Of a DNA stretch of 64,000 bases, positions 1 through 64,000 are shown piece by piece. How positions within the stretch are numbered: the stretch's first letter is position 1; each line of letters begins with the position of its first letter. The position numbers were made by a program, and so were the translations under genes. The notes under the pieces were generated by a model. It saw nothing but the letters and a program-made list of their open reading frames with translations. It was not told the DNA's origin and ran no database searches. Location: assembly GCF_004329815.1 (NCBI RefSeq), contig NZ_SJPE01000007.1:62001-126000 (forward strand), read 5' to 3'. The DNA is from Flavobacterium silvisoli. Lineage in GTDB: Bacteria; Bacteroidota; Bacteroidia; Flavobacteriales; Flavobacteriaceae.

Positions 1-198
1 AAACCGAAAAAAAGAGCAAGGAAAGTTGGCGCATTTGGCTGTAAATTATTTGATACGAATATAATCATTTTCAAATTGACTCATTTTCAAATTTTCAAAT
101 TAAAAAACTATCTTCGCTTTGAATAAAAAGACAAAAGATGAAAGACGAAAAGATGAAAGACTGTCTGCCGTCTGTCAATCCATCAGTTAGCTCAAACA
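1..198. other. Intergenic leader before recG
   Basis: No complete gene is visible. Two short open stretches ending at about 42 and 63 could be the C-terminal end of an upstream gene cut by the window edge, but neither is recognisable. The rest is AT-rich, with several copies of ATTTTCAAATT (about 66-100). A 14-bp direct repeat, AAAAGATGAAAGAC, occurs at 133-146 and 148-161. No convincing promoter was found for recG. Confidence 0.4.
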
Positions 199-2325
199 AT
201 GTCATACTCTCTCCTGCAGACTCCCATCGAATATCTTAAAGGCGTTGGTCCTCAGCGCGGTGAGTTGTTGCGCAAAGAAATAGGCATCCACCGCTATGAA
301 GACCTGCTCAATTTTTATCCCAATAGGTATATTGACCGAACTCGCTACTATAAAATCAATGAATTAAACAACAATCCGGCGGAAGTACAAATCATAGGCA
401 AAATCATCAACATCAAAACTGTTGAATTCGGTAAAGGCAAAAAACGACTGGCCGCTGTTTTTGTGGATGATACCGGGCAAATGGAACTCACCTGGTTCCA
501 GGGACACAAATGGATTCGCGACACCTTGAAACTCAATATTCCTTATGTGATTTTCGGAAAGGTAACGAACTTCAACGGGCAGTACAGCATGGCTCATCCC
601 GAAATGGAACTGCTCAGCGAACACGAAAAGAGTCTGCGCTCGGCCATGCAACCGGTCTATCCGTCAACAGAAACCCTGACCAACAGGGGTATTTCGAATA
701 GGGTGATTACCAAAATGATGCAACAGGTTTTTTTAGAAACTCAGGCACAGTTTGTTGAAACTCTGCCCTCATACCTGATGGATGAATTAAAGTTGATTCC
801 GAAAAATGCAGCGTTGTTTAACATACATTTTCCTAAAAGTGCCGATCTTTTGGCGAAAGCCCAATTTCGGTTAAAGTTTGAAGAATTGTTCTTTATTCAA
901 CTACAATTGATTACCAAAAATCTGGTCCGAAAACATAAAATCAAAGGACATCCTTTTACCGTGGTAGGGAATCACTTTAATGACTTTTACCAAAATCACT
1001 TGCCTTTTCCACTGACCAATGCCCAAAAAAAGGTACTCAAAGAAATCAGAAATGACCTGGGGTCGCATGCGCAAATGAACCGTTTACTACAGGGCGATGT
1101 GGGCTCGGGGAAAACCATCGTGGCCCTGATGGTCATGCTTATTGCTTTGGATAACGGTTTTCAGAGTTGTTTGATGGCTCCTACCGAAATTTTAGCCACC
1201 CAGCATTTCAACGGTTTAACCGAACTGGCCAGAGAATTAAACATCAACATCAAAATTCTCACCGGTTCAACCAAACCCAACGAACGCAAAATCATACACG
1301 AGGAACTCGAAAACGGAACACTTCATATTTTGATAGGAACCCATGCGCTGCTGGAAGACAAAGTACAGTTTCAAAATTTAGGGTTGGCCATTATCGATGA
1401 GCAGCATCGTTTTGGTGTAGAACAACGTTCCAAACTTTGGCAAAAAGGAGGCTCTGCCGGAGGAACACAAGTACCGCCGCACATATTGGTTATGACCGCC
1501 ACTCCTATTCCGCGTACATTAGCCATGAGTTTGTATGGCGATCTAGACATCTCAGTTATTGACGAATTACCGCCCGGCAGAAAACCCATACAAACCGTGC
1601 ATCGGTACGACAGTAACCGATTGAAAGTGTGGAAATTCATTAAAGATGAAATAGCCAAAGGCCGTCAAATTTACATTGTGTACCCTTTGATTCAGGAAAG
1701 CGAAACGATGGATTACAAAGATTTGATGGATGGCTATGAAAGTCTGTCAAGAGATTTTCCTTTACCGCAATACAGTATTTCAATAGTGCATGGTAAGATG
1801 AAACCCGCCGAAAAAGATGCCGAAATGAAACGCTTTGCCGAAGGTAAAACCAACATCATGGTAGCCACCACGGTAATTGAAGTGGGAGTAAATGTGCCTA
1901 ATGCGAGTGTGATGATCATAGAAAGTGCCGAACGCTTCGGCTTGTCGCAATTGCATCAGTTGCGAGGTCGCGTAGGTCGGGGTGCAGAACAGAGCTATTG
2001 TATTTTGATGACTTCGTTTAAATTATCCAACGACAGTAAAACCCGATTGGAAACTATGGTCAGAACCAATGACGGTTTTGAAATAGCCGAAGTGGATTTG
2101 AAACTGCGCGGCCCGGGAGATATTATGGGGAAACAACAAAGCGGTGTCCTTAATCTTCAGATTGCGGATTTAGTAAAAGACAAAGACATTTTGCTGTTGG
2201 CCCGACAAAAAGCTATGGAACTTTTGAAAAGAGATGCCTCTATGAGCCTGCCCGAACACCAAACCCTTCGAGCCGTATTTATAGAACTGACCAAAAAGAA
2301 AAATATTTGGAATTACATCAGTTGA
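199..2325 (+). CDS. recG: ATP-dependent DNA helicase RecG
   Basis: RecG is a cytoplasmic superfamily 2 helicase that remodels stalled replication forks and branch-migrates Holliday junctions. The 708-residue protein has the usual family length. An N-terminal wedge/OB domain fills about residues 1-260. Walker A is G299-D-V-G-S-G-K-T306, the DExH box is D400-E-Q-H403, and the second helicase lobe has the TTVIEVGVNVPNA and QLRGRVGRG motifs. A C-terminal RecG segment with LKLRGPGDIMGKQQSG follows. The ATG at 199 gives the normal MSYSLLQTPIEYLKGVG start. It is a single gene. The downstream efflux operon lies 132 bp away and has its own -7 box. Confidence 0.97.
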   Translation: MSYSLLQTPIEYLKGVGPQRGELLRKEIGIHRYEDLLNFYPNRYIDRTRYYKINELNNNPAEVQIIGKIINIKTVEFGKGKKRLAAVFVDDTGQMELTWFQGHKWIRDTLKLNIPYVIFGKVTNFNGQYSMAHPEMELLSEHEKSLRSAMQPVYPSTETLTNRGISNRVITKMMQQVFLETQAQFVETLPSYLMDELKLIPKNAALFNIHFPKSADLLAKAQFRLKFEELFFIQLQLITKNLVRKHKIKGHPFTVVGNHFNDFYQNHLPFPLTNAQKKVLKEIRNDLGSHAQMNRLLQGDVGSGKTIVALMVMLIALDNGFQSCLMAPTEILATQHFNGLTELARELNINIKILTGSTKPNERKIIHEELENGTLHILIGTHALLEDKVQFQNLGLAIIDEQHRFGVEQRSKLWQKGGSAGGTQVPPHILVMTATPIPRTLAMSLYGDLDISVIDELPPGRKPIQTVHRYDSNRLKVWKFIKDEIAKGRQIYIVYPLIQESETMDYKDLMDGYESLSRDFPLPQYSISIVHGKMKPAEKDAEMKRFAEGKTNIMVATTVIEVGVNVPNASVMIIESAERFGLSQLHQLRGRVGRGAEQSYCILMTSFKLSNDSKTRLETMVRTNDGFEIAEVDLKLRGPGDIMGKQQSGVLNLQIADLVKDKDILLLARQKAMELLKRDASMSLPEHQTLRAVFIELTKKKNIWNYIS

Positions 2326-2339
2326 TGCAACCAATGAAA

Positions 2340-2360
2340 TAGATACAAAATTTGTATCTA
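2340..2360. promoter_or_regulatory. Perfect palindrome upstream of RND operon
   Basis: Two 10-bp arms, TAGATACAAA and TTTGTATCTA, face each other across one central base. The site lies 15 bp after the recG stop and 50 bp before the -7 box of the efflux operon. It has the form of a dimeric repressor operator. It lacks a T-tract, so it is not a classical terminator. It could also be a dispersed intergenic palindrome. Confidence 0.45.
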
Positions 2361-2409
2361 CAACTGTTAAATAAAAATTAAGGATTACCCCATTTTAATC
2401 GCTAAAAAG

Positions 2410-2417
2410 TAGTTTTG
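2410..2417 (+). promoter_or_regulatory. Bacteroidota -7 box TAGTTTTG
   Basis: This is an exact match to TAnnTTTG, 41 bp before the ATG at 2458. No TTG is seen at the usual 17-23 bp upstream, so the promoter may depend on an activator or be weak. Confidence 0.45.
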
Positions 2418-2457
2418 CAAGATAAAAACTCCTTCATACTAAATCAACTCCATTCTG

Positions 2458-3516
2458 ATGAAAATAAAACACCTGCTAATTACCCTTATAATTATTGCTC
2501 TCGGAGCCATGATTGGTTACCGAATCACCAAAAACAAAGCCGAGAACGAAAAAGGAAATGATAAAAACGGTAAAAAACCCCCAATGTCGGTTAGCGCCGT
2601 AGTGGTAAAACCTCAGGATTTTTCGAATACCATTTCGCTTTCAGGTTCTATTGAGGCCAACGAACAAATTGAAATTCACAGCGAAGTTTCTGGTATCGTA
2701 GAACAAATCTATTTTTCCGAAGGCAGTCAGGTCAGCAAAGGACAGGTTTTACTTAAAGTAAATGACATCGAACTAAGAGCCCAATTGGCACAGGCCAAAA
2801 CCAAAGAAAGCCTCGCTTCAGAAAACGAACGAAGAGCCAAATTGCTTTTGCAAAAGGAAGCCATTAGTCAGGAAGAATACGACATTGCCAGTGCCGACTA
2901 CCGTTCGGCCAAAGCTCAAACCCAACTCATTCAGGCGCAAATAGGTAAAACTTCTATCAGAGCTCCTTTCTCCGGAAAAGTAGGTCTGCGCAACATTTCT
3001 CCGGGAACTTATGTCACACCCACTACCTTGATTGCCAATTTGGTCAATACCAATCCGCTCAAAATTACGTTTTCATTACCCGAAAAATACGCTTCTGAAA
3101 TTGTAAAAGGAGCTCAGGTAACTTTCACAGTTCCGAACATGACCGAAAAATTCAAAGCCAAAATCTATGCGTTGGAACCGGGCATTGAACTGGCCACCCG
3201 TACGCTTAAAATCAGAGCCCTGACGGAAAACCCGAACGGAAAACTCTTGCCGGGTACTTTTGCTACCATCGAACTTCCGTTGAAGGATATAAAAGATGCC
3301 ATTATCGTACCTACCGAAGCCATAGTACCTGTGCAGGACGGTAAGAAAGTATTCATTGCCAATAACGGCAAAGCCAAAGAAGTAAAAGTAGAAACACTTA
3401 CCCGAACCGATACAGACGTGATTATTACTTCCGGATTGAAAGCCGGTGATACGCTGCTCACCTCGGGAATGATGTCATTGAAAGACGATGCCGACATCAA
3501 AGTAAAACTAAAATAA
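2458..3516 (+). CDS. RND efflux periplasmic adaptor (membrane fusion) protein
   Basis: This is the periplasmic adaptor of a tripartite RND pump, linking inner-membrane transporter to outer-membrane channel. The 352-residue protein starts with an uncleaved membrane anchor or signal (about residues 4-21). A biotinyl-lipoyl-like half motif follows (SGSIEANEQIEIHSEVSG), then an alpha-hairpin around residues 100-155 (AQAKTKESLASENERRAKLL), the second lipoyl half (IRAPFSGKVGLRNISPGTYV), and beta-barrel and membrane-proximal domains. It is first in an operon with the transporter (40 bp downstream) and the channel. The substrate cannot be read from the sequence. AcrA/MexA-type names would be only family-level. 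Confidence 0.93.
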   Translation: MKIKHLLITLIIIALGAMIGYRITKNKAENEKGNDKNGKKPPMSVSAVVVKPQDFSNTISLSGSIEANEQIEIHSEVSGIVEQIYFSEGSQVSKGQVLLKVNDIELRAQLAQAKTKESLASENERRAKLLLQKEAISQEEYDIASADYRSAKAQTQLIQAQIGKTSIRAPFSGKVGLRNISPGTYVTPTTLIANLVNTNPLKITFSLPEKYASEIVKGAQVTFTVPNMTEKFKAKIYALEPGIELATRTLKIRALTENPNGKLLPGTFATIELPLKDIKDAIIVPTEAIVPVQDGKKVFIANNGKAKEVKVETLTRTDTDVIITSGLKAGDTLLTSGMMSLKDDADIKVKLK

Positions 3517-3555
3517 TTTTAGCATTTCATTCCTATTGAAGCTGAAATCTAAAAT

Positions 3556-6500
3556 ATGAAGAACATTATGAGTTTATCCACCTTAAGCATCAAACGACCG
3601 GTATTTACGATTGTTGTCAATCTGACCATCATTCTTTTCGGAATCATTGGTTACAGTTATCTGGGCGTACGCGAATTTCCTTCTATTGATCCGGCTCAGA
3701 TTTCGGTGCGTACCAATTATACCGGTGCCAATGCCGATATTATTGAATCGCAAATTACCGAACCGCTCGAAAAAGCCATCAACTCTATAGATGGTATCCG
3801 AAACATTACTTCATCAAGTAACCAAGGTTCGAGCATCATCACCATCGAATTCAAACTCGAAAAAAACCTGGAAGAAGCCGCCAATGATGTGAGAGATAAA
3901 GTATCGCAGGCCGTCAGAAGTTTGCCGCAGGACATCGATGCCCCACCGGTAGTTTCTAAAGCCGATGCCGACTCTGATCCTATCATTACCATGACAGTGC
4001 AGAGTGACACTAAAAATGCTTTAGATCTGAGCGATTATGCCGAAAACGTCATAGCCGAGCGCCTGCAAACCATACCCGGCGTTAGTAGTGTTCAAATTTG
4101 GGGACAAAAACGCTACTCGATGCGTATATGGATAGACCCTGTAAAACTGACTTCCTATGGCATCACCGTTTCCGATGTCAGAACAGCTCTTGAAAAACAA
4201 AATGTAGAATTACCTTCGGGAAAACTGACCGGTGCCAATACCGAACTCACGGTAAAAACCATGGGAAACCTTTCTAAGCCAGAAGAATTCAATAACATCA
4301 TCATCATTGCTAATGGGGATAAAATTGTAAGACTCAGCGATATCGGTCATGCTGTTCTGGATGCTGAAAACCTTGAGACACAACTAAAAGCCAACGGGCA
4401 ACCCATGGTAGGACTGGCCATTATTCCCCAACCGGGAACCAATTATCTGGACATAGCCGACCAGTTTTACAAGCAATTTGATGCCTTTAAAAAAGACCTA
4501 CCCAAAGACATTAAGCTCAATGTAGCTTTGGACAATACACTTTTCATCAAAAAATCGGTAGTAGAAGTAGCCGAAACCCTGCTCATTTCCATCATCCTGG
4601 TGATTTTGATCATCTATTTGTTTTTCAGAGACTGGGCCATTGCATTCCGTCCGCTTATTGATATACCGGTATCGTTGATTGCTACTTTTTTCATCATGTA
4701 CCTCTGTGGTTTTTCAGTAAATGTACTAACGCTGTTGGCCATCGTACTTGCGACCGGATTAGTGGTTGACGACGGAATTGTAGTAACCGAAAACATTTTC
4801 AAAAAGGTAGAAGAAGGCATGTCGCCTATAGAAGCTGCTATCAAAGGGTCAAACGAAATATTTTTTGCCGTTATTTCTATTTCCATCACACTGGCTGCGG
4901 TGTTTTTACCGATTATCTTTTTAGAAGGATTTGTGGGAAGACTGTTTAGGGAATTTGGAGTGGTCATTGGGGCGGCTGTTTTGGTTTCAGCCTTTGTATC
5001 GCTTACCCTGACCCCTATGTTGAATGCTTACCTGATGAAAGGAGGCGAACAAAAGAAAACCAAATTTTACACCTTTACCGAACCTTATTTTGAAAGTTTA
5101 AATAAAGGGTACGCCACTGCGTTAGAAAATTTTATGCAGCGCAAATGGCTGAGTTTCCCGATAGTCTTGTTTTGTATCGGGCTCATCGTGCTGTTTTTTA
5201 AAATCATTCCCAAAGAAACGGCTCCTTATGACGACAGAAGCCTAGTTATTGTTGGGGTCACTACTCCTGAAGGAGCAACTTATGACTACACCGACCGCTT
5301 TATGCAAGAATTGTCAAATTTGATAGATGATTCCATACCCGAGAAAAAAATAGCTTTAGTCATCACGGCTCCCGGTTTTGCCTCAGCATCGGTAAACAGC
5401 GGTAGGGTGCGATTGGCTCTCAAAAACCCTGAAGAACGCGAACGTTCACAGAAAGAAATAGCCGAAGCTTTCACCAAATGGACCAAAAAATATTCTCAGG
5501 CCAAAGTAACGGTTTCCGAGCAGCCTACCATAGCGGTAAACAAAAGAGGTGGTTTGCCCATACAATACATCATACAGGCTCCGAATTTTGAAAAGCTGCG
5601 TGAAAAAATACCTCAATTTTTAGAATTAGCGAATCAAAACGAAACCTTTTCCAATGTAGATGTAAACCTGAAGTTCAACAAGCCGGAGATTAATGTTACC
5701 ATCGATAGGGAAAAAGCAGAGAGTTTGGGTATTTCGGTTATGGATGTCGCACAAACGCTGCAACTTTCACTGAGCGGACAACGCTTTGGCTATTTCATGC
5801 GCAACGGCAAACAGTATCAGGTCATTGGGCAATTTGACGATAAAGACCGCGACGAGCCCTTAGATTTGACGTCGATGTTTGTTAAAAACAACAAAGGCGA
5901 ACTGATACAACTGGACAATGTGGTTAAGGTTGACGAACAAAGCAATCCGCCTCAATTGTACCACAACAATCGTTATATGTCAGCCACAGTTTCGGCAGGT
6001 TTGGCTCCGGGCAAAAGCATTAGTGATGGTATCGAGGCAATGGATGAAATCAAAGCCAAAGTACTCGACTCCAGTTTCACTACCGATTTGGGCGGAGAAT
6101 CCCGCGATTTTGTAGAGAGCAGCTCCAATACTATGTTTGCTTTTGGCTTGGCTCTGTTATTGATTTACTTGATTTTGTCGGCACAATTTGAAAGTTTTAT
6201 CGATCCGTTCATTATCATTTTAACGGTGCCTATGGCAGTAGCGGGTGCCTTATTTTCGCTTTGGCTGTTTGGACAGACTTGGAATATTTTCAGCCAAATC
6301 GGAACCGTCATGCTCATTGGGCTGGTAACCAAGAACGGAATCCTGATTGTGGAATTTGCCAACCAACTGCGCGAGCAAGGCCTTTCTAAATACGATGCTA
6401 TCATTCAGGCTTCAGAAGCCCGATTGCGCCCTATCTTGATGACCAGTTTAGCTATTGCTCTGGGTGCGTTGCCTATTGCGCTATCACTGGGGGCAGCCTC

Positions 6501-6690
6501 AACCAGCCGTATCGGAATGGGAGTGGTTATTGTGGGCGGAACGACATTCTCATTGGTACTGACGTTGTTTGTGATTCCGTCTTTTTATCTGATGTGGTCG
6601 AAAGCCAAAAAGCACCGACCTGAATTTGACAACCTTGCAGCTTTGGAAGCAGCACCAAAAACCGGAACTAACGAAGCTAAACACCATTGA
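3556..6690 (+). CDS. RND efflux transporter, AcrB/MexB-like (HAE1 type)
   Basis: Inner-membrane proton-driven RND pump, 1044 residues, the full family length. It has the first membrane helix after SIKRPVF, a large periplasmic porter domain, a central helix bundle, a second porter domain and a C-terminal helix bundle. The proton-relay aspartates of TM4 are visible as D405 and D406 in ATGLVVDDGIVVTEN, matching AcrB D407/D408. The lack of heavy-metal (CzcA-type) signatures favours hydrophobic compounds or drugs as substrates, but this is inference. The start at 3556 could be replaced by the ATG at 3568 (MSLSTLSIKRP), which matches many relatives. The stop is 2 bp before the channel gene. Confidence 0.96.
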   Translation: MKNIMSLSTLSIKRPVFTIVVNLTIILFGIIGYSYLGVREFPSIDPAQISVRTNYTGANADIIESQITEPLEKAINSIDGIRNITSSSNQGSSIITIEFKLEKNLEEAANDVRDKVSQAVRSLPQDIDAPPVVSKADADSDPIITMTVQSDTKNALDLSDYAENVIAERLQTIPGVSSVQIWGQKRYSMRIWIDPVKLTSYGITVSDVRTALEKQNVELPSGKLTGANTELTVKTMGNLSKPEEFNNIIIIANGDKIVRLSDIGHAVLDAENLETQLKANGQPMVGLAIIPQPGTNYLDIADQFYKQFDAFKKDLPKDIKLNVALDNTLFIKKSVVEVAETLLISIILVILIIYLFFRDWAIAFRPLIDIPVSLIATFFIMYLCGFSVNVLTLLAIVLATGLVVDDGIVVTENIFKKVEEGMSPIEAAIKGSNEIFFAVISISITLAAVFLPIIFLEGFVGRLFREFGVVIGAAVLVSAFVSLTLTPMLNAYLMKGGEQKKTKFYTFTEPYFESLNKGYATALENFMQRKWLSFPIVLFCIGLIVLFFKIIPKETAPYDDRSLVIVGVTTPEGATYDYTDRFMQELSNLIDDSIPEKKIALVITAPGFASASVNSGRVRLALKNPEERERSQKEIAEAFTKWTKKYSQAKVTVSEQPTIAVNKRGGLPIQYIIQAPNFEKLREKIPQFLELANQNETFSNVDVNLKFNKPEINVTIDREKAESLGISVMDVAQTLQLSLSGQRFGYFMRNGKQYQVIGQFDDKDRDEPLDLTSMFVKNNKGELIQLDNVVKVDEQSNPPQLYHNNRYMSATVSAGLAPGKSISDGIEAMDEIKAKVLDSSFTTDLGGESRDFVESSSNTMFAFGLALLLIYLILSAQFESFIDPFIIILTVPMAVAGALFSLWLFGQTWNIFSQIGTVMLIGLVTKNGILIVEFANQLREQGLSKYDAIIQASEARLRPILMTSLAIALGALPIALSLGAASTSRIGMGVVIVGGTTFSLVLTLFVIPSFYLMWSKAKKHRPEFDNLAALEAAPKTGTNEAKHH

Positions 6691-6692
6691 TT

Positions 6693-8000
6693 ATGAAATT
6701 GAAGACTTTATACAGCATTTTGGCACTGATGGTATGGATACCTAACCTGAAGGCTCAGGAAGTGTTGACTCTGGAAACAGCTGTAAAAACAGCGCTTGAA
6801 AACAACTTTGATATCCGCATTGCTTCGAATTCAGCCAAAATGGATGCTACCAATGCTACCGCGGGTAATGCCGGTATGCTACCCAAAGTGACCGCCAATA
6901 TCGCCGATAACAACAGTGTTCAAAACAGTTCTCAAACCCGTCAGGACGGTACCAAAAATGAGCTGAACAATGCTAAGAACAACAGCCTTACCTATGGGGT
7001 AAGTTTAGATTGGACGGTATTTGACGGCTTTAAAATGTTTGCCAAAAAAAGTCAGTTGGAAGCCTTACAAAAACTGGGGGATGCCCAACTCAAACTGACC
7101 ATTATTACCAAAATAAGCGACGTAAATGCCACCTATTTCGATTTGGTTCAACAGCAACAACAGTTGGCGGCTTTGGACAGCTCTATCGTTATTTCGAACC
7201 AACGCTTAACGATGGCTCAAAACCGCTTCAGTATTGGTAAAGCCTCTAAACTGGAAGTGCTGAATGCCCAAGTAGATTTGAATACCGACCTGACCATGCT
7301 TGCCCGACAAAAGGAAACACTGGCAAACACTAAAATTCTTTTGAACCAATTACTGGCCCGTGATGTCAAAACCAATTTTAAAGTATCGGAAACCATAGCG
7401 GTTGACACCAACTTATTGCTTCCGGCACTTAGCGATGCTGCCGCTAAACAAAATCCGCAATTGCAGGCACAACTCATCAACAAAAGGGTGGCTGAACTGC
7501 AATTGAAACAAGTAAAAGGCAACCGTTACCCGACGATAAAAGTAAATACAGGGTATAATTTTTCGGAAAGCCAATCGAGTTTAGGGTTTACCTCTTCCTC
7601 CTACTCGCGCGGATTGAATTACGGATTCAGTGCCAGCCTGAATATCTTTGACGGCTTTGCCCAAAAGCGCACCGAAAAAATTGCCCAACTGCAAATCGAA
7701 AATGCACAAATAGCAGTAGAACAACAAACCGCAACACTCAATGCCCAACTGGAAAGCAGTTACCAAACCTACCTGACCAACTTAGACCTGTTGCAACTGG
7801 AAGAACAAAACGAAGCTATCGCCAAACAAAATTTAGACATTACCTTAGCTAAATTCAAAATAGGTACCATTACACCTGTTGAATTCAGAACGGCACAGCT
7901 TAACTACATCAATGCCAAAGTACGCAACACCAATGCGCAGTATCAGGCCAAACTATCCGAGATTAGCCTGAAAGAACTGGCCGGCAGTATGAGTTTTTAA
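6693..8000 (+). CDS. TolC-like outer-membrane efflux channel
   Basis: Outer-membrane channel completing the RND pump. The 435-residue protein starts at the ATG at 6693, which directly precedes a clean signal peptide (MKLKTLYSILALMVWIPNLKA, cleavage before QEV). An in-frame TTG at 6687 is less likely. Two repeated outer-membrane efflux (OEP) domains are seen, with long alpha-helical stretches rich in Gln/Leu/Ala and the conserved elements LVQQQQQLAALDSS and RFSIGKASKLEVLNAQ (first half) and KFKIGTITPVEFRTAQ (second half). Only 2 bp separate it from the transporter stop, so the two are translationally coupled. Confidence 0.95.
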   Translation: MKLKTLYSILALMVWIPNLKAQEVLTLETAVKTALENNFDIRIASNSAKMDATNATAGNAGMLPKVTANIADNNSVQNSSQTRQDGTKNELNNAKNNSLTYGVSLDWTVFDGFKMFAKKSQLEALQKLGDAQLKLTIITKISDVNATYFDLVQQQQQLAALDSSIVISNQRLTMAQNRFSIGKASKLEVLNAQVDLNTDLTMLARQKETLANTKILLNQLLARDVKTNFKVSETIAVDTNLLLPALSDAAAKQNPQLQAQLINKRVAELQLKQVKGNRYPTIKVNTGYNFSESQSSLGFTSSSYSRGLNYGFSASLNIFDGFAQKRTEKIAQLQIENAQIAVEQQTATLNAQLESSYQTYLTNLDLLQLEEQNEAIAKQNLDITLAKFKIGTITPVEFRTAQLNYINAKVRNTNAQYQAKLSEISLKELAGSMSF

Positions 8001-8543
8001 TCCGGATTGCTTCATAATGCTTTGTGATTGAGACTGCGTATTGTTATGGATATACACCGTGTTCAGGTTTTATACACCGGCTGTATCTGTTAACGTTCCG
8101 CCGCTAGGTGTTTTGAATTCTGTTTTTGTACAAACACTTTCTGCGTTCCATTCTGTGGAGTTTGTTTTGCACTTTCCTGTATCATTTCAACCACAAAAAA
8201 AGTGAAATACGGTGGCAGAACTATCACCCAAGTTGCCAAAACTATCAGCCGAGTTAAGAAAACTATCAGCCAAGTTGCCAAAACTATCACCCAAGTTGCC
8301 AAAACTATCAGCCGAGTTACCAAAACTATCAGCCAAGTTAAGAAAACTATCAAATGTCATGCGAAAACTATCATTTTCAATTTCGGTTTATTCTTTTCTG
8401 CGCAAACTTGGGAAAGACTTGGCGGTAACTGTTTTCTTCTTCGAAAACTACTAAATTGATTTTTTGTTTATCTTTACTAACCTCTCCGGTATTTATCGGT
8501 TAAACAAAACTTTATACAAACAAAATAGTATTCGACAGTTATT
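8001..8543. other. Long intergenic region carrying a repeat array
   Basis: No convincing gene lies in this 543-bp gap. Its middle third is the 21-bp repeat array at 8217-8384, described separately. Several 60-87 codon open frames cross the array on both strands only because the period of 21 is a multiple of three. The flanks (8001-8216, 8385-8543) show no recognisable RNA, promoter or terminator. Confidence 0.6.
8217..8384. repeat. Array of eight 21-bp repeats
   Basis: Six well-kept units start at 8217, 8238, 8259, 8280, 8301 and 8322. The consensus is AAAACTATCA followed by SCCRAGTT and three variable bases. Two degenerate units at 8343 and 8364 keep only the 10-bp core AAAACTATCA, still at exactly 21-bp spacing. 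The variable positions alternate between a few states (GCC/AAG/ACC endings, CAAG/CGAG), suggesting duplication of mixed units followed by drift. Because 21 bp is two helical turns, all cores face the same side of the DNA. The function is unknown. Confidence 0.9.
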
Positions 8544-9020
8544 ATGGCACAAAATAAAACACTTGCAAGCCGACTACGGGAAGTACTGCTGGACGGACAT
8601 TGGATTGCCAACACCAATTATAAAGAACAACTTCTGAAAACGAGTTGGCAACAAGCAACTCAAAAAGTTGGTAATCTAAATACCATAGCTGCTTTGACCT
8701 ATCATATAAACTATTATCTGGCGGGACTATTGAATGCTTTTGAATCCGGGAAATTAGAAATCAGCGACAAATTCAGCTTTAATCTTCCTCCCATTCATTC
8801 GGAAGCGGAATGGAACCAATTGTTAACCGACTTCCTGAACAACTCTGAAAAGTTTGCTGACACTGTTGAACAAATGCAAGATGATATTTTTGACCAACCC
8901 TTTATCGATGAAAAATACGGCACTTTTTTGAGAAATATTGAAGGGGTAATTGAACACAGTTATTACCATTTGGGTCAAGTGTCTTTAATTCGAAAAATGA
9001 TAATGGAGTGTAACAACTAA
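8544..9020 (+). CDS. DinB-like / DUF1572-type four-helix protein
   Basis: A 158-residue protein of the DinB/YfiT-like four-helix bundle superfamily. Visible features are the helix-1 motif LREVLLDGHWIANTN, a histidine in LTYHINYYLAGLLNAFE, and the terminal histidine pair in EHSYYHLGQVSLIRKMI, which in this superfamily bind a divalent metal. Members are cytoplasmic and often damage- or stress-linked thiol-dependent enzymes, but the substrate here cannot be named. It has no close operon partner: a 76-bp gap separates it from the next gene on the same strand. Confidence 0.8.
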   Translation: MAQNKTLASRLREVLLDGHWIANTNYKEQLLKTSWQQATQKVGNLNTIAALTYHINYYLAGLLNAFESGKLEISDKFSFNLPPIHSEAEWNQLLTDFLNNSEKFADTVEQMQDDIFDQPFIDEKYGTFLRNIEGVIEHSYYHLGQVSLIRKMIMECNN

Positions 9021-9096
9021 CTTGCTGTAAACAATACAAAACATCGGAACAAACTGTCAAGTCCCTAAAAAAAATGTAATTCTCCGAACAGCACTT

Positions 9097-9771
9097 ATGA
9101 AACATTTCCTGTCATTCTTTTTATTGATTGTAACTCTAACGGTTCAGGGTCAAACCAAGCAAAACCAAAATTTCACCTCTTATTTACCCAAAGGATATCT
9201 ACTCATTGATACTGTTTACGGCGATGTCAATAATGACGGTATTCAGGACTGCTTACTCCTGATTAAAGGAACCGATAAATCGAAGGTAGTACTTGACGAT
9301 TACGGAAAAAAAGCAGACCGCAACAGAAGAGGACTCATCGTCCTGATTAAGCAACAAGGAATGTATGCGGAAGCGGTCAAAAACTACAACTGTTTTTCCT
9401 CTGAAAATGAAGATGGTGGTGTATATATGCCTCCCGAGTTATCAATAGAAATCAAAAATGGAAAACTGTACATTAGTTTCGGACATGGAAGATATGGCTA
9501 TTGGCGTTATACTTTCAGATTCAATCATTCTGATTTTGAACTCATTGGTTACGATTCGGGAGACCGTAGCAGCTTTCTATCTGAATATGTTACTTTTGAT
9601 GAAACCAGTATAAACTTCATAACCCGAAAGAAACTGGTCAAAAAAGTAATCAATGTGACCCAAGACGGCAAAGAAGTATACAAAGAAACCCGGCAGAACA
9701 TTAAGGCCAATAAACTCATCAGGCTGTCTGCTATACAAGATTTTGATGAATTAGAAACAGACAATCCGTAA
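9097..9771 (+). CDS. Secreted protein of unknown function
   Basis: The 224-residue protein begins with a signal peptide (MKHFLSFFLLIVTLTVQG, cleavage before QTKQ), so it is exported to the periplasm or beyond. Near residues 40-55 it has an Asp-rich FG-GAP/EF-hand-like stretch, GDVNNDGIQDCLLLIKG, typical of calcium-binding beta-propeller-like repeats, but only one copy is present. The remainder is a beta-rich domain (SFGHGRYGYWRYTFRFN). I do not recognise a named family. It stands alone between the DinB-like and bestrophin genes. Confidence 0.75.
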   Translation: MKHFLSFFLLIVTLTVQGQTKQNQNFTSYLPKGYLLIDTVYGDVNNDGIQDCLLLIKGTDKSKVVLDDYGKKADRNRRGLIVLIKQQGMYAEAVKNYNCFSSENEDGGVYMPPELSIEIKNGKLYISFGHGRYGYWRYTFRFNHSDFELIGYDSGDRSSFLSEYVTFDETSINFITRKKLVKKVINVTQDGKEVYKETRQNIKANKLIRLSAIQDFDELETDNP

Positions 9772-9813
9772 AGAAAATCATCCTCCCCACACTATCGTTT
9801 CCCGTGAGCTTAC

Positions 9814-9843
9814 TTGTGCTTTTCTCATTTTAATGTATTTTTG
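9814..9843 (+). promoter_or_regulatory. Promoter of the bestrophin gene
   Basis: TTG at 9814-9816, a 19-bp spacer, and TATTTTTG at 9836-9843 match the Flavobacterium consensus TTG-N17-23-TAnnTTTG exactly. The ATG at 9862 is 18 bp downstream. Confidence 0.75.
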
Positions 9844-9861
9844 AAATTCATTTGACATGCT

Positions 9862-10725
9862 ATGGTACAATATAATCCCAAAGACTGGATTACGTTTATA
9901 TTTCGTTTTCACAAATCAGATACTTTCCGAAAATTATTGCCCATGATGGTTTTTATAGGGCTGTACTCTGCCGGCATTTGTTATCTGGAAGTGGAGTATT
10001 GGAAACTATCTGAGAACAGCCATGTAAAAAACATCTCAATCATGCACGGCATGTTGGGATTTGTAATTTCTTTATTATTAGCCTATCGAACCAATACGGC
10101 TTATGACCGCTGGTGGGAAGGACGTAAACTGTGGGGAGCTTTGGTAAACAACAGCCGGAATTTGGCCATCAAACTCTCGGGCATTTTGAAGGACGAACAC
10201 GATAAAAAATACCTCCGTTTTCTGATTCCGACCTATGCCTCTGTTTTGGCTAAACATTTGAGCAATGAAGAAGTAGGTCAATTGCTTTTTGAAAATACCG
10301 AATTAAAAATAAATTTAGAAAAACACCGACCTAATCAAGTGGCACAAGTCATTTTCCACAAGATAAACGACTTATATGTAACAGGAAAAATATCAGGAGA
10401 ACAACTCATCATTCTCAATACCGAACTTCAATCGTTTACTGAGGTTTGCGGGGCTTGTGAACGCATCAAAAACACACCTATTCCCTACTCCTACAGTGCC
10501 TTTATCAAAAAATTCATATTCTTTTATGTGATGACATTGCCCTTTGGATATGTATTTAATTTGGGGTATTATGTGGTTCCGGTAGTTGTCTTTATTTTTT
10601 ACGTATTGGCTTCTTTAGAACTGATTGCAGAAGAAATTGAAGACCCTTTCGGAAGCGATGCAAACGATTTGCCTACCAACAAAATAGCCGCCAACATTAA
10701 AAAACATGTGGAAGAAATCCTGTAA
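9862..10725 (+). CDS. Bestrophin family ion channel (YneE/UPF0187 type)
   Basis: Inner-membrane protein of the bacterial bestrophin family, which form pentameric anion or cation channels. The 287-residue length is typical. Hallmarks are the first helix after PMMVFIGLYSAG, the conserved LLAYRTNTAYDRWWEGRKLWG motif (residues about 72-92), and the C-terminal EEIEDPFGSDANDLP motif near residues 255-270, which is diagnostic of the family. It is a single gene with a strong consensus promoter. Ion selectivity cannot be inferred. Confidence 0.93.
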   Translation: MVQYNPKDWITFIFRFHKSDTFRKLLPMMVFIGLYSAGICYLEVEYWKLSENSHVKNISIMHGMLGFVISLLLAYRTNTAYDRWWEGRKLWGALVNNSRNLAIKLSGILKDEHDKKYLRFLIPTYASVLAKHLSNEEVGQLLFENTELKINLEKHRPNQVAQVIFHKINDLYVTGKISGEQLIILNTELQSFTEVCGACERIKNTPIPYSYSAFIKKFIFFYVMTLPFGYVFNLGYYVVPVVVFIFYVLASLELIAEEIEDPFGSDANDLPTNKIAANIKKHVEEIL

Positions 10726-10772
10726 CTCTTTTTTTGCTTTTTGTTAAAAATTAGCATCGATAAACGACACTA

Positions 10773-10808
10773 TTTTGTTTTATCTCTCATCAGCAATACT
10801 TATATTTG
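10773..10808 (+). promoter_or_regulatory. Promoter of pheT
   Basis: TTTTG at 10773-10777, a 23-bp spacer and TATATTTG at 10801-10808. The ATG at 10828 is 19 bp downstream. The promoter lies inside the longer open frame that begins with TTG at 10741, and so argues that this longer frame is not used. Confidence 0.7.
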
Positions 10809-10827
10809 CACCCTTAAAATACGATAC

Positions 10828-13248
10828 ATGAGAATCTCATACAATTGGTTAAAACAATTCATTAAAATAGATTTAAAATCAGAGGAAACTTCGGCCATAC
10901 TTACCGATTTGGGACTGGAAGTGGAAGTAGTGGAAAAATACCAATCGGTACGCGGCGGATTAGAAGGCGTAGTGGTGGGTCACGTATTGACCTGCGAAAA
11001 ACACCCTGATGCTGACCGATTAAAAATAACTACTGTCGATTTAGGGGATGGTACTCCGGTACAGATTGTTTGCGGTGCTGCCAACGTAGCGGCCGGGCAA
11101 AAAGTTCCTGTAGCCACCATCGGCACTAAATTGTTTGATAAAGACGGTGTGGAATTTGAAATCAAAAAAGGTAAAATCCGAGGACAGGAAAGCCACGGTA
11201 TGATTTGCGCCGAGGACGAATTAGGTTTAGGCAACAGTCATGAAGGCATCATGATTTTAGATGAAAAATTAAAACCGGGTACACCCTGTGCCAAAGTATT
11301 CAATATAGAAAACGATGAAGTTTTTGAAATAGGATTAACTCCCAACCGTGCCGATGCTATGTCGCATTACGGAGTGGCTCGTGACCTGCGTGCCAGTTTG
11401 TTGCAAAAAAACAGCAATATCGAGTTGATTACTCCATCCGTAAGCACGTTCCGAATTGACAAAAGAACACTTAAGATTGATGCAGATGTCAAAGACAGTA
11501 AGTTGGCCCCAAGATATTGCGGAGTTACCATTTCGGGAATTACGGTTAAAGAATCGCCTGAATGGTTAAAAAATCGCTTAAAAGCAATTGGGTTAACTCC
11601 TAAAAACAATGTTGTTGACGTAACCAATTATGTGCTGCACGATTTAGGACAGCCGTTGCATGCTTTTGACGCAGCCAAAATAAGCGGAAAAATTATTGTA
11701 AAAACAGCTCAAGCCGGAACCAAGTTTACCACGCTTGACGATGTAGAAAGAACCCTGCACGAAGAAGATTTAATGATTTGTGACGAAAAAGGGCCACTTT
11801 GTTTAGCCGGTGTATTCGGCGGAAAATCATCAGGAGTTACCGAAACCACCAATGCTATTTTCTTGGAAAGCGCTTATTTCAATCCGGTAACAGTCAGAAA
11901 AACAGCCAAGCGTCATGGTTTGAATACGGATGCTTCTTTTCGTTTTGAAAGAGGTATTGATGTAAACATCACCGAGTTTGCCTTGAAACGCGCGGCTTTA
12001 TTGATTAAAGAATTGGCAGGCGGTGAAATCACTTCGGACATCATTGACATTTATCCGAAAAAAATTGAAGACTTCCCGGTGTTTTTGCATTTTGACAAAA
12101 CAGCCAAACTCATCGGTCAGGATTTGCCTAAAGAAACCATCAAGAAAATATTGGCTTCGTTAGACATCAAAGTTACCACGGTTTCCGATGCCGGTTTGGG
12201 ATTAATCATTCCGTCCTATCGTGTAGATGTACAACGTGAAGTTGACGTGATTGAAGAAATTCTTCGCGTGTACGGGTACAACAACATTAATTTTACCAAA
12301 AAAATCAATGCAACGGTTGCCAATTCAGCACGAACCGAAGATTATAAAATACAAAACATCATTGCAGCTCAGCTGAATGCTAACGGTTTTCATGAAATGA
12401 TGGCCAACTCGCTGACTACACCTGACTATGTAAAATTATCAGAGCAGCTAAAAGAAGAGTACAACGTCATGATGCTTAATCCGTTGAGCGGTGATTTATC
12501 GGCTATGCGTCAGTCGTTATTATTCTCAGGCTTAGAGGCTGTGTCTTACAATATCAATCGCAGAAACGGCGATTTGAAATTATTCGAATTCGGAAAAACC
12601 TACCATAAGTTGCCATCGGGGTATGACGAACCGAAACACTTAACGTTATTTATGAGCGGAAGCCGAAATAAAGAAAGCTGGACCAACACCCAAAAACCTA
12701 CCGACTTCTTCCTATTTAAAGGTTATGTAACCAGTATTTTGGAGCGTTTGGGAGTATGCAAAACCCAGAATAAACCGTCGGTTTCAGATGTGTTTGCGGA
12801 AGGCTTGGCTATAGCTTGTGGCAACGATACTTTGGTAGAATTCGGAACTGTAAAGAAATCGATATTGAAGCATTTTGACATCAAGCAGGAAGTTTTTTAT
12901 GCTGACTTTAACTGGAATTTGATTTTGAAATTATTATCGACTAAAATCAAATTTACCGATATACCGAAATACCCTGAAGTGCGCAGAGATTTGGCATTAC
13001 TCGTAGATGAAGCAGTAGCTTTTGACGCCATTTATAACATTGCCCGTCAAACAGAAAAATCCTTGTTAAAAGACATAAATCTTTTTGATGTATATCAGGG
13101 AAAAAACCTTCCGGAAGGCAAGAAATCTTATGCAGTGAGTTTCACGTTGCAGGATACTGCCAAAACCCTGACCGACGAGCAGATTGACAAAATCATGAAC
13201 AAACTGCAAAAGAATATGGAAAACGAACTGGGTGCCAGTTTAAGATAA
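10828..13248 (+). CDS. pheT: Phenylalanyl-tRNA synthetase beta subunit
   Basis: Beta subunit of the (alpha-beta)2 phenylalanyl-tRNA synthetase, which charges tRNA-Phe in the cytoplasm. The 806-residue protein starts at MRISYNWLKQFIKI. This is supported by a consensus promoter just upstream. It has the N-terminal region and an EMAP-II-like tRNA-binding domain (about residues 40-150, HPDADRLKITTVDLG), the B3/B4 editing domain, the B5 domain, a catalytic-like core (NPLSGDLSAMRQSLL), and a C-terminal ferredoxin-like anticodon-binding domain (PKYPEVRRDLALLVD). pheS is not adjacent, unlike in many Proteobacteria. Confidence 0.97.
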   Translation: MRISYNWLKQFIKIDLKSEETSAILTDLGLEVEVVEKYQSVRGGLEGVVVGHVLTCEKHPDADRLKITTVDLGDGTPVQIVCGAANVAAGQKVPVATIGTKLFDKDGVEFEIKKGKIRGQESHGMICAEDELGLGNSHEGIMILDEKLKPGTPCAKVFNIENDEVFEIGLTPNRADAMSHYGVARDLRASLLQKNSNIELITPSVSTFRIDKRTLKIDADVKDSKLAPRYCGVTISGITVKESPEWLKNRLKAIGLTPKNNVVDVTNYVLHDLGQPLHAFDAAKISGKIIVKTAQAGTKFTTLDDVERTLHEEDLMICDEKGPLCLAGVFGGKSSGVTETTNAIFLESAYFNPVTVRKTAKRHGLNTDASFRFERGIDVNITEFALKRAALLIKELAGGEITSDIIDIYPKKIEDFPVFLHFDKTAKLIGQDLPKETIKKILASLDIKVTTVSDAGLGLIIPSYRVDVQREVDVIEEILRVYGYNNINFTKKINATVANSARTEDYKIQNIIAAQLNANGFHEMMANSLTTPDYVKLSEQLKEEYNVMMLNPLSGDLSAMRQSLLFSGLEAVSYNINRRNGDLKLFEFGKTYHKLPSGYDEPKHLTLFMSGSRNKESWTNTQKPTDFFLFKGYVTSILERLGVCKTQNKPSVSDVFAEGLAIACGNDTLVEFGTVKKSILKHFDIKQEVFYADFNWNLILKLLSTKIKFTDIPKYPEVRRDLALLVDEAVAFDAIYNIARQTEKSLLKDINLFDVYQGKNLPEGKKSYAVSFTLQDTAKTLTDEQIDKIMNKLQKNMENELGASLR

Positions 13249-13261
13249 TAACTAAATAAAA

Positions 13262-13287
13262 AAGCCCCGATATTCGGGGCTTTTTTA
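13262..13287. terminator. Bidirectional terminator between pheT and typA
   Basis: A 7-bp GC-rich stem (GCCCCGA at 13264-13270, TCGGGGC at 13274-13280) with a TAT loop. It is flanked by an A-run on the left and a T-run on the right, so it can end transcription from both convergent genes. Confidence 0.9.
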
Positions 13288-13303
13288 ATGACTTGAATTA
13301 AAA

Positions 13304-15100
13304 TTATATTTTAAAACGTTTTCTGTCGTTTTCGTTCAAATAGATTTTACGCAAACGCAACGATTTTGGTGTTACCTCAACGTACTCATCTTTTTGAATA
13401 TATTCCAAAGCTTCTTCTAATGAGAACTTGATGGCCGGAACAATTTTGTTCTTTTCATCGGCACCGGCAGAACGGAAGTTAGTTAACTGTTTGGTTTTAG
13501 TGATGTTCACGGTCATATCATCGCCACGTGAGTTCTCACCTACTACCTGACCTTCGTAGATATCTTCGTTAGGATCTACAAAGAACTTACCTCTTTCCTG
13601 TAATTTATTGATTGAGTATGGAATGGCTTTACCGTTTTCCATAGAGATTAACGATCCGTTGATACGACCGGCGATTTCGCCTTTGTATGGTTCATACCCG
13701 ATGAAACGGTGTGCCATGATGGCTTCTCCGGCAGTTGCGGTAAGCAATTGATTTCTCAAACCGATGATACCACGCGACGGAATGTTGAATTTGATAATCA
13801 TACGATCTCCTTTTCCTTCCATAGAAAGCATTTCGCCTTTACGAACCGAAACAAACTCTACTGCTCTACCCGATACGCTTTCAGGTAAATCAATCGTTAA
13901 TTCTTCTATCGGCTCACATTTTACGCCGTCTATCTCTTTGATGATTACCTGTGGTTGTCCGATTTGTAATTCGTATCCTTCACGACGCATGGTTTCGATT
14001 AAAACCGACAAGTGCAATACCCCACGGCCGAACACCATGAATTTATCGGCAGAATCCGTATCGGCTACGCGAAGCGCTAAGTTTTTCTCTAATTCTTTGG
14101 CCAAACGGTCTTTGATGTGACGTGAGGTTACAAACTTCCCTTCTTTCCCAAAGAACGGTGAATCGTTAATCGTAAACAACATACTCATGGTTGGCTCATC
14201 GATAGCGATGGTCTGCAAGGCTTCAGGATTTTCAAAATCAGCTATGGTATCTCCAATTTCAAAACCTTCTACTCCTACGATGGCACAAATATCTCCTGCT
14301 ACTACTTCGTTTACTTTTTTACGACCTAAACCTTCGAAAGTATGTAATTCTTTGATTCTGGATTTGATTACTTTTCCGTCTCTTTTTACTAATGAAATCG
14401 GCATTCCTTCTTTCAACACTCCTCTTTCTAAACGACCGATAGCAATACGACCGGTAAACGAAGAAAAATCTAAAGAGGTAATCAACATTTGAGGAGTTCC
14501 TTCAGATACTTTTGGAGCCGGTACGTTGGCCACTACCATATCTAACAAAGGCTCGATACTTGTGGTTACATTCTTCCAGTCATCCGACATCCAGTTGTTT
14601 TTAGCCGATCCGTAAACGGTTGGAAAATCCAACTGCCACTCTTCAGCTCCCAGTTCAAACATCAGGTCGAATACTTTTTCGTGTACTTCTTCCGGAGTAC
14701 AGTTTTCTTTATCTACTTTATTAATTACCACACAAGGTTTCAATCCTAAATCGATGGCTTTTTGCAACACAAAACGAGTTTGCGGCATAGGGCCTTCAAA
14801 AGCATCTACCAAAAGACACACTCCGTCAGCCATGTTCAGTACACGCTCTACTTCGCCTCCGAAATCGGCGTGACCCGGAGTATCGATAATGTTGATTTTA
14901 GTTCCTTTGTAAACAACAGAAACATTTTTGGAGGTAATGGTAATTCCCCGCTCGCGCTCCAGATCGTTGTTATCCAGGATTAAATCCCCGGTATTTTCGT
15001 TTTCGCGAAATAGTTGACAGTGGTACATAATTTTGTCAACCAAAGTGGTTTTACCGTGGTCAACGTGGGCAATGATTGCAATGTTTCTAATGGATTCCAT
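13304..15100 (-). CDS. typA: Translational GTPase TypA/BipA
   Basis: Ribosome-associated GTPase of the EF-G family involved in stress adaptation and late ribosome assembly. The 598-residue protein starts with [19 protein letters not shown] at 15100; an upstream in-frame extension is unlikely because the promoter lies inside it. G1 is residues 11-19 (AHVDHGKTT). G3 is [16 protein letters not shown] and G4 is NKVDKENC. Domains II, III and V and the BipA-specific C-terminal domain follow ([19 protein letters not shown], ending in [14 protein letters not shown]). It is convergent with pheT. Confidence 0.97.
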
Positions 15101-15119
15101 GTTTGCTTTTTTGTGGGTG

Positions 15120-15153
15120 CAAAGGTACACTTTATTTTCAGATAAAAAACCAA
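15120..15153 (-). promoter_or_regulatory. Promoter of typA
   Basis: Read on the minus strand: TTG (15151-15153), a 23-bp spacer, then TACCTTTG (15120-15127), 19 bp before the ATG at 15100. Confidence 0.65.
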
Positions 15154-15262
15154 TAACAAATTAGTTTACACATTATTAAAATCGAAGTAAAAGTTTATAA
15201 AATCCTTGATAAGTTTTTGGGCAAATTTTAAAACTTCTTTGAAAATCTATATATTTGGTGTA

Positions 15263-16984
15263 ATGAAAAATAGTTCCAATAAAATAACTTTAACTTACGT
15301 CCTTATTTTACTGTTTGTGACTGTTATTGGCCACAAGGTTGTGTCTAATCTTCCTTCAGACACCATCTCTGATACTATTTTAAAATACAGCTACATCAAA
15401 GATTTGGTTTTAATCCTGTTTTCGGGCTTGGTATTCAAGTACATTTTATACCGAAACGACAAGAGAAATGAATCAATTTTTGAAAAACTGCAAGAAACCA
15501 ACAATGAAATTCTGGAATCTAACGAACGTTATGACATCGTAGCTAAAGCTACCAGTGATACCATTTGGGATTGGAAAATAGAAGAAGACAGTTTTACATG
15601 GAATAAAGGAATTGAAGTTGTTTTTGGATATAAAAAAGAGGAAGTCGGCAAAACATCAAAATGGTGGTTTGACCGCATCCATCCGGAAGACAGCTTGAAG
15701 ATGTCGGTTAAGCTGTATTCTTTTTTGGAACAAAAAACCGAAAAATGGCAAGATGAATACCGGTTTCAATGTGCTGACGGCAGTTACAAATATGTATTCG
15801 ACAGGGGGTTCCTGGTTAAAGACAAAGACGGAAAACCCATTCGTATGATTGGAGCCATACAGGATGTTACCAAACAAAAAGAAGAAGAGCAACGACTGCG
15901 ATTACTGGAAACGGTGATTACACAAACCAAGGATGCGGTAGTGATTACTGATATTGACACTTCTGAAAATGTAATTCCGAATATTATCTTCGTTAACTCT
16001 GCTTTTACCGACATGACAGGCTATCTGCCTGAAGAAGTTATCGGAAAATCACCTGTAATGTTTTCCGGACCAAAATCGGACATACTGGAATTTGACAAAT
16101 TAAAAACCGCCATACAGGAATATAGGGAATGTTTTGTTGAAACCATCAGTTATAAAAAAAATAAAGAAGAGTTTTGGGTGAACTTTTCGATGATTCCGGT
16201 TACCAATAAAGACGGAGAACATTCACACTGGATTTCAATTCAGAGAGATGTTACCGAAGAAAAAGAACGCGACAAGGAAAGAGAGCAACTCATCAGGGAA
16301 CTGACACAAAACAATAAAGACCTCAAACAGTTTTCCTATATCACTTCGCATAACTTAAGAGCTCCTTTATCAAATCTGACAGGATTACTGAATTTGGTTG
16401 ACGACATGACGATAACCGATCCTGAGCTGAAAGAAATAATCAGCGGTTTTTCAAAATCGACTCATCTGTTAAACGAAACCATCAATGATCTGGTAAAAGT
16501 AGTTATCATCAAAGATAACCCTTCCATAGAAAAGGAAAAAGTACTGATTAAAGAGATATTTGAAAACGTTTTCAATCAGTTGAGCTTTTTGATTGGACTA
16601 CACAAACCGATTCTCAAAATCGATTTGGAGGAAATCACCATTTTAAACATTAACAAATCATACTTAGAAAGTATTTTTCTAAATTTACTGACGAATTCCA
16701 TAAAATACAGATCGGAAAACCGACAATTGAGGGTAAATATTTCGTCAAAAGTCGTAGACGACAATCTGGTTTTAACCTTCAAGGATAACGGCATTGGAAT
16801 TGATTTGCAGCGAAACAAAGACAAGATATTCGGACTGTACCAACGTTTTCACAACCATCCCGACAGTAAAGGATTGGGGTTGTATCTTGTGAAATCTCAG
16901 GTTGAAGCCATGGGAGGAACTATAACAGTAGAAAGCGAAATTGGAAAAGGAACCACTTTTACTATAATTTTTAAAAACAACTGA
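15263..16984 (+). CDS. PAS-domain sensor histidine kinase
   Basis: Membrane-bound two-component sensor. With the ATG at 15263 the protein has 573 residues. Two N-terminal membrane helices (about 8-24 and 46-62) leave almost no periplasmic sensor. Two PAS/PAC modules follow (about 85-205 and 215-340), with PAC motifs MIGAIQDVTKQKEEEQR and WISIQRDVTEEKERDKE. The HisKA H-box has H363 in SHNLRAPLSN, then come the N-box (NLLTNSIKYRS) and G-boxes (DNGIGIDLQ, KGLGLYLVKSQ). A TATATTTG box at 15250-15257 is only 5 bp before the ATG, so the transcript may be nearly leaderless. The response regulator gene starts 2 bp after the stop. Confidence 0.93.
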   Translation: MKNSSNKITLTYVLILLFVTVIGHKVVSNLPSDTISDTILKYSYIKDLVLILFSGLVFKYILYRNDKRNESIFEKLQETNNEILESNERYDIVAKATSDTIWDWKIEEDSFTWNKGIEVVFGYKKEEVGKTSKWWFDRIHPEDSLKMSVKLYSFLEQKTEKWQDEYRFQCADGSYKYVFDRGFLVKDKDGKPIRMIGAIQDVTKQKEEEQRLRLLETVITQTKDAVVITDIDTSENVIPNIIFVNSAFTDMTGYLPEEVIGKSPVMFSGPKSDILEFDKLKTAIQEYRECFVETISYKKNKEEFWVNFSMIPVTNKDGEHSHWISIQRDVTEEKERDKEREQLIRELTQNNKDLKQFSYITSHNLRAPLSNLTGLLNLVDDMTITDPELKEIISGFSKSTHLLNETINDLVKVVIIKDNPSIEKEKVLIKEIFENVFNQLSFLIGLHKPILKIDLEEITILNINKSYLESIFLNLLTNSIKYRSENRQLRVNISSKVVDDNLVLTFKDNGIGIDLQRNKDKIFGLYQRFHNHPDSKGLGLYLVKSQVEAMGGTITVESEIGKGTTFTIIFKNN

Positions 16985-16986
16985 TA

Positions 16987-17397
16987 ATGTTAGATAAAAT
17001 TTTTTGTGTAGACGACGATCCAATAACGCTGATGCTTTGCAAAAAAGTAATCGAAAGGGTTGAATTTGCCAAAGAAATAATTACCGCTCAGGATGGTGAA
17101 GAGGCCATCAAGTTCTTTGATGATTTAGCATCAAGTCAAAACAACGGAGAAGTTGTTTCGTATCCTAAACTGACGTTTTTGGATTTAAACATGCCGGTAA
17201 TGAACGGTTGGGAATTTTTGGATGTGTACCTGCAAAAAGACTATCAAACTCTTTTTCCCGAAGCCAAATTTATAGTGCTCTCCTCAACGATTGACCCCGA
17301 TGATGTAAACCAATCTATGAAATACCCCGTAGTAGTGGATTTCATGTCAAAACCCATAACAAAAGAAATGCTTGAAAATCTAAAAACCCGATTTTAA
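16987..17397 (+). CDS. Single-domain response regulator
   Basis: A 136-residue receiver protein without an output domain, CheY/Rcp1-like. The acidic pocket is visible as V-D-D-D at residues 8-11, and the likely phosphorylated residue is D66 in LTFLDLNMPVMNGWEFL. The conserved lysine is in DFMSKPITKEM. It is coupled to the upstream PAS kinase with a 2-bp gap, so the two almost certainly form one phosphorelay. The target must lie elsewhere, because there is no DNA-binding domain. Confidence 0.93.
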   Translation: MLDKIFCVDDDPITLMLCKKVIERVEFAKEIITAQDGEEAIKFFDDLASSQNNGEVVSYPKLTFLDLNMPVMNGWEFLDVYLQKDYQTLFPEAKFIVLSSTIDPDDVNQSMKYPVVVDFMSKPITKEMLENLKTRF

Positions 17398-17420
17398 TAC
17401 AATAAGTACATAAATAAAAA

Positions 17421-17446
17421 AAGCACTCAAATTGAGTGCTTTTTTT
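17421..17446. terminator. Terminator after the response regulator / rpsT
   Basis: The 7-bp stem AGCACTC (17422-17428) / GAGTGCT (17434-17440) with loop AAATT has A-runs and T-runs on the two sides. It can serve both the kinase operon and the convergent rpsT. Confidence 0.88.
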
Positions 17447-17465
17447 ATGGTATATAAAGTTAAGA

Positions 17466-17717
17466 TTATAACTTAGCTACATGTTTAGTTAACTTTGACT
17501 TTAAGTTAGCTGCTTTGTTATCGTGAATGATATTTTTCTTAGCTAATTTGTCAATCATAGAAATAACAACAGATAATTTTGCCGAAGCTTCTGATTTATC
17601 TGTAGCCATTCTTAATGCTTTGATTGCATTACGAGTGGTTTTGTGTTGGTATCTGTTCAACACTCTTTTCTTTTCGTTGCTTCTGATTCTTTTTAAAGCT
17701 GACTTATGATTTGCCAT
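17466..17717 (-). CDS. rpsT: 30S ribosomal protein S20
   Basis: Small-subunit protein that binds 16S rRNA. The 83-residue length, basic composition and the motifs MANHKSALKRIRSNEKKR and HDNKAANLKSKLTKHVAKL are diagnostic. It is a monocistronic gene in the usual flavobacterial context next to tRNA-Glu and proS. Confidence 0.97.
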   Translation of the reverse strand: MANHKSALKRIRSNEKKRVLNRYQHKTTRNAIKALRMATDKSEASAKLSVVISMIDKLAKKNIIHDNKAANLKSKLTKHVAKL

Positions 17718-17870
17718 TTTTCTGTAATTTAATTGTAATTAATATAAAATATTAGTTAAAAAAGAAAAACCTCCCACAATTATAATGTAATCACTTTGGT
17801 TTTAACTAATAAAACAAAAATCCGAGACACTGAACTGTTGTTTTATAAAACTAATTTACAACTAATTTTG

Positions 17871-17942
17871 TAGCCCGTAGGGGAATCGAACCCCTCTTAC
17901 CAGGATGAAAACCTGGCGTCCTAACCGATAGACGAACGGGCC
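17871..17942 (-). tRNA. tRNA-Glu (UUC), copy 2
   Basis: 72-nt gene on the minus strand. Acceptor GGCCCGT pairs with ACGGGCT (G-U at the first pair), discriminator A. The anticodon stem CCAGG/CCTGG encloses TTTTCAT with anticodon TTC. The T-arm is GAGGGGTTCGATTCCCCT. CCA is not encoded. It is identical to the copy at 17966-18037, which lies 23 bp upstream and probably shares its transcript. Confidence 0.96.
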
Positions 17943-17965
17943 AATTTTAAGCCTTGATAATTTTG

Positions 17966-18037
17966 TAGCCCGTAGGGGAATCGAACCCCTCTTACCAGGA
18001 TGAAAACCTGGCGTCCTAACCGATAGACGAACGGGCC
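17966..18037 (-). tRNA. tRNA-Glu (UUC), copy 1
   Basis: A 72-nt gene identical to the other tRNA-Glu. Both copies are followed on the 3' side by the same few bases (CAAAATTA). It is promoter-proximal. Confidence 0.96.
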
Positions 18038-18060
18038 ATCTTTGCTTAAAATTGCGGTTG

Positions 18061-18091
18061 CAAAAATACAACTATTTTTCAATCACGCAAG
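18061..18091 (-). promoter_or_regulatory. Promoter of the tRNA-Glu pair
   Basis: On the minus strand: CTTG (18088-18091), a spacer of exactly 19 bp, and TATTTTTG (18061-18068), 23 bp before the mature tRNA. This is a near-ideal Flavobacterium housekeeping promoter. Confidence 0.8.
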
Positions 18092-18119
18092 AGCAAAAAA
18101 ATATTTTTTGTTATTTTTA

Positions 18120-19598
18120 TTAGTAGGCTTTTGCAAAGAGCACTCTACCAGTCGATTTGCCTCCCGAAAAAACACAAATTCCTTCTTCTTCTTTTCTGTC
18201 TAAAGGGATACAACGAATGGTTGCTTTGGTTAATTCTTTTATTTTTTCTTCCGTTTCAGGAGTACCGTCCCAATGTGCGGAAACAAACCCGGTTTTGTTA
18301 TCTAAAACATCTTTGAACTCTTCAAAGGAATTTACTTCAGTAATATGGGTGTTTCTGAACTCGAGAGCACGGTTGTACAAATCTTTCTGAATTTGCTCGA
18401 GCAAATCACTAATGTGCTGTACAGCTCCTTCTTTGGCTATCACTTCTTTGGTCAGTGTATCCCGACGAGCCACTTCAAAGGTTCTATTTTCTAAATCTTT
18501 TGGCCCAATGGCTATACGCACCGGAACCCCTTTCAACTCCCACTCAGCAAACTTGAAGCCCGGTTTTTGAGTCGTACGGTTATCAAATTTAACTGAAATG
18601 CGCAACTTTTTAAATTGAGTCAATAATTCATTTGCAACAGCTGATATAGCATCCAATTCTTCATCTGTTCTGAAAATTGGCACAATCACTACCTGAATAG
18701 GCGCTAAATTTGGCGGCAACACGAGTCCGTTATCATCGGAGTGCGTCATTACCAAAGCTCCCATCAAACGGGTAGAAACCCCCCATGAAGTTCCCCACAC
18801 AAGCTCTTGTTTCCCTTCTTGATTAGTAAACTTTACATCAAAGGCTTCAGCAAAATTTTGTCCGAGAAAATGAGAAGTGCCAGCCTGTAATGCTTTACCA
18901 TCCTGCATTAGAGCTTCTATGCAATAGGTTTCTACCGCACCCGCAAAACGCTCAGATTCAGTTTTCAATCCTTTGATTACAGGAATTGCCATAAAATTCT
19001 CCGCAAACTCGGCATACACCTGCATCATTTTCTCAGACTCCTCGATAGCCTCTGCCTTTGTGGCATGAGCAGTATGTCCTTCCTGCCACAAAAATTCAGC
19101 AGTACGCAAAAACAATCGGGTTCTCATTTCCCAACGTACCACATTGGCCCATTGGTTAATCAACAGCGGTAAGTCTCTATAAGATTGTACCCAGTTTTTG
19201 TAAGTTGACCATATAATCGCCTCCGAGGTAGGACGAACAATAAGTTCTTCTTCTAATCTGGCATTAGGATCAACCATTAATTTCCCCGGACGTGATTCAT
19301 CGTTTTTCAGACGGTAATGAGTAACCACAGCACATTCTTTAGCAAAACCTTCTGCATTTTTTTCTTCAGCCTCAAACATGCTTTTGGGCACAAAAAGAGG
19401 GAAATAGGCATTACTGTGTCCGGTTTCTTTGAACATTCTGTCTAATTCCGCTTGCATTTTCTCCCAAATAGCATACCCATAAGGTTTGATAACCATACAG
19501 CCTCTGACACCTGAATTTTCAGCTAAATCCGCCTTAACTACAAGCTCGTTATACCATTTGGAATAGTCTTCCTCTCTCTTTGTTAAATTCTTACTCAT
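18120..19598 (-). CDS. proS: Prolyl-tRNA synthetase, archaeal/eukaryal type
   Basis: Charges tRNA-Pro. The 492-residue form without the bacterial editing insertion is the type 3 (archaeal/eukaryal-like) enzyme normally found in Bacteroidota. Visible are motif 1 around [20 protein letters not shown], motif 2 ([20 protein letters not shown]), motif 3 ([18 protein letters not shown]), and the anticodon-binding and C-terminal zinc-like domain with terminal KAY. The ATG at 19598 ([19 protein letters not shown]) fits the family. The longer frame to 19682 would run through the promoter. Confidence 0.96.
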
Positions 19599-19651
19599 AA
19601 TGAATAGTTTGGCATAAAAATTGTTTAACTTTTTTTTACTAAATAGTTCGG

Positions 19652-19682
19652 CAAAACTAACTATTTTTGTATAGTCCAACAA
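19652..19682 (-). promoter_or_regulatory. Promoter of proS, facing a divergent -7 box
   Basis: Minus strand: TTG at 19680-19682, a 20-bp spacer, TAGTTTTG at 19652-19659. On the plus strand, TATTTTTG at 19662-19669 is a candidate -7 box for the lipoprotein gene at 19699. The two -7 boxes are only 2 bp apart, so the two promoters overlap. Confidence 0.65.
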
Positions 19683-19698
19683 TAAAAATGCTATAGAT

Positions 19699-20670
19699 AT
19701 GAAAACTTATTATTTATTAGGCAAAAGAATATCCGTTTATTCCCTATTCGGATTTCTTGCTCTTGCCGTTACCTCATGTGGTTCTTACCAAAACAGCTCC
19801 TATTATGACGGAGACGGCATTTACGGAGGCTCTGAAAACAACCAAAGACAAACGACCTCAAACGATAAAAGCCAAAGCAGTAAATATCAGGAGTATTTCA
19901 GCAATCTGAACAGAGATGCGGAAATATTCACCAATGTTGACAACTATAGCACCGTAACCAACGACACCGTAAAAAAAACCGAGAGTTACAACGCCAATAA
20001 TTCAAGCTGGGGGAACAACCCACAATCAATAACTGTAAATGTTTACGACAACAGTTGGGGATGGAGTTATTGGAATAACTATTGGTATGGCAGTTATTGG
20101 GGATGGAACAGTTGGTACGGGCCTTATTGGGGATGGGGATGGAACAGTTGGTATGGACCCAGTTGGAGTTTAGGCATTGGTTGGAACAGTTGGTATAGCC
20201 CTTGGTATGGCGGATACTATGGTTACGGCTATAATAATTGGTGTTCTAATTATTACAATCATTACTACTATTCTTATGCCGGCGGCAGAAGAGGAACAAA
20301 TTACTACGGTTCAAGAAATGCAAACGGAAGAAGTTACACTAATTATACCAGAGGGTACAGAGACAGCTCACCCATCCTAAACGGCACCAGAGGTCAAAAT
20401 TTTGGTGGCAGAAATCAAAGCTTCGGCACTCCGAGAACTAATACTACGAATCCGGTCAGAAATAATTCTTACAGCACACCTCCTCGTGTAAATACTAACC
20501 AAAATAACACTACACCTACCAGAGGCAATATAAGATCACAGGAATCAGCACCTACCCGATCTTACACTCCAAGCACTAATTATGGTGGCGGACGCTCAAC
20601 CTATGGCGGCGGCAGCGGTGGCGGAGGAGGATTTAGTGGTGGAAGATCTTCATCAGGAGGCAGACGATAA
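19699..20670 (+). CDS. Trp/Tyr/Gly-rich lipoprotein, function unknown
   Basis: 323 residues. The start [21 protein letters not shown] and lipobox VTSC (Cys near residue 27) indicate an outer-membrane or periplasmic lipoprotein. Residues about 115-200 are an extraordinary low-complexity stretch built from variants of WGWNSWYGP and YGYNNW. A Ser/Asn/Arg/Thr-rich middle follows, and the C-terminus ends in glycine-serine runs ([13 protein letters not shown]). No catalytic motif is visible and I do not recognise a named family. The composition suggests a surface or matrix protein. It has its own terminator and precedes the FadL-like gene by 79 bp. Confidence 0.8.
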
Positions 20671-20692
20671 ATATGTTATAATGTCAAACCAT

Positions 20693-20730
20693 ACCTATGT
20701 TTTTGTTTTCACAATGACATAGGTTTTTTT
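20693..20730 (+). terminator. Terminator of the Trp/Tyr-rich lipoprotein gene
   Basis: 8-bp stem ACCTATGT (20693-20700) / ACATAGGT (20717-20724) with a 16-nt loop, followed by seven T residues. Confidence 0.75.
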
Positions 20731-20749
20731 AAACAAAAAATAATTTGCA

Positions 20750-22309
20750 ATGAAAAAAAACATACTACTATTGTTAACAGGTTTTGCTTTTTTAACTGCT
20801 CATTCGCAGGAAACCACACCGCAGGACGCTCTGAGATTTGCGGTTGAAAGCATTACAGGAACCGCGAGATTCAGAGCCATGGGCGGAGCCTTTGGAGCCT
20901 TAGGAGGTGATTTATCATCTTTAAATCAAAATCCTGCAGGATCTGTATTTTTCAATAACAACTACGCCACTGCCACATTGTCGAGCTACAATATTAAGAA
21001 CAGTTCCAGCTACTTCGGAACCAAAACAAAAGAAACAGACAACTCGCTGGACTTAAATCAAGCCGGAGTTGTTTTTGTTTTTACCGATAACAGTCCTAAA
21101 AATGATTGGAAGAAATTTACAATTGCATTGAATTATGAGAACAACAACAACTATCACAACAGTATTTTCTCAGCCGGAATCAACCCATACAATTCCATCA
21201 GCCAGTATTTTGTAAACCAAGCTAATGCTTTAGGAGGAATTCCGCTTGAATTATTACAAACCCTGCCTAACGAAACCTATGCTGACTTGTACAACTATCT
21301 GGGAGGCTTACCCAACGGTGATTATCCCAACATAAACGGTTTTCAGGCACAACAAGCTTTCTTTGGCTATCAAGGATACGCCATCAACCCAGTAACCAAT
21401 TCGCCGGGAAATACTGTTTACACGTCAAACGTACCGACGTCAAACAATTACTATCAGGATTATTACGACACTACTACCGGATATAGCGGAAAAGGAACCA
21501 TCAACTTTGCTACCGCATACAAAGACATCATATCGTTGGGTGTTAACCTGAATTTGCACTTTACCGATTTGACCAGAACTACATCTGTTTATGAAGATTA
21601 TAACATTAATGATTTGACCAAATTACAATCGCTCCAATTTGATACCGAGACTCATACTTACGGTCAAGGATTTTCATTTAATCTCGGAGCCATTGTCAAA
21701 GCCACTAAAAATCTGCGCTTAGGACTATCGTACGAGTCACCAACCTGGTACCGACTTCAAGACGAACAACGTCAAGTAATTTGTGCCGATTGTTATTCAA
21801 ATAACAGTAGTATTGTGGTTGACCCGAATACTATCATGATTTATCCATCATACAAAATTCAAACACCGGATAAATGGACCGGAAGTGCGGCATACATATT
21901 TGGTAAAAAAGGATTAATCAGTCTTGATGTTTCAACTAAAGATTACAGCACTACAAGATTCAAGCCCAAATACGATAAATTGTACCGCAGTCTGAATGAA
22001 GACATGAAAAACAACCTTGAAAGAGCGGTCGAAGTAAGACTTGGTGGTGAATACAGAATTAAGCAATTGAGTTTGAGAGGCGGTTACCATTTTGATCAGA
22101 GTCCGTATAAAGTTGATCAGGCCTTTGGTGATTTGACCGGCTACTCAACGGGAATCGGGTATAATTTCGGAGAAAGCAGATTGGATTTAGCCTATTCGTA
22201 CGAACACCGAAAAATGAATCAGGCTTTGATTTCATCAGGAATGACCGATCCGGCCCGTATAAGTCGCTATAACAACAATGTAACTCTCAGTTATTCCATC
22301 AATTTCTAA
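20750..22309 (+). CDS. OmpP1/FadL-like outer-membrane transport protein
   Basis: 519-residue outer-membrane beta-barrel with signal peptide (MKKNILLLLTGFAFLTAHS, cleavage before QETTP). The N-terminal part carries the family's GTARFRAMGGAFGALGGDLSSLNQNPAGSVFF motif, the plug segment of FadL/TodX-type barrels that import hydrophobic compounds. It ends in a beta strand with terminal phenylalanine (NNNVTLSYSINF), the barrel-assembly signal. Flavobacterial members are generally annotated only as hemin receptors or hydrophobic-compound transporters; the substrate is unknown. It lies between its own upstream terminator and one downstream, hence is monocistronic. Confidence 0.88.
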   Translation: MKKNILLLLTGFAFLTAHSQETTPQDALRFAVESITGTARFRAMGGAFGALGGDLSSLNQNPAGSVFFNNNYATATLSSYNIKNSSSYFGTKTKETDNSLDLNQAGVVFVFTDNSPKNDWKKFTIALNYENNNNYHNSIFSAGINPYNSISQYFVNQANALGGIPLELLQTLPNETYADLYNYLGGLPNGDYPNINGFQAQQAFFGYQGYAINPVTNSPGNTVYTSNVPTSNNYYQDYYDTTTGYSGKGTINFATAYKDIISLGVNLNLHFTDLTRTTSVYEDYNINDLTKLQSLQFDTETHTYGQGFSFNLGAIVKATKNLRLGLSYESPTWYRLQDEQRQVICADCYSNNSSIVVDPNTIMIYPSYKIQTPDKWTGSAAYIFGKKGLISLDVSTKDYSTTRFKPKYDKLYRSLNEDMKNNLERAVEVRLGGEYRIKQLSLRGGYHFDQSPYKVDQAFGDLTGYSTGIGYNFGESRLDLAYSYEHRKMNQALISSGMTDPARISRYNNNVTLSYSINF

Positions 22310-22330
22310 CAAAAATAAGAATCTATTAAA

Positions 22331-22357
22331 ACCACTTAAACAAAGTGGTTTTTTTAT
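22331..22357 (+). terminator. Terminator after the FadL-like gene
   Basis: 8-bp stem AACCACTT (22331-22338) / AAGTGGTT (22344-22351), loop AAACA, T-run to 22357. Confidence 0.85.
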
Positions 22358-22397
22358 TTTAACAGTTAAGCTTCTCTTTTAATTTGAAATAAAAGCG

Positions 22398-22405
22398 TAG
22401 TTTTG
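22398..22405 (+). promoter_or_regulatory. -7 box TAGTTTTG of rimO
   Basis: Exact TAnnTTTG, 19 bp before the ATG at 22425. No TTG lies at the usual distance upstream. Confidence 0.5.
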
Positions 22406-22424
22406 CACTCCAATTTTCAAATCT

Positions 22425-23726
22425 ATGAGAACTAAGTCTTTAAAGAAAAATAAAATCAACGTTATCACATTGGGTTGTTCCAAAAACACCTACGACAGTG
22501 AAGTCTTAATGGGTCAATTAAAAGCCAGCGGTAAAGATGTGGTACACGAACAGGAAGGAAATATTGTTGTGATTAACACTTGTGGTTTTATTGACAATGC
22601 AAAAGCCGAATCGGTAAATACGATATTGGAATACGCCGACAAAAAAGACAAAGGTCTCGTTGATAAAGTTTTTGTGACCGGATGTTTATCTGAAAGATAC
22701 CGTCCTGATTTGGAAAAAGAAATTCCCAATGTAGATCAGTATTTCGGGACAACTGAATTACCTTTATTATTAAAAGCCTTAGGTGCCGATTACAAACATG
22801 AGCTATTGGGTGAGCGTTTGACGACTACTCCGAAAAATTATGCCTATTTGAAAATTGCCGAAGGTTGTGACCGTCCCTGCAGTTTTTGTGCTATTCCCAT
22901 CATGAGAGGTAAGCACATTTCTCAACCGATAGAGAAATTGGTAAAAGAAGCTGAAGGTTTGGCAAAAAACGGCGTAAAAGAACTGATTCTTATTGCACAG
23001 GATCTGACCTATTACGGATTGGATTTATACCAAAAAAGAAATTTAGCCGAATTGCTTGAGAACCTGGTAAAAGTTGAGGGTATTGAATGGATTAGATTGC
23101 ATTATGCTTTTCCGACCGGTTTCCCTATGGATGTTTTAGAGTTGATGAAACGGGAGCCTAAAATTTGTAATTACATCGATATTCCGTTGCAACACATTTC
23201 AGACAACATTCTGAAATCTATGCGCAGAGGAACTACTAAAGCTAAAACGACAAAATTACTACAGGATTTTCGTGCGGCTGTTCCGGGTATGGCTATACGC
23301 ACTACATTGATTGTTGGATATCCTGGCGAGACTCAGGAAGATTTTGAAATATTGAGAGATTGGGTACAGGAAATGAAATTTGAACGTTTGGGCTGTTTTA
23401 CTTATTCACACGAAGAAAACACTCATGCCTACTTACTAGCGGATGATGTACCTGAAGAGGTAAAACAAGCCCGAGCAGCAGAAATCATGGATTTACAGTC
23501 GCAAATCTCATGGGATTTGAATCAGGAAAAAATCGGACAAACCTTCAAATGCATTATTGACCGAAAAGAAGGGCAGCATTTTGTGGGAAGAACAGAATTT
23601 GACAGCCCTGACGTAGACAATGAAGTATTAATTGATGCCTCAAAGTTTTATGTCAAAACAGGTGAATTTGTCAACGTAAAAATTACTGACGCAACCGAAT
23701 TCGATCTTTACGGCGAACCGGTATAA
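22425..23726 (+). CDS. rimO: Ribosomal protein uS12 methylthiotransferase RimO
   Basis: Radical-SAM enzyme that adds a methylthio group to the conserved Asp of ribosomal protein S12. The 433-residue protein has the UPF0004 domain with its three cluster cysteines (GCSKNTYDSEVL, NTCGFIDNAKAES, VTGCLSERYRP). The radical SAM C-x3-C-x2-C is seen in EGCDRPCSFCAIPIMRG, and a C-terminal TRAM domain in GQTFKCIIDRKEGQHFVGRTEFDSPDVDNEV. NTCGFIDNAKAES and the CAIP signature favour RimO over MiaB. It is a single gene bounded by terminators. Confidence 0.95.
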   Translation: MRTKSLKKNKINVITLGCSKNTYDSEVLMGQLKASGKDVVHEQEGNIVVINTCGFIDNAKAESVNTILEYADKKDKGLVDKVFVTGCLSERYRPDLEKEIPNVDQYFGTTELPLLLKALGADYKHELLGERLTTTPKNYAYLKIAEGCDRPCSFCAIPIMRGKHISQPIEKLVKEAEGLAKNGVKELILIAQDLTYYGLDLYQKRNLAELLENLVKVEGIEWIRLHYAFPTGFPMDVLELMKREPKICNYIDIPLQHISDNILKSMRRGTTKAKTTKLLQDFRAAVPGMAIRTTLIVGYPGETQEDFEILRDWVQEMKFERLGCFTYSHEENTHAYLLADDVPEEVKQARAAEIMDLQSQISWDLNQEKIGQTFKCIIDRKEGQHFVGRTEFDSPDVDNEVLIDASKFYVKTGEFVNVKITDATEFDLYGEPV

Positions 23727-23731
23727 AATAA

Positions 23732-23763
23732 AAAAGCTCCAATTTTATACTGGAGCTTTTTTA
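23732..23763. terminator. Bidirectional terminator between rimO and the barrel gene
   Basis: 10-bp stem AAAAGCTCCA (23732-23741) / TGGAGCTTTT (23751-23760) with A-run and T-run flanks. It ends directly at the stop codon of the convergent gene (23764). Confidence 0.88.
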
Positions 23764-24642
23764 TTAATAACTAAAGCTTATTCCGGCAACCAAAAAATTA
23801 TTACCAAAGGCTTCCGTATTGTGCTTTGCTCCGTTATGGGTGTAACACAAGGACACCGGCATGGCTATACCGGCACCCAAATCAAATTCTTTAGTAGCTT
23901 TGATGCCCATATTCACGAATGAAACTTCATCATAATCGGCATAAGAATAATAACCGGCTTTGTTGTTCAAAACAGCTCCAATTACGGGAGCTAATTCCAT
24001 TGAACGGATTGCTTTACAAACAGATTTTTCAAACAACGTAAACGTGTAACCTAACTCTAAATACGTGGTAAAGTTCTGCTTAGCATTCTCTCCGTTGCTG
24101 TCATACCGATAATCATTTCCGGCAATCAGGGTGCTTATGGTAGCGTTAAACGGAAATTTATATCCCTCTGAAAAATCAAAATACAGTATAGCATCTACTG
24201 TTTTAGACCCGTCTTTTCCGTAATTGAAAAAACCGTTGTTAATGCCTTCCACTTTACTAACTGATGGCCAGTAATAATCCCAAACCTGTAACTGCAAAAA
24301 ATCGGCAAGTGTATACGTTACATAAAAATCAATTTCCTGATATCCTTTGTAGGCTGTTTCCCCATCTGGATAAAAATAATCATTCTTAAAATTAGTTGTT
24401 GCCCAAAACCCCAATGATAGCTTTGGGGTAACAGCATACTGAATTGTTGGTTGCACCACAACGTAGTCACCTCCCCAACACTGACCGCGCCAAAGATAAC
24501 GGCTGAAAAAATCAACCCTGAGATCCAACCGTTTCTTGTTTTCAACGTTAGCGGTATCTATTTCAACTTGAGTTGTCTGAGAGAACCCAACGACAGAAAT
24601 CAACACTAAAAGAAATACAAAGAATAGTCTGTTAGGCTTCAT
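23764..24642 (-). CDS. Predicted outer-membrane beta-barrel protein
   Basis: 292 residues with signal peptide (MKPNRLFFVFLLVLISVVGFS, cleavage before QTTQ). The mature protein opens with RLDLRVDFFSRYLWRGQ, the S-R-Y-x-W-R-G segment typical of TorF-like and related small putative porins. Alternating aromatic strands continue throughout, and the last residues form a barrel-terminal strand (LVAGISFSY). Its ATG overlaps the stop of the hybrid kinase gene by 11 bp, so the two are co-translated. This suggests the barrel is either regulated with the kinase or part of the sensed pathway. The substrate is unknown. Confidence 0.78.
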   Translation of the reverse strand: MKPNRLFFVFLLVLISVVGFSQTTQVEIDTANVENKKRLDLRVDFFSRYLWRGQCWGGDYVVVQPTIQYAVTPKLSLGFWATTNFKNDYFYPDGETAYKGYQEIDFYVTYTLADFLQLQVWDYYWPSVSKVEGINNGFFNYGKDGSKTVDAILYFDFSEGYKFPFNATISTLIAGNDYRYDSNGENAKQNFTTYLELGYTFTLFEKSVCKAIRSMELAPVIGAVLNNKAGYYSYADYDEVSFVNMGIKATKEFDLGAGIAMPVSLCYTHNGAKHNTEAFGNNFLVAGISFSY

Positions 24643-26740
24643 TGGTTTGCTGTTTATGTAAATATTGATCCACCAATTCGAACAATCGTTCCCGATTTAA
24701 TGGTTTTGTAATATAATCTGTAAATCCGGCTTCTTCAATTTTGATTTTGTCCTCCGATGAGGAATAAGCCGTTTGTGCAATTACAGGCAGCAAGGGACGA
24801 ATGGGTCTTATTTGCTCTAAAGCTTCAAAGCCGTTCATCAAAGGCATTTTAATATCCATTAATACTAAATCAACCTCAGGATTATTGATGCAGATATCTA
24901 CAGCTTCCTGCCCGTTGATAGCTCGTAAAATCTTGAAATTTTTGTTTTGCATCATCTTTTGAAACAACAGAAAATTGATATTATCATCTTCTGCAATCAA
25001 AATAACCTGTTCTTCAGACTTGGTAGTTTCCTTACTTTTAATGGATTTCACAACGATATGCTCAACTTTGGCATACTGTAACGGAATTGAGAAATAAAAC
25101 GTGGATCCCTCCCCTACTCTTGATTTCAAATTAATAGTTCCGCCAAGAAGTTCAACATATGCTTTGGAAATGGCTAATCCGAGCCCCAGTCCGCCAACTT
25201 TGACGGAAATATCGCTGTCAACGCGTTTGAATCGGTCGAAAATATTTTTGTGATTGTCTTCATCTATTCCCAAACCGGTATCTTTTACCATGAAATTGAT
25301 TTGTCCTTTTTGCTCATCAATTTCATACCCAAACGTTACTTCGCCTTCATCTGTAAACTTGACGGCATTGGTTACCAAGTTAATAATCACTTGTTTTAAT
25401 TTAATATCGTCGGTAATGATATTGAACTCTGCCGGAGTTTTACTTGGAATTAATTTAAAATCGATTGCTTTATTTTTAATGGTAATCCGAATGGTTTCGT
25501 AAAGCTCATTGACACATGACTCCAAATTAACCACAGTAAAGTTCGGTGTTATTTGATTGGAATCAATCTTGGACATCTCAATTAAATCATCAATAATGGA
25601 AACTAAATTTTTACCGCTTTTTTCAATAACGTTCAGGTATTCTAGCTTTTCCGTTTCGTTGACATTGGTATTAATGATGAGCTCGGTGAATCCGTTTATG
25701 GCATTCATAGGCGTACGGATTTCATGGGATAAATTGGCCAAAAAAGACGATTTAAGCCTGTCACTTTCCTCTGCTTTTATTTTAGCTTTTATCAATTCGA
25801 TTTTCTGATTGCTGTTTTCCTCAAACAAATTACCAATATAACTGAATTCACCCGTAGTCTTTTTTAGTTCTTTGATGGCTTTTTTGTTTCCGGTTTCGAG
25901 TACTCTTCTGACCAAATCCAAGGGGTGATAAACCAATCGTCGGGTATAAATCAAACTAACCAAAAGATTCACAAAAAATGCCACTATCATGACATACAGC
26001 AAGTTTGTGGTATTTTCAAAATAAACAGCGAAATTTCGTTTGAACAAAAGTCCCCCTATCAATTTACCATTGCTGTCTTCCAAACGATAAAGTGATTTGA
26101 TTTTTTTATTGTCATCAGTCAACGAAACTTTATCTACCAAGAGTTCAATTTCTGAACTGGTCAACTTCTCCAGATCTTTAAGGAACTTTTTGTCTACTAA
26201 TCTAACTACGAAGAAAAAACCTGCTGCCTGCTTTTTATTTTTAAACGGATCGTCTGAAGGATGAATGGCAGCACCCGTCACTTCTGCAATTCCTTCGGGA
26301 ATTTTTATGTAAAATTTATTGATGCCGACTTTCTTCAACAATTCCATTTCCTGTTTCGGAATGAAATCAACCGATTTTATTTTGGGGGTCGGAGTTCTGA
26401 TGATAAAATTTTTATTAGCGTCGTAAACGCCCATATAATCCGCTTCATAAATAGACAACTCATTCCCAATAGATTCCTCGTACCATTTCACATCCCGGTT
26501 TGCAATAAATTTGACAAACTCATCCCAGTTTGTGTCGTTATTGATGGCTACCAGTATGGGTTTTGCATTAACCTCGAGCGACTTATTAACCTCATTATCA
26601 AACTGATCAACCGAATTAGCGTACACCTGCTTCTCGGCTTTTTTGGTATAATAAAACAACGCAAAATATAGTATGATAAAAAAAATACTCGATGATATAA
26701 TCAGCCAAAGTATTTTGGGAAATGTCTTTTTCAGTGTCAT
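24632..26740 (-). CDS. CHASE4 hybrid sensor histidine kinase/response regulator
   Basis: 702-residue inner-membrane hybrid kinase. TM1 is about residues 10-32. A periplasmic CHASE4-like sensor domain follows (NDTNWDEFVKFIANRDVKWY, YMGVYDANKNFI), and TM2 is near 245-265. The H-box has H339 in LSHEIRTPMNAINGF. The N-box is NLVTNAVKFTDEG, and the G-boxes are KDTGLGIDED and GGLGLGLAISK. A C-terminal receiver domain has the likely phosphoacceptor D629 in VLMDIKMPLMNGF and the conserved Lys in ITKPLNRE. Phosphate would pass from H339 to D629, but no output protein is encoded nearby. The ligand is unknown. Confidence 0.93.
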   Translation of the reverse strand: MTLKKTFPKILWLIISSSIFFIILYFALFYYTKKAEKQVYANSVDQFDNEVNKSLEVNAKPILVAINNDTNWDEFVKFIANRDVKWYEESIGNELSIYEADYMGVYDANKNFIIRTPTPKIKSVDFIPKQEMELLKKVGINKFYIKIPEGIAEVTGAAIHPSDDPFKNKKQAAGFFFVVRLVDKKFLKDLEKLTSSEIELLVDKVSLTDDNKKIKSLYRLEDSNGKLIGGLLFKRNFAVYFENTTNLLYVMIVAFFVNLLVSLIYTRRLVYHPLDLVRRVLETGNKKAIKELKKTTGEFSYIGNLFEENSNQKIELIKAKIKAEESDRLKSSFLANLSHEIRTPMNAINGFTELIINTNVNETEKLEYLNVIEKSGKNLVSIIDDLIEMSKIDSNQITPNFTVVNLESCVNELYETIRITIKNKAIDFKLIPSKTPAEFNIITDDIKLKQVIINLVTNAVKFTDEGEVTFGYEIDEQKGQINFMVKDTGLGIDEDNHKNIFDRFKRVDSDISVKVGGLGLGLAISKAYVELLGGTINLKSRVGEGSTFYFSIPLQYAKVEHIVVKSIKSKETTKSEEQVILIAEDDNINFLLFQKMMQNKNFKILRAINGQEAVDICINNPEVDLVLMDIKMPLMNGFEALEQIRPIRPLLPVIAQTAYSSSEDKIKIEEAGFTDYITKPLNRERLFELVDQYLHKQQTNEA

Positions 26741-26944
26741 TTTATCAGATTCACAATTTAATTACAGCTTTTAAAAGTAAACTAATTTTATGGGTTGCTA
26801 TCGAGAGACCCTAAAAGAAATTAACAAATTATTTAGACATTTCAATATTGCTTAATTTGTTTTTTTTAGTCATTTAAGCCTATCTTAAGTCCCGTTAATC
26901 TTAAAAAAAGTACCTTTACCAAAGTAATTTTAAGACTGTTTGTT

Positions 26945-27940
26945 ATGAACAAAATCATTGCTGTAGGTCTTCTTCTTTTTGTGGTCATGGGCTATTCTCA
27001 AGAGCCAGTAAAAATTGAAGGTTTTGCACAAGGAACTACCTACCACATCACCTATTTTGATGCTAAAAACCGCAATCTTCAGCCTGAAATCGATACGCTT
27101 CTAAGGCAATTTGACTTATCGGTTTCAACATATATTCCCAATTCGATTATATCAAAAATCAACAGCAACAAGCCTAATATAAAAGCAGATGACTACTTCA
27201 TCACTTGTTTTAAAAAAGCCAAAGAAGTGTGGAAAAATACTCATGGTGCTTTTGACCCAACGGTTTATCCCTTAGTCAACGCTTGGGGGTTCGGTCCGGG
27301 AAAAAAACAAAAGATAGAAAAAACCAAAATCGACAGCATGCTTCAATTTGTAGGTTTCGGTTTAATTGAGTTGAAAGGAAAGCACGTTGTCAAGAAAGAC
27401 CCGAGGGTGGCTCTTGATTTTAATGCCTTTGCCCAGGGATATTCTGTAGATGTGGTTTCCGATTTTCTGAAATCAAAAGGAATTCAAAACTTTATCGTTG
27501 AAATTGGCGGTGAAGTTTATGCTCACGGCAAAAAGCCCAATGGTGAACACTGGAAAGTGGGTATTGAGCAACCTTATGACAATAAGGAAACTGAAAATCC
27601 GTATAACATAATCGTCAATCTCGAAAATTTAGCATTGGCCACCTCTGGTAATTACCGACGTTTTATAATAGAAAACGGAATAAAATATGCGCATCACCTC
27701 GATCCCAAAACCGGCTACCCGACCAAAAACAACTTACTTAGTGCTTCTGTTTTTTCCAAGCAATGCATTGCATCAGATGCTAATGCCACCGGTATCCTGG
27801 TAATGGGACTGGAAAAAGCTAAACTGTTTTTGAAACAACATCCCGAATTACAAGCTTATCTGATTTATTCGGACGAAAACGGCAATTTCAAAACTTACGC
27901 CACTGAGGGTTTTGCCGCCTTAATTGAAAAGACAAAATAA
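26945..27940 (+). CDS. apbE: FAD:protein FMN transferase ApbE
   Basis: Exported Mg-dependent enzyme that cleaves FAD and attaches FMN to a Thr/Ser of target proteins. 331 residues with signal peptide (MNKIIAVGLLLFVVMGYS, cleavage before QEPV), so it acts in the periplasm. Family motifs are GFAQGTTYHITYF, DPTVYPLVNAWGFGPG, LDFNAFAQGYSVD, IVEIGGEVYAHGKKP, LATSGNYRRF, the H-x-L-D-P-x-T-G-Y-P motif in YAHHLDPKTGYPT, and the metal-site region SDANATGILVMG. It converges on an operon whose last gene encodes a DUF2271 protein with a flavinylation motif, the likely substrate. No Nqr or Rnf genes, the usual ApbE substrates, are in the window. Confidence 0.95.
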   Translation: MNKIIAVGLLLFVVMGYSQEPVKIEGFAQGTTYHITYFDAKNRNLQPEIDTLLRQFDLSVSTYIPNSIISKINSNKPNIKADDYFITCFKKAKEVWKNTHGAFDPTVYPLVNAWGFGPGKKQKIEKTKIDSMLQFVGFGLIELKGKHVVKKDPRVALDFNAFAQGYSVDVVSDFLKSKGIQNFIVEIGGEVYAHGKKPNGEHWKVGIEQPYDNKETENPYNIIVNLENLALATSGNYRRFIIENGIKYAHHLDPKTGYPTKNNLLSASVFSKQCIASDANATGILVMGLEKAKLFLKQHPELQAYLIYSDENGNFKTYATEGFAALIEKTK

Positions 27941-27941
27941 A

Positions 27942-27974
27942 AAAGCACCTATTCATCTAAAACAGGTGCTTTCT
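27942..27974. terminator. Bidirectional terminator between apbE and the DUF2271 operon
   Basis: 9-bp stem AAAGCACCT (27942-27950) / AGGTGCTTT (27964-27972). It lies between the apbE stop and the convergent DUF2271 stop at 27992. Confidence 0.85.
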
Positions 27975-27991
27975 CGTTTAAAAAAAATGGG

Positions 27992-28843
27992 TTATTTATT
28001 GACTATAACCTCGAAGTTCGAAATTCCGTTATCATTCTGTAGGCTGATGATATAAGTTCCGTCGGTTAAATTCGAGAGATTAACCTGTATCGTGTTTGCT
28101 ATCGCATTCGGATTTACTTCTTCAGAGTAAACTGTTTTGCCTAACAAATCATAAACGCGTATATTTTTTACTTCATTTTTCATATCAATATTGAAAATAC
28201 CGGTCGAAGGCACAGGATAAATCGAGACCACCGGACTGGAGTTTTCCTGAACTCCCATAGAGTCGGGTAACCAATGCAACGTAACCGTATTGATGTACGT
28301 ATCGCCGGCCGGGGTCAATGTTTGTTCCGTAGGACCTTTGGTAAACGTGAATCCGATTAATTCATTATGAATGTTATTCGCTCCGTCATTCCAGGAACTT
28401 TCCACCCAAATTTTATAGGTACCGTCCACAACCGTTGTTCCGTTGGTGGTACCTACTACGTTTTTGCCATCCCAAGTAATGGTTTTGGTTCCGAAAGCAG
28501 TTGGTGTTGTTGAAGTAGTTCGGGTGGCTCCTGTAGAGGCATCTGTAACATTACAGGCAGATCCTGTTGCAATTGTGGTATTGGCACACCCCGATTTGCT
28601 GGCCCATGTAGGCAAATGATCATCAGTAGATGTAGAAGTGTAACGGCATTTGGTTTTAATAAATGTTCCGGCTGCATTTTCAATCCAAACGGCGTAAACA
28701 TTTTTAACTCCCTGATTTAGAGATGGACTTGTCGGTTGTGGTTGATTGTATGTAAATGTCAGTGTTCCTGCAGTTTGTGCGTTCACATTGGCGACAAAAC
28801 AAAACATGACAACCAAACCTAACTTCAGTAGTGCTTTTTTCAT
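27992..28843 (-). CDS. DUF2271 flavinylation-target protein with T9SS type A sorting domain
   Basis: 283 residues: signal peptide (about 1-22, cleavage before QTAG), a DUF2271-like domain (about 25-170) and a C-terminal T9SS type A sorting domain (about 205-283). The DUF2271 domain holds D101-A-S-T-G-A-T107 followed by R, matching the D-x-x-[ST]-G-A-[ST] motif at which ApbE attaches FMN; T107 would be the modified residue. TITWDGKN and DGTYKIWVESSW are typical of this domain. The tail has VSIYPVPSTGIFNID, VYDLLGKTVYS and LTDGTYIISL, as in type A sorting signals, so the protein should be exported to the cell surface or medium. Flavin attachment and surface location are inferences from motifs. 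It is the last gene of a five-gene operon. Confidence 0.88.
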   Translation of the reverse strand: MKKALLKLGLVVMFCFVANVNAQTAGTLTFTYNQPQPTSPSLNQGVKNVYAVWIENAAGTFIKTKCRYTSTSTDDHLPTWASKSGCANTTIATGSACNVTDASTGATRTTSTTPTAFGTKTITWDGKNVVGTTNGTTVVDGTYKIWVESSWNDGANNIHNELIGFTFTKGPTEQTLTPAGDTYINTVTLHWLPDSMGVQENSSPVVSIYPVPSTGIFNIDMKNEVKNIRVYDLLGKTVYSEEVNPNAIANTIQVNLSNLTDGTYIISLQNDNGISNFEVIVNK

Positions 28844-28884
28844 TTTAATTGTGGTATTTGTTCATTATGTTGATTAAGGAAAAT

Positions 28885-29418
28885 TTATTTGTTTTCCATG
28901 GGTAATTTCAGTGTAATCTTGGCGGTCTCAGCCAATGTTTTTTTGGCTAAGGCCGGAACAGCTATATTGTAATCGGATAATTTTACCGTAAAACCACCGG
29001 ACAACATTAATTTGCTGCCCTCGGGAGCGATATTCATTTTGGTTTTTACTTTATTGGTAACACCGTGTATGGTTAAATCTCCTTCAACATCATAGTTCCC
29101 CGATTTGCCATCATAGCCCAATACTTTTCCTTTAAAGTTGGCTTTGGGCAATTTGTCACTTTCCATATAGTTTTCGTTGAAATGTTCCTCCATCAAAGGC
29201 AGTTTGAATTTGAACGATTTTACCATCGCCTGAACGACTAGTTCTCCGGTAGCTTTATCGAAAATGCTGGAAACCGTGCTGTTGGTTGCATTAACCATGT
29301 CTGTAGCTCCGGGTACGGTAGCATCAAATTTTATTTCGCCAGAGCGGGTCAGCATCTTTTGCGAAAATCCTATTCCGCAGCACAATAGGGCTGCTGTAAT
29401 GATAATTACTTTTTTCAT
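28885..29418 (-). CDS. YceI-like domain protein
   Basis: 177 residues starting at MKKVIIITAALLCCGIGFSQ (ATG 29418); a longer in-frame start lacks a clean signal. The mature part is a lipocalin-like YceI domain: LTRSGEIKFDATVPG, SFKFKLPLMEEHFNENYMESDKLP, GNYDVEGDLTIHGVTNKVK. YceI proteins bind isoprenoid-like or amphiphilic molecules such as quinones in the periplasm. The gene starts 11 bp after the haem lipoprotein stop and precedes the DUF2271 gene by 41 bp, so it is in the same operon. A role as lipid or quinone carrier for the redox proteins around it is inference. Confidence 0.88.
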   Translation of the reverse strand: MKKVIIITAALLCCGIGFSQKMLTRSGEIKFDATVPGATDMVNATNSTVSSIFDKATGELVVQAMVKSFKFKLPLMEEHFNENYMESDKLPKANFKGKVLGYDGKSGNYDVEGDLTIHGVTNKVKTKMNIAPEGSKLMLSGGFTVKLSDYNIAVPALAKKTLAETAKITLKLPMENK

Positions 29419-29429
29419 AGTTGTATTTT

Positions 29430-29771
29430 TTATTCTTCTTTTAAACCTTGTGCTACCCAAGCATTAAACATATCAATTTGTACCTGAGGCAGTCTACCGC
29501 TTTGTGGCATTAATCCACAGGAATTACCGTCGAGTCTGCAAGAAATTGACTCCGCGTAATCAACCACTTGTTGGTAGGTTTCGAGCGGAGAACCTGATTC
29601 GGTCCCATTGGCACTGTGACATGACACGCATTGGGCATCCATAAGGGGTTTTATATTGGCTTTGTATGTCGGATTTTCAACATATCCAAAAATATCGGCA
29701 TAAGTGTCGGATTCACAAGACGTAACAAATGAACCAAGGACGAGTAACAAAATAACTTTTACTGCTTTCAT
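29430..29771 (-). CDS. Monohaem c-type cytochrome-like lipoprotein
   Basis: 113 residues starting at MKAVKVILLLVLGSFVTSC; the lipobox Cys is residue 19, giving a lipid-anchored envelope protein. A single haem c site C-V-S-C-H is at about residues 47-51 (ANIKPLMDAQCVSCHSANG). A Met in CGLMPQSGRLP could be the sixth ligand, and a W-V-x-x-G-L ending resembles cytochrome c-type domains of planctomycete and Bacteroidota surface proteins. Two additional cysteines (SCRLDGNSC) may form a disulphide. It starts 4 bp after the DUF5777 stop. An electron-transfer role next to a flavoprotein is inference. Confidence 0.85.
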   Translation of the reverse strand: MKAVKVILLLVLGSFVTSCESDTYADIFGYVENPTYKANIKPLMDAQCVSCHSANGTESGSPLETYQQVVDYAESISCRLDGNSCGLMPQSGRLPQVQIDMFNAWVAQGLKEE

Positions 29772-29775
29772 AGTC

Positions 29776-30642
29776 TTAAAAAACTCTATATAAATTAAAT
29801 CCAAAATAAATACTTCCGCCGTTCCATTTGCCTGTGGCATTGGTAAAGTAGGCAATGTCGTTCATTGGTTGTGCGCTCGAAAACACCAACTGAAATACGT
29901 GACCTCCGGTGTCAATATCAAATCCGGCGGTTAACGGATTGTGGTAGTATTCATGCTCTTCCGGATTCACACGTGCGGCGTATTCTAAATTAAAACTGAT
30001 GCGTTTTGATATTTTACAACGTCCTCCCATCCCTACAACAAACTGATCTTTTTTATCGGTACCGGGCTGTAAATCGTAGAGGTTTTTGTGAATGAAAGCC
30101 GGAACTATTTCCAAGGAAAGGGCATCTGAGAATTTTCTCGAAATCAACAACTGGGTTGAATAGGCCAATCGGTTAGATTCTTTAAAATTCGGATACAATG
30201 CTTTATCAAATTTGGAACCGTTGACATCCATAGTATTATACCCTACAATAGTCACCGGAAATCCGTCTTCCATTTGATTAGCCAATCGGTATTTTAAACC
30301 GGCTTCAAATGTTTTGTTATACGTATGGCGGGCCAAACTGATATTTAACCAATTGGTTATCCCATAAATTCCGCCAATTTTTGTCAGGGCATTATCGAAA
30401 CCGAAGAAATTGTTGATTCCTTCTTTCAAATCACCAAAACGGTGAGATACTAAAAAATACCATTCATTTTTGTTGGTCATTTTGGTGGATTGCATGTTGC
30501 AAACCTGTAATCCTTTGAAGGCAGATGCTGTGATTTCTTTTTGTTTTGGCACCGAATCGAGTTCACTCATTAAATCCTGTGCACTTGCTGTATGGAAAGC
30601 AAAGAGCAGGAATGCAGAACCCGCAATTTTACATAATTTCAT
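29776..30642 (-). CDS. DUF5777 family outer-membrane beta-barrel
   Basis: 288 residues with signal peptide (MKLCKIAGSAFLLFAFHTASA, cleavage before QDLM). Family features are FKGLQVCNMQSTKMTNKNEWYF, SHRFGDLKEGINNFFGFDNA, and repeated amphipathic strands such as ITNWLNISLARHTYNKTFEAGLKYRL. The terminal strand, SIYFGFNLYRVF, ends in Phe as expected for Bam-inserted barrels. It starts 7 bp after the OB-fold gene stop and ends 4 bp before the cytochrome gene, so these are coupled. Possible roles are as a porin sheath for the haem lipoprotein or a binding partner of the surface flavoprotein; neither is shown by sequence alone. Confidence 0.83.
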   Translation of the reverse strand: MKLCKIAGSAFLLFAFHTASAQDLMSELDSVPKQKEITASAFKGLQVCNMQSTKMTNKNEWYFLVSHRFGDLKEGINNFFGFDNALTKIGGIYGITNWLNISLARHTYNKTFEAGLKYRLANQMEDGFPVTIVGYNTMDVNGSKFDKALYPNFKESNRLAYSTQLLISRKFSDALSLEIVPAFIHKNLYDLQPGTDKKDQFVVGMGGRCKISKRISFNLEYAARVNPEEHEYYHNPLTAGFDIDTGGHVFQLVFSSAQPMNDIAYFTNATGKWNGGSIYFGFNLYRVF

Positions 30643-30649
30643 TTTAATT

Positions 30650-31048
30650 CTATTTATTGGTTGATAAGTTACATTGATCCAGTTTCAATTCGCCAAAAAG
30701 ATCATCAAAGCCCACCACACGACCTTTAACAATTACTTTTTGATTTACTTTTACGGCCGGATTAGCCGTTGCAAAAATGCAGTTTACGGTGTTATCTAAA
30801 ATTACCCCGGCAGCATTAACCGAAGTAACCGTGCCGGATATGGCCACCGGTTTTTCAAGATACTTTTTATTGGAAGCCTCTGTATTAGAGGTAAACTCAG
30901 CAACTATAGAAGATGAAGTGACTGTGAAAGCCGTTTCTTCCGATTGTATATCGCGTTGGCCTCCGTGATATACATAATAGCGAACAGAAAAAAAGCCAAT
31001 GGCTATAATGATGATTATAAAAACTAAAACTTTGGTCTTCTTGCTCAT
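30650..31048 (-). CDS. Membrane-anchored OB-fold (tRNA_anti-like) protein
   Basis: 132 residues: an N-terminal membrane anchor (KVLVFIIIIIAIGFFSVRYYV), a linker, and an OB-fold of the tRNA_anti-like family (KYLEKPVAISGTVTSVNAAG, KVNQKVIVKGRVVGFDDLFGELKLDQC). In Bacteroidota such proteins are envelope proteins often found beside DUF5777, YceI and cytochrome genes. The name does not mean it binds tRNA. It is the first gene of the operon that ends with the DUF2271 flavoprotein. Its role is unknown. Confidence 0.82.
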   Translation of the reverse strand: MSKKTKVLVFIIIIIAIGFFSVRYYVYHGGQRDIQSEETAFTVTSSSIVAEFTSNTEASNKKYLEKPVAISGTVTSVNAAGVILDNTVNCIFATANPAVKVNQKVIVKGRVVGFDDLFGELKLDQCNLSTNK

Positions 31049-31092
31049 AATTAGGATTCTTAAAAATGTTTAAAAGATTCCTGCATATGTAA

Positions 31093-31125
31093 CAAATGTA
31101 TAGCCAATTGAATCTTCTATTGGCT
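31093..31125 (-). promoter_or_regulatory. Promoter and candidate operator of the redox operon
   Basis: Minus-strand -7 box TACATTTG is at 31093-31100, 44 bp before the first ATG. Directly upstream lies an inverted repeat, AGCCAAT (31102-31108) and ATTGGCT (31119-31125), filling the place of the spacer and -33 element. No TTG is at the normal spacing. Near-copies of TTAGGATTCTTAA also occur at 31051-31063 and 31154-31167, flanking the promoter. This points to regulated transcription by an unknown factor. Confidence 0.5.
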
Positions 31126-31191
31126 TAAACATACAGTGTTAAAAAAACCCTACTTAGGATTTCTTAAGATTAATCAGTTGTTAAAAAAAAA

Positions 31192-33417
31192 CTATAATGT
31201 CAACAACCCAAAATGGCGCAATGTTGCCATGGGTTTGGCATACCAAAACATTTCAAAATCATCAAATTGCATTTCATAATCAGCTTTGAGCTGGGCAAAA
31301 GTAAAGTTCTGTTCATTAGTTACCGACAAATTATTCAATTGAGCTGACAACCATATTCCTTTTTCTTTTTCAACCGAAATGGTGACTTCATCAAGGTTGT
31401 TATGAAAACTCAGTTGCATCATCTCCCAAGTATTTCCTTTCTTGGATTTAGTAACAATTTCGGTAGTTGGTTTACCTCCAAGCCAAATAATTTTGGCAGA
31501 TGCTTTAGTAGAGAACGAATGATCTTTTTCCAAAGCGTTTAAAATAAAGTTAGGCGGAACGGTAGTTTTCGGTATTTTGAAATCAAACCAATCCTGCAAC
31601 GCATACTCAAAACAAATACCGTGCATGTAGTTAAACAGGGATTTTTTCAGTCCGAAACTGAACTTGTCGTGGTTGATGCCTGTTTTGTCTTTGAATTGGA
31701 TATCGTTATTGGCGAAAGAAATTGGGTTGGTTTCGGGAATTACTCCAAACTCTTCAGGAAACATGCCTACCGGACTGTGGGCTGTCATGGCAAATTGGTG
31801 CCAAAATCCGGACTGAATGATTCCCAGTTCAAACAATTGACGAACCATTTCCAAACTGTCGACAGTTTCCTGTACGGTTTGTGTTGGGTAACCATACATC
31901 AAATAGGCATGTACCATAATCCCGCTTTCGGTAAAATTACGGGTAACCTGTGCTACTTGCTCTACCGTCACTCCTTTTTTAATTAGTTGCAGCAAGCGGT
32001 CTGAGGCCACTTCCAATCCACCCGAAACCGCTATACATCCTGAAGCTTTAAGCAGAACGCATAAGTCTGCCGTAAAACTTTTTTCAAAGCGAATGTTAGT
32101 CCACCAAGTAACGGTTAAATTGCGGCGTAATATTTCCAAAGCCAGTTCACGCATCAATGCCGGCGGTGCCGCTTCATCTACAAAATGAAAGCCGTTTTCA
32201 CCGGTTTGCGCGATGAGTTCTTCCATTCTGTCGACCAATATTTTTGCAGCAATAGGTTCATAAATTTTAATGTAATCGAGTGATATGTCACAAAAGGTAC
32301 ATTTTCCCCAATAACACCCGTGAGCCATGGTGAGCTTATTCCAGCGGCCATCACTCCACAAACTGTGCATAGGATTGGCAATTTCTATTACCGAAATGTA
32401 TTGATCGAGCAATAAATCAGTATAGTCAGGTGTTCCGACCTGTGATTGTTTGTAGTCAGACTGCAGAGCGTTATTTTTATAAACCACTTCCCCATTTTCG
32501 ATGAGAAATGTTCTTTTGAAGAGCAACTCACCATCGTTATTTTGTTTATTGCTTGATGGTTTTGTTTGACAAACAGCTTTAAAAAGTAACTCAACGGGAA
32601 GTTCACCATCGTCTAGAGTGATGAAATCAAAGAATTCAAACACCCTTTTATCTTTCAAATCTCTGAGTTCAGTATTGGGGAAACCGCCTCCCATAGCTGT
32701 CTTTACAGAAGGATACTTCTTTTTTATGAATTGAGCCACTCTGAAGGCACTGTACAAATTACCGGGAAATGGAACTGAGAGGCAGACCAATTGAGGTTGT
32801 GTTTCCTCGAGTTGCTTTTCAAGAATTTGCATAGTAATGGTATCAATATAGGTGAGTTCCTTTTGCAGGTAAGCATACAACTCATCAAACGAGTTTGCAC
32901 TTCTCCCTAATCGCTCAGCATAACGACTGAAGCCGAAATTTTCATCGACACAGGCTATGATAAAATCGGATAAATCATCGAGGTAGAGCGTGGCCAAATG
33001 CTTGGCTTTGTCCTGCATACCCATGGATCCGAAAGCCCATTCCATATCATCTAACTGCTCAAAACGGGAAGCTTGTGGGAGGAAATTACCGGAACACAGT
33101 TGGCGTGCCATAGTCGGGTTTTTGCCTTGCAGAAATTCAATTACAGAGTCTATGGTTTTGATATACTGCTGTTGCAGGGCAAATATTCGCTGCAGGTTGT
33201 GTTCTTCTTTTATTACTGTAGGGTTATTCAAAGCAGCATGATTGAAGATGCTTTGCAGACCTCTTTTTGAAAAAATATTGAGTATCACTTCAATCCCTAA
33301 ATCCATTTGGCGGCTGGAAATGCTTTTGGTGTTCAAAAATCCTTTCAAATAAGCCGTTGCAGGATAAGGCGTATTGAGCTGGGTAAAAGGCGGCGTGATG
33401 AGCAGGAGGTCTTTCAA
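31192..33417 (-). CDS. Cobalamin-binding-type radical SAM protein
   Basis: About 741 residues. I choose the TTG at 33417 (giving MKDLLLITPPFTQLNTPYPATAYLKGF), because no ATG fits and a TACTTTTG -7 box lies at 33434-33441 inside the longer TTG frame. The N-terminal half resembles a B12-binding domain (VCLSVPFPGNLYSAFRVAQF, TAMGGGFPNTELRDL). The radical SAM part has HGCYWGKCTFCD, where the first two cysteines are four residues apart (C-x4-C-x2-C) instead of three. SAM-domain motifs continue with GFHFVDEAAPP and GGLEVASDRLL. The substrate is unknown; such proteins do methylations, cyclisations or lipid or peptide modification. It is not in an operon. Confidence 0.85.
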   Translation of the reverse strand: MKDLLLITPPFTQLNTPYPATAYLKGFLNTKSISSRQMDLGIEVILNIFSKRGLQSIFNHAALNNPTVIKEEHNLQRIFALQQQYIKTIDSVIEFLQGKNPTMARQLCSGNFLPQASRFEQLDDMEWAFGSMGMQDKAKHLATLYLDDLSDFIIACVDENFGFSRYAERLGRSANSFDELYAYLQKELTYIDTITMQILEKQLEETQPQLVCLSVPFPGNLYSAFRVAQFIKKKYPSVKTAMGGGFPNTELRDLKDKRVFEFFDFITLDDGELPVELLFKAVCQTKPSSNKQNNDGELLFKRTFLIENGEVVYKNNALQSDYKQSQVGTPDYTDLLLDQYISVIEIANPMHSLWSDGRWNKLTMAHGCYWGKCTFCDISLDYIKIYEPIAAKILVDRMEELIAQTGENGFHFVDEAAPPALMRELALEILRRNLTVTWWTNIRFEKSFTADLCVLLKASGCIAVSGGLEVASDRLLQLIKKGVTVEQVAQVTRNFTESGIMVHAYLMYGYPTQTVQETVDSLEMVRQLFELGIIQSGFWHQFAMTAHSPVGMFPEEFGVIPETNPISFANNDIQFKDKTGINHDKFSFGLKKSLFNYMHGICFEYALQDWFDFKIPKTTVPPNFILNALEKDHSFSTKASAKIIWLGGKPTTEIVTKSKKGNTWEMMQLSFHNNLDEVTISVEKEKGIWLSAQLNNLSVTNEQNFTFAQLKADYEMQFDDFEMFWYAKPMATLRHFGLLTL

Positions 33418-33556
33418 CTGGAGTAACTTTTTACAAAAGTAAAAGAAAAACAGCAAACACTGCTATGGGTTTTGAAAGCAATAACCAATCACTTTTTTTA
33501 CAAAAAAAATCTTTCTTTTTTCAAAAAACTTAACACAATCAAAACAAGAACTTTCT

Positions 33557-33564
33557 TATATTTG
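33557..33564 (+). promoter_or_regulatory. -7 box TATATTTG of the T9SS surface protein gene
   Basis: Exact TAnnTTTG, 25 bp before the ATG at 33590. No TTG is at the standard upstream distance. Confidence 0.5.
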
Positions 33565-33589
33565 TTTTTCTCTTGAAATCTAAAGCTCA

Positions 33590-36500
33590 ATGAAGTCAAT
33601 TATTTACGTATGCTGTTTGCTGTCAATACTGAATGTTTTTGGTCAAAACAAGCCACAAAAAACAACCGTTATTTTTGATAGCAACAAAAAAATAGAAGAC
33701 CGAAACGGTCATTTGATAACCGATTCTATTGAGCGAAAAGTTTTTTTTGAGCATCAGATGAGGCAATTGGAGTTACTTCAAAAAAACAGCTCTAAGTCTA
33801 CTATGGCGCTCCCGGCAGTTCCTTTGTGCACCAACGGCAGCTTTGAAGAATTCGAAACTGTTTCCAGCGTAAACGTTTTAAAGAATTATGAATACACCAC
33901 TGGAGAACCTTTAAATCCGATGCAGTGTAAATCGGTTTCAGCAAATGCCAATCTGAGAATCAAACAATACAATCCCGCTGATTATGGATTAATGGCTTCC
34001 ACTGTTCCTTCAAACTTTATTGATGAATACATAGGAAACATCAATGCTTTTGATCAGTATACGTTAAAAATCAACTACAAAGATTCCTCTCCCACCATGG
34101 GATTGATTCAAGCCAAACGCTACAAAACAGATAATGAAACTATTTTCAAATTTAATTACAAAGCGGTTTTACAAAGTATACTTGAAAACGATCATGATAA
34201 TGAACAACCCTATTTTAAGGCAAGAATTATCAATAATTCAGGTGTTGTAGTAAGTGAATTTTGTTTGATTGGCAATCCCGCAGATTGTATTTTCACACAG
34301 GCTCCCACACTTGAAGGAGGAAGCATCATTCTGTATACCCCAAACTGGCAATCGGGAATATTGGATATTTCCAGCATTCCGAACAATCAGGAATTTACCG
34401 TTGAATTTATGGCTGCGCGCTGCGGTTTAAATGGTCATTTTGGGTATGCCTACATAGACGACATTTGCTTATTGCATTCCGATGAAAGTTTGCAAGGCAG
34501 CATTGAATTAGATCCTTTGTACAAAATTTGTCCAACCTTGCCGATATCCGTTTGCGGCAGTTTCAGCTTGCCTAACTCCGGAGGCATCAATGCTAATATA
34601 ACTACAATTGAATTAAAAGTTTACGATGAAAACAATGCGGTTGTTTATTCTACCCAAACACCGGCTTCACTTAATTTAATAACCAAACGATTTTGCTTTG
34701 ACTTAGTTGCAGCAAATTTGCCCAACATTACCACCGGAAGCTACAATGTAAGTGTTAAAATAAATTTCGGTATTGTACAAACCAATTGTTTGGGAACCAG
34801 TTTTGCTTCGGCAACAGATGACGATGCTAATCCGGGCTGGGATATTTGGTTTTTAAACTGCACCAGCTGTGACCTAACGCTTCAACCGACTAATATTACA
34901 TTATGTGATACCAATCACGACGGAAAAGAATTCTTTAATCTTTCCAGTATAGAAAACACGATTACCACTCCGCAGCCGGGTCTTACTTTCAGTTATTATT
35001 CCAATTTAGCGAATGCTACTAACGACACTAATCCTATCACGACTGTCACTAATTTTGAAAGTCCGACAACTACGGTTTATGTCAGAGTAACACTGAGTCC
35101 GACTTGTTATAAAATCATTGCCATCAAATTAATTGTGCGTAATCCAACTGCTTCAATAAGCGGAATTTTGAATGTTTGCAGCGGCAGTACCGTTTTAACT
35201 GCCTCGCCCGGAGCCGGCTATCTGTGGACCAATAGCTTAGAAACCACACAAAGCATCACCGTTACATCAACCGGCACCTACTCAGTAGCCGTAACCGACA
35301 GCAATGGCTGTGTGGCCAATGGAACCGTTACCATTTTAAACAACAATATTGCTCCGTTGCCCAGTATTGTACTTACACAACCAACTTGTTTCAGCAGCAC
35401 CGGTTCTATACAAGTTACCTCACCAGCATCTGAATTCAGCTATGACGGAGGTGTCACTTGGGGGACTAATCCTATTATGAGTAATCTCCCTTACGGAAGC
35501 TATGCTGTTAAAATAAAAACGGCAATGGGCTGTATTTCATACAACTCGAATGTAAATATTATCCCCTATTTATCTTCATTTCCCAATTTTTCATCGGTCA
35601 GCCCAACAAGTTGCGGTGGCTTGGGAAGCATAACCATTACCTCCCCTTCTGACTTTTACAGTTTTGATGACGGCCTTACCTGGACGACCGACAATGTAGC
35701 CACGGGATTGCCATCGGGAACATATTTGATAAGAACAAAGGATTCTTTTGGTTGTATTTCAAATTTCAACAGCGTAATACTGAGCAGTGAATTTTTAGAC
35801 CCTCCACTTTACATCAAAGACAATCCCTTTTGCGGTTCTCCCGGAAGTATTATTATTACCACACCGGCTGCCGAATACAGTTTTGACGGAGGAAATACAT
35901 GGCAAACTTCAAATACACTGGGTAATTTATCCAGCGGCAGCTACATCATTAAAATAAAAAACAGCCAAGATTGCACCTCACCTAATGTTTATGTATACCT
36001 GAATAATTTAGAAAACAGCTATCCGTTGTATACTCTAGAAGATGCGGGATGCGGTACTTATGCTAAAATAACCATTCAAACACCTGGAGATTTTTACAGT
36101 TTTGACGGCGGAACCACCTGGACAACCAATCCGGTGCTGACCAATATAAACGGACCCGCTTCTTTTTCAGTAATAGTCCGAAAAGGAGCAACGTGCAAAT
36201 CGTATCCGACCAATGTATACGTTTATTCACAATTTTTGCCTATTCCAAGTGTCATGAATTATGCCACTACCTTATGTGATGCACTGAATGATGGCTCAGA
36301 AAATGTAAACTTAACATTATACCACTCCTATCTTGTTGTCAACCCAACCGCATACTCCTATACTTACTTCAATAATTTAACAGCAGCTGAAAACAACAAT
36401 TCATCAGGATTGATTACCAACTTTACCAGTTGTAACCTAAGCAATACCAACAACAAAGTTTATGTTAGAATAACTTCGACCGACGGTTGTTCTGCTGTAG

Positions 36501-37216
36501 CCGAACTGAAATTCACCTTTATCGACTCGCCCCGAATTTATATGGACGATCGATATCCTTTGTGTGAAAATAAATTTGCCATCATTGATGCCGGCGTTGG
36601 TTTTGACAGCTATCAGTGGTCATCAGGACAAACGGTACACGCTGTGGCAATTATTCACGACGGAAATTATTCGGTCACAGTTACTGAAAATCACCCTGCC
36701 GGTTTGGTTTGCAGTTCTAAAAAAGACATTCATGTGTTTCTGTCAAACCCGGCTACCATAACTAAAATAGAAGAGTTTGACTGGACCGAAGTAGACAACA
36801 GCATTATCATTACCGTTACCGGTTTAGGAATCTACGAATATTCTATTGATGGTGTTCACTACCAAACATCCAATAAATTTGACAATCTAAAACCCGGCAT
36901 TTATAAAGTATATGTCAGAGATAAATATGGTTGCGGAACTACTGATGATGAAGCATTACTTTTGAATTATCCGAAGTTTTTCACTCCCAACAATGATGGT
37001 TTCAATGATTATTGGAGAATACGGTTTTCACAGTTTGAACCGGATATTGACATCAAAATATTTGATCGTTACGGCAAACTGCTGATTATTATGGGCAGTG
37101 ATGATGCTTGGGACGGCACCTATAACGGCCATTTAATGCCATCAGACGATTACTGGTTTTATGTTACCCGCAGCGACGGAAAAATTCACAAAGGACATTT
37201 TGCCATGAAACGATAG
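33590..37216 (+). CDS. Large T9SS-secreted surface protein with SprB-like repeats
   Basis: 1208 residues with signal peptide (MKSIIYVCCLLSILNVFG, cleavage before QNKP). An N-terminal beta-sandwich region includes a jelly-roll-like domain (about 75-300). Mid-protein there are at least four repeats of about 80 residues (about 600-880), each with a core such as EFSYDGGVTWGTNP, YSFDDGLTWTTDN, YSFDGGNTWQTSN or YSFDGGTTWTTNP, then SGTYLIRTKDSFGC-like segments; these resemble SprB repeats. The C-terminal 80 residues (FFTPNNDGFNDYWRIRF, IKIFDRYGKLL, DDYWFYVTRSDGK) form a type B (gliding-motility-associated CTD) sorting domain. Expected location is the cell surface; adhesion or gliding is a family-level guess. 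It ends 14 bp from the convergent gene. Confidence 0.9.
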   Translation: MKSIIYVCCLLSILNVFGQNKPQKTTVIFDSNKKIEDRNGHLITDSIERKVFFEHQMRQLELLQKNSSKSTMALPAVPLCTNGSFEEFETVSSVNVLKNYEYTTGEPLNPMQCKSVSANANLRIKQYNPADYGLMASTVPSNFIDEYIGNINAFDQYTLKINYKDSSPTMGLIQAKRYKTDNETIFKFNYKAVLQSILENDHDNEQPYFKARIINNSGVVVSEFCLIGNPADCIFTQAPTLEGGSIILYTPNWQSGILDISSIPNNQEFTVEFMAARCGLNGHFGYAYIDDICLLHSDESLQGSIELDPLYKICPTLPISVCGSFSLPNSGGINANITTIELKVYDENNAVVYSTQTPASLNLITKRFCFDLVAANLPNITTGSYNVSVKINFGIVQTNCLGTSFASATDDDANPGWDIWFLNCTSCDLTLQPTNITLCDTNHDGKEFFNLSSIENTITTPQPGLTFSYYSNLANATNDTNPITTVTNFESPTTTVYVRVTLSPTCYKIIAIKLIVRNPTASISGILNVCSGSTVLTASPGAGYLWTNSLETTQSITVTSTGTYSVAVTDSNGCVANGTVTILNNNIAPLPSIVLTQPTCFSSTGSIQVTSPASEFSYDGGVTWGTNPIMSNLPYGSYAVKIKTAMGCISYNSNVNIIPYLSSFPNFSSVSPTSCGGLGSITITSPSDFYSFDDGLTWTTDNVATGLPSGTYLIRTKDSFGCISNFNSVILSSEFLDPPLYIKDNPFCGSPGSIIITTPAAEYSFDGGNTWQTSNTLGNLSSGSYIIKIKNSQDCTSPNVYVYLNNLENSYPLYTLEDAGCGTYAKITIQTPGDFYSFDGGTTWTTNPVLTNINGPASFSVIVRKGATCKSYPTNVYVYSQFLPIPSVMNYATTLCDALNDGSENVNLTLYHSYLVVNPTAYSYTYFNNLTAAENNNSSGLITNFTSCNLSNTNNKVYVRITSTDGCSAVAELKFTFIDSPRIYMDDRYPLCENKFAIIDAGVGFDSYQWSSGQTVHAVAIIHDGNYSVTVTENHPAGLVCSSKKDIHVFLSNPATITKIEEFDWTEVDNSIIITVTGLGIYEYSIDGVHYQTSNKFDNLKPGIYKVYVRDKYGCGTTDDEALLLNYPKFFTPNNDGFNDYWRIRFSQFEPDIDIKIFDRYGKLLIIMGSDDAWDGTYNGHLMPSDDYWFYVTRSDGKIHKGHFAMKR

Positions 37217-37230
37217 GTGTTTGAATCTGA

Positions 37231-37944
37231 CTATTGACCCTGTTTTTTTCTCTCGGCGATATATGCATTCAGCTTTTTGCCGTACAAGGATTGAGCGACT
37301 TTGGGAGACATTCTTTTTTGAATCGTATCCAAATATTTCAGGTTGATGTCATAAATCTCGGCTAAAGTCACATAGGGAGCCACTTCGTAATCGCCGTGAT
37401 TTACTGCAAAATTGGTTGTATATAGGTATTTTCTTTTTTGAACTCCCTTTTGCTCTTCATCAATTTTCAGGACTTCATCTTCCTTTTTATTTTGAAAAGC
37501 TTTGAATTTTTTCTCGGCCAAATCAAGATTTTGATCTACATATCTTGAAACTACTTTCTTGTACTCATCATACAACTCTTGGTTTTTAGAACCCGTGATT
37601 TTAGCATCTGCCGTGAAAAAATCAAGGGTTGTTTCGATATTCATCTTTCCTTTTTCGGCAAAAAACGGAATATTATTGTCTAATGAATTAGTAACGCCTC
37701 TGTCTAAAAACAAATACAACATCTCGGGTGATTCCAAATCAAATTCGCTTGCAAAATGAGAATCACCGTTAATTGTAATGGTATCAATAGCGACCAAAAC
37801 AGTATCTTTTACTCTTTGAATGTATAAAGTCCCTTTTTTCAGCCCTTTGATATTACCGGTTAAAACAAAATTTTTATCCGATTTTTTTTCGGCACAAGAA
37901 ATCATAAGAAGAAAAGAAAAACTGGCGATAAGCGATTTATACAT
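37231..37944 (-). CDS. DUF4369 lipoprotein without thioredoxin domain
   Basis: 237-residue lipoprotein (lipobox MISC, Cys near residue 17). The N-terminal half is a DUF4369 domain (FVLTGNIKGLKKGTLYIQRVKDTVLVAIDTITINGD). In Bacteroidota this domain usually precedes a TlpA-like thioredoxin fold. Here the protein ends after a Lys/Glu-rich helical segment, with no C-x-x-C. This is either a natural short form or a truncated relative. There are no operon partners, and it is convergent with the T9SS protein gene. Confidence 0.82.
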   Translation of the reverse strand: MYKSLIASFSFLLMISCAEKKSDKNFVLTGNIKGLKKGTLYIQRVKDTVLVAIDTITINGDSHFASEFDLESPEMLYLFLDRGVTNSLDNNIPFFAEKGKMNIETTLDFFTADAKITGSKNQELYDEYKKVVSRYVDQNLDLAEKKFKAFQNKKEDEVLKIDEEQKGVQKRKYLYTTNFAVNHGDYEVAPYVTLAEIYDINLKYLDTIQKRMSPKVAQSLYGKKLNAYIAERKKQGQ

Positions 37945-38005
37945 ATTTGAAATTTTTAGTTGATTGGGCTCAGATTAAAAAATCCTGAGCGGCAATATTA
38001 CTAAA

Positions 38006-38039
38006 AAAAATCCTCAATCAGTTGGGCCGATTGAGGATT
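38006..38039 (-). terminator. Terminator of the M61 peptidase gene
   Basis: 11-bp stem AATCCTCAATC (38009-38019) / GATTGAGGATT (38029-38039). On the minus strand it is followed by a run of T residues. Confidence 0.85.
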
Positions 38040-38059
38040 TAAATAGCTGGCTTTATAGA

Positions 38060-39919
38060 TTAGCCTTTTAACCAGGCAGTGTTCAGTTTTTCCTTAGAAG
38101 GGTCACTCATGTTGTACTCTTCCTCTTCCTGCATCGATAGTTTCACTTTACCGTTGATGATTTGTTCCTTGCCGTCTCTTTTTATTTTAACACTTATGGC
38201 ATCATCGTTTTTCCAGTTTTGACTCTCCATAATCAAATCATAAATGTTATCCAGACCATACGGTTTGTTGTTGAATGCCAGAATAACATCTCCTCCTTTT
38301 ATTCCCAGAGTATTCATGAAATCATTCAATCCTGAACCCGGTATAACCACAATTTCTTTGGTATTCGGATTGATGGTGATGAAAGGCGTTGATGGGTCTT
38401 TCATAAACGGATTAACAGGAACCAAAACTTTGGTCTTGTTTACACCCACTTTAGCAAAATAAACATCATAGGGAATTGGTGTTTTCCCCGCCACATAAGT
38501 TGTCAAGAACTCCCCAACTTCAGGATAGGTCAAAGCCGTAATTTTGTCAAAAAGCTCGTCATCGTTAAAAGGTTTATTGGGTCCGTATTCTTTAGATAAT
38601 TTTTTCATCAGGTCTAAAACACCTCTTTCTCCGTTGCTTTTTTCACGTATGATGATGTCAATACACATACCAATCAAAGCGCCTTTTTCGTATACGTTTA
38701 GGTATTGATCTTTGTAGGGTTTAACCAAAACATTGGCACTCATCTCTGTAAACGGCAAAGTATCATTCATCAACGCTGAATTTTTGATTTTACCCACCAT
38801 TCTTTGGTAAAATTCATTGGCATCTATCAGTCCCTGATTGACCTGAAACAAATTGGCAAAATACTCCGTTACTCCTTCATACATCCATAAATGTTTAGAC
38901 ATTTTGGGATCGTTGTAATCAAAATACTGAATTTCTTTTGAATGAATGCTTAATGGTGTTACAGTATGAAAAAATTCGTGCGACACCACGTCTTTTATCT
39001 GTTCTCCAAGTTCCTCTGTTTCCATCAGCTCCGGAAAGCACACTGTGGTAGAAGTATGATGTTCCAAAGCCCCAAATCCTTTTGCATCGGATTTTTGCAT
39101 ATCGGATAAATATAACAAAACCGTGTATCTCTTGTTGGTGTTGATGGAACCCAGAAATGCTTTTTGGGCACGCATTGTTTTTTCTAAATAAGGCAATAAA
39201 GATTTAGCCGTATGAACACCGTTGGGCGAATACACACTGAACAAAATCTCCATACCGTCTACAGTAAACGTTTCATAATCCGGTTTAGAGTACATGATTG
39301 GGTTGTCAACCAAATCAAAATAACGGGAAACCACGAAATTATCAACCACATTACTTTTATTGGTATCAACCATAGAAGTAGCCCCGTAAAGTGATGCAGG
39401 GTGTTGAACTGTCAGGTTGTATTTAATTTCTTTTTTGCCGTCAAAATACCCCACAAAACAGTGATTGTTGAGCATGAAATTTTTACCGGCTTCTATATTG
39501 CTTCCGGCCGGAGAGAAAATATCTTCTTTACCAAAACCGCTCCCTTTTTCAGAATCATAAGTGTCATTTACCCAATACGTAACCTTTGACAAGGTTTTGG
39601 CATTTGAAATTTTCCACGAATTATCATCGGTTTTAGTAGTTGTCAACTCTTTTCCCACTTTATCAAAAGCTTTCAAATCATCAATTAGTTTCCCGTAATT
39701 ATCGGCAGAGTAGGTTCCGGGCACCGTTTTAGGAATGTGAAATACAATATCATTAGTGCTGATTTTTGGCGGAGTTATAACTACCATCACCTTATCGTCT
39801 TTTACCTGATTTAAATCGATGGCCACTTTTACTTCTTCAGCCGGGGCGCTTTTTTGTGCCGTTGCTTTAAAGTTGAATACCGATAAAGCGATGAGAGCAC
39901 TAAGGATTATTTTTTTCAT
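38060..39919 (-). CDS. M61 family glycyl aminopeptidase-like protein
   Basis: 619-residue secreted zinc metallopeptidase of family M61 (signal peptide MKKIILSALIALSVFNFKATA, cleavage before QKSA). An N-terminal beta domain (about 25-230) precedes the catalytic domain with the zinc motif H314-E-F-F-H318 and the third-ligand region W-M-Y-E348-G-V-T-E-Y. A PDZ domain near the C-terminus (VIPGSGLNDFMNTLGIKGGDVILAFNNKPY) is normal for the family. It likely trims peptides with N-terminal Gly or Ala in the periplasm. It is a single gene with its own terminator. Confidence 0.93.
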   Translation of the reverse strand: MKKIILSALIALSVFNFKATAQKSAPAEEVKVAIDLNQVKDDKVMVVITPPKISTNDIVFHIPKTVPGTYSADNYGKLIDDLKAFDKVGKELTTTKTDDNSWKISNAKTLSKVTYWVNDTYDSEKGSGFGKEDIFSPAGSNIEAGKNFMLNNHCFVGYFDGKKEIKYNLTVQHPASLYGATSMVDTNKSNVVDNFVVSRYFDLVDNPIMYSKPDYETFTVDGMEILFSVYSPNGVHTAKSLLPYLEKTMRAQKAFLGSINTNKRYTVLLYLSDMQKSDAKGFGALEHHTSTTVCFPELMETEELGEQIKDVVSHEFFHTVTPLSIHSKEIQYFDYNDPKMSKHLWMYEGVTEYFANLFQVNQGLIDANEFYQRMVGKIKNSALMNDTLPFTEMSANVLVKPYKDQYLNVYEKGALIGMCIDIIIREKSNGERGVLDLMKKLSKEYGPNKPFNDDELFDKITALTYPEVGEFLTTYVAGKTPIPYDVYFAKVGVNKTKVLVPVNPFMKDPSTPFITINPNTKEIVVIPGSGLNDFMNTLGIKGGDVILAFNNKPYGLDNIYDLIMESQNWKNDDAISVKIKRDGKEQIINGKVKLSMQEEEEYNMSDPSKEKLNTAWLKG

Positions 39920-40017
39920 TTTTAAAAATTTATTTCAAATAGGTCAACAAATGTAACCAATAGTTACAACGGATTTTTAGATTTTGGAATTGATTAACTA
40001 AATAAACAAAAATTAAA

Positions 40018-40038
40018 AACTCTTGCAGAGCAAGAGTT
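40018..40038 (-). terminator. Terminator of the DUF2805 gene
   Basis: 9-bp stem AACTCTTGC (40018-40026) / GCAAGAGTT (40030-40038), loop AGA. The minus-strand side is followed by T-rich sequence. Confidence 0.8.
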
Positions 40039-40043
40039 GTGGG

Positions 40044-40319
40044 TTAATCGAACTTATTTTTGATATAGTATTTACTGTCTAACTCATCGTCAAAATCATC
40101 AATGAATGGTTTTGGCTTTGGTTTGCTTCCGGTAGCTTTCTTTTTCCAAAGCTCAAAATTATCTTTGGATAATCGTTTACGCATCAATTCGGTTACTTCG
40201 CTTTCGGTAAGTCCGAATTCTTCCTTTATCACTTCAAAAGGTTTTCGTTCCTCTTGCGCCATACTTACAACTCGTTCTAATTGCTCATGGTCTAATGCTG
40301 CTAATTTACTTTTTTTCAT
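40044..40319 (-). CDS. DUF2805 (TIGR03643) family small protein
   Basis: 91-residue cytoplasmic protein. The N-terminal part has a helix-turn-helix-like pattern, LERVVSMAQEERKPFEVIKEEFGLTESEVTELMRKRL, and the tail is rich in Lys/Pro/Asp. It matches the DUF2805/TIGR03643 family found in marine and freshwater bacteria, whose function is not known. The helix-turn-helix look suggests nucleic-acid binding, but that is inference. Confidence 0.85.
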   Translation of the reverse strand: MKKSKLAALDHEQLERVVSMAQEERKPFEVIKEEFGLTESEVTELMRKRLSKDNFELWKKKATGSKPKPKPFIDDFDDELDSKYYIKNKFD

Positions 40320-40422
40320 TGCTGTAAAAGCATTATTTAAATAGATTTCAACTGATTAATTGGTATTTCAATATTAATAAAAAAAATAATTAGTTTACAA
40401 GCCTCCTCTCCATTTTTTTATC

Positions 40423-41247
40423 TCAAGTGCCGGGTGAACGGTATTTTTGGAAAGGAATCCTCAACAAATTACCCAATCTGCTGTTCTCTTCCGGTTTCAT
40501 GTGCGTGTCGATTCCGTATACCAATTTATCTCTGTCCAGTGTTTTGAAAGTTCCGAAGAGTCGGTCCCAAACCGAGAATATATTGCCGTAATTACTGTCG
40601 GTATACGGTAATACATAATGATGATGCACCTTATGCATATCCGGCGAAACAATTAAATAGCTTAAGACCGTATCCAGTTTTTTAGGCAAAACAATGTTAG
40701 CATGATTAAACTGTGTGGCAATCACAGAGAGTGTCTGATACAAAAACACCATCCACATAGGGCTCCCCACAACTAAGACCCCAAGTGTAGTAAAGAGAAA
40801 TCGCAACACACTTTCGCCCGGATGATGCCGGTTGGCTGTAGTGGTATCTATATAAGTATCGGTATGATGAATCAAATGAAAACGCCACAGGAATCTGATT
40901 TTATGTTCGATTAAATGAACAAAGTAAGCGCCCACCAAATCCAACAGCAGCAAACCGATAACCATCGAGAGCCACGGATTAAAAGCCGGGAGCCAATTCA
41001 ATATTCCAAAATGATGTTTGGTAGTCCAGAGTGCAGTATTTAATAAAATCAAGGCCAAACAAAAATTTACCACCATGGTGGTAATCGTAAAAAAGATGTT
41101 GACTCCGGCATGTTTCCACTTGTTATATTTGAATCGGATGAACGGTGAAGCAGACTCAATGAGCCAGAAAAAAGCAATACCACCAGCCAAAATCAGCGCC
41201 CGGTGAGCAGACGGAATGGATGAAAAGTAAGCTACAATCTCATTCAT
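40423..41247 (-). CDS. Sterol desaturase/fatty acid hydroxylase family protein
   Basis: 274-residue integral membrane di-iron enzyme. The three histidine clusters of the superfamily are visible: HLIEHKIRFLWRFHLIHH (H-x3-H type and H-x2-H-H), TANRHHPGES, and DMHKVHHHYVLPYTDSNYG. Several hydrophobic helices lie between them. Family members hydroxylate or desaturate lipids such as fatty acids, sterols or carotenoid-type compounds. The substrate here is unknown. It stands alone, 35 bp downstream of the AlkB-like gene on the same strand. Confidence 0.92.
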   Translation of the reverse strand: MNEIVAYFSSIPSAHRALILAGGIAFFWLIESASPFIRFKYNKWKHAGVNIFFTITTMVVNFCLALILLNTALWTTKHHFGILNWLPAFNPWLSMVIGLLLLDLVGAYFVHLIEHKIRFLWRFHLIHHTDTYIDTTTANRHHPGESVLRFLFTTLGVLVVGSPMWMVFLYQTLSVIATQFNHANIVLPKKLDTVLSYLIVSPDMHKVHHHYVLPYTDSNYGNIFSVWDRLFGTFKTLDRDKLVYGIDTHMKPEENSRLGNLLRIPFQKYRSPGT

Positions 41248-41282
41248 GGTTAGTTATTTTTTATCAAATATACTAAAACTAA

Positions 41283-41885
41283 CTATTTGATAATTCGGAA
41301 TGTGAGATTAATTCGGGGTCCTATTTCCTTGGTTGTTTTAGGGATTTGATGTTTCCAAAAATGTTGTGTTGTCCCTTTCATGATAAGTAAACTGCCGTGT
41401 TCAAGGGTAATTTTCAGTTTCTGTTCTTTCAGGGTATTGTGTTGCAGATGAAAGGCTCGTTCGGCACCAAAACTTACTGAAGCTATGATTGGATTTCTGC
41501 CGAGTTCTTTTTCATTATCAGCATGCCAACCGTTGCTATCCCTGCCATCGCGATACTGATTGAGTAAAACAGTGGTGAAATTGGCATGACATACTTCCTC
41601 TATTTCATTTTTTATGAACATCAACAGCGGATTCCACGCGTGGGGTTGCATGATGATATCGGAATAACCATAAGGCTTCCCTTCGTTACCAAAAAGAGCC
41701 GTCAGGCGGGGTTGCGGATGTGTTTTGCCAAAAACCGTTATGTAGTCCTGCTGCCAGGGGATTTCGGTTTTGAGTTTTTCAAATAATTCATGAGCACGTT
41801 CATTTTCAAAAAAACCGGCATAGTATTCAATCTCGGCATCGGGAAGCGAGAAAACTATTTTGTCTTTTGGAAAAAGTGAATTCAT
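41283..41885 (-). CDS. AlkB-like 2-oxoglutarate/Fe(II) dioxygenase
   Basis: 200-residue 2OG-Fe(II) oxygenase of the AlkB/ALKBH2-3 type, which oxidatively removes alkyl groups from DNA or RNA bases. The metal motif H-x-D is in SNGWHADNEKELG, and the second His and the Arg of the 2OG site are in TTQHFWKHQIPKT and RINLTFRIIK. A substrate-loop segment, PRLTALFGNEGKPYGYS, resembles ALKBH2/3. The length agrees with the short bacterial AlkB-like group. Possibly co-transcribed with the downstream hydroxylase. Confidence 0.9.
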   Translation of the reverse strand: MNSLFPKDKIVFSLPDAEIEYYAGFFENERAHELFEKLKTEIPWQQDYITVFGKTHPQPRLTALFGNEGKPYGYSDIIMQPHAWNPLLMFIKNEIEEVCHANFTTVLLNQYRDGRDSNGWHADNEKELGRNPIIASVSFGAERAFHLQHNTLKEQKLKITLEHGSLLIMKGTTQHFWKHQIPKTTKEIGPRINLTFRIIK

Positions 41886-41958
41886 TAAACAAAAATAAAG
41901 AGAAAAAAAGGAATGTAATTACTCTTCTTCTCTTTAAATAAATGGGGCGACTGGTATC

Positions 41959-42666
41959 CTACAAATCGTCTTTTTTATCTAATAGAATCCTATAAACAAA
42001 ACCGGCAACAAGTGCTCCTGCAATAGGCGCTACCCAAAACAACCATAATTGCGACAGCGGTTCTCCCTGGGTAAACAGCGCTTGAGAAGTAGAACGTGCC
42101 GGATTAACCGAAGTATTGGTAATGGGAATACTTACCAGGTGAATCAGCGTCAATGCTAAACCAATCGCCAAACCGGCAAATTTTCCGTTAGCCAGTTTAT
42201 CAGTGGCACCAATGATGATAAGCAAGAAAAACATGGTCAGGACAAACTCAGCCACAAAAGCAGAAGTCATCGAATAGCCATCGGGCGAAAAAGCTCCATA
42301 TCCGTTCGACGCAAAAGCACCGGCTTTAGTATTATCAATAGTAAAACCTGTTTTTCCGGAGAGAATTACAAACAAGGTCCCTGCAGCAGCTACAGCTCCT
42401 AAACATTGAGCAAGGATGTACGGCACTAAATCCTTAGCCGGAAAACGTCCTCCGGCCCATAGCCCGAAAGAAACTGCCGGATTAAAATGCCCGCCTGAAA
42501 TATGCCCTACTGCGTAGGCCATTGTTAAAACTGTCAATCCAAAAGCTAATGCCACTCCGGCAAACCCGATTCCCAAGTTGGGAATTCCGGCTGCAAACAA
42601 GGCGCTTCCACAACCGCCAAACACAAGCCAATAGGTTCCAAAAAATTCTGCAAATAGTTTTCTCAT
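41959..42666 (-). CDS. aqpZ: Aquaporin Z
   Basis: 235-residue water channel with six membrane helices. Both NPA boxes are intact: N62-P-A64 in [10 protein letters not shown] and N188-P-A190 in TSVNPARST, with the selectivity-filter arginine R191 following. Length and the N-terminal [23 protein letters not shown] fit AqpZ rather than glycerol facilitators. The leader has an unusual nested palindrome (42670-42714). Confidence 0.95.
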
Positions 42667-42669
42667 AAG

Positions 42670-42714
42670 TTTAGTTTTGAATCATGGCACGCCATGAAAG
42701 GTTATCAAACTAAA
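42670..42714 (-). promoter_or_regulatory. Nested inverted repeat in the aqpZ leader
   Basis: Outer arms TTTAGTTTTGA (42670-42680) and TCAAACTAAA (42705-42714) surround inner arms CATGGC (42683-42688) and GCCATG (42691-42696). The element lies 4 bp before the aqpZ ATG and partly overlaps a weak -7 box (TTAGTTTG) on the minus strand. It could fold as a leader hairpin or bind a regulator. Confidence 0.4.
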
Positions 42715-42775
42715 GTTATAAAAAACTAAACGAAGTAAATTTCAAACACAACAAACTTATTAACAGTAAATTACA

Positions 42776-42931
42776 ATGGAAAATATTTCATCAAAACCCT
42801 CGCTGGCACTAAAAAACGCTTCCAAATTATTAACAAAAAACCACCACCTATCCGGTAATGGTTGTTGTATTGGGGTAACGGAAACTTTTTCAAATAAGAC
42901 TCAGGAAGAATTTCTTCACTTTATGGCATAA
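42776..42931 (+). CDS. Possible 51-residue small protein
   Basis: A frame of 51 codons starts with ATG at 42776 and stops directly before the hairpin at 42930-42960. The product begins MENISSKPSLALKNASKLL and contains GNGCCIGVTETF, which is superficially like peptide precursors of Bacteroidota, but no modification enzyme is near. No -7 box or homologue is recognised. It may be chance. Confidence 0.2.
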   Translation: MENISSKPSLALKNASKLLTKNHHLSGNGCCIGVTETFSNKTQEEFLHFMA

Positions 42932-42960
42932 AAAAAGGAAAGCTTTCGCTTTCCTTTTCA
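42930..42960. terminator. Terminator of tRNA-Thr
   Basis: 10-bp stem AAAAGGAAAG (42933-42942) / CTTTCCTTTT (42949-42958). The T-run is longer on the minus strand, so it serves the tRNA; it could also stop plus-strand transcription. Confidence 0.85.
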
Positions 42961-42963
42961 CTG

Positions 42964-43037
42964 AGCCGGCGGAGGGATTCGAACCCACGACCTGCTGATT
43001 ACAAATCAGCTGCTCTAGCCAACTGAGCTACGCTGGC
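42964..43037 (-). tRNA. tRNA-Thr (UGU)
   Basis: 74-nt gene on the minus strand. The anticodon stem GCTGA/TCAGC encloses anticodon TGT, and the D-arm AGCTCAGTTGGCTAGAGC and T-loop TTCGAAT are normal. The acceptor strands GCCAGCG and CGCCGGC leave an A-C mismatch at position 4:69. The discriminator is T. CCA is not encoded. Confidence 0.95.
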
Positions 43038-43052
43038 GTCTCAATGTGAGTG

Positions 43053-43084
43053 CAAATATAATAGTGAAATTGAATTCTCCAAAA
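43053..43084 (-). promoter_or_regulatory. Promoter of tRNA-Thr
   Basis: Minus strand: TTTTG (43080-43084), spacer of 19 bp, TATATTTG (43053-43060), 15 bp before the mature tRNA. Confidence 0.8.
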
Positions 43085-43116
43085 TAATTTTACACTTTTT
43101 TATTGTTTTTTTCTGA

Positions 43117-43383
43117 CTACAGCGCGTTGATTTTATCAATCAACTGATTTGCAGTTTGTTCTAATTCTGTATTGATTTGCTTAAAATGTGCTTTTTTATT
43201 TTCTACATTCTTAGCGTTTACTCTGGTGATCAAAGCATCGAAAGAGGCAATCGCTTCATCAATGATAGCGTTAGTTTTGTCAGATGGCTTACCTGAAGAG
43301 GTCATTTCATAGATATATACAGTTTCGATGATATCACCCAATACAAAGTTGATGTCTTTTTTCAAATTCTTAACACTTCCCAT
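43117..43383 (-). CDS. Small conserved helical protein, function unknown
   Basis: 88-residue, entirely alpha-helical-looking protein (MGSVKNLKKDINFVLGDIIE, KNVENKKAHFKQINTELEQTANQLIDKINAL). It has no signal peptide, membrane segment or metal motif. The two-helix, acidic/basic pattern suggests an oligomeric cytoplasmic protein. I do not recognise a named family, but the codon use and clean start suggest a real gene. It lies between tRNA-Thr and manA. Confidence 0.75.
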   Translation of the reverse strand: MGSVKNLKKDINFVLGDIIETVYIYEMTSSGKPSDKTNAIIDEAIASFDALITRVNAKNVENKKAHFKQINTELEQTANQLIDKINAL

Positions 43384-43473
43384 TTTCTTCTAATTTTTAT
43401 AGTTAACTTATTTACCCAAAAGCCTGTTTAGCTTTGGTTGGCGCAAAATTACATTAAATCTTTAGAATACAAA

Positions 43474-44445
43474 CTACGAAATATAAATTTCCAACAGAGA
43501 AGCATTTCCGGATAATTGAAAATCAGTCAATGAGGCCGGAATAAGCAAGGTATCTCCCTTTTGGTAGTGATGACTTTCGCCGTTCCAAGAAATTTCAAAA
43601 ACACCTTCAACACACATATACACGGTGAATGAATCCCCGTTTTTGACCATTGAAACGTTACCGTTCAACGGAATCAAATTGGTTGTAAAATATTGGCAAC
43701 TGACCATTTCGTTGGCAACATTTTCGTTTTTGGTGTAAAGCCTTTGTGCTTCTACTTTGTTGTAATTAATGGCTTCTAAAGCTAACTCCAAATGCAATTC
43801 ACGCTGATTACCCTGAGCATCAGTTCTCTCAAAATCGTAAACTCGATAGGTAATATCCGAAGTTTGTTGGATTTCGGCTATGACTATGCCGGCTCCTATA
43901 GCATGAACCGTACCCGTTTCGAGAAAAAAAACATCGCCTTGCTGTACTTTTTTGGCATCTAAAATATCCAGTAAAGTTTTGGCTTTCAGATGCTGTAAAA
44001 ATTCCTCCGGAGAAGACTTTTCTTTGAATCCAACAATCAAACGGGCTTCTTTATCGGCCTGCATCACATACCACATCTCGGTTTTGCCAAAAGAATTGTG
44101 TCGTTTTTTGGCCAAATCATCATTCGGATGGAGCTGGATGGATAAATCTTCGCGGGCATCGAGGTATTTAAAAAGTAACGGAAATTGCTTTCCGAATTGC
44201 GCCAAAACTTTGGTTCCTAATATTTCGGCCGGAAATTTGGTTATGAGATCATTCAATGATTGACCTTTTAAAATACCATTGGCTACGATACTTACATCGT
44301 TATCTACGGTTGAAATCTCCCAGCTTTCGCCGGTAACATCAGACCTAATGGGCTTATTAAGATACGACTTGAGTTTGGTTCCTCCCCAAATTCTGTCTTT
44401 CAAAATCGGCTCAAATTGTAACGGATAAGCTTTCATGGTCTTCAT
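43474..44445 (-). CDS. manA: Mannose-6-phosphate isomerase, class I
   Basis: Zinc cupin enzyme that interconverts mannose-6-phosphate and fructose-6-phosphate, feeding nucleotide sugars. 323 residues, the short bacterial type I form. Metal-site motifs are LSIQLHPNDDLAKKRH and KTEMWYVMQAD (about residues 97-125), and the active site continues with VFFLETGTVHAIGAGIVIAEIQQTSDITYRVYDF. The start may be the second ATG at 44436 (MKAYPLQFEP). It is the last gene of a run queD-prx-manA with very short gaps (9 and 2 bp). Confidence 0.94.
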   Translation of the reverse strand: MKTMKAYPLQFEPILKDRIWGGTKLKSYLNKPIRSDVTGESWEISTVDNDVSIVANGILKGQSLNDLITKFPAEILGTKVLAQFGKQFPLLFKYLDAREDLSIQLHPNDDLAKKRHNSFGKTEMWYVMQADKEARLIVGFKEKSSPEEFLQHLKAKTLLDILDAKKVQQGDVFFLETGTVHAIGAGIVIAEIQQTSDITYRVYDFERTDAQGNQRELHLELALEAINYNKVEAQRLYTKNENVANEMVSCQYFTTNLIPLNGNVSMVKNGDSFTVYMCVEGVFEISWNGESHHYQKGDTLLIPASLTDFQLSGNASLLEIYIS

Positions 44446-44454
44446 TTGGCAAAC

Positions 44455-44907
44455 TTACATTGTTTTCAGAATTTCGAGTGCTTTTTCAATGTGAATTTTA
44501 CCCGAAGTACTGTCGAAAACCAACTGAATCACGCCGTTTTTATCGGCAACATAAGTGGCCCTTCCGGGGATTAACCCCAGATAATCGTTGGGAACACCAA
44601 ACTGTTTCCTGATTTTCTTATCAGCATCGGAAAGCAAAATAAAGGGAAGTCGGTATTTGTCAGCAAAGGAATGGTGTGAGAGCGAACTGTCTCCGCTAAT
44701 GCCTATGACTTCGGCGCCTAATTCTCTAAATTCTTCGTAGCGATCACGAAAAGAGCAGGCTTGTTCGGTACAAACGCGGGTATCGTCTTTGGGATAAAAA
44801 TAAATGACCACCGGTTTTTGACCAACAACCATCTGACTGTCAAATACGTTTCCATTTTGGTCAGTAGCAGAGAAATTCGGGATGACATCTCCCACATTCA
44901 AACTCAT
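44455..44907 (-). CDS. bcp: Thioredoxin-dependent peroxiredoxin (BCP/PrxQ type)
   Basis: 150-residue peroxidase that reduces hydroperoxides with thioredoxin. The peroxidatic and resolving cysteines form the C-x4-C pair in VCTEQACSFRDRYEEF typical of PrxQ. NVGDVIPNFSATDQNG and the conserved PKDDTRVCT region support this. Placed 2 bp from queD upstream and 9 bp from manA downstream; the grouping looks like simple co-transcription rather than one pathway. Confidence 0.94.
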   Translation of the reverse strand: MSLNVGDVIPNFSATDQNGNVFDSQMVVGQKPVVIYFYPKDDTRVCTEQACSFRDRYEEFRELGAEVIGISGDSSLSHHSFADKYRLPFILLSDADKKIRKQFGVPNDYLGLIPGRATYVADKNGVIQLVFDSTSGKIHIEKALEILKTM

Positions 44908-44909
44908 GA

Positions 44910-45317
44910 TTATCCTTTGAACGTAACAAAATTTCTGGGGGTTTCATACAAAACCACTTCAAGGTCTTTGTCAGCTTCAATGTGCTTTCTCAATTTTTGC
45001 CAAATGACAACCACTATGTTTTCCGCAGTTGGATTCAATTCGGCAAATTCAGGTACATCCAGATTTAAATTTTTGTGATCAAACGCATTTTCAATGTGCT
45101 CTTTAATCAAATCAGAAAGAATTTTCACATCGATAACATAACCGGTTTCTTTGTTGATTTCTCCGGTAACCGAAACTATCAACTCATAATTGTGTCCATG
45201 AAAATTGGGATTGTTGCACTTGCCGAAAACAGCATCGTTTTGCTCCATAGACCAATCCTTGCGATACAAACGGTGGGCAGCATTAAAATGGGCTTTGCGT
45301 GAAACGGTAACTTTCAT
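44910..45317 (-). CDS. queD: 6-carboxytetrahydropterin synthase QueD
   Basis: Converts 7,8-dihydroneopterin triphosphate to 6-carboxytetrahydropterin in queuosine synthesis. The 135-residue protein has the zinc histidines in AHFNAAHRLY and NPNFHGHNYEL, the catalytic cysteine in FGKCNNPNFHGHNY, and the conserved HKNLNLDVPEF and VVLYETPRNFV elements. First gene of the queD-prx-manA run. Confidence 0.93.
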   Translation of the reverse strand: MKVTVSRKAHFNAAHRLYRKDWSMEQNDAVFGKCNNPNFHGHNYELIVSVTGEINKETGYVIDVKILSDLIKEHIENAFDHKNLNLDVPEFAELNPTAENIVVVIWQKLRKHIEADKDLEVVLYETPRNFVTFKG

Positions 45318-45391
45318 TTGATTTTAGATTGTTGATTAACAATTGTTGATTTTAGAATAATTCTGAAATATGCATTCTCAATTCTTTATTC

Positions 45392-45919
45392 TTAAATCTT
45401 GTGGTCTTCAAGGTAATGGTAAAATTCGTCAAAAATAATTTTAAACCAAACGGTATACCTGTCAGGATTTTGAAGCATGTCGTTTTTAACATCCTCTATC
45501 TTCATCCACTTCCAACTTTCTACCTCATCAGGATTTATCTTGGGTTGACCGCTATAATACCCAATCATTACGTGATCGAGTTCATGCTCAGTTAAACCAT
45601 TATCAAACGGGGCTTTATAAATGAAGTGAAACAACTCTTTGAGTTCGGTCTCAAACCCCATTTCCTCATACAATCGTCGGGTTCCTGCCTGAATATTGGT
45701 TTCTCCTTCCCGCTGGTGGCTGCAACACGTGTTAGTCCACAGCAAAGGAGAATGGTACTTGTGATGAGCACGTTGTTGCAACATGATTTCATTGTTATTG
45801 TTCAACACAAAAACCGAAAAAGCTCTGTGCAGTAAGGCTTTTTCATGAGCTTCCAATTTGTTCATCAACCCGATTGGTTCATCTTGTTCGTTGACCAAGA
45901 TTACTTTTTCTTCTAGCAT
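45392..45919 (-). CDS. idi: Isopentenyl-diphosphate delta-isomerase, type 1
   Basis: Nudix-fold enzyme interconverting isopentenyl and dimethylallyl diphosphate in isoprenoid synthesis. 175 residues with HRAFSVFVLNNNNEIMLQQRA, the catalytic-cysteine motif LLWTNTCCSHQREGE, a Nudix-like TRRLYEEMGFE, and the metal-binding glutamates in LTEHELDHVMIGYY and PDEVESWKWM. A TATTTTTG -7 box lies at 45938-45945 on the minus strand, 18 bp before the ATG. Confidence 0.95.
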   Translation of the reverse strand: MLEEKVILVNEQDEPIGLMNKLEAHEKALLHRAFSVFVLNNNNEIMLQQRAHHKYHSPLLWTNTCCSHQREGETNIQAGTRRLYEEMGFETELKELFHFIYKAPFDNGLTEHELDHVMIGYYSGQPKINPDEVESWKWMKIEDVKNDMLQNPDRYTVWFKIIFDEFYHYLEDHKI

Positions 45920-46033
45920 AACTTTTATTAAACGTTCAAAAATACGAAAAAAATACAGCGGCTATAATTATACCGATAGAACAACCGTTAAACTTTCCTT
46001 AAATAGCAGTAATTTATCATCTGCTTGACATTT

Positions 46034-46064
46034 TACCACACTCATGTAGTGTAAATTTGTGGTA
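46034..46064 (+). promoter_or_regulatory. Promoter with overlapping nested palindrome before msrBA
   Basis: The -7 box TAAATTTG is at 46052-46059. An upstream TTGACA is at 46025-46030. Outer arms TACCACA (46034-46040) and TGTGGTA (46058-46064) and inner arms ACACT (46038-46042) and AGTGT (46048-46052) overlap it. A regulator bound here would block the promoter. Confidence 0.5.
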
Positions 46065-46081
46065 GCTAAAAACCAACAACC

Positions 46082-47185
46082 ATGCGAAACTACATTTTAA
46101 ACTTCTTAATTTTGTTACCCATGTTCATGTTGAACGCTTGCGGGCAAAACAATACCAAATCAAACACTACAAAAAAAACTATGGCTATGGAAAACGTGAT
46201 TTCAAAACCCGAAAACCCCTACTATTCAAACACTGACACTACCAAATTAGTTTTGACTGATGCCGAATGGAAAAAAGTTTTACCTCCTGATTTATACGCT
46301 GTTGCCCGACAAGCCGATACGGAAAGAGCCTTTACTGGTACGATGTGGAAATCAGACACTAAAGGAACGTATTATTGTGCTGCCTGCGGTCTGAAACTCT
46401 TCAAATCTGATCAAAAATTTGTGAGCAGTTGCGGATGGCCAAGTTTTTTTGAACAAGACAATAAAAACAGCATCATCTTCAGAAATGACAATTCGTATGG
46501 CATGCACCGCATAGAAGCACTTTGCGGAAGATGCAACAGCCACTTAGGCCATTTGTTTGATGATGGCCCTGAACCTACCGGCAAACGCTATTGCATGAAT
46601 GCTATTTCGTTGGATTTTATTCCGGATGCCGTGACAGAGAATAAAAGTAATCTTGAAACGATCGTCTTGGGCGGAGGATGTTATTGGTGTGTAGAAGCGG
46701 TTTACGAACAATTGGACGGAGTTACACAAGTAGTTTCCGGCTTTTCGGGAGGTACCGTTGAAAATCCCAGTTACGAAGAAGTATGCACCGGCACCACCGG
46801 AGCGGCTGAAGTAGTGCAAATTACTTACGACAAAACCAAGACCAACTTAGACGAGATCTTCAAGGTGTTTTTTACTGTGCACGACCCCACTACCCTGAAT
46901 CGCCAAGGTGCTGATGTGGGAACGCAATACCGCTCAGTCATCTTTTATAAAAACGAAGAACAGAAAAAAGCAGCTCAGAGTATTATTGCCGAACTGAACC
47001 AAGCGGTGTATTCAGGTAAAATAGTAACCACTTTAGAACCGTTCAAAGCTTTTTATAAAGCCAAAGACTATCATCAGAATTACTATGAAAACAATAAAAA
47101 TCAGCCGTATTGCCAGTTAGTGATTCAACCCAAACTGGAGAAATTTGAAAAAGTCTTTAAAGACCGATTGAAAAAGAAACACTAA
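46082..47185 (+). CDS. msrBA: Bifunctional methionine sulfoxide reductase MsrB-MsrA lipoprotein
   Basis: 367 residues that repair oxidised methionine, with both stereoisomer activities fused in the order MsrB then MsrA. The lipobox LNAC (Cys20) makes it an envelope lipoprotein. MsrB (about 50-185) has the two zinc CxxC pairs (C99/C102, C148/C151) and catalytic C171 in RYCMNAISLDF. MsrA (about 190-360) has catalytic C200 in GGGCYWCVEAVYEQL. The fusion order differs from the more common MsrA-MsrB, but B-A fusions are known. It is monocistronic and has its own terminator. Confidence 0.94.
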   Translation: MRNYILNFLILLPMFMLNACGQNNTKSNTTKKTMAMENVISKPENPYYSNTDTTKLVLTDAEWKKVLPPDLYAVARQADTERAFTGTMWKSDTKGTYYCAACGLKLFKSDQKFVSSCGWPSFFEQDNKNSIIFRNDNSYGMHRIEALCGRCNSHLGHLFDDGPEPTGKRYCMNAISLDFIPDAVTENKSNLETIVLGGGCYWCVEAVYEQLDGVTQVVSGFSGGTVENPSYEEVCTGTTGAAEVVQITYDKTKTNLDEIFKVFFTVHDPTTLNRQGADVGTQYRSVIFYKNEEQKKAAQSIIAELNQAVYSGKIVTTLEPFKAFYKAKDYHQNYYENNKNQPYCQLVIQPKLEKFEKVFKDRLKKKH

Positions 47186-47189
47186 CAAG

Positions 47190-47215
47190 AATCCCGGTAA
47201 ATCCGGGATTTTTTG
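47190..47215 (+). terminator. Terminator of msrBA
   Basis: 8-bp stem AATCCCGG (47190-47197) / CCGGGATT (47203-47210), loop TAAAT, T-run to 47214. Confidence 0.88.
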
Positions 47216-47216
47216 T

Positions 47217-49517
47217 TTACCAATCGATTCTTAAAAAGACATTAGGCATAATTTTCAACGAATAAAAATCTTGCATAGAATACCGTGGATTGAGATAATC
47301 GGATAAGTTGATATACTTTCGTTCAAACTCCCGACTGATGATTTCACTATGGTTGTATAGGTTGTAAATCGAAACTCCTATTTTATAGGTTTGTCCGTGC
47401 TTGCCTTTAAACTGATAACTGCCCGAAACATCCAAACGATGATAATTGGGCAATGTTTCCGAATTGTATGAAGTAATCAGCCCACTTGGATTGCTGTTGC
47501 TGTAAGGCTTTCCGGTATGCCAAAACCACCCCAGAGTCAGCAAATAATTATTCCATTTTTTGTTAACTGCTACGTTAAAACTATGCTTGTTATTAGAATT
47601 AGCCTGATAGTATTGACCTTGATTCAAATCTTCAAATTTATTTTGCGAATCCTGATAGGTGTAAGTCATCCAGACACGCCAGGTTGGAGTACTTTTTTGA
47701 AGCAAAACATCAACTCCTTTTGTAAAGCCTTTCCCGTGATGAATAGAAGTATCATTCTGACTTAAAAACCCCAATGTAAAGGAAGTGATTCCGCTGATGG
47801 TTTTATAATATCCGTCAACATCCAAAAGCCAACCGTTATTTTTAAAAATAAAACCCGATGTATATTGATTCGCTTTTTGAATAGGATATTTTTCATTATC
47901 AGACAATATCCAAACGTAGTTTTCCAAGCTCAAATCGTTGGCCGTATTTTCACGAACCTGACTTAAAACCTGACTTCTTTTTTCATAGGAAACCTGCCAA
48001 ATCAAAGTCTCTGACAACTTATTTTGTATTAAAAACCTCGGTTCAAAACTAGTAGCCTTTATTTTGCTGTAGTAATTATAACGCAAGCCCGGTTGCAAAC
48101 TCCACGAACCAAAATCTTGTTTAAAAAAAACAAACCCAACTTGGGTAATATTGTAACGATGTTTCAAATTTAAATCGATGGCAACATCTTGATTGTAGCT
48201 GTTCAACAAATGCGAGACATCGTTTCCTAAAAATTGGCACCCAAATTCGAGGTTTGATTTTTCATTAATAACATAGGCAAAATTGGACTGTATTCCCGAA
48301 TCAAACACGCGGTTTAATTTCTTGAATGCTTCAAATTTATTGGTTTGGTATTCCTGTCTTTTTTCATATTCAAAATTGTAGACTGAATAAAAAAGTTGGA
48401 GTTGCTGACTGAATTTTGAGCTGTACTGTTGACTCCAATTCAATCCGAAGCCATAGTTTTTAATGTTCATTTTTTGTTTGCCGATGCTGTCTTTTTTGAT
48501 AACATTTGTGTAATCTAAATCATTATTGATAAGCAAACCGGTGAACGAAATGGCCGTTTTTTTATTTGGTTTGAAACTCAGTTTTGATGAAAAATCATAA
48601 AACTGAAACTGGTTGTCATTATCAAAATTATTGAAATTGGTATGCTGAAAAACCTTGTTTTCTAATTGTTTGAACGTTGGCGACTGCAACCATTCTGTAT
48701 ACGATTTTCTGCCCGAAACCTGTAACCCGAGTTTATCTTTATACAGCGGTATTTGAAAATAGGCATCGGCATTGAGAGCATTGACACCGGCATTGCCTTT
48801 GATTTTATCAGCAATTTTATCAGTAGATTGGATGTCAATTATACCCGAAACCCGTTCTCCGAATTTTGGATTTACGGCTTTATTATAATAATTGACTGTT
48901 TGTTCTGCATTAGGATTTATACTCGAAACCATTCCGAATAAATGTCCGGGATGGTACAATCGGATGCCATCCAGTAAAATTAAATTTTGGTCAGAAGTAC
49001 CGCCCCGAATGTGTAAGCCTGTTGCGGTTTCATTCGGACTCTTAACTCCCGGCAGTTGTTGCAACGACAGCAAAACATCCGCATCGGTAACTCCGGGCAA
49101 GGTGGCAATTTTTTGCGGATAGAGTACGTAATTCTGATCGGTTTTCTTAATGCCTTTGGCTAAAAACTCTTCTACTATTACTTCTTTTAATTCATATGAT
49201 TTCTCAATGGTTTCTTCTCTCAGAGTTTTGGCTAATGAATAAAAACGCTCATTAATTTTCACCACTTGTAAGGACGATTGCTTTTCGATTTCGGCATTAA
49301 TTTCGGTCAAAGAATAACGTCTTTTTATCAACGAGATGGTTTGTACTCCTACTACCGAATCGGCATAAGAATATTTAACATCGAATTTCTTTTCAATGTC
49401 GGAAAGTACTTTTGTGATTTTGGCATGAGAGTAAGCCAATATAACATTCTTCTTTTCCTGAGCATGAAAAAATGACGTCCAAAACAACAAAAAGAAAAAC
49501 AGAATTATTCTTTTCAT
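47217..49517 (-). CDS. FecA-like TonB-dependent receptor with STN domain
   Basis: 766-residue outer-membrane receptor starting at MKRIILFFFLLFWTSFFHA (ATG 49517). A signalling STN domain (about 25-90, VILAYSHAKITKVLSDIEKKF) precedes the plug (about 110-220, LPGVTDADVLLSLQQLPGV, TGLHIRGGTSDQNLILLDGIRLYHPGHLFG) and a 22-strand barrel ending in IMPNVFLRIDW. The STN domain, plus fecR (4-bp overlap) and an ECF sigma gene upstream, indicates cell-surface signalling in which ligand binding releases the sigma factor. No SusD-like partner follows, so the ligand is perhaps a siderophore or other single molecule; this is inference. Confidence 0.92.
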   Translation of the reverse strand: MKRIILFFFLLFWTSFFHAQEKKNVILAYSHAKITKVLSDIEKKFDVKYSYADSVVGVQTISLIKRRYSLTEINAEIEKQSSLQVVKINERFYSLAKTLREETIEKSYELKEVIVEEFLAKGIKKTDQNYVLYPQKIATLPGVTDADVLLSLQQLPGVKSPNETATGLHIRGGTSDQNLILLDGIRLYHPGHLFGMVSSINPNAEQTVNYYNKAVNPKFGERVSGIIDIQSTDKIADKIKGNAGVNALNADAYFQIPLYKDKLGLQVSGRKSYTEWLQSPTFKQLENKVFQHTNFNNFDNDNQFQFYDFSSKLSFKPNKKTAISFTGLLINNDLDYTNVIKKDSIGKQKMNIKNYGFGLNWSQQYSSKFSQQLQLFYSVYNFEYEKRQEYQTNKFEAFKKLNRVFDSGIQSNFAYVINEKSNLEFGCQFLGNDVSHLLNSYNQDVAIDLNLKHRYNITQVGFVFFKQDFGSWSLQPGLRYNYYSKIKATSFEPRFLIQNKLSETLIWQVSYEKRSQVLSQVRENTANDLSLENYVWILSDNEKYPIQKANQYTSGFIFKNNGWLLDVDGYYKTISGITSFTLGFLSQNDTSIHHGKGFTKGVDVLLQKSTPTWRVWMTYTYQDSQNKFEDLNQGQYYQANSNNKHSFNVAVNKKWNNYLLTLGWFWHTGKPYSNSNPSGLITSYNSETLPNYHRLDVSGSYQFKGKHGQTYKIGVSIYNLYNHSEIISREFERKYINLSDYLNPRYSMQDFYSLKIMPNVFLRIDW

Positions 49518-50416
49518 TCTGTAATCAATATTTTTCCTGAGTCTTCTTGGGTATATTTTAAATGCAACGGAATACAAATAGCCTGTAAAGCCACATCAGG
49601 GTTATTGTGTGTAAAAGTGCCTGTAAATTTTACGTTACCAATATGTTTCGGATATGAAACCGCAATATGGTATTGGTTCTCAAATTGGTCAAAAACATAC
49701 TCCATCGGTACATTTCTGAAAGCAGACTCTCCGGTCAGCCAGGATGGTTTTCGGGAAGTAGCATCTGCCCAATTTTCGATTGTATCATCATAAAAACGCA
49801 CACTTTCACCATGGGTCAATATAGTTGTTTTTGGACCTTTGGTAACTTTAACTTTGCCTTCATAACAAACTACTTCAAAAAAATCACGGAATGAAATCAC
49901 GTTAAATTTTGTACCCAAAACTCTCACTTTTCCCAGCGTTGTTTCAACAATAAAAGGACTGCCTTTTTGCACCTCAAAAAAAGCCTCTCCCTCGAGCTGT
50001 AACGTTCGTTTGTACTCGAAATAGTTGGAATAGATCAACTTAGACTTGGAGTTCAAAGCTACTTTGGAATTATCACTCAGGAGGACGGTTGTGGTAGTTC
50101 CAAAATCAGTGACTACTGTATTTGAAGCAATAAAAAAATGATATATCCCGAAACACAACACCAAACAAGCGGCAACCGTCAGATACTTCCAAAGCGAGAG
50201 AACCGGAGTTGATGGCTTATTTGGGGCATTCCGTTTTTGGATAACCGCGTTAAAATTTTGCTCCAAGTCGGGGTCTTCAATTTGGAAACCTTCCAACGTG
50301 TTTTTTACTTTCCTGTAAGCTTCAAAATCTTCTTCCGAAACCAGTTCCTTCAGTTCTTCATCCGTAATTTGACCACTCAGCCAATCGGACAAATAAGTAT
50401 CTTTATTCGCTTTCAT
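49514..50416 (-). CDS. FecR-type anti-sigma regulator
   Basis: 300-residue inner-membrane anti-sigma factor. The ATG at 50416 (MKANKDTYLSDWLSGQITDE) is preferred over an in-frame TTG. A cytoplasmic anti-sigma region is followed by one membrane helix (about residues 78-100, KYLTVAACLVLCFGIYHFF), a FecR domain (TVLLSDNSKVALNSKSKL, GEAFFEVQKGSPFIVET), and a C-terminal domain that contacts STN (VPMEYVFDQFENQYHI). It overlaps the receptor gene by 4 bp and starts 11 bp after the sigma gene. Confidence 0.93.
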   Translation of the reverse strand: MKANKDTYLSDWLSGQITDEELKELVSEEDFEAYRKVKNTLEGFQIEDPDLEQNFNAVIQKRNAPNKPSTPVLSLWKYLTVAACLVLCFGIYHFFIASNTVVTDFGTTTTVLLSDNSKVALNSKSKLIYSNYFEYKRTLQLEGEAFFEVQKGSPFIVETTLGKVRVLGTKFNVISFRDFFEVVCYEGKVKVTKGPKTTILTHGESVRFYDDTIENWADATSRKPSWLTGESAFRNVPMEYVFDQFENQYHIAVSYPKHIGNVKFTGTFTHNNPDVALQAICIPLHLKYTQEDSGKILITE

Positions 50417-50427
50417 ACATTTCTTTT

Positions 50428-50952
50428 TCAAACATTTTTTACTACTTTTCTAAGAGCTAACAAGGCAAGGTGCATTCGTTTTTCTACTGCTTTAACCGAC
50501 AAATTCAAGGCTGAAGCAATTTCAGGATAAGACTGATTGTCAAACCGATTCATCAAAAAAACTGTTCGTTGTTTTGCAGGTAAATCGTTGATGGCTTTTT
50601 CTAACCTTGCTTTCAATTCAGTTTCTTCCAGCAAAAGATCAGGTGATTCTTTATGGTTGTCTTTGGTTTTAAGCTGAAGTTCAAAATTGGCCACAACCTT
50701 ATCATGCTTAATATTGTTAAGCGAAATCCTTATGGCAGTAGTATATAAAAAACTCTTGGCCTGCTCGGGTTTTAAGATGCTGCAATTTTCCCAAAGTTTG
50801 ACAAATGCATTCTGTGCAACATCTTCAGCCGTTTCAATATCGCCTCTGAATTTGTAAACCAAAAAGTTACGCAACACTTTAAAATTAGCGTCAAAAACCG
50901 AACGAAAAACCGCATCGGAACAAAGTCTTTGATTGGAATTATTTTCACTCAT
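50428..50952 (-). CDS. ECF RNA polymerase sigma factor (FecI-like)
   Basis: 174-residue ECF sigma factor. Region 2 (VFDANFKVLRNFLVYKFRGDIETAEDVAQNAFVKLWE) and region 4 (NDLPAKQRTVFLMNRFDNQSYPEIASALNLSVKAVEKRMHLALLALRK) are intact. It heads a sigma-fecR-receptor operon that it probably controls by feedback. An inverted repeat sits in its upstream gap (50969-50994). Confidence 0.94.
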   Translation of the reverse strand: MSENNSNQRLCSDAVFRSVFDANFKVLRNFLVYKFRGDIETAEDVAQNAFVKLWENCSILKPEQAKSFLYTTAIRISLNNIKHDKVVANFELQLKTKDNHKESPDLLLEETELKARLEKAINDLPAKQRTVFLMNRFDNQSYPEIASALNLSVKAVEKRMHLALLALRKVVKNV

Positions 50953-50968
50953 CGCTTAAAATTACCAA

Positions 50969-50994
50969 ACACAACCTCATCGTTGAGATTGTGT
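50969..50994 (-). promoter_or_regulatory. Hairpin or operator before the sigma factor gene
   Basis: 11-bp arms ACACAACCTCA (50969-50979) and TGAGATTGTGT (50984-50994) with one mismatch and a 4-bp centre, in the 70-bp gap between the Kazal gene and the sigma gene. The T-tract is poor, so it is either a weak terminator/attenuator or a binding site. Confidence 0.5.
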
Positions 50995-51022
50995 CGGCAA
51001 CAATTAACTTTTTTACTTTAAA

Positions 51023-52204
51023 TTAATTACAGTGACTAGCAATAGCGGATTGAAACGCTGTTTCGTTAGCAATAACCATAGTCTCATTTCCTGTTGGTGT
51101 GGCAAAAGATATCGTAATCGGATAGTTCAATGCCGGGAAATACGATTGATTCGGCCACCAATATTGTAATAACTCTCCGTCATTGTGTATGGTTATTAAC
51201 ATGCCTCCGTTTTGAACCTCAACCGGATAAGCCACGTTGAAACAAGTTCCTAATAATTGCCCGAATGTATGCGTTGGAGTTGGGTTACAACTTACAAAAT
51301 CATTAGCGGTGTATCCTTCACACTGAGCTAAACATGCATTGTCAAACTGCACAATACCGGTTGCTGTTTGCACACAAACCGGATTAATGTCGGTTGGGCA
51401 ATTACACGGACTTGTGCTGTTACAGTCTACAAAATCATTGGCGGTGTAACCGGCACATTCGGCATGACAGGCATTGGAAAATTGCACAATACCGTTTGCC
51501 GTTTGAACACAAACCGGGGCATAAATTTCCTGACACACACATCCGCTTGCATCACAATTGTTATTCAAATTAAAAAACTCATAAAGATCGTGAATAACCA
51601 TCGTTTGATTGTTTTGAATTACCGAAATCGGGAACACTATATTTAATTGGTAAGTACTCACTTGATTAGGATTGGAAAGCAATTGCAGCAATTGAGCTTC
51701 ATCAGTAATGGTCTGAGTTTCATTATTGGCATTTATAATCTGAATAGGAAATACTATGTCATAACAAGTGATGTCAAAAACACAATCGTTAACCGTTTGA
51801 AAGTTACAATCGTTAATGAGGGCGTAAAATTCGGCTTCATTGTTAATAGTGGTTACAACTCCCTCGGCCTGCACATCAAACGGAAAAGCAATACCGTCAA
51901 TGTATAAATTATTGGTTTCATTAGTTAAAACATCCAATAAACCTTGGTAAGAACTTACAGCTATAACAGTCCCATCGTTATAAGACAGCGTAATCGGGTA
52001 AACAAACTGGAAACACAAGAATTGATCTTTGTTCAACTTTCCGTTGTTGATGTTATTAGTTTTTCTCAACTCATTCAAAGTTGTTCTCAAGGCTATACTT
52101 TTTGAAGTAACGACTTCATTTTCTACCGGATTGTTATCGGTACACGAATAAAAACCGGCCACTGCAACAGTCAGCAACAGTACTAAAAGTTTAATTTTTT
52201 TCAT
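51023..52204 (-). CDS. Kazal-domain lipoprotein with FPI-type repeats
   Basis: 393-residue lipoprotein starting at MKKIKLLVLLLTVAVAGFYSC (lipobox Cys21; an ATG 12 bp upstream is possible). Two Kazal-like serine protease inhibitor modules lie in the middle (about 217-262 and 266-306), with the pattern C-x-C-x6-PVC, GIVQFSNACHAECAGY and GIVQFDNACLAQCEGY. They are flanked by about six repeats of a 40-residue unit containing a [FY]-P-[IVF]-x-[VIL] segment and a later T-x-I-x-[ND]-E-like segment: four before and two after. A surface anti-protease function is suggested by the Kazal modules; the repeat unit is not one I recognise. It lies 70 bp upstream of the sigma-fecR-receptor operon on the same strand. 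Confidence 0.85.
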   Translation of the reverse strand: MKKIKLLVLLLTVAVAGFYSCTDNNPVENEVVTSKSIALRTTLNELRKTNNINNGKLNKDQFLCFQFVYPITLSYNDGTVIAVSSYQGLLDVLTNETNNLYIDGIAFPFDVQAEGVVTTINNEAEFYALINDCNFQTVNDCVFDITCYDIVFPIQIINANNETQTITDEAQLLQLLSNPNQVSTYQLNIVFPISVIQNNQTMVIHDLYEFFNLNNNCDASGCVCQEIYAPVCVQTANGIVQFSNACHAECAGYTANDFVDCNSTSPCNCPTDINPVCVQTATGIVQFDNACLAQCEGYTANDFVSCNPTPTHTFGQLLGTCFNVAYPVEVQNGGMLITIHNDGELLQYWWPNQSYFPALNYPITISFATPTGNETMVIANETAFQSAIASHCN

Positions 52205-52343
52205 CTGATGTATCATTTAGTGTTTTGAGGTTAGACAACCGTAAAGGCCACCACCCTACTTTTTCAAAACTTTTTATTCTGTTAAAAAACAGAAATTCTG
52301 AAAAATCATATCTAAATGTATATTTTTACCATGAATTAATAAC

Positions 52344-52964
52344 ATGCTTATGAAAAATATTTTCCTGATACTCATAGTACTTACTGCTTCATTGAGCTAC
52401 GCACAAAAACAAAAATGCACGATTTACTTATTAGACGGCTCTACAAAAGAAGGTATCAGTCGTTTTAAAGCTGATGATAATGTTAAGTTTCGAGTGACGG
52501 AAGACAGCGAACCTGAAATAATCCCTAAAGAAAAAATTGAAAAAATAAAATTGGATGAAAACGGTATCATAGGAACTTATCGTTTCAAAAATGTAACCGA
52601 CGAAATGGGGAGATGGTTAAAAGAGGTTTCTGTTGGCGAAATTTCATTATATTCTGACAAAATATCCGGTGCTTTCTATGGAGGCGGTGTCGGTTTTAAT
52701 AGCATGGGTGGTGTTGGCATGGGTGGCACCATGATGATGGGCGGAGGCGGCGATGTCACCTATTACTATGTTTGTCATAAAGGTGATAACGAAGTTTTTA
52801 AAATAACCTCGATAGGTAACATCAGTAAAAATTTCAAAAAAGCAGCTTCTGAGTTTTTCAAAGATTGTCCGAAACTCGTCGAAAAAATCCAATCGAAAGA
52901 ATACAAAAAAAGTGATATTGAAAGTGTAGTTTGGTTCTACAACAATTACTGTGTCACCAAATAA
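52344..52964 (+). CDS. Secreted protein of unknown function with Gly/Met-rich insert
   Basis: 206 residues (or 204 from the ATG at 52350). Signal peptide MKNIFLILIVLTASLSYA with cleavage before QKQK. The N-terminal part is a small beta domain (TIYLLDGSTKEGISRFKAD). A strange low-complexity patch, GGGVGFNSMGGVGMGGTMMMGGGG (about 111-134), separates it from a helical C-terminal part (FFKDCPKLVEKIQSKEYKKSDI). Two or three cysteines are spread apart. I do not recognise a named family. It converges on the FAD dehydrogenase gene with a 3-bp gap. Confidence 0.75.
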   Translation: MLMKNIFLILIVLTASLSYAQKQKCTIYLLDGSTKEGISRFKADDNVKFRVTEDSEPEIIPKEKIEKIKLDENGIIGTYRFKNVTDEMGRWLKEVSVGEISLYSDKISGAFYGGGVGFNSMGGVGMGGTMMMGGGGDVTYYYVCHKGDNEVFKITSIGNISKNFKKAASEFFKDCPKLVEKIQSKEYKKSDIESVVWFYNNYCVTK

Positions 52965-52967
52965 TTA

Positions 52968-54530
52968 TTACTTTGCTAAAGCTTCGGCTATCTTCAAGGC
53001 ACACTTTTCGCCATCAATGGCTGCCGAAATAATACCTCCTGCAAAACCGGCTCCTTCTCCACACGGATAGAGCCCTTTTATCTGAAGATGCTCTAAAGTT
53101 TCGTTGTCTCTAGGAATCCTCACCGGTGAAGAAGTTCTGCTTTCGGGCGCATGTAATATAGCTTCATTGGTCATGTAACCGCGCATTGATTTGCCAAATT
53201 GAACAAAACCTTCCCGCATAATTTGAGTCAAAAAACCGGGAAATACCTGTCCCATTTCAACCGAAGTAGTACCCGGAACATAAGACGTTTTAGGAATGGA
53301 TGCCGATATTTTATTTTGGGTAAAATCAACCATGCGCTGTGCCGGCACTTTTTGCGTTTCTCCAGCCAAATGCCATGCCTTTTGTTCAATAGCTCTCTGA
53401 AATTCCATTCCTGCCAAAGCTCCGTATTGGGCAAAAGGTTTGAAATCTTCCAATTTTAGCTCAACCACTATTCCCGAATTAGCCGTATTCTGATCCCGTT
53501 TTGAGGGCGACCAACCATTGGTAACCACTTCTCCCGGACTGGTAGCACAAGGGGCAATTACTCCGCCCGGACACATACAAAACGAATACATCCCGCGGCC
53601 ATTAACCTGCTTCACAATAGAGTATGGGGCCGGAGGCAGATATTCTCCTCTGAAATCGCAACTGTACTGAATTTTATCTATCAGTTCCTGAGGATGCTCG
53701 GCACGAACTCCTAGCGCAAAAGGTTTGGCTTCGATAAAAATCTTTTTCCGATCTAACAATTCAAAAATATCACGAGCGGAATGACCGGTAGCCAGTATTA
53801 CCTTGTTAGCAGATATTGTATCGCCATTTTGAGTAACAATCCCCTGTATCTCATTGTTTTTCACAATAAAATCGGTCACACGGGTCTCAAACAAAACCTG
53901 ACCTCCGCAGGCAATGATTTTTTCGCGAATATCCTGAATGATTTTGGGCAACTTATTAGTACCAATGTGCGGATGAGCTTCTACCAAGATATCAGGAGTA
54001 GCTCCGAAACCTACTAATAATCGAAGAATACGGTCGACATCGCCTCGCTTTTTGGAACGGGTATATAATTTACCATCCGAGTAAGTCCCTGCTCCGCCTT
54101 CGCCGAAACAATAATTGGAATCTTCATTAACAACATGGTCTACATTAATGGCCTTCAAATCGCGTCGCCGTCCACGTACATCTTTTCCGCGTTCAATTAC
54201 TATTGGTTTTAATCCTAATTCAATCAGCTGTAAAGCTGCAAAAAGTCCGGCCGGTCCGGCTCCTACGATAATGACTTCCTGAGCATTGGAGACATTTTTA
54301 TATTCGGGCAGGGTTATTGCTTGTTCGGTAACATTTTCACCGTTAAAATAAACATTAGCTTTTATATTGATTTTGATGGCTTTTTGACGCGCATCTATAG
54401 AACGTTTGAGGACAACTACTTTTTGAATTTCCGTTGCGGTTACTTGAAAAAGCTTGGCTACCTGCTCTCGAAGCAATACTTCGTTGGCAGCAATTTCGGG
54501 TGAAACCTGTAGTAGTAATTCGCGTGGCAT
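52968..54530 (-). CDS. FAD-dependent dehydrogenase (COG2509 type)
   Basis: 520-residue cytoplasmic flavoprotein. The N-terminal region (about 1-85) resembles a ferredoxin-like extension. The FAD-binding Rossmann motif is VIIVGAGPAGLFAALQLIELG, followed by ERGKDVRGRRRDL. Later elements are FGEGGAGTYSDGKLYTR, KVILATGHSARDIFELL and a C-terminal GLYPCGEGAGFAGGIISAAIDGEKCA. It matches the uncharacterised FAD-dependent dehydrogenase group. The reaction and electron partner are unknown. Confidence 0.88.
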   Translation of the reverse strand: MPRELLLQVSPEIAANEVLLREQVAKLFQVTATEIQKVVVLKRSIDARQKAIKINIKANVYFNGENVTEQAITLPEYKNVSNAQEVIIVGAGPAGLFAALQLIELGLKPIVIERGKDVRGRRRDLKAINVDHVVNEDSNYCFGEGGAGTYSDGKLYTRSKKRGDVDRILRLLVGFGATPDILVEAHPHIGTNKLPKIIQDIREKIIACGGQVLFETRVTDFIVKNNEIQGIVTQNGDTISANKVILATGHSARDIFELLDRKKIFIEAKPFALGVRAEHPQELIDKIQYSCDFRGEYLPPAPYSIVKQVNGRGMYSFCMCPGGVIAPCATSPGEVVTNGWSPSKRDQNTANSGIVVELKLEDFKPFAQYGALAGMEFQRAIEQKAWHLAGETQKVPAQRMVDFTQNKISASIPKTSYVPGTTSVEMGQVFPGFLTQIMREGFVQFGKSMRGYMTNEAILHAPESRTSSPVRIPRDNETLEHLQIKGLYPCGEGAGFAGGIISAAIDGEKCALKIAEALAK

Positions 54531-54686
54531 GTGATGGTTGTTTATTTGGTATTATTGAACCTGACAGTATCAAGGGGCAAAAGTAAGCATTTGACAATTT
54601 GAAAATAAGACAATTTAAAAATTGTTTGGCGAAGCATTTTAAAAACAAAATCTGTCCGTAACTTTGTTTCCTATTGAATTGTTGCT

Positions 54687-54920
54687 ATGAGACAAATAAA
54701 AATGATATGGGACTTTCGCGGTCCTGATGCAGCCGTTACGGCCGAACACCACGAAAAACATTTGAAAGAATATATTGCATTAGAGAAATTACCGCTGAAC
54801 ATCACGGGATTTGAAACTAAAAATGAGATGCACGCCATTGTTTTTATGGTAGTAACCGATGAGTATATGATTCCGGTAAGAGACGCTTTGAAACCGCACA
54901 GGGGTGAAATTTATCAGTAA
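54687..54920 (+). CDS. Small conserved protein, function unknown
   Basis: 77-residue protein, MRQIKMIWDFRGPDAAVTAEHHEKHL then EMHAIVFMVVTDEYMIPVRDALKPHRGEIYQ. No signal, membrane or metal site. The beta-alpha-beta appearance could be a small ferredoxin-like fold. The good codon use and the clean ATG support a real gene. A weak hairpin, AAGGCAGATT (54932-54941) / AATCTGCCTT (54955-54964), follows. Confidence 0.7.
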   Translation: MRQIKMIWDFRGPDAAVTAEHHEKHLKEYIALEKLPLNITGFETKNEMHAIVFMVVTDEYMIPVRDALKPHRGEIYQ

Positions 54921-54986
54921 TCGAAACGCAAAAGGCAGATTCCAATTTTACTGAAATCTGCCTTCTGAAATCTATTTTTCAACATT

Positions 54987-57182
54987 TTAATTAGCAACTT
55001 CGCTTATGAATTTAATTCGCATGAGTCGCAATTCTTCGATATCATAATCGCCGTCAAATTCCTTCAGCGCGTCTTCTATCTTATCGGTTTCCGACTCCAT
55101 GAAATAGTCGTGAATTTCTTCCTGCTGGTCTTCGTCTAAAATTTCGTTAATCCAATAATCAATATTCAATTTGGTACCTGAATAGACAATTTGTTCCATT
55201 TCTTTGAGCAAATTATCCATCGTAAATCCTTTGGCTTTAGCTATATCTTCGAGGGATAATTTTCTGTCGATGTTTTGAATGATGTACAGTTTATTGGCTG
55301 AATTGGCACCTGTAGATCTTACCACTAAATCATCAGGACGAATAATGTCATTATCCTCTACATAGCGGGCAATCAATTCGACAAATTCCTTTCCGTATTT
55401 TTTTGCTTTCCCTTCTCCTACTCCGTGTACATTGCTGAGTTCATCAATGGTAATTGGGTATTTGAGTGCCATATCCTCTAATGATGGATCCTGAAAAACC
55501 ACAAATGGAGGAACCCCAAGCTTTTTGGCCACCTTTTTACGCAAATCGCGCAACATACTCATTAAAGCTTCGTCAGCAGTACCGCTCGATTTTGCTGCGG
55601 TTACAATGGCTTCATCTTCACTTTCACTATATTCATGATCTTCTGACATCATGAATGACGTTGGATTTTTTATGAATTCATGACCGCGTTCAGATACTTT
55701 TAATATTCCGTATGTTTCGATATCTTTAGTCAGTAAACCTTCAACCAAAATCTGACGAATAAGTGCCATCCAATAGCGTTCATCAAAATTACTGCCACAA
55801 CCGAAGAATTTTTGAGTATCAGTTTTGTGGGCTTTTATGGTAGCGTTTACTCTTCCTATAAGAGTAAATACAATTTCTTTGGATTTGTACAGATGTTTGG
55901 TATCGCGAACTACTTCGAGTAACATTTTAACCTGATCTTTGGCCTCAACCTTCACTTTAGGATTTCTGACATTGTCATCCATATCAGCACCTTCTCCGGT
56001 TTCGCTGTCAAATTCTTCTCCGAAATAATGCAATAGGAATTTTCGACGCGACATTGAGGTTTCGGCATAGGCAACAACTTCCTGCAACAGGGCAAAACCT
56101 ATTTCCTGCTCAGCTACCGGTTTTCCCGACATGAATTTTTCAAGTTTCTCAACATCTTTATAGGAGTAGTAAGCCAAACAATGCCCTTCACCTCCGTCAC
56201 GACCGGCACGACCGGTTTCCTGATAGTAGCTTTCCAATGATTTAGGAATGTCATGGTGAATTACAAATCGCACATCGGGTTTGTCAATCCCCATTCCGAA
56301 AGCGATAGTCGCAACCACCACATCAACATCTTCCATAAGAAACATGTCCTGATGTTTGGCTCTCGTTTTGGCATCCAACCCTGCGTGATACGGCACGGCA
56401 CTGATACCGTTTACCTGTAACACTTCGGCTACTTCCTCTACTTTTTTTCGGCTCAGGCAATAAATAATCCCTGATTTTCCTTTGTGTTGTTTGATAAAGC
56501 GGATGATATCAGCCTCAATATTTTTGGTTTTGGTACGTACTTCGTAGTATAAATTCGGGCGATTGAAAGAAGCTTTAAAAGTCTTGGCATCGGGCATGTC
56601 AAGGTTTTTAAGGATGTCCTCCTGTACTTTAGGCGTAGCCGTTGCCGTTAACCCAATCACCGGCACATCTCCCAATTGTTTGATGATGCTTCTGAGGTTG
56701 CGGTATTCCGGGCGGAAATCGTGTCCCCATTCGGAAATGCAATGCGCTTCATCAATAGCTACAAATGAAATGGGAACCGTACGAAGAAACTCAACATACT
56801 CCTCTTTGGTTAAGGACTCGGGAGCCACATACAACAATTTGGTAATTCCCGAAGTAATATCTTTTTTTACCTGATTGATTTCGGTTTTGGTCAGCGAGGA
56901 ATTCAACACGTGTGCAATGCCGTTTTCAGAAGACAGACTTCGAATGGCATCGACTTGATTTTTCATTAGGGCTATCAGGGGAGAAACAACAATGGCTGTT
57001 CCTTTTTGAATTAAAGCGGGCAACTGGTAACAGAGTGATTTTCCGCCTCCCGTTGGCATTATAACGAAGGTATTATTTTGGTTGATAATACTTTTTATGA
57101 CTTGTTCTTGTAATCCTTTAAATTGGTTGAAACCAAAATACTTTTTTAATTCTTTGTGTATGTCAATTTCGTTTGAATTCAT
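54987..57182 (-). CDS. recQ: ATP-dependent DNA helicase RecQ
   Basis: 731-residue 3'-5' helicase in genome maintenance. Motifs in order: Walker A FVIMPTGGGKSLCYQLPAL, DEAH in FVAIDEAHCISEWGHDFRPEY, GLTATATPKVQ, GRAGRDGGEGHCLAYYS, and a zinc/RQC region. A C-terminal HRDC domain (LRDLRKKVAKKLGVPPFVVFQD, VHGVGEGKAKKYG) is followed by a long acidic tail domain (about 620-731), common in Bacteroidota RecQ. It is divergent from kdsD, with overlapping promoters. Confidence 0.96.
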   Translation of the reverse strand: MNSNEIDIHKELKKYFGFNQFKGLQEQVIKSIINQNNTFVIMPTGGGKSLCYQLPALIQKGTAIVVSPLIALMKNQVDAIRSLSSENGIAHVLNSSLTKTEINQVKKDITSGITKLLYVAPESLTKEEYVEFLRTVPISFVAIDEAHCISEWGHDFRPEYRNLRSIIKQLGDVPVIGLTATATPKVQEDILKNLDMPDAKTFKASFNRPNLYYEVRTKTKNIEADIIRFIKQHKGKSGIIYCLSRKKVEEVAEVLQVNGISAVPYHAGLDAKTRAKHQDMFLMEDVDVVVATIAFGMGIDKPDVRFVIHHDIPKSLESYYQETGRAGRDGGEGHCLAYYSYKDVEKLEKFMSGKPVAEQEIGFALLQEVVAYAETSMSRRKFLLHYFGEEFDSETGEGADMDDNVRNPKVKVEAKDQVKMLLEVVRDTKHLYKSKEIVFTLIGRVNATIKAHKTDTQKFFGCGSNFDERYWMALIRQILVEGLLTKDIETYGILKVSERGHEFIKNPTSFMMSEDHEYSESEDEAIVTAAKSSGTADEALMSMLRDLRKKVAKKLGVPPFVVFQDPSLEDMALKYPITIDELSNVHGVGEGKAKKYGKEFVELIARYVEDNDIIRPDDLVVRSTGANSANKLYIIQNIDRKLSLEDIAKAKGFTMDNLLKEMEQIVYSGTKLNIDYWINEILDEDQQEEIHDYFMESETDKIEDALKEFDGDYDIEELRLMRIKFISEVAN

Positions 57183-57205
57183 TCTGTGTTAATGGTATTT
57201 TTACA

Positions 57206-57221
57206 TAAATTTGCAAACATA
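57206..57221. promoter_or_regulatory. Face-to-face -7 boxes of recQ and kdsD
   Basis: TAAATTTG (57206-57213, plus, towards kdsD) is followed immediately by CAAACATA (57214-57221), which reads TATGTTTG on the minus strand towards recQ. The two promoters therefore overlap head-on and should compete. No clear -33 elements are seen. Confidence 0.55.
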
Positions 57222-57268
57222 AAGATACGACTTTCTTTTATACACACAAATTTTATATTAGTACAATT

Positions 57269-58234
57269 TTGATCAATAAAGAAACCATTTTAGCCTCGGC
57301 AAAAAGTACGATTTTATCAGAAAGTGAGGCCATTGCAAAGCTCGTAGACTTTTTAGACGACAACTTTGTCAAAACAGTTGAAAGCATCTACCATGCTAAG
57401 GGGCGACTCGTAGTTACCGGAATCGGCAAAAGTGCCATCATTGCACAAAAGATTGTAGCCACCTTAAATTCAACCGGAACCCCTTCTCTGTTTCTTCACG
57501 CCTCCGAAGCTATTCACGGCGATTTAGGAATGGTACAACCTGACGATGTGGTGATTTGCATTTCCAAAAGCGGAAACAGTCCGGAAATCAAAGTTTTGGT
57601 ACCGCTTTTAAAGCAATTCGGAAACCAACTGATTGCCATCACCGGAAACATTACCTCCTTTCTGGGCAAAGAAGCCGATTTCACGCTCAACACTTTTGTT
57701 GCCGCCGAAGCTTGCCCTAATAATTTGGCTCCAACCAACAGCACTACGGCTCAATTGGTTATAGGAGATGCGATTGCCGTTTGTTTGATGCAAATGCGTC
57801 ATTTTACCGCCGAAGATTTTGCCAAATACCATCCCGGTGGTGCCTTGGGCAAAAAACTATTGCTACGCGTGACAGACATGCTCGACCGCACTCACAAACC
57901 AATGGTTGCCCCGGATACCAGTATCAAAACGGTCATTGTAGAAATATCCGAAAAACGATTGGGGGTTACAGCCGTTGTAGCCGATAACAAAATTGTGGGT
58001 ATTATTACTGACGGTGACATCCGAAGAATGCTCAATAAAACCGAAACTATAACTGGGTTAACGGCACAAGATATTATGACAAAAAACCCAAAAACCATTA
58101 AGTCAACCGATTTAGTGAGTGACGCGTTCAACATCATGGAAGATTTCGCTATAACCCAATTGGTAGTAGAAGAAAATGGTGAGTACCAAGGCGTTATTCA
58201 TTTGCATGACATTTTAAAAGAAGGAATCGTATAA
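57269..58234 (+). CDS. kdsD: Arabinose-5-phosphate isomerase (KdsD/KpsF/GutQ family)
   Basis: 321 residues with a SIS domain (about 30-165, VVTGIGKSAIIAQKIVATLNSTGTPSLFLHASEAIHGDLGM) and two CBS domains (about 200-320, DMLDRTHKPMVAPDTSIKTVI, DIMTKNPKTIKSTD). It makes arabinose-5-phosphate, the first step to the lipopolysaccharide sugar Kdo. The start is a TTG at 57269 (MINKETILASAKS) because no ATG is in frame. Its stop TAA shares one base with the ATG of tatC. Confidence 0.93.
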   Translation: MINKETILASAKSTILSESEAIAKLVDFLDDNFVKTVESIYHAKGRLVVTGIGKSAIIAQKIVATLNSTGTPSLFLHASEAIHGDLGMVQPDDVVICISKSGNSPEIKVLVPLLKQFGNQLIAITGNITSFLGKEADFTLNTFVAAEACPNNLAPTNSTTAQLVIGDAIAVCLMQMRHFTAEDFAKYHPGGALGKKLLLRVTDMLDRTHKPMVAPDTSIKTVIVEISEKRLGVTAVVADNKIVGIITDGDIRRMLNKTETITGLTAQDIMTKNPKTIKSTDLVSDAFNIMEDFAITQLVVEENGEYQGVIHLHDILKEGIV

Positions 58235-59064
58235 TGGCAAAAAAACCTAAGAAACCGGCAAATGAAATGTCGTTCCTTGACCATCTGGAAGAATTAAGAT
58301 GGGTGCTCGTAAGAAGTTCAGCAGCCGTTGTCATCATGGCTACTATTACTTATTTTTTTAGTGATTATATTTTTGATACGCTGATTTTCGGACCAACCGA
58401 CCCCAGTTTTGTCACGTATCGTTTTTTCTGTGAAGCCTCTCACTTTTTGGGCTTTGCCGACAGCATTTGTATTACCGAGCTACCTTTCATCATTCAAAAC
58501 ACCGAAATGGAAGGACAGGTAAATATTTTTGTATGGACCTGTATCACTGCCGGTTTCATACTGGCTTTCCCTTACATATTGTGGCAATTCTGGAAATTCA
58601 TCAGTCCGGCACTGTATGAAAAAGAACGAAAAAATGCCAAAGTTTTCATCTCGGTTGCTTCCATCCTTTTCTTTTTGGGTGTGCTGTTTGGTTATTTTGT
58701 AATTGTTCCGATGTCGGTCAATTTCCTGGCAACTTTTTCGATAAGCAGCGTGGTGAAAAACCAATTCAACATCGACTCTTATATTGGTATGGTAAAAACA
58801 GCGGTAATTGCGAGCGGACTTTATTTTGAATTGCCCATCATACTGTACTTCCTGACCAAACTGGGTATGGTAACCCCAACATTTCTCAGAACCTATCGAA
58901 AATACGCCATAGTTATAGTATTAATCATTGCTGCAATAGTAACTCCGCCCGATGTGGTAAGCCAAATTACAGTGGCTGTACCCATGTTATTAATTTACGA
59001 AGTCAGTATCTGGATCTCAGCTATAGTAGTACGAAACAAAAAACGACATGAGCAAGCTAGTTGA
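58234..59064 (+). CDS. tatC: Twin-arginine translocase subunit TatC
   Basis: 276-residue inner-membrane receptor of the Tat pathway, with six helices. Family signatures are EMSFLDHLEELRWVLVRSS near the N-terminus and the motifs PYILWQFWKFISPALYEKERK and RKYAIVIVLIIAAIVTPPDVVSQ. The gene starts on the last base of kdsD and its end overlaps the next gene by 17 bp. Confidence 0.95.
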   Translation: MAKKPKKPANEMSFLDHLEELRWVLVRSSAAVVIMATITYFFSDYIFDTLIFGPTDPSFVTYRFFCEASHFLGFADSICITELPFIIQNTEMEGQVNIFVWTCITAGFILAFPYILWQFWKFISPALYEKERKNAKVFISVASILFFLGVLFGYFVIVPMSVNFLATFSISSVVKNQFNIDSYIGMVKTAVIASGLYFELPIILYFLTKLGMVTPTFLRTYRKYAIVIVLIIAAIVTPPDVVSQITVAVPMLLIYEVSIWISAIVVRNKKRHEQAS

Positions 59065-59395
59065 AGAATTTAATGAATATCGTTCTAAAATGAACGAAAA
59101 ATTGTTGGCCGACAACAACAAAATTGTCAAACGCATTTTCAATTTAGACACCAATGCTTATGCAGAAGGCGCTTTGGATGTAAAAACCAAAGAACTTTTA
59201 GGATTGGTAGCCTCAACGGTTTTGCGTTGTGATGACTGTATCAAATACCATTTGGAAACGAGTTACAAAGAAGGTGTTACCAAAGAACAAATGATGGAAG
59301 CTATGGGTATTGCCACCTTAGTTGGCGGAACTATCGTTATTCCTCATTTGCGAAGAGCCTACGAATTTTGGGAAGTGCTTGAAGACAATAAATAA
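59048..59395 (+). CDS. Carboxymuconolactone decarboxylase/AhpD-like protein
   Basis: 115-residue all-helical CMD/AhpD-fold protein. The motif LRCDDCIKYHLETSYKEGVTKEQMMEAMGIATLVGG contains the C-D-D-C pair and downstream His characteristic of AhpD-type disulphide reductants. It overlaps tatC by 17 bp, so it is made in the same operon. The role is perhaps a thiol partner in envelope metabolism (unproven). Confidence 0.92.
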   Translation: MSKLVEEFNEYRSKMNEKLLADNNKIVKRIFNLDTNAYAEGALDVKTKELLGLVASTVLRCDDCIKYHLETSYKEGVTKEQMMEAMGIATLVGGTIVIPHLRRAYEFWEVLEDNK

Positions 59396-59468
59396 TTGTT
59401 AAAAGACAAATCAGACAGTTGATTATTCGTTAATTTGTCTAAAAATCTAATGATCTAAGAAGTCTAAA

Positions 59469-60209
59469 ATGAAATTAAGAGCTGAAAATTTAGTCAAAAC
59501 CTATAAAGGAAGAAGTGTGGTAAAAGGTATCTCCGTAGAAGTAAATCAGGGAGAAATCGTTGGGCTTTTGGGCCCCAATGGTGCCGGAAAAACCACCTCA
59601 TTCTATATGATAGTAGGATTGGTAAAGCCCAATTCGGGGAAAATTTATCTTGACGATATGGACATCACCGAGTTCCCAATGTACAAAAGAGCACAAAACG
59701 GTATTGGCTATTTGGCACAGGAAGCTTCTGTTTTCCGAAAACTAAGCATTGAGGACAATATATTGAGCGTTCTGCAACTGACGAAACTGAGTAAAGAAGA
59801 ACAGATTGCCAAAATGGAAAGTCTCATTGCCGAATTCAGTTTAGAACACATCCGAACCAACCGCGGCGATTTACTCTCGGGTGGTGAAAGAAGAAGAACC
59901 GAAATTGCCCGTGCTTTGGCCACTGATCCCAAATTCATTTTACTGGACGAACCCTTTGCCGGAGTTGACCCTGTAGCCGTAGAAGACATTCAGCGCATTG
60001 TGGCACAACTCAAAAATAAAAACATCGGCATCCTGATTACTGACCACAACGTTCAGGAAACACTGGCCATCACCGACAAAACCTACCTGATGTTTGAAGG
60101 AGGCATCTTAAAAGCCGGAGTTCCCGAAGAGTTGGCGGCAGATGAAATGGTGAGAAAAGTATATTTGGGACAAAATTTTGAGCTTCGCAAAAAGAAACTG
60201 CACTTTTAA
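59469..60209 (+). CDS. lptB: LPS export ABC transporter ATP-binding protein LptB
   Basis: 246-residue cytoplasmic ATPase driving lipopolysaccharide extraction from the inner membrane. Walker A is [14 protein letters not shown], the Q-loop region is [14 protein letters not shown], the signature [15 protein letters not shown], and Walker [27 protein letters not shown] is typical of LptB. It follows kdsD and tatC, and the pairing of a Kdo enzyme with the LPS exporter fits. A hairpin (59404-59411 with 59433-59440) lies in its leader. Confidence 0.95.
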
Positions 60210-60230
60210 TTCTGCTAAAAACAATACCTC

Positions 60231-60464
60231 ATGCAAAACCCGAACAAAGAAACCCTTGAGGATTGGCGTAAAAATCCAAAGTACTGGAAACTGAAAGGTC
60301 TTTTTTATTACAACAAAGAAGACGAAAGAATTTTGGTAGACAAACAAAATCCGAATTACGGAACGACCTTGAATTTTGCACACAAAAAATCATACTTATT
60401 CCTATTCCTGATTTTTATATTTTTCGGATTTATACTGTACATGATAAATAAAAAAACTGCTTAA
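60231..60464 (+). CDS. DUF5808-like small membrane protein
   Basis: 77 residues. The N-terminal part, NPKYWKLKGLFYYNKEDERILVDKQNPNYGTTLNFAHKKS, matches the DUF5808 pattern W-K-x-x-F-Y-x-N and T-L-N-F-A. A C-terminal membrane helix follows (LFLFLIFIFFGFILYMI). Its function is unknown. The gene is 21 bp after lptB and probably in its operon. Confidence 0.82.
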   Translation: MQNPNKETLEDWRKNPKYWKLKGLFYYNKEDERILVDKQNPNYGTTLNFAHKKSYLFLFLIFIFFGFILYMINKKTA

Positions 60465-60480
60465 ATCATTTTTCTTCACA

Positions 60481-60717
60481 ACCGGTAACAGCAGTAACCT
60501 GCCCTTATTTTTTTTAAACATAGTAGGTGACAGCAGTAACCTGCCCATATTTTTTTTAAACACAGTAGGTGGCGGCAGTAACCTACCCTTAATTTTTCAA
60601 AACACAGTAGGTAATAGCAGTAACCTGCCCTTAATTTTTCAAAACACAGTAGGTGACAGCAGTAACCTGTCTATATTTTTTTAAAACACAGCAGGTGGCG
60701 GCAGTAATTTATCTTTA
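60481..60717. repeat. Six-copy 42-bp hairpin repeat array
   Basis: The anchor GCAGTAACCT starts at 60491, 60533, 60575, 60617 and 60659, and GCAGTAATTT at 60701: exactly 42 bp each time. Each complete unit reads about (AA)CACAGTAGGT-N10-ACCTGCCC and then a T-rich run. GTAGGT pairs with ACCTGC or ACCTAC to form a 6-bp stem with a 10-nt loop; copy 3 (60565-60586) is perfectly paired and copies 2, 4 and 5 have one or two G-U pairs. The T-run after each stem gives it a terminator-like shape on the plus strand. It fills the space between the lptB operon and the stop codon of pssA. Confidence 0.92.
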
Positions 60718-61428
60718 TTTTGAGGAAGTAATTTTAAACGTATTATCTACTACCGAAAGAAGCACGTATAGCATAATAATCAACGGAACCGCCGGTATCT
60801 GAAGGAACAGTAGCAGCAATACTGAAACGGCTAAAAAGAAAATTTGCAATTTATATTTAGCAAAACTGAAATTCTTTATCTTGAGTGAAAACAAAGGAAT
60901 TTCGGCATTCATGACGTAAGCACTTAATACCGTTATGGCTAGTAAAACCCATGGATTTAATAAAAGGGCTATCAATGAATTATTGGGATAAGTCGCAATT
61001 ACCAATGGTAAACTGGTTACAAACAATGCATTTGCAGGCGTTGGCAACCCGATAAAAGAATCGGATTGACGGGTATCGATATTAAATTTAGCCAAGCGAT
61101 AACAAGCACCCAAAGTAATCAAAAAACCAAAATAAGGTAAATAATGAAACGCCGAATAGTTAGTATTTGATAACAAACACAACATTACAAAACCGGGAAT
61201 CACGCCACTGGTCACCATATCAGCCAACGAATCCAACTGAACTCCCAATGGTCCGGCTACATTGAACTTTCGGGCAAAGAAACCATCAAAAAAGTCGAAG
61301 AAAATACCAAGGCAAACAAAATAGAAAGCTAAATCAAATTTTAAATCAATTGCCATCACCAGCGCCACACATCCACTAAACAAATTAAGCATGGTAAATA
61401 AATTGGGAATCTGGGCTTTAATCTTCAT
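60715..61428 (-). CDS. pssA: CDP-diacylglycerol-serine O-phosphatidyltransferase
   Basis: Makes phosphatidylserine, the precursor of phosphatidylethanolamine, in the inner membrane. 237 residues with the CDP-alcohol phosphatidyltransferase signature D-G-x2-A-R-x8-G-x3-D-x3-D seen in DGFFARKFNVAGPLGVQLDSLADM (about residues 48-71). Six or seven membrane helices. The stop codon abuts the last unit of the 42-bp array. A TAAATTTG -7 box is at 61460-61467 on the minus strand. Confidence 0.94.
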   Translation of the reverse strand: MKIKAQIPNLFTMLNLFSGCVALVMAIDLKFDLAFYFVCLGIFFDFFDGFFARKFNVAGPLGVQLDSLADMVTSGVIPGFVMLCLLSNTNYSAFHYLPYFGFLITLGACYRLAKFNIDTRQSDSFIGLPTPANALFVTSLPLVIATYPNNSLIALLLNPWVLLAITVLSAYVMNAEIPLFSLKIKNFSFAKYKLQIFFLAVSVLLLLFLQIPAVPLIIMLYVLLSVVDNTFKITSSK

Positions 61429-61540
61429 TCGGCTAAAATTAGTTTTTAAAAAAGTTTTACAAATTTAATACAATAAGTTGCAGACTTCTGCGTTTTATAT
61501 TAGAGATTTTTATGTGATATTTGTAAAAAGAAAAATTGCC

Positions 61541-62611
61541 TTGAAAAAAACAATTGCTATTCTCCTGCTACTTACCGGCCTCTACACTCATGCCCAAGCG
61601 GTTAGAAAATACTCCAACGAATTCATGAATATTGGGGTTGATGCCGCTGCACTGGGGATGTCAAATGCAGTTACCGCTTTTTCGGGCAATGTAAATTCGG
61701 GATATTGGAACCCGGCCGGACTGATGCAGTTGGAAAACAGTGAAGCCGCCCTGATGCACGCCAGTTATTTCGCCAATATTGCCCAATACGATTATGCCGG
61801 CTATGCCAAAAAAATTGACGACAGAAGCGCCTGGGGTGTTTCGCTCATTCGGTTTGGGGTGGATGACATTTTGAATACGACGCAGTTAATAGACAGCGAA
61901 GGTAATATTGATTACAACCGAATCAGTCTGTTCTCAACTGCCGATTACGGCTTGACTTTTTCCTATGCCCGACGTCCTACTTTGATCGAAGGGCTGCGTT
62001 ACGGGGTTAATGCCAAAGTCATTCGCAGAATCATTGGCGACTTTGCTAATTCATGGGGGTTTGGTTTTGATTTTGGTTTGCAGTATGAAAAAGACAACTG
62101 GTATTACGGTATCATGCTTCGGGATATTACCACTACTTACAACGTTTGGGCCATTGATGAAGATAAATACAATGCTATAAAAGACGCTGTAGCCGGACAA
62201 AATCAGGAACCGCCTGAAAGTACCGAGATTACGCTGCCTAAAGCACAATTGGGCATTGCTCGAAAATTTGAATTTCATTACGATTATACCTTGCTTGCTG
62301 CCGTAAACCTCAACATGCAGTTCGCCCGAACTAACGACCTCATTGCTTCAGACGCAGTAAGTATTGACCCGGCCTTGGGACTTGAATTCGGGTATACTGA
62401 TTTGGTTTTTCTCCGTGCCGGTGTGGGTAATTTTCAAAACGTAGAACAGATTGACGGCAGTAAAAAAGTGAACTTTCAACCCAATATTGGTTTAGGATTC
62501 AAATACAAAGGCATTCAGGTAGACTATGCGCTGACCGATTTGGGTGACCAAAGTGCCGCACTTTACTCGAACATCTTTTCGGTAAAGGTAGATTTGAGTA
62601 TTTTTCAATAA
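61541..62611 (+). CDS. PorV/PorQ-family outer-membrane protein (PorV2-like)
   Basis: 356 residues starting at TTG 61541 (MKKTIAILLLLTGLYTHA, cleavage before QAVR). A longer TTG frame from 61478 lacks a signal peptide. The mature barrel has NEFMNIGVDAAALGMSNAVTAFSGNVNSGYWNPAGLMQLEN, the hallmark of the PorV/PorQ family (UPF0164), which serve as type IX secretion shuttle or anchoring components. The final strand is IFSVKVDLSIFQ. This links to the T9SS cargo genes in the window. Cargo specificity is unknown. Confidence 0.88.
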   Translation: MKKTIAILLLLTGLYTHAQAVRKYSNEFMNIGVDAAALGMSNAVTAFSGNVNSGYWNPAGLMQLENSEAALMHASYFANIAQYDYAGYAKKIDDRSAWGVSLIRFGVDDILNTTQLIDSEGNIDYNRISLFSTADYGLTFSYARRPTLIEGLRYGVNAKVIRRIIGDFANSWGFGFDFGLQYEKDNWYYGIMLRDITTTYNVWAIDEDKYNAIKDAVAGQNQEPPESTEITLPKAQLGIARKFEFHYDYTLLAAVNLNMQFARTNDLIASDAVSIDPALGLEFGYTDLVFLRAGVGNFQNVEQIDGSKKVNFQPNIGLGFKYKGIQVDYALTDLGDQSAALYSNIFSVKVDLSIFQ

Positions 62612-62619
62612 ACCGTTAA

Positions 62620-63768
62620 ATGAATTCGATGGTAAAATCTAAAATTTACGCTCTTTTTTTGCTGTTTTTTATCTTAAAAAGCGGTATAATATTCGGACAA
62701 ATGGCATTGGCGGAAACTGCTAAAGTCAGTATTTTAACCTGTGAGGAAGGAAACGAGCTCTACTCGCTTTTCGGGCATACTGCCATCCGGATAAAAGACG
62801 ATGCTAATGCATTGGACGTAGTGTACAACTACGGTACCTTCGATTTCAAAACCGATAATTTTTATCTGAAATTCATCAAAGGCGATTTACAATATTTTGT
62901 TTCGGCTTATTCATTTAATGAGTTTTATTACGAATACACTATGGAAAACCGCTCTATATATGAGCAAAATCTCAAACTCACTACGCTGCAAAAACAGCAA
63001 CTTTTTGATGTATTGAATAAAAGCCTGGATTCTGATGAAAAGTATTACACGTATAAATTCATCGACCGAAACTGCACCAATATGGTTGTGGATAAAATCA
63101 ATCAGGTATTGGGAGAAAACTGCATCGTAAAAACCACCGAAAAAAATAAAAGCTACCGGGAAATACTGTTCCCGTATCTAGAAAATCACTTTTACGAAAA
63201 TCTGGGCATCAATATCATTTTCGGCAAAAAAACTGATGATGAAGGAACGAGATTATTCCTTCCTAACCAGTTCATGGAAAGTTTAAAAGTAGCTGAATAC
63301 AAAGGAAAAGCACTGTCTGAACAACCCGTTTCGATATTAAAAGCCGAGCCGGTTGCCCCACAAAAATCGGTTTGGAATAACTTTAGCTCGTTTTGTTTAG
63401 TGTTGGGATTAATCGTATTTACCCGAAAAAGTTGGGTTTACCTCACCTACTTCACGTTTATTGGTTTATTGGGTGTCTTTTTATCGTTGGTTGGTTTTTA
63501 TTCGCTGCACGAAGAAGTAGCTTGGAATTACAACGCCTTGCTTTTCAATCCGCTGTTGTTGGTCTTTGTCTATTTGTACTGGAAAAAGAACTTCATGTGG
63601 GCCAAAAATGTCGCACTGATTAATCTTTTGCTGTTAACGTTTTACAGCGTTTACCTGATCAACAAACCCAACTTCATCATGTTTCTGCCGATGATTATCA
63701 GCTCATTTTTGATGTTGTTTTATTTCATGAGAAAAACCAATTCGGGCTTATTGGCCACGGTAAAATAA
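62620..63768 (+). CDS. DUF4105 membrane protein, possible lipoprotein N-acyltransferase
   Basis: 382 residues (or 379 from the second ATG at 62629). An N-terminal signal or anchor (ALFLLFFILKSGIIFG) is followed by a periplasmic DUF4105 domain (about 30-230) with CEEGNELYSLFGHTAIRIKD and FIDRNCTNMVVDKINQVLG, whose H and C residues look catalytic. The last 130 residues form four or five membrane helices. Lnb, a lipoprotein N-acyltransferase described in Bacteroides, is to my knowledge also a DUF4105 protein, so that activity is possible but not shown. It starts 8 bp after the PorV2-like gene. Confidence 0.82.
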   Translation: MNSMVKSKIYALFLLFFILKSGIIFGQMALAETAKVSILTCEEGNELYSLFGHTAIRIKDDANALDVVYNYGTFDFKTDNFYLKFIKGDLQYFVSAYSFNEFYYEYTMENRSIYEQNLKLTTLQKQQLFDVLNKSLDSDEKYYTYKFIDRNCTNMVVDKINQVLGENCIVKTTEKNKSYREILFPYLENHFYENLGINIIFGKKTDDEGTRLFLPNQFMESLKVAEYKGKALSEQPVSILKAEPVAPQKSVWNNFSSFCLVLGLIVFTRKSWVYLTYFTFIGLLGVFLSLVGFYSLHEEVAWNYNALLFNPLLLVFVYLYWKKNFMWAKNVALINLLLLTFYSVYLINKPNFIMFLPMIISSFLMLFYFMRKTNSGLLATVK

Positions 63769-64000
63769 AACCGTACTGAAAGTTTTGAAAATGATGTTAA
63801 AATCGAGGAAGAGACTTCGGTGTTTGATGTAATACAAATCATATTGCAGTTTTATCAAACTGTCTTCAATAGTGGCACCATAAGAATAATTCACTTGTGC
63901 CCATCCGGTTAAACCCGGTTTTATAACGTGACGGGTTTCGTAAAAAGGCATGACTTCAGCAATTTCATTTACAAATACCGGTCGTTCGGGTCTTGGTCCT
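63748..64000 (-). CDS. Sugar transferase, C-terminal end (partial)
   Basis: Only the C-terminal end is inside the window; the frame is open to base 64000. The product contains GPRPERPVFVNEI, then HVIKPGLTGWAQVNYSYGATIEDSLIKLQYDLYYIK and FLDFNIIFKTF, the conserved end of bacterial sugar (phospho)transferases of the WcaJ/WbaP type, which start exopolysaccharide or O-antigen synthesis on undecaprenyl phosphate. Its last 21 bp overlap the convergent DUF4105 gene. Confidence 0.92.
   Translation of the reverse strand, partial: GPRPERPVFVNEIAEVMPFYETRHVIKPGLTGWAQVNYSYGATIEDSLIKLQYDLYYIKHRSLFLDFNIIFKTFSTVLFYRGQ

Follow-up and report, generated by a model that had tools for sequence, protein, structure and literature searches.

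The window analysed here is a 64,000-nt stretch of the Flavobacterium silvisoli genome (NZ_SJPE01000007.1, positions 62,001-126,000), in which a closely spaced run of genes lies on the minus strand from 31048 to 27992. The first gene of the run (30650..31048) encodes an OB-fold (tRNA_anti-like) protein (PF12869, 38.7 bits) with an N-terminal membrane segment recognised by eye, and is followed by a gene for a DUF5777 outer-membrane barrel (29776..30642; PF19089, 273.9 bits), modelled with 12 strands by AlphaFold2 (mean pLDDT 81.5) and with the NanC porin as its best Foldseek match (E 1.1e-6). Next come genes for a one-heme c-type cytochrome with a lipobox (29430..29771, with an inner ATG as start; one CXXCH, lipobox VTSC), which scores 26.1 bits with the PccH model (cut-off 24.4), and for a YceI-family protein (28885..29418, also with an inner ATG as start; PF04264, 58.3 bits). 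The last gene (27992..28843) encodes a 283-aa protein which, from the ORF translation, Pfam and NCBIfam, joins a DUF2271-like domain to a T9SS type A sorting tail. Convergent with it on the plus strand, at 26945..27940, is apbE, encoding an FAD:protein FMN transferase (PF02424, 273.5 bits) with a signal-peptide-like start as judged by eye; 51 bp separate the two stops.

Domains and fold of the DUF2271-like protein

The N-terminus of the 283-aa protein reads MKKALLKLGLVVMFCFVANVNA followed by QTAG, and the AlphaFold2 model has a helix at residues 2-17. The initial annotation had claimed a signal peptide, for which the typical shape of residues 1-22 (28778..28843, minus strand) speaks, although that shape was judged only by eye from the translation. 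Residues 48-185 (28289..28702, minus strand) match PF10029 (DUF2271) with 24.2 bits (E 3e-5), and an overlapping FlgD_ig match in Pfam is about as strong (26.8 bits, below its cut-off of 27); because the PF10029 score is below the gathering cut-off of 27.3, we name the domain DUF2271-like. Some relatives pass the PF10029 cut-off (35.1 bits in L083, 38.3 in L088 and 37.0 in L079).

The C-terminus was borne out as a type A T9SS domain. Residues 208-282 (27998..28222, minus strand) match TIGR04183 of NCBIfam with 36.7 bits (cut-off 23), and residues 208-274 match Por_Secre_tail (PF18962) of Pfam with 48.8 bits (cut-off 27). In the AlphaFold model of the whole protein (mean pLDDT 90.4, pTM 0.69) the tail is matched by four T9SS cargo tails (8gl6_D, 8gl8_D, 8glk_D and 8qb1_A; Z 9.1-9.7), including those of RemA (RemA-CTD, 8gl6_D; Z 9.7, 74 aligned, 2.0 Å) and NucA (8glk_D; Z 9.1, 73 aligned, 2.4 Å), T9SS type A cargo with which the window protein shares the sorting domain in both sequence and fold. 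The fold match is unspecific, with DUF3244 structures at Z 9.9 and an FN3 fragment at Z 9.3. As tail matches filled the lists of the fold searches, Foldseek included, these results concern the tail and hardly the DUF2271-like half, and we therefore confine the fold claim to the tail. A profile search for PorU among T9SS components found this sortase in the same genome with 1395.9 bits (cut-off 420).

A predicted flavinylation site in register with ordinary DUF2271 proteins

Codons 101-107 on the reverse strand, from 28543 to 28523, are GAT GCC TCT ACA GGA GCC ACC and spell D-A-S-T-G-A-T, as the initial annotation had stated, with coordinates that proved exact when the minus strand was re-read. 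DASTGAT holds the [ST]GA[ST] flavinylation motif of ApbE substrates, and from codon positions and alignment register T107 is the predicted FMN acceptor. The strict form, D..[ST]GA[ST], arises in 0.43% of 100,000 shuffles of the window domain, and was present in 3 of 704 other ORFs of at least 150 aa (spurious ORFs included) from the loci described below; its presence in 45 of 84 homologous ORFs at the aligned site thus exceeds chance.

Of 21 loci with ordinary DUF2271 genes from Bacteroidota, 19 have an ORF of 159-166 aa bearing (D/S)(A/G).[ST]GA[ST]; at the other two (L129 and L131) the matching frames are about 510 aa and no ORF with [ST]GA[ST] was found. In the window's genus, the motif of several ordinary DUF2271 proteins reads SAKTGAS, in which the Asp is missing. 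Alignment by hhalign of 68 members of the window protein's family (alignment A3) with 12 of the 19 ordinary ORFs (alignment A2), the 19 having been selected for holding [ST]GA[ST], gave a probability of 87.5 and an E-value of 3.6e-6, with the motif residues aligned one to one. Assignment to DUF2271 by the initial annotation thus stood as regards homology and motif register, although the Pfam score falls short. The annotated tie between DUF2271 and ApbE was also sound: according to PMC8238504, one DUF2271 protein, of Amantichitinum ursilacus, is a proven substrate, flavinylated by its ApbE, and a T-to-A change abolishes the modification. The window protein resembles the PF10029 substrates of that text in having a related domain, [ST]GA[ST] in register and apbE nearby; from the ordinary Bacteroidota proteins, in which there is no space for a tail, it differs in being divergent and T9SS-tailed.

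The tail is near-constant among relatives

The database search for other DUF2271-T9SS fusions that the initial annotation had suggested returned many. Scanning genome_contigs (one genome per species, 84,980 species) with patterns that leave out the motif gave 78 loci, 77 of which together with the window form the counted set of 78; L087 was dropped as it had no ORF match, and L032 and L033, duplicates of L052 and L072, were excluded from the counts, which are not independent as several loci share one MAG. The start is truncated at a contig end in L086. All loci are from Bacteroidota wherever the group is named, and nearly all from MAGs; the five species-named, non-MAG loci are of F. gelidilacus, F. 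aquatile, F. alvei, Kaistella gelatinilytica and Yeosuana aromativorans.

The T9SS tail was present in 81 of the 84 homologous ORFs, window included (68/68 members of A3 and 13/16 of the ORFs omitted from it on account of length or by manual choice, which were scanned separately), and absent from three short ORFs (L068, L095 and L106:7947). This frequency, together with a window tail that scores far over both curated cut-offs, argues against a flavinylated protein that stays inside the outer membrane, whether in the periplasm or on the membrane's inner face, and partners the cytochrome, YceI and DUF5777 proteins there, its tail little used or serving as a tether. That the partners are predicted envelope proteins would suit such a location, as would the lack of room for a tail in the 19 ordinary DUF2271 ORFs, and we consider it highly improbable.

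Six loci (L042, L061, L071, L079, L088 and L106) have two or three copies of the gene. Eight members are long, with 509-1063 aa (L049, L055, L058, L071, L079, L083, L084 and L099); PKD or Ig models match six of them (E <= 0.01, some below cut-off), and each holds at most one strict motif.

A full-length query against 397 family genomes matched 301 of them; among the matches listed, with at most six candidates scored per genome, just two others span the whole length. Since the tail had swamped this search, later searches were made with the domain alone. A domain profile (A5) matched 7 of 395 phylum genomes, with 191.9 bits for the window genome and 44.8 for the next, and the variant is therefore rare in that phylum sample.

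apbE beside the gene and elsewhere in the genome

In 47 of the 78 loci an apbE gene is found no more than 500 bp away, in convergent orientation in 45; when only loci whose contig continues for 1.2 kb or more downstream are counted, the figure is 43/67. The F. aquatile gene is one that does not adjoin apbE. Convergent gaps measured 44-59 bp in 31 of 46 cases. For the loci without apbE, searching of 24 genomes found it elsewhere in 22, covering 26 of 28 loci (L045 and L061 left out), relative to 131 of 198 genomes of a phylum sample (Fisher p 0.0096, although sampling differs between the two sets). The profile search of the window genome gave no FMN_bind match, and its other apbE stands beside a DUF3570 gene, which makes the window protein the obvious candidate substrate. 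This second apbE (L147:6931-9710, contig C23) adjoins thioredoxin-like and DUF3570 genes; the product of the latter has AVTGGVGTE near its start, and no [ST]GA[ST] was seen in it by eye. DUF3570 is described as another ApbE substrate in PMC8238504.

The motif varies while apbE and the gene run are kept

At the aligned site the strict motif is present in 45 of the 84 homologous ORFs, window included, and the looser [ST]GA[ST] in 57, and so, from these alignments, the motif is not constant across the family. Among the 50 ORFs that have apbE no farther than 500 bp away, 13 lack [ST]GA[ST]. Motif and apbE adjacency were not associated (p 0.16 for [ST]GA[ST], p 1.0 for the strict form; tree-aware pairs were too few for a test), and the idea that motif loss follows apbE loss gained no support. 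Several lineages that keep apbE and the operon genes have motif-less loops such as GITTTST or GGTSSST. L036, the sister of the window protein in the tree, has the same partner genes, apbE within 500 bp and the loop DALTGTT. On a domain tree built with the motif columns removed, motif states cluster, yet 16 changes of the strict state are required, of which starred branches force 7 or more. In the starred clade to which the window protein belongs, 11 of 12 rows, counting the window, keep the strict state.

Conserved ApbE blocks, which we take to be those of the active site, are largely intact at the motif-less loci, with 1 of 12 having the T of the PKTG block replaced by R, and so ApbE may act at these loci on another substrate or on a relaxed site. 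A further, intact copy of the gene elsewhere in motif-less genomes was also considered and rejected, as 11 of 13 genomes searched have a single copy. Extra copies occur in G705 and G708, and one in each bears GATTGAT, which is [ST]GA[ST] without the Asp. Loss of the motif while apbE and the operon stay would mean that flavinylation is not fixed in the family, that ApbE tolerates other sequences, or that it has another substrate.

The tolerant enzyme would accept a relaxed loop, with T107 and variable preceding residues, and the motif-less members would be flavinylated too. Such tolerance would fit a T or S at residue 107 in 83/84 ORFs and the retention of G105 in 74/84, as well as the Asp-less SAKTGAS of the window's genus; the loop is S/T-rich, however, and residue 104 is also T or S in 82/84, and conservation of T107 by itself therefore proves little. 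To our knowledge there is no case of ApbE acting on TTST-like sites, and we judge a relaxed site to be quite unlikely.

If ApbE modifies another protein, the window protein could be exported for a binding or structural role as an Ig-like protein, its S/T-rich loop unflavinylated. The lineages that dropped the motif and kept apbE and the operon genes are in its favour, as are the FlgD_ig match and the PKD or Ig matches of the long relatives. Against it, in the loci with a non-strict ORF, no non-homologous ORF of at least 100 aa has the strict motif, the sole strict hit beside non-strict ORFs (L106:8884-9684) being itself DUF2271-like with a tail; the lack of an FMN_bind match in the window genome and the persistence of the strict motif in the starred clade also count against an Ig-like role, which we regard as unlikely.

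Redox genes around the relatives

The cytochrome, YceI and DUF5777 genes occur together in 29 of the 78 loci, in 26 of them with apbE as well, and all five partners (OB-fold, DUF5777, cytochrome, YceI and apbE) in 21, counted by presence and not by order. CXXCH ORFs number 48 in 976 kb of relatives' loci, spread over 38 of the 78; 29 are the module's own cytochrome, leaving 19. Other loci totalling 173 kb have 1, although this control is small and taxonomically narrower. Outside the module, the window's remaining 59.8 kb contained no CXXCH ORF of at least 90 aa.

ORFs with at least five CXXCH are present in five of the 78 loci (L079, L084, L101, L106 and L109), among which only L079 adjoins apbE, as none was found in the covered stretch of the other four. 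The ORF in L084 is a collagen-like protein with cytochrome matches below cut-off; multiheme cytochromes and b561 are found at L079, L101 and L106. L101 has DUF5777, a 7-CXXCH cytochrome and b561, with a one-heme cytochrome immediately ahead of the DUF2271-like gene, whose loop is DATTGST. Opposite the DUF2271-like genes, L106 has genes for cytochromes with 20 and 12 CXXCH, for b561 and for an NAD(P)/Fe-S oxidoreductase, and L047 encodes a Rieske protein. These neighbours point to electron transfer.

Two of these loci have more than one DUF2271-like gene. L079:1-12332, densely packed with redox genes, encodes a 19-CXXCH protein matching b561 below cut-off, another with 5 CXXCH, two with a single CXXCH each, DUF5777, ApbE and three DUF2271-like proteins with the T9SS tail, and L106:7947-16325 encodes two DUF2271-like proteins, the first of 178 aa and without a tail.

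A proposed surface flavoprotein

We put at roughly 60% the probability that the window protein is an ApbE-flavinylated, T9SS-exported surface flavoprotein that acts as an electron relay. Sec would carry the protein to the periplasm, where the DUF2271-like domain would fold and the neighbouring ApbE would move FMN from FAD onto T107. The folded C-terminal domain would then be recognised by the T9SS, the flavoprotein would cross the outer membrane and PorU would remove the tail, placing the flavin domain at the surface or in the medium as an electron relay tied to the heme lipoprotein and outer-membrane barrel of the operon. The direction of electron flow and the partners are guesses. What the sequences themselves show is the gene content, the motif, the tail, and the operon genes with their conservation. 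We infer FMN attachment from another DUF2271 protein (PMC8238504) and T9SS export of folded cargo from relatives (PMC9251779); the latter describes the T9SS as moving folded cargo, with which a flavin bound in the periplasm might travel out. The initial annotation's interpretation, a flavin bound in the periplasm and then exported, is partly supported by the adjoining apbE, the register of the motif, the near-constant tail, PorU and the redox neighbours, and is weakened by the lineages that keep apbE and operon genes without the motif. The lack of association between motif and apbE adjacency, the window's sub-threshold DUF2271 score and the fact that L079 alone of the five multiheme loci adjoins apbE also count against the proposal. 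The surface-redox role is predicted.

MtrCAB-type systems are multiheme porin-cytochrome conduits. The window locus is like them in combining electron carriers with an outer-membrane barrel, and unlike them in that no multiheme cytochrome with a large porin was found in the window, which has a predicted 12-strand barrel and one one-heme cytochrome lipoprotein. PplA is an example of surface flavin electron transfer in Gram-positive bacteria. Such flavin-based transfer in Gram-positives is cited in PMC8238504, and the window system would share with it an ApbE-attached flavin expected at the cell surface, and would differ in having an outer membrane to cross, a different domain and heme partners. 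The same text ties DUF2271 to PepSY and DUF4198 genes, unlike the window locus with its cytochrome, YceI and DUF5777 neighbours.

Flavinylation of DUF2271 by ApbE and T9SS tails are each already known; what appears new is both joined in one protein. Neither a flavinylated T9SS cargo nor a report of a T9SS-tailed DUF2271 was found in the open-access literature searched, although the latter may sit unremarked in the supplementary tables of PMC8238504. The terms 'T9SS', 'type IX' and 'YceI' are absent from the main texts of PMC8238504 and PMC11334425; for type IX secretion together with flavinylation, ApbE or multiheme cytochrome, the open-access literature searched contained nothing on point, flavinylation being named next to type IX secretion only in the title of a reference. 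Nor did that literature mention DUF5777, or ApbE together with flavinylated cell-surface proteins of Bacteroidota.

More tentatively, and with the odds against it, the loci may represent a so far undescribed outer-surface electron-transfer system of Bacteroidota with an ApbE-flavinylated T9SS cargo as terminal carrier, in which DUF5777 and the heme lipoprotein at the outer membrane would receive electrons from b561 on the quinol side and from one-heme or multiheme cytochromes, and hand them to FMN at the surface; in some relatives the flavoproteins would be tandem or PKD-extended. If true, this would be a Gram-negative counterpart to the surface electron transfer by flavins in Gram-positives and would explain what a gene set recurrent in Bacteroidota, DUF5777 included, is for; a covalent cofactor added before T9SS export would also provide a clean test of cofactor-loaded folded cargo. 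The motif-less relatives next to a conserved ApbE are a natural experiment in ApbE specificity.

Other genes near the module

FecR-like and TonB-plug-like genes recur near the module in L038-L042 and L047, mostly with an ECF sigma gene too, suggesting possible surface-signalled regulation at those loci; none of the three was among the ORFs clustered from window positions 20001-37000. Beside apbE in the window, at 23764-26740, are a Gcw_chp-like gene (match below cut-off) and a gene for a CHASE4 hybrid histidine kinase; Gcw_chp-like genes were present in 4 relatives' loci and kinase-like genes in 13.
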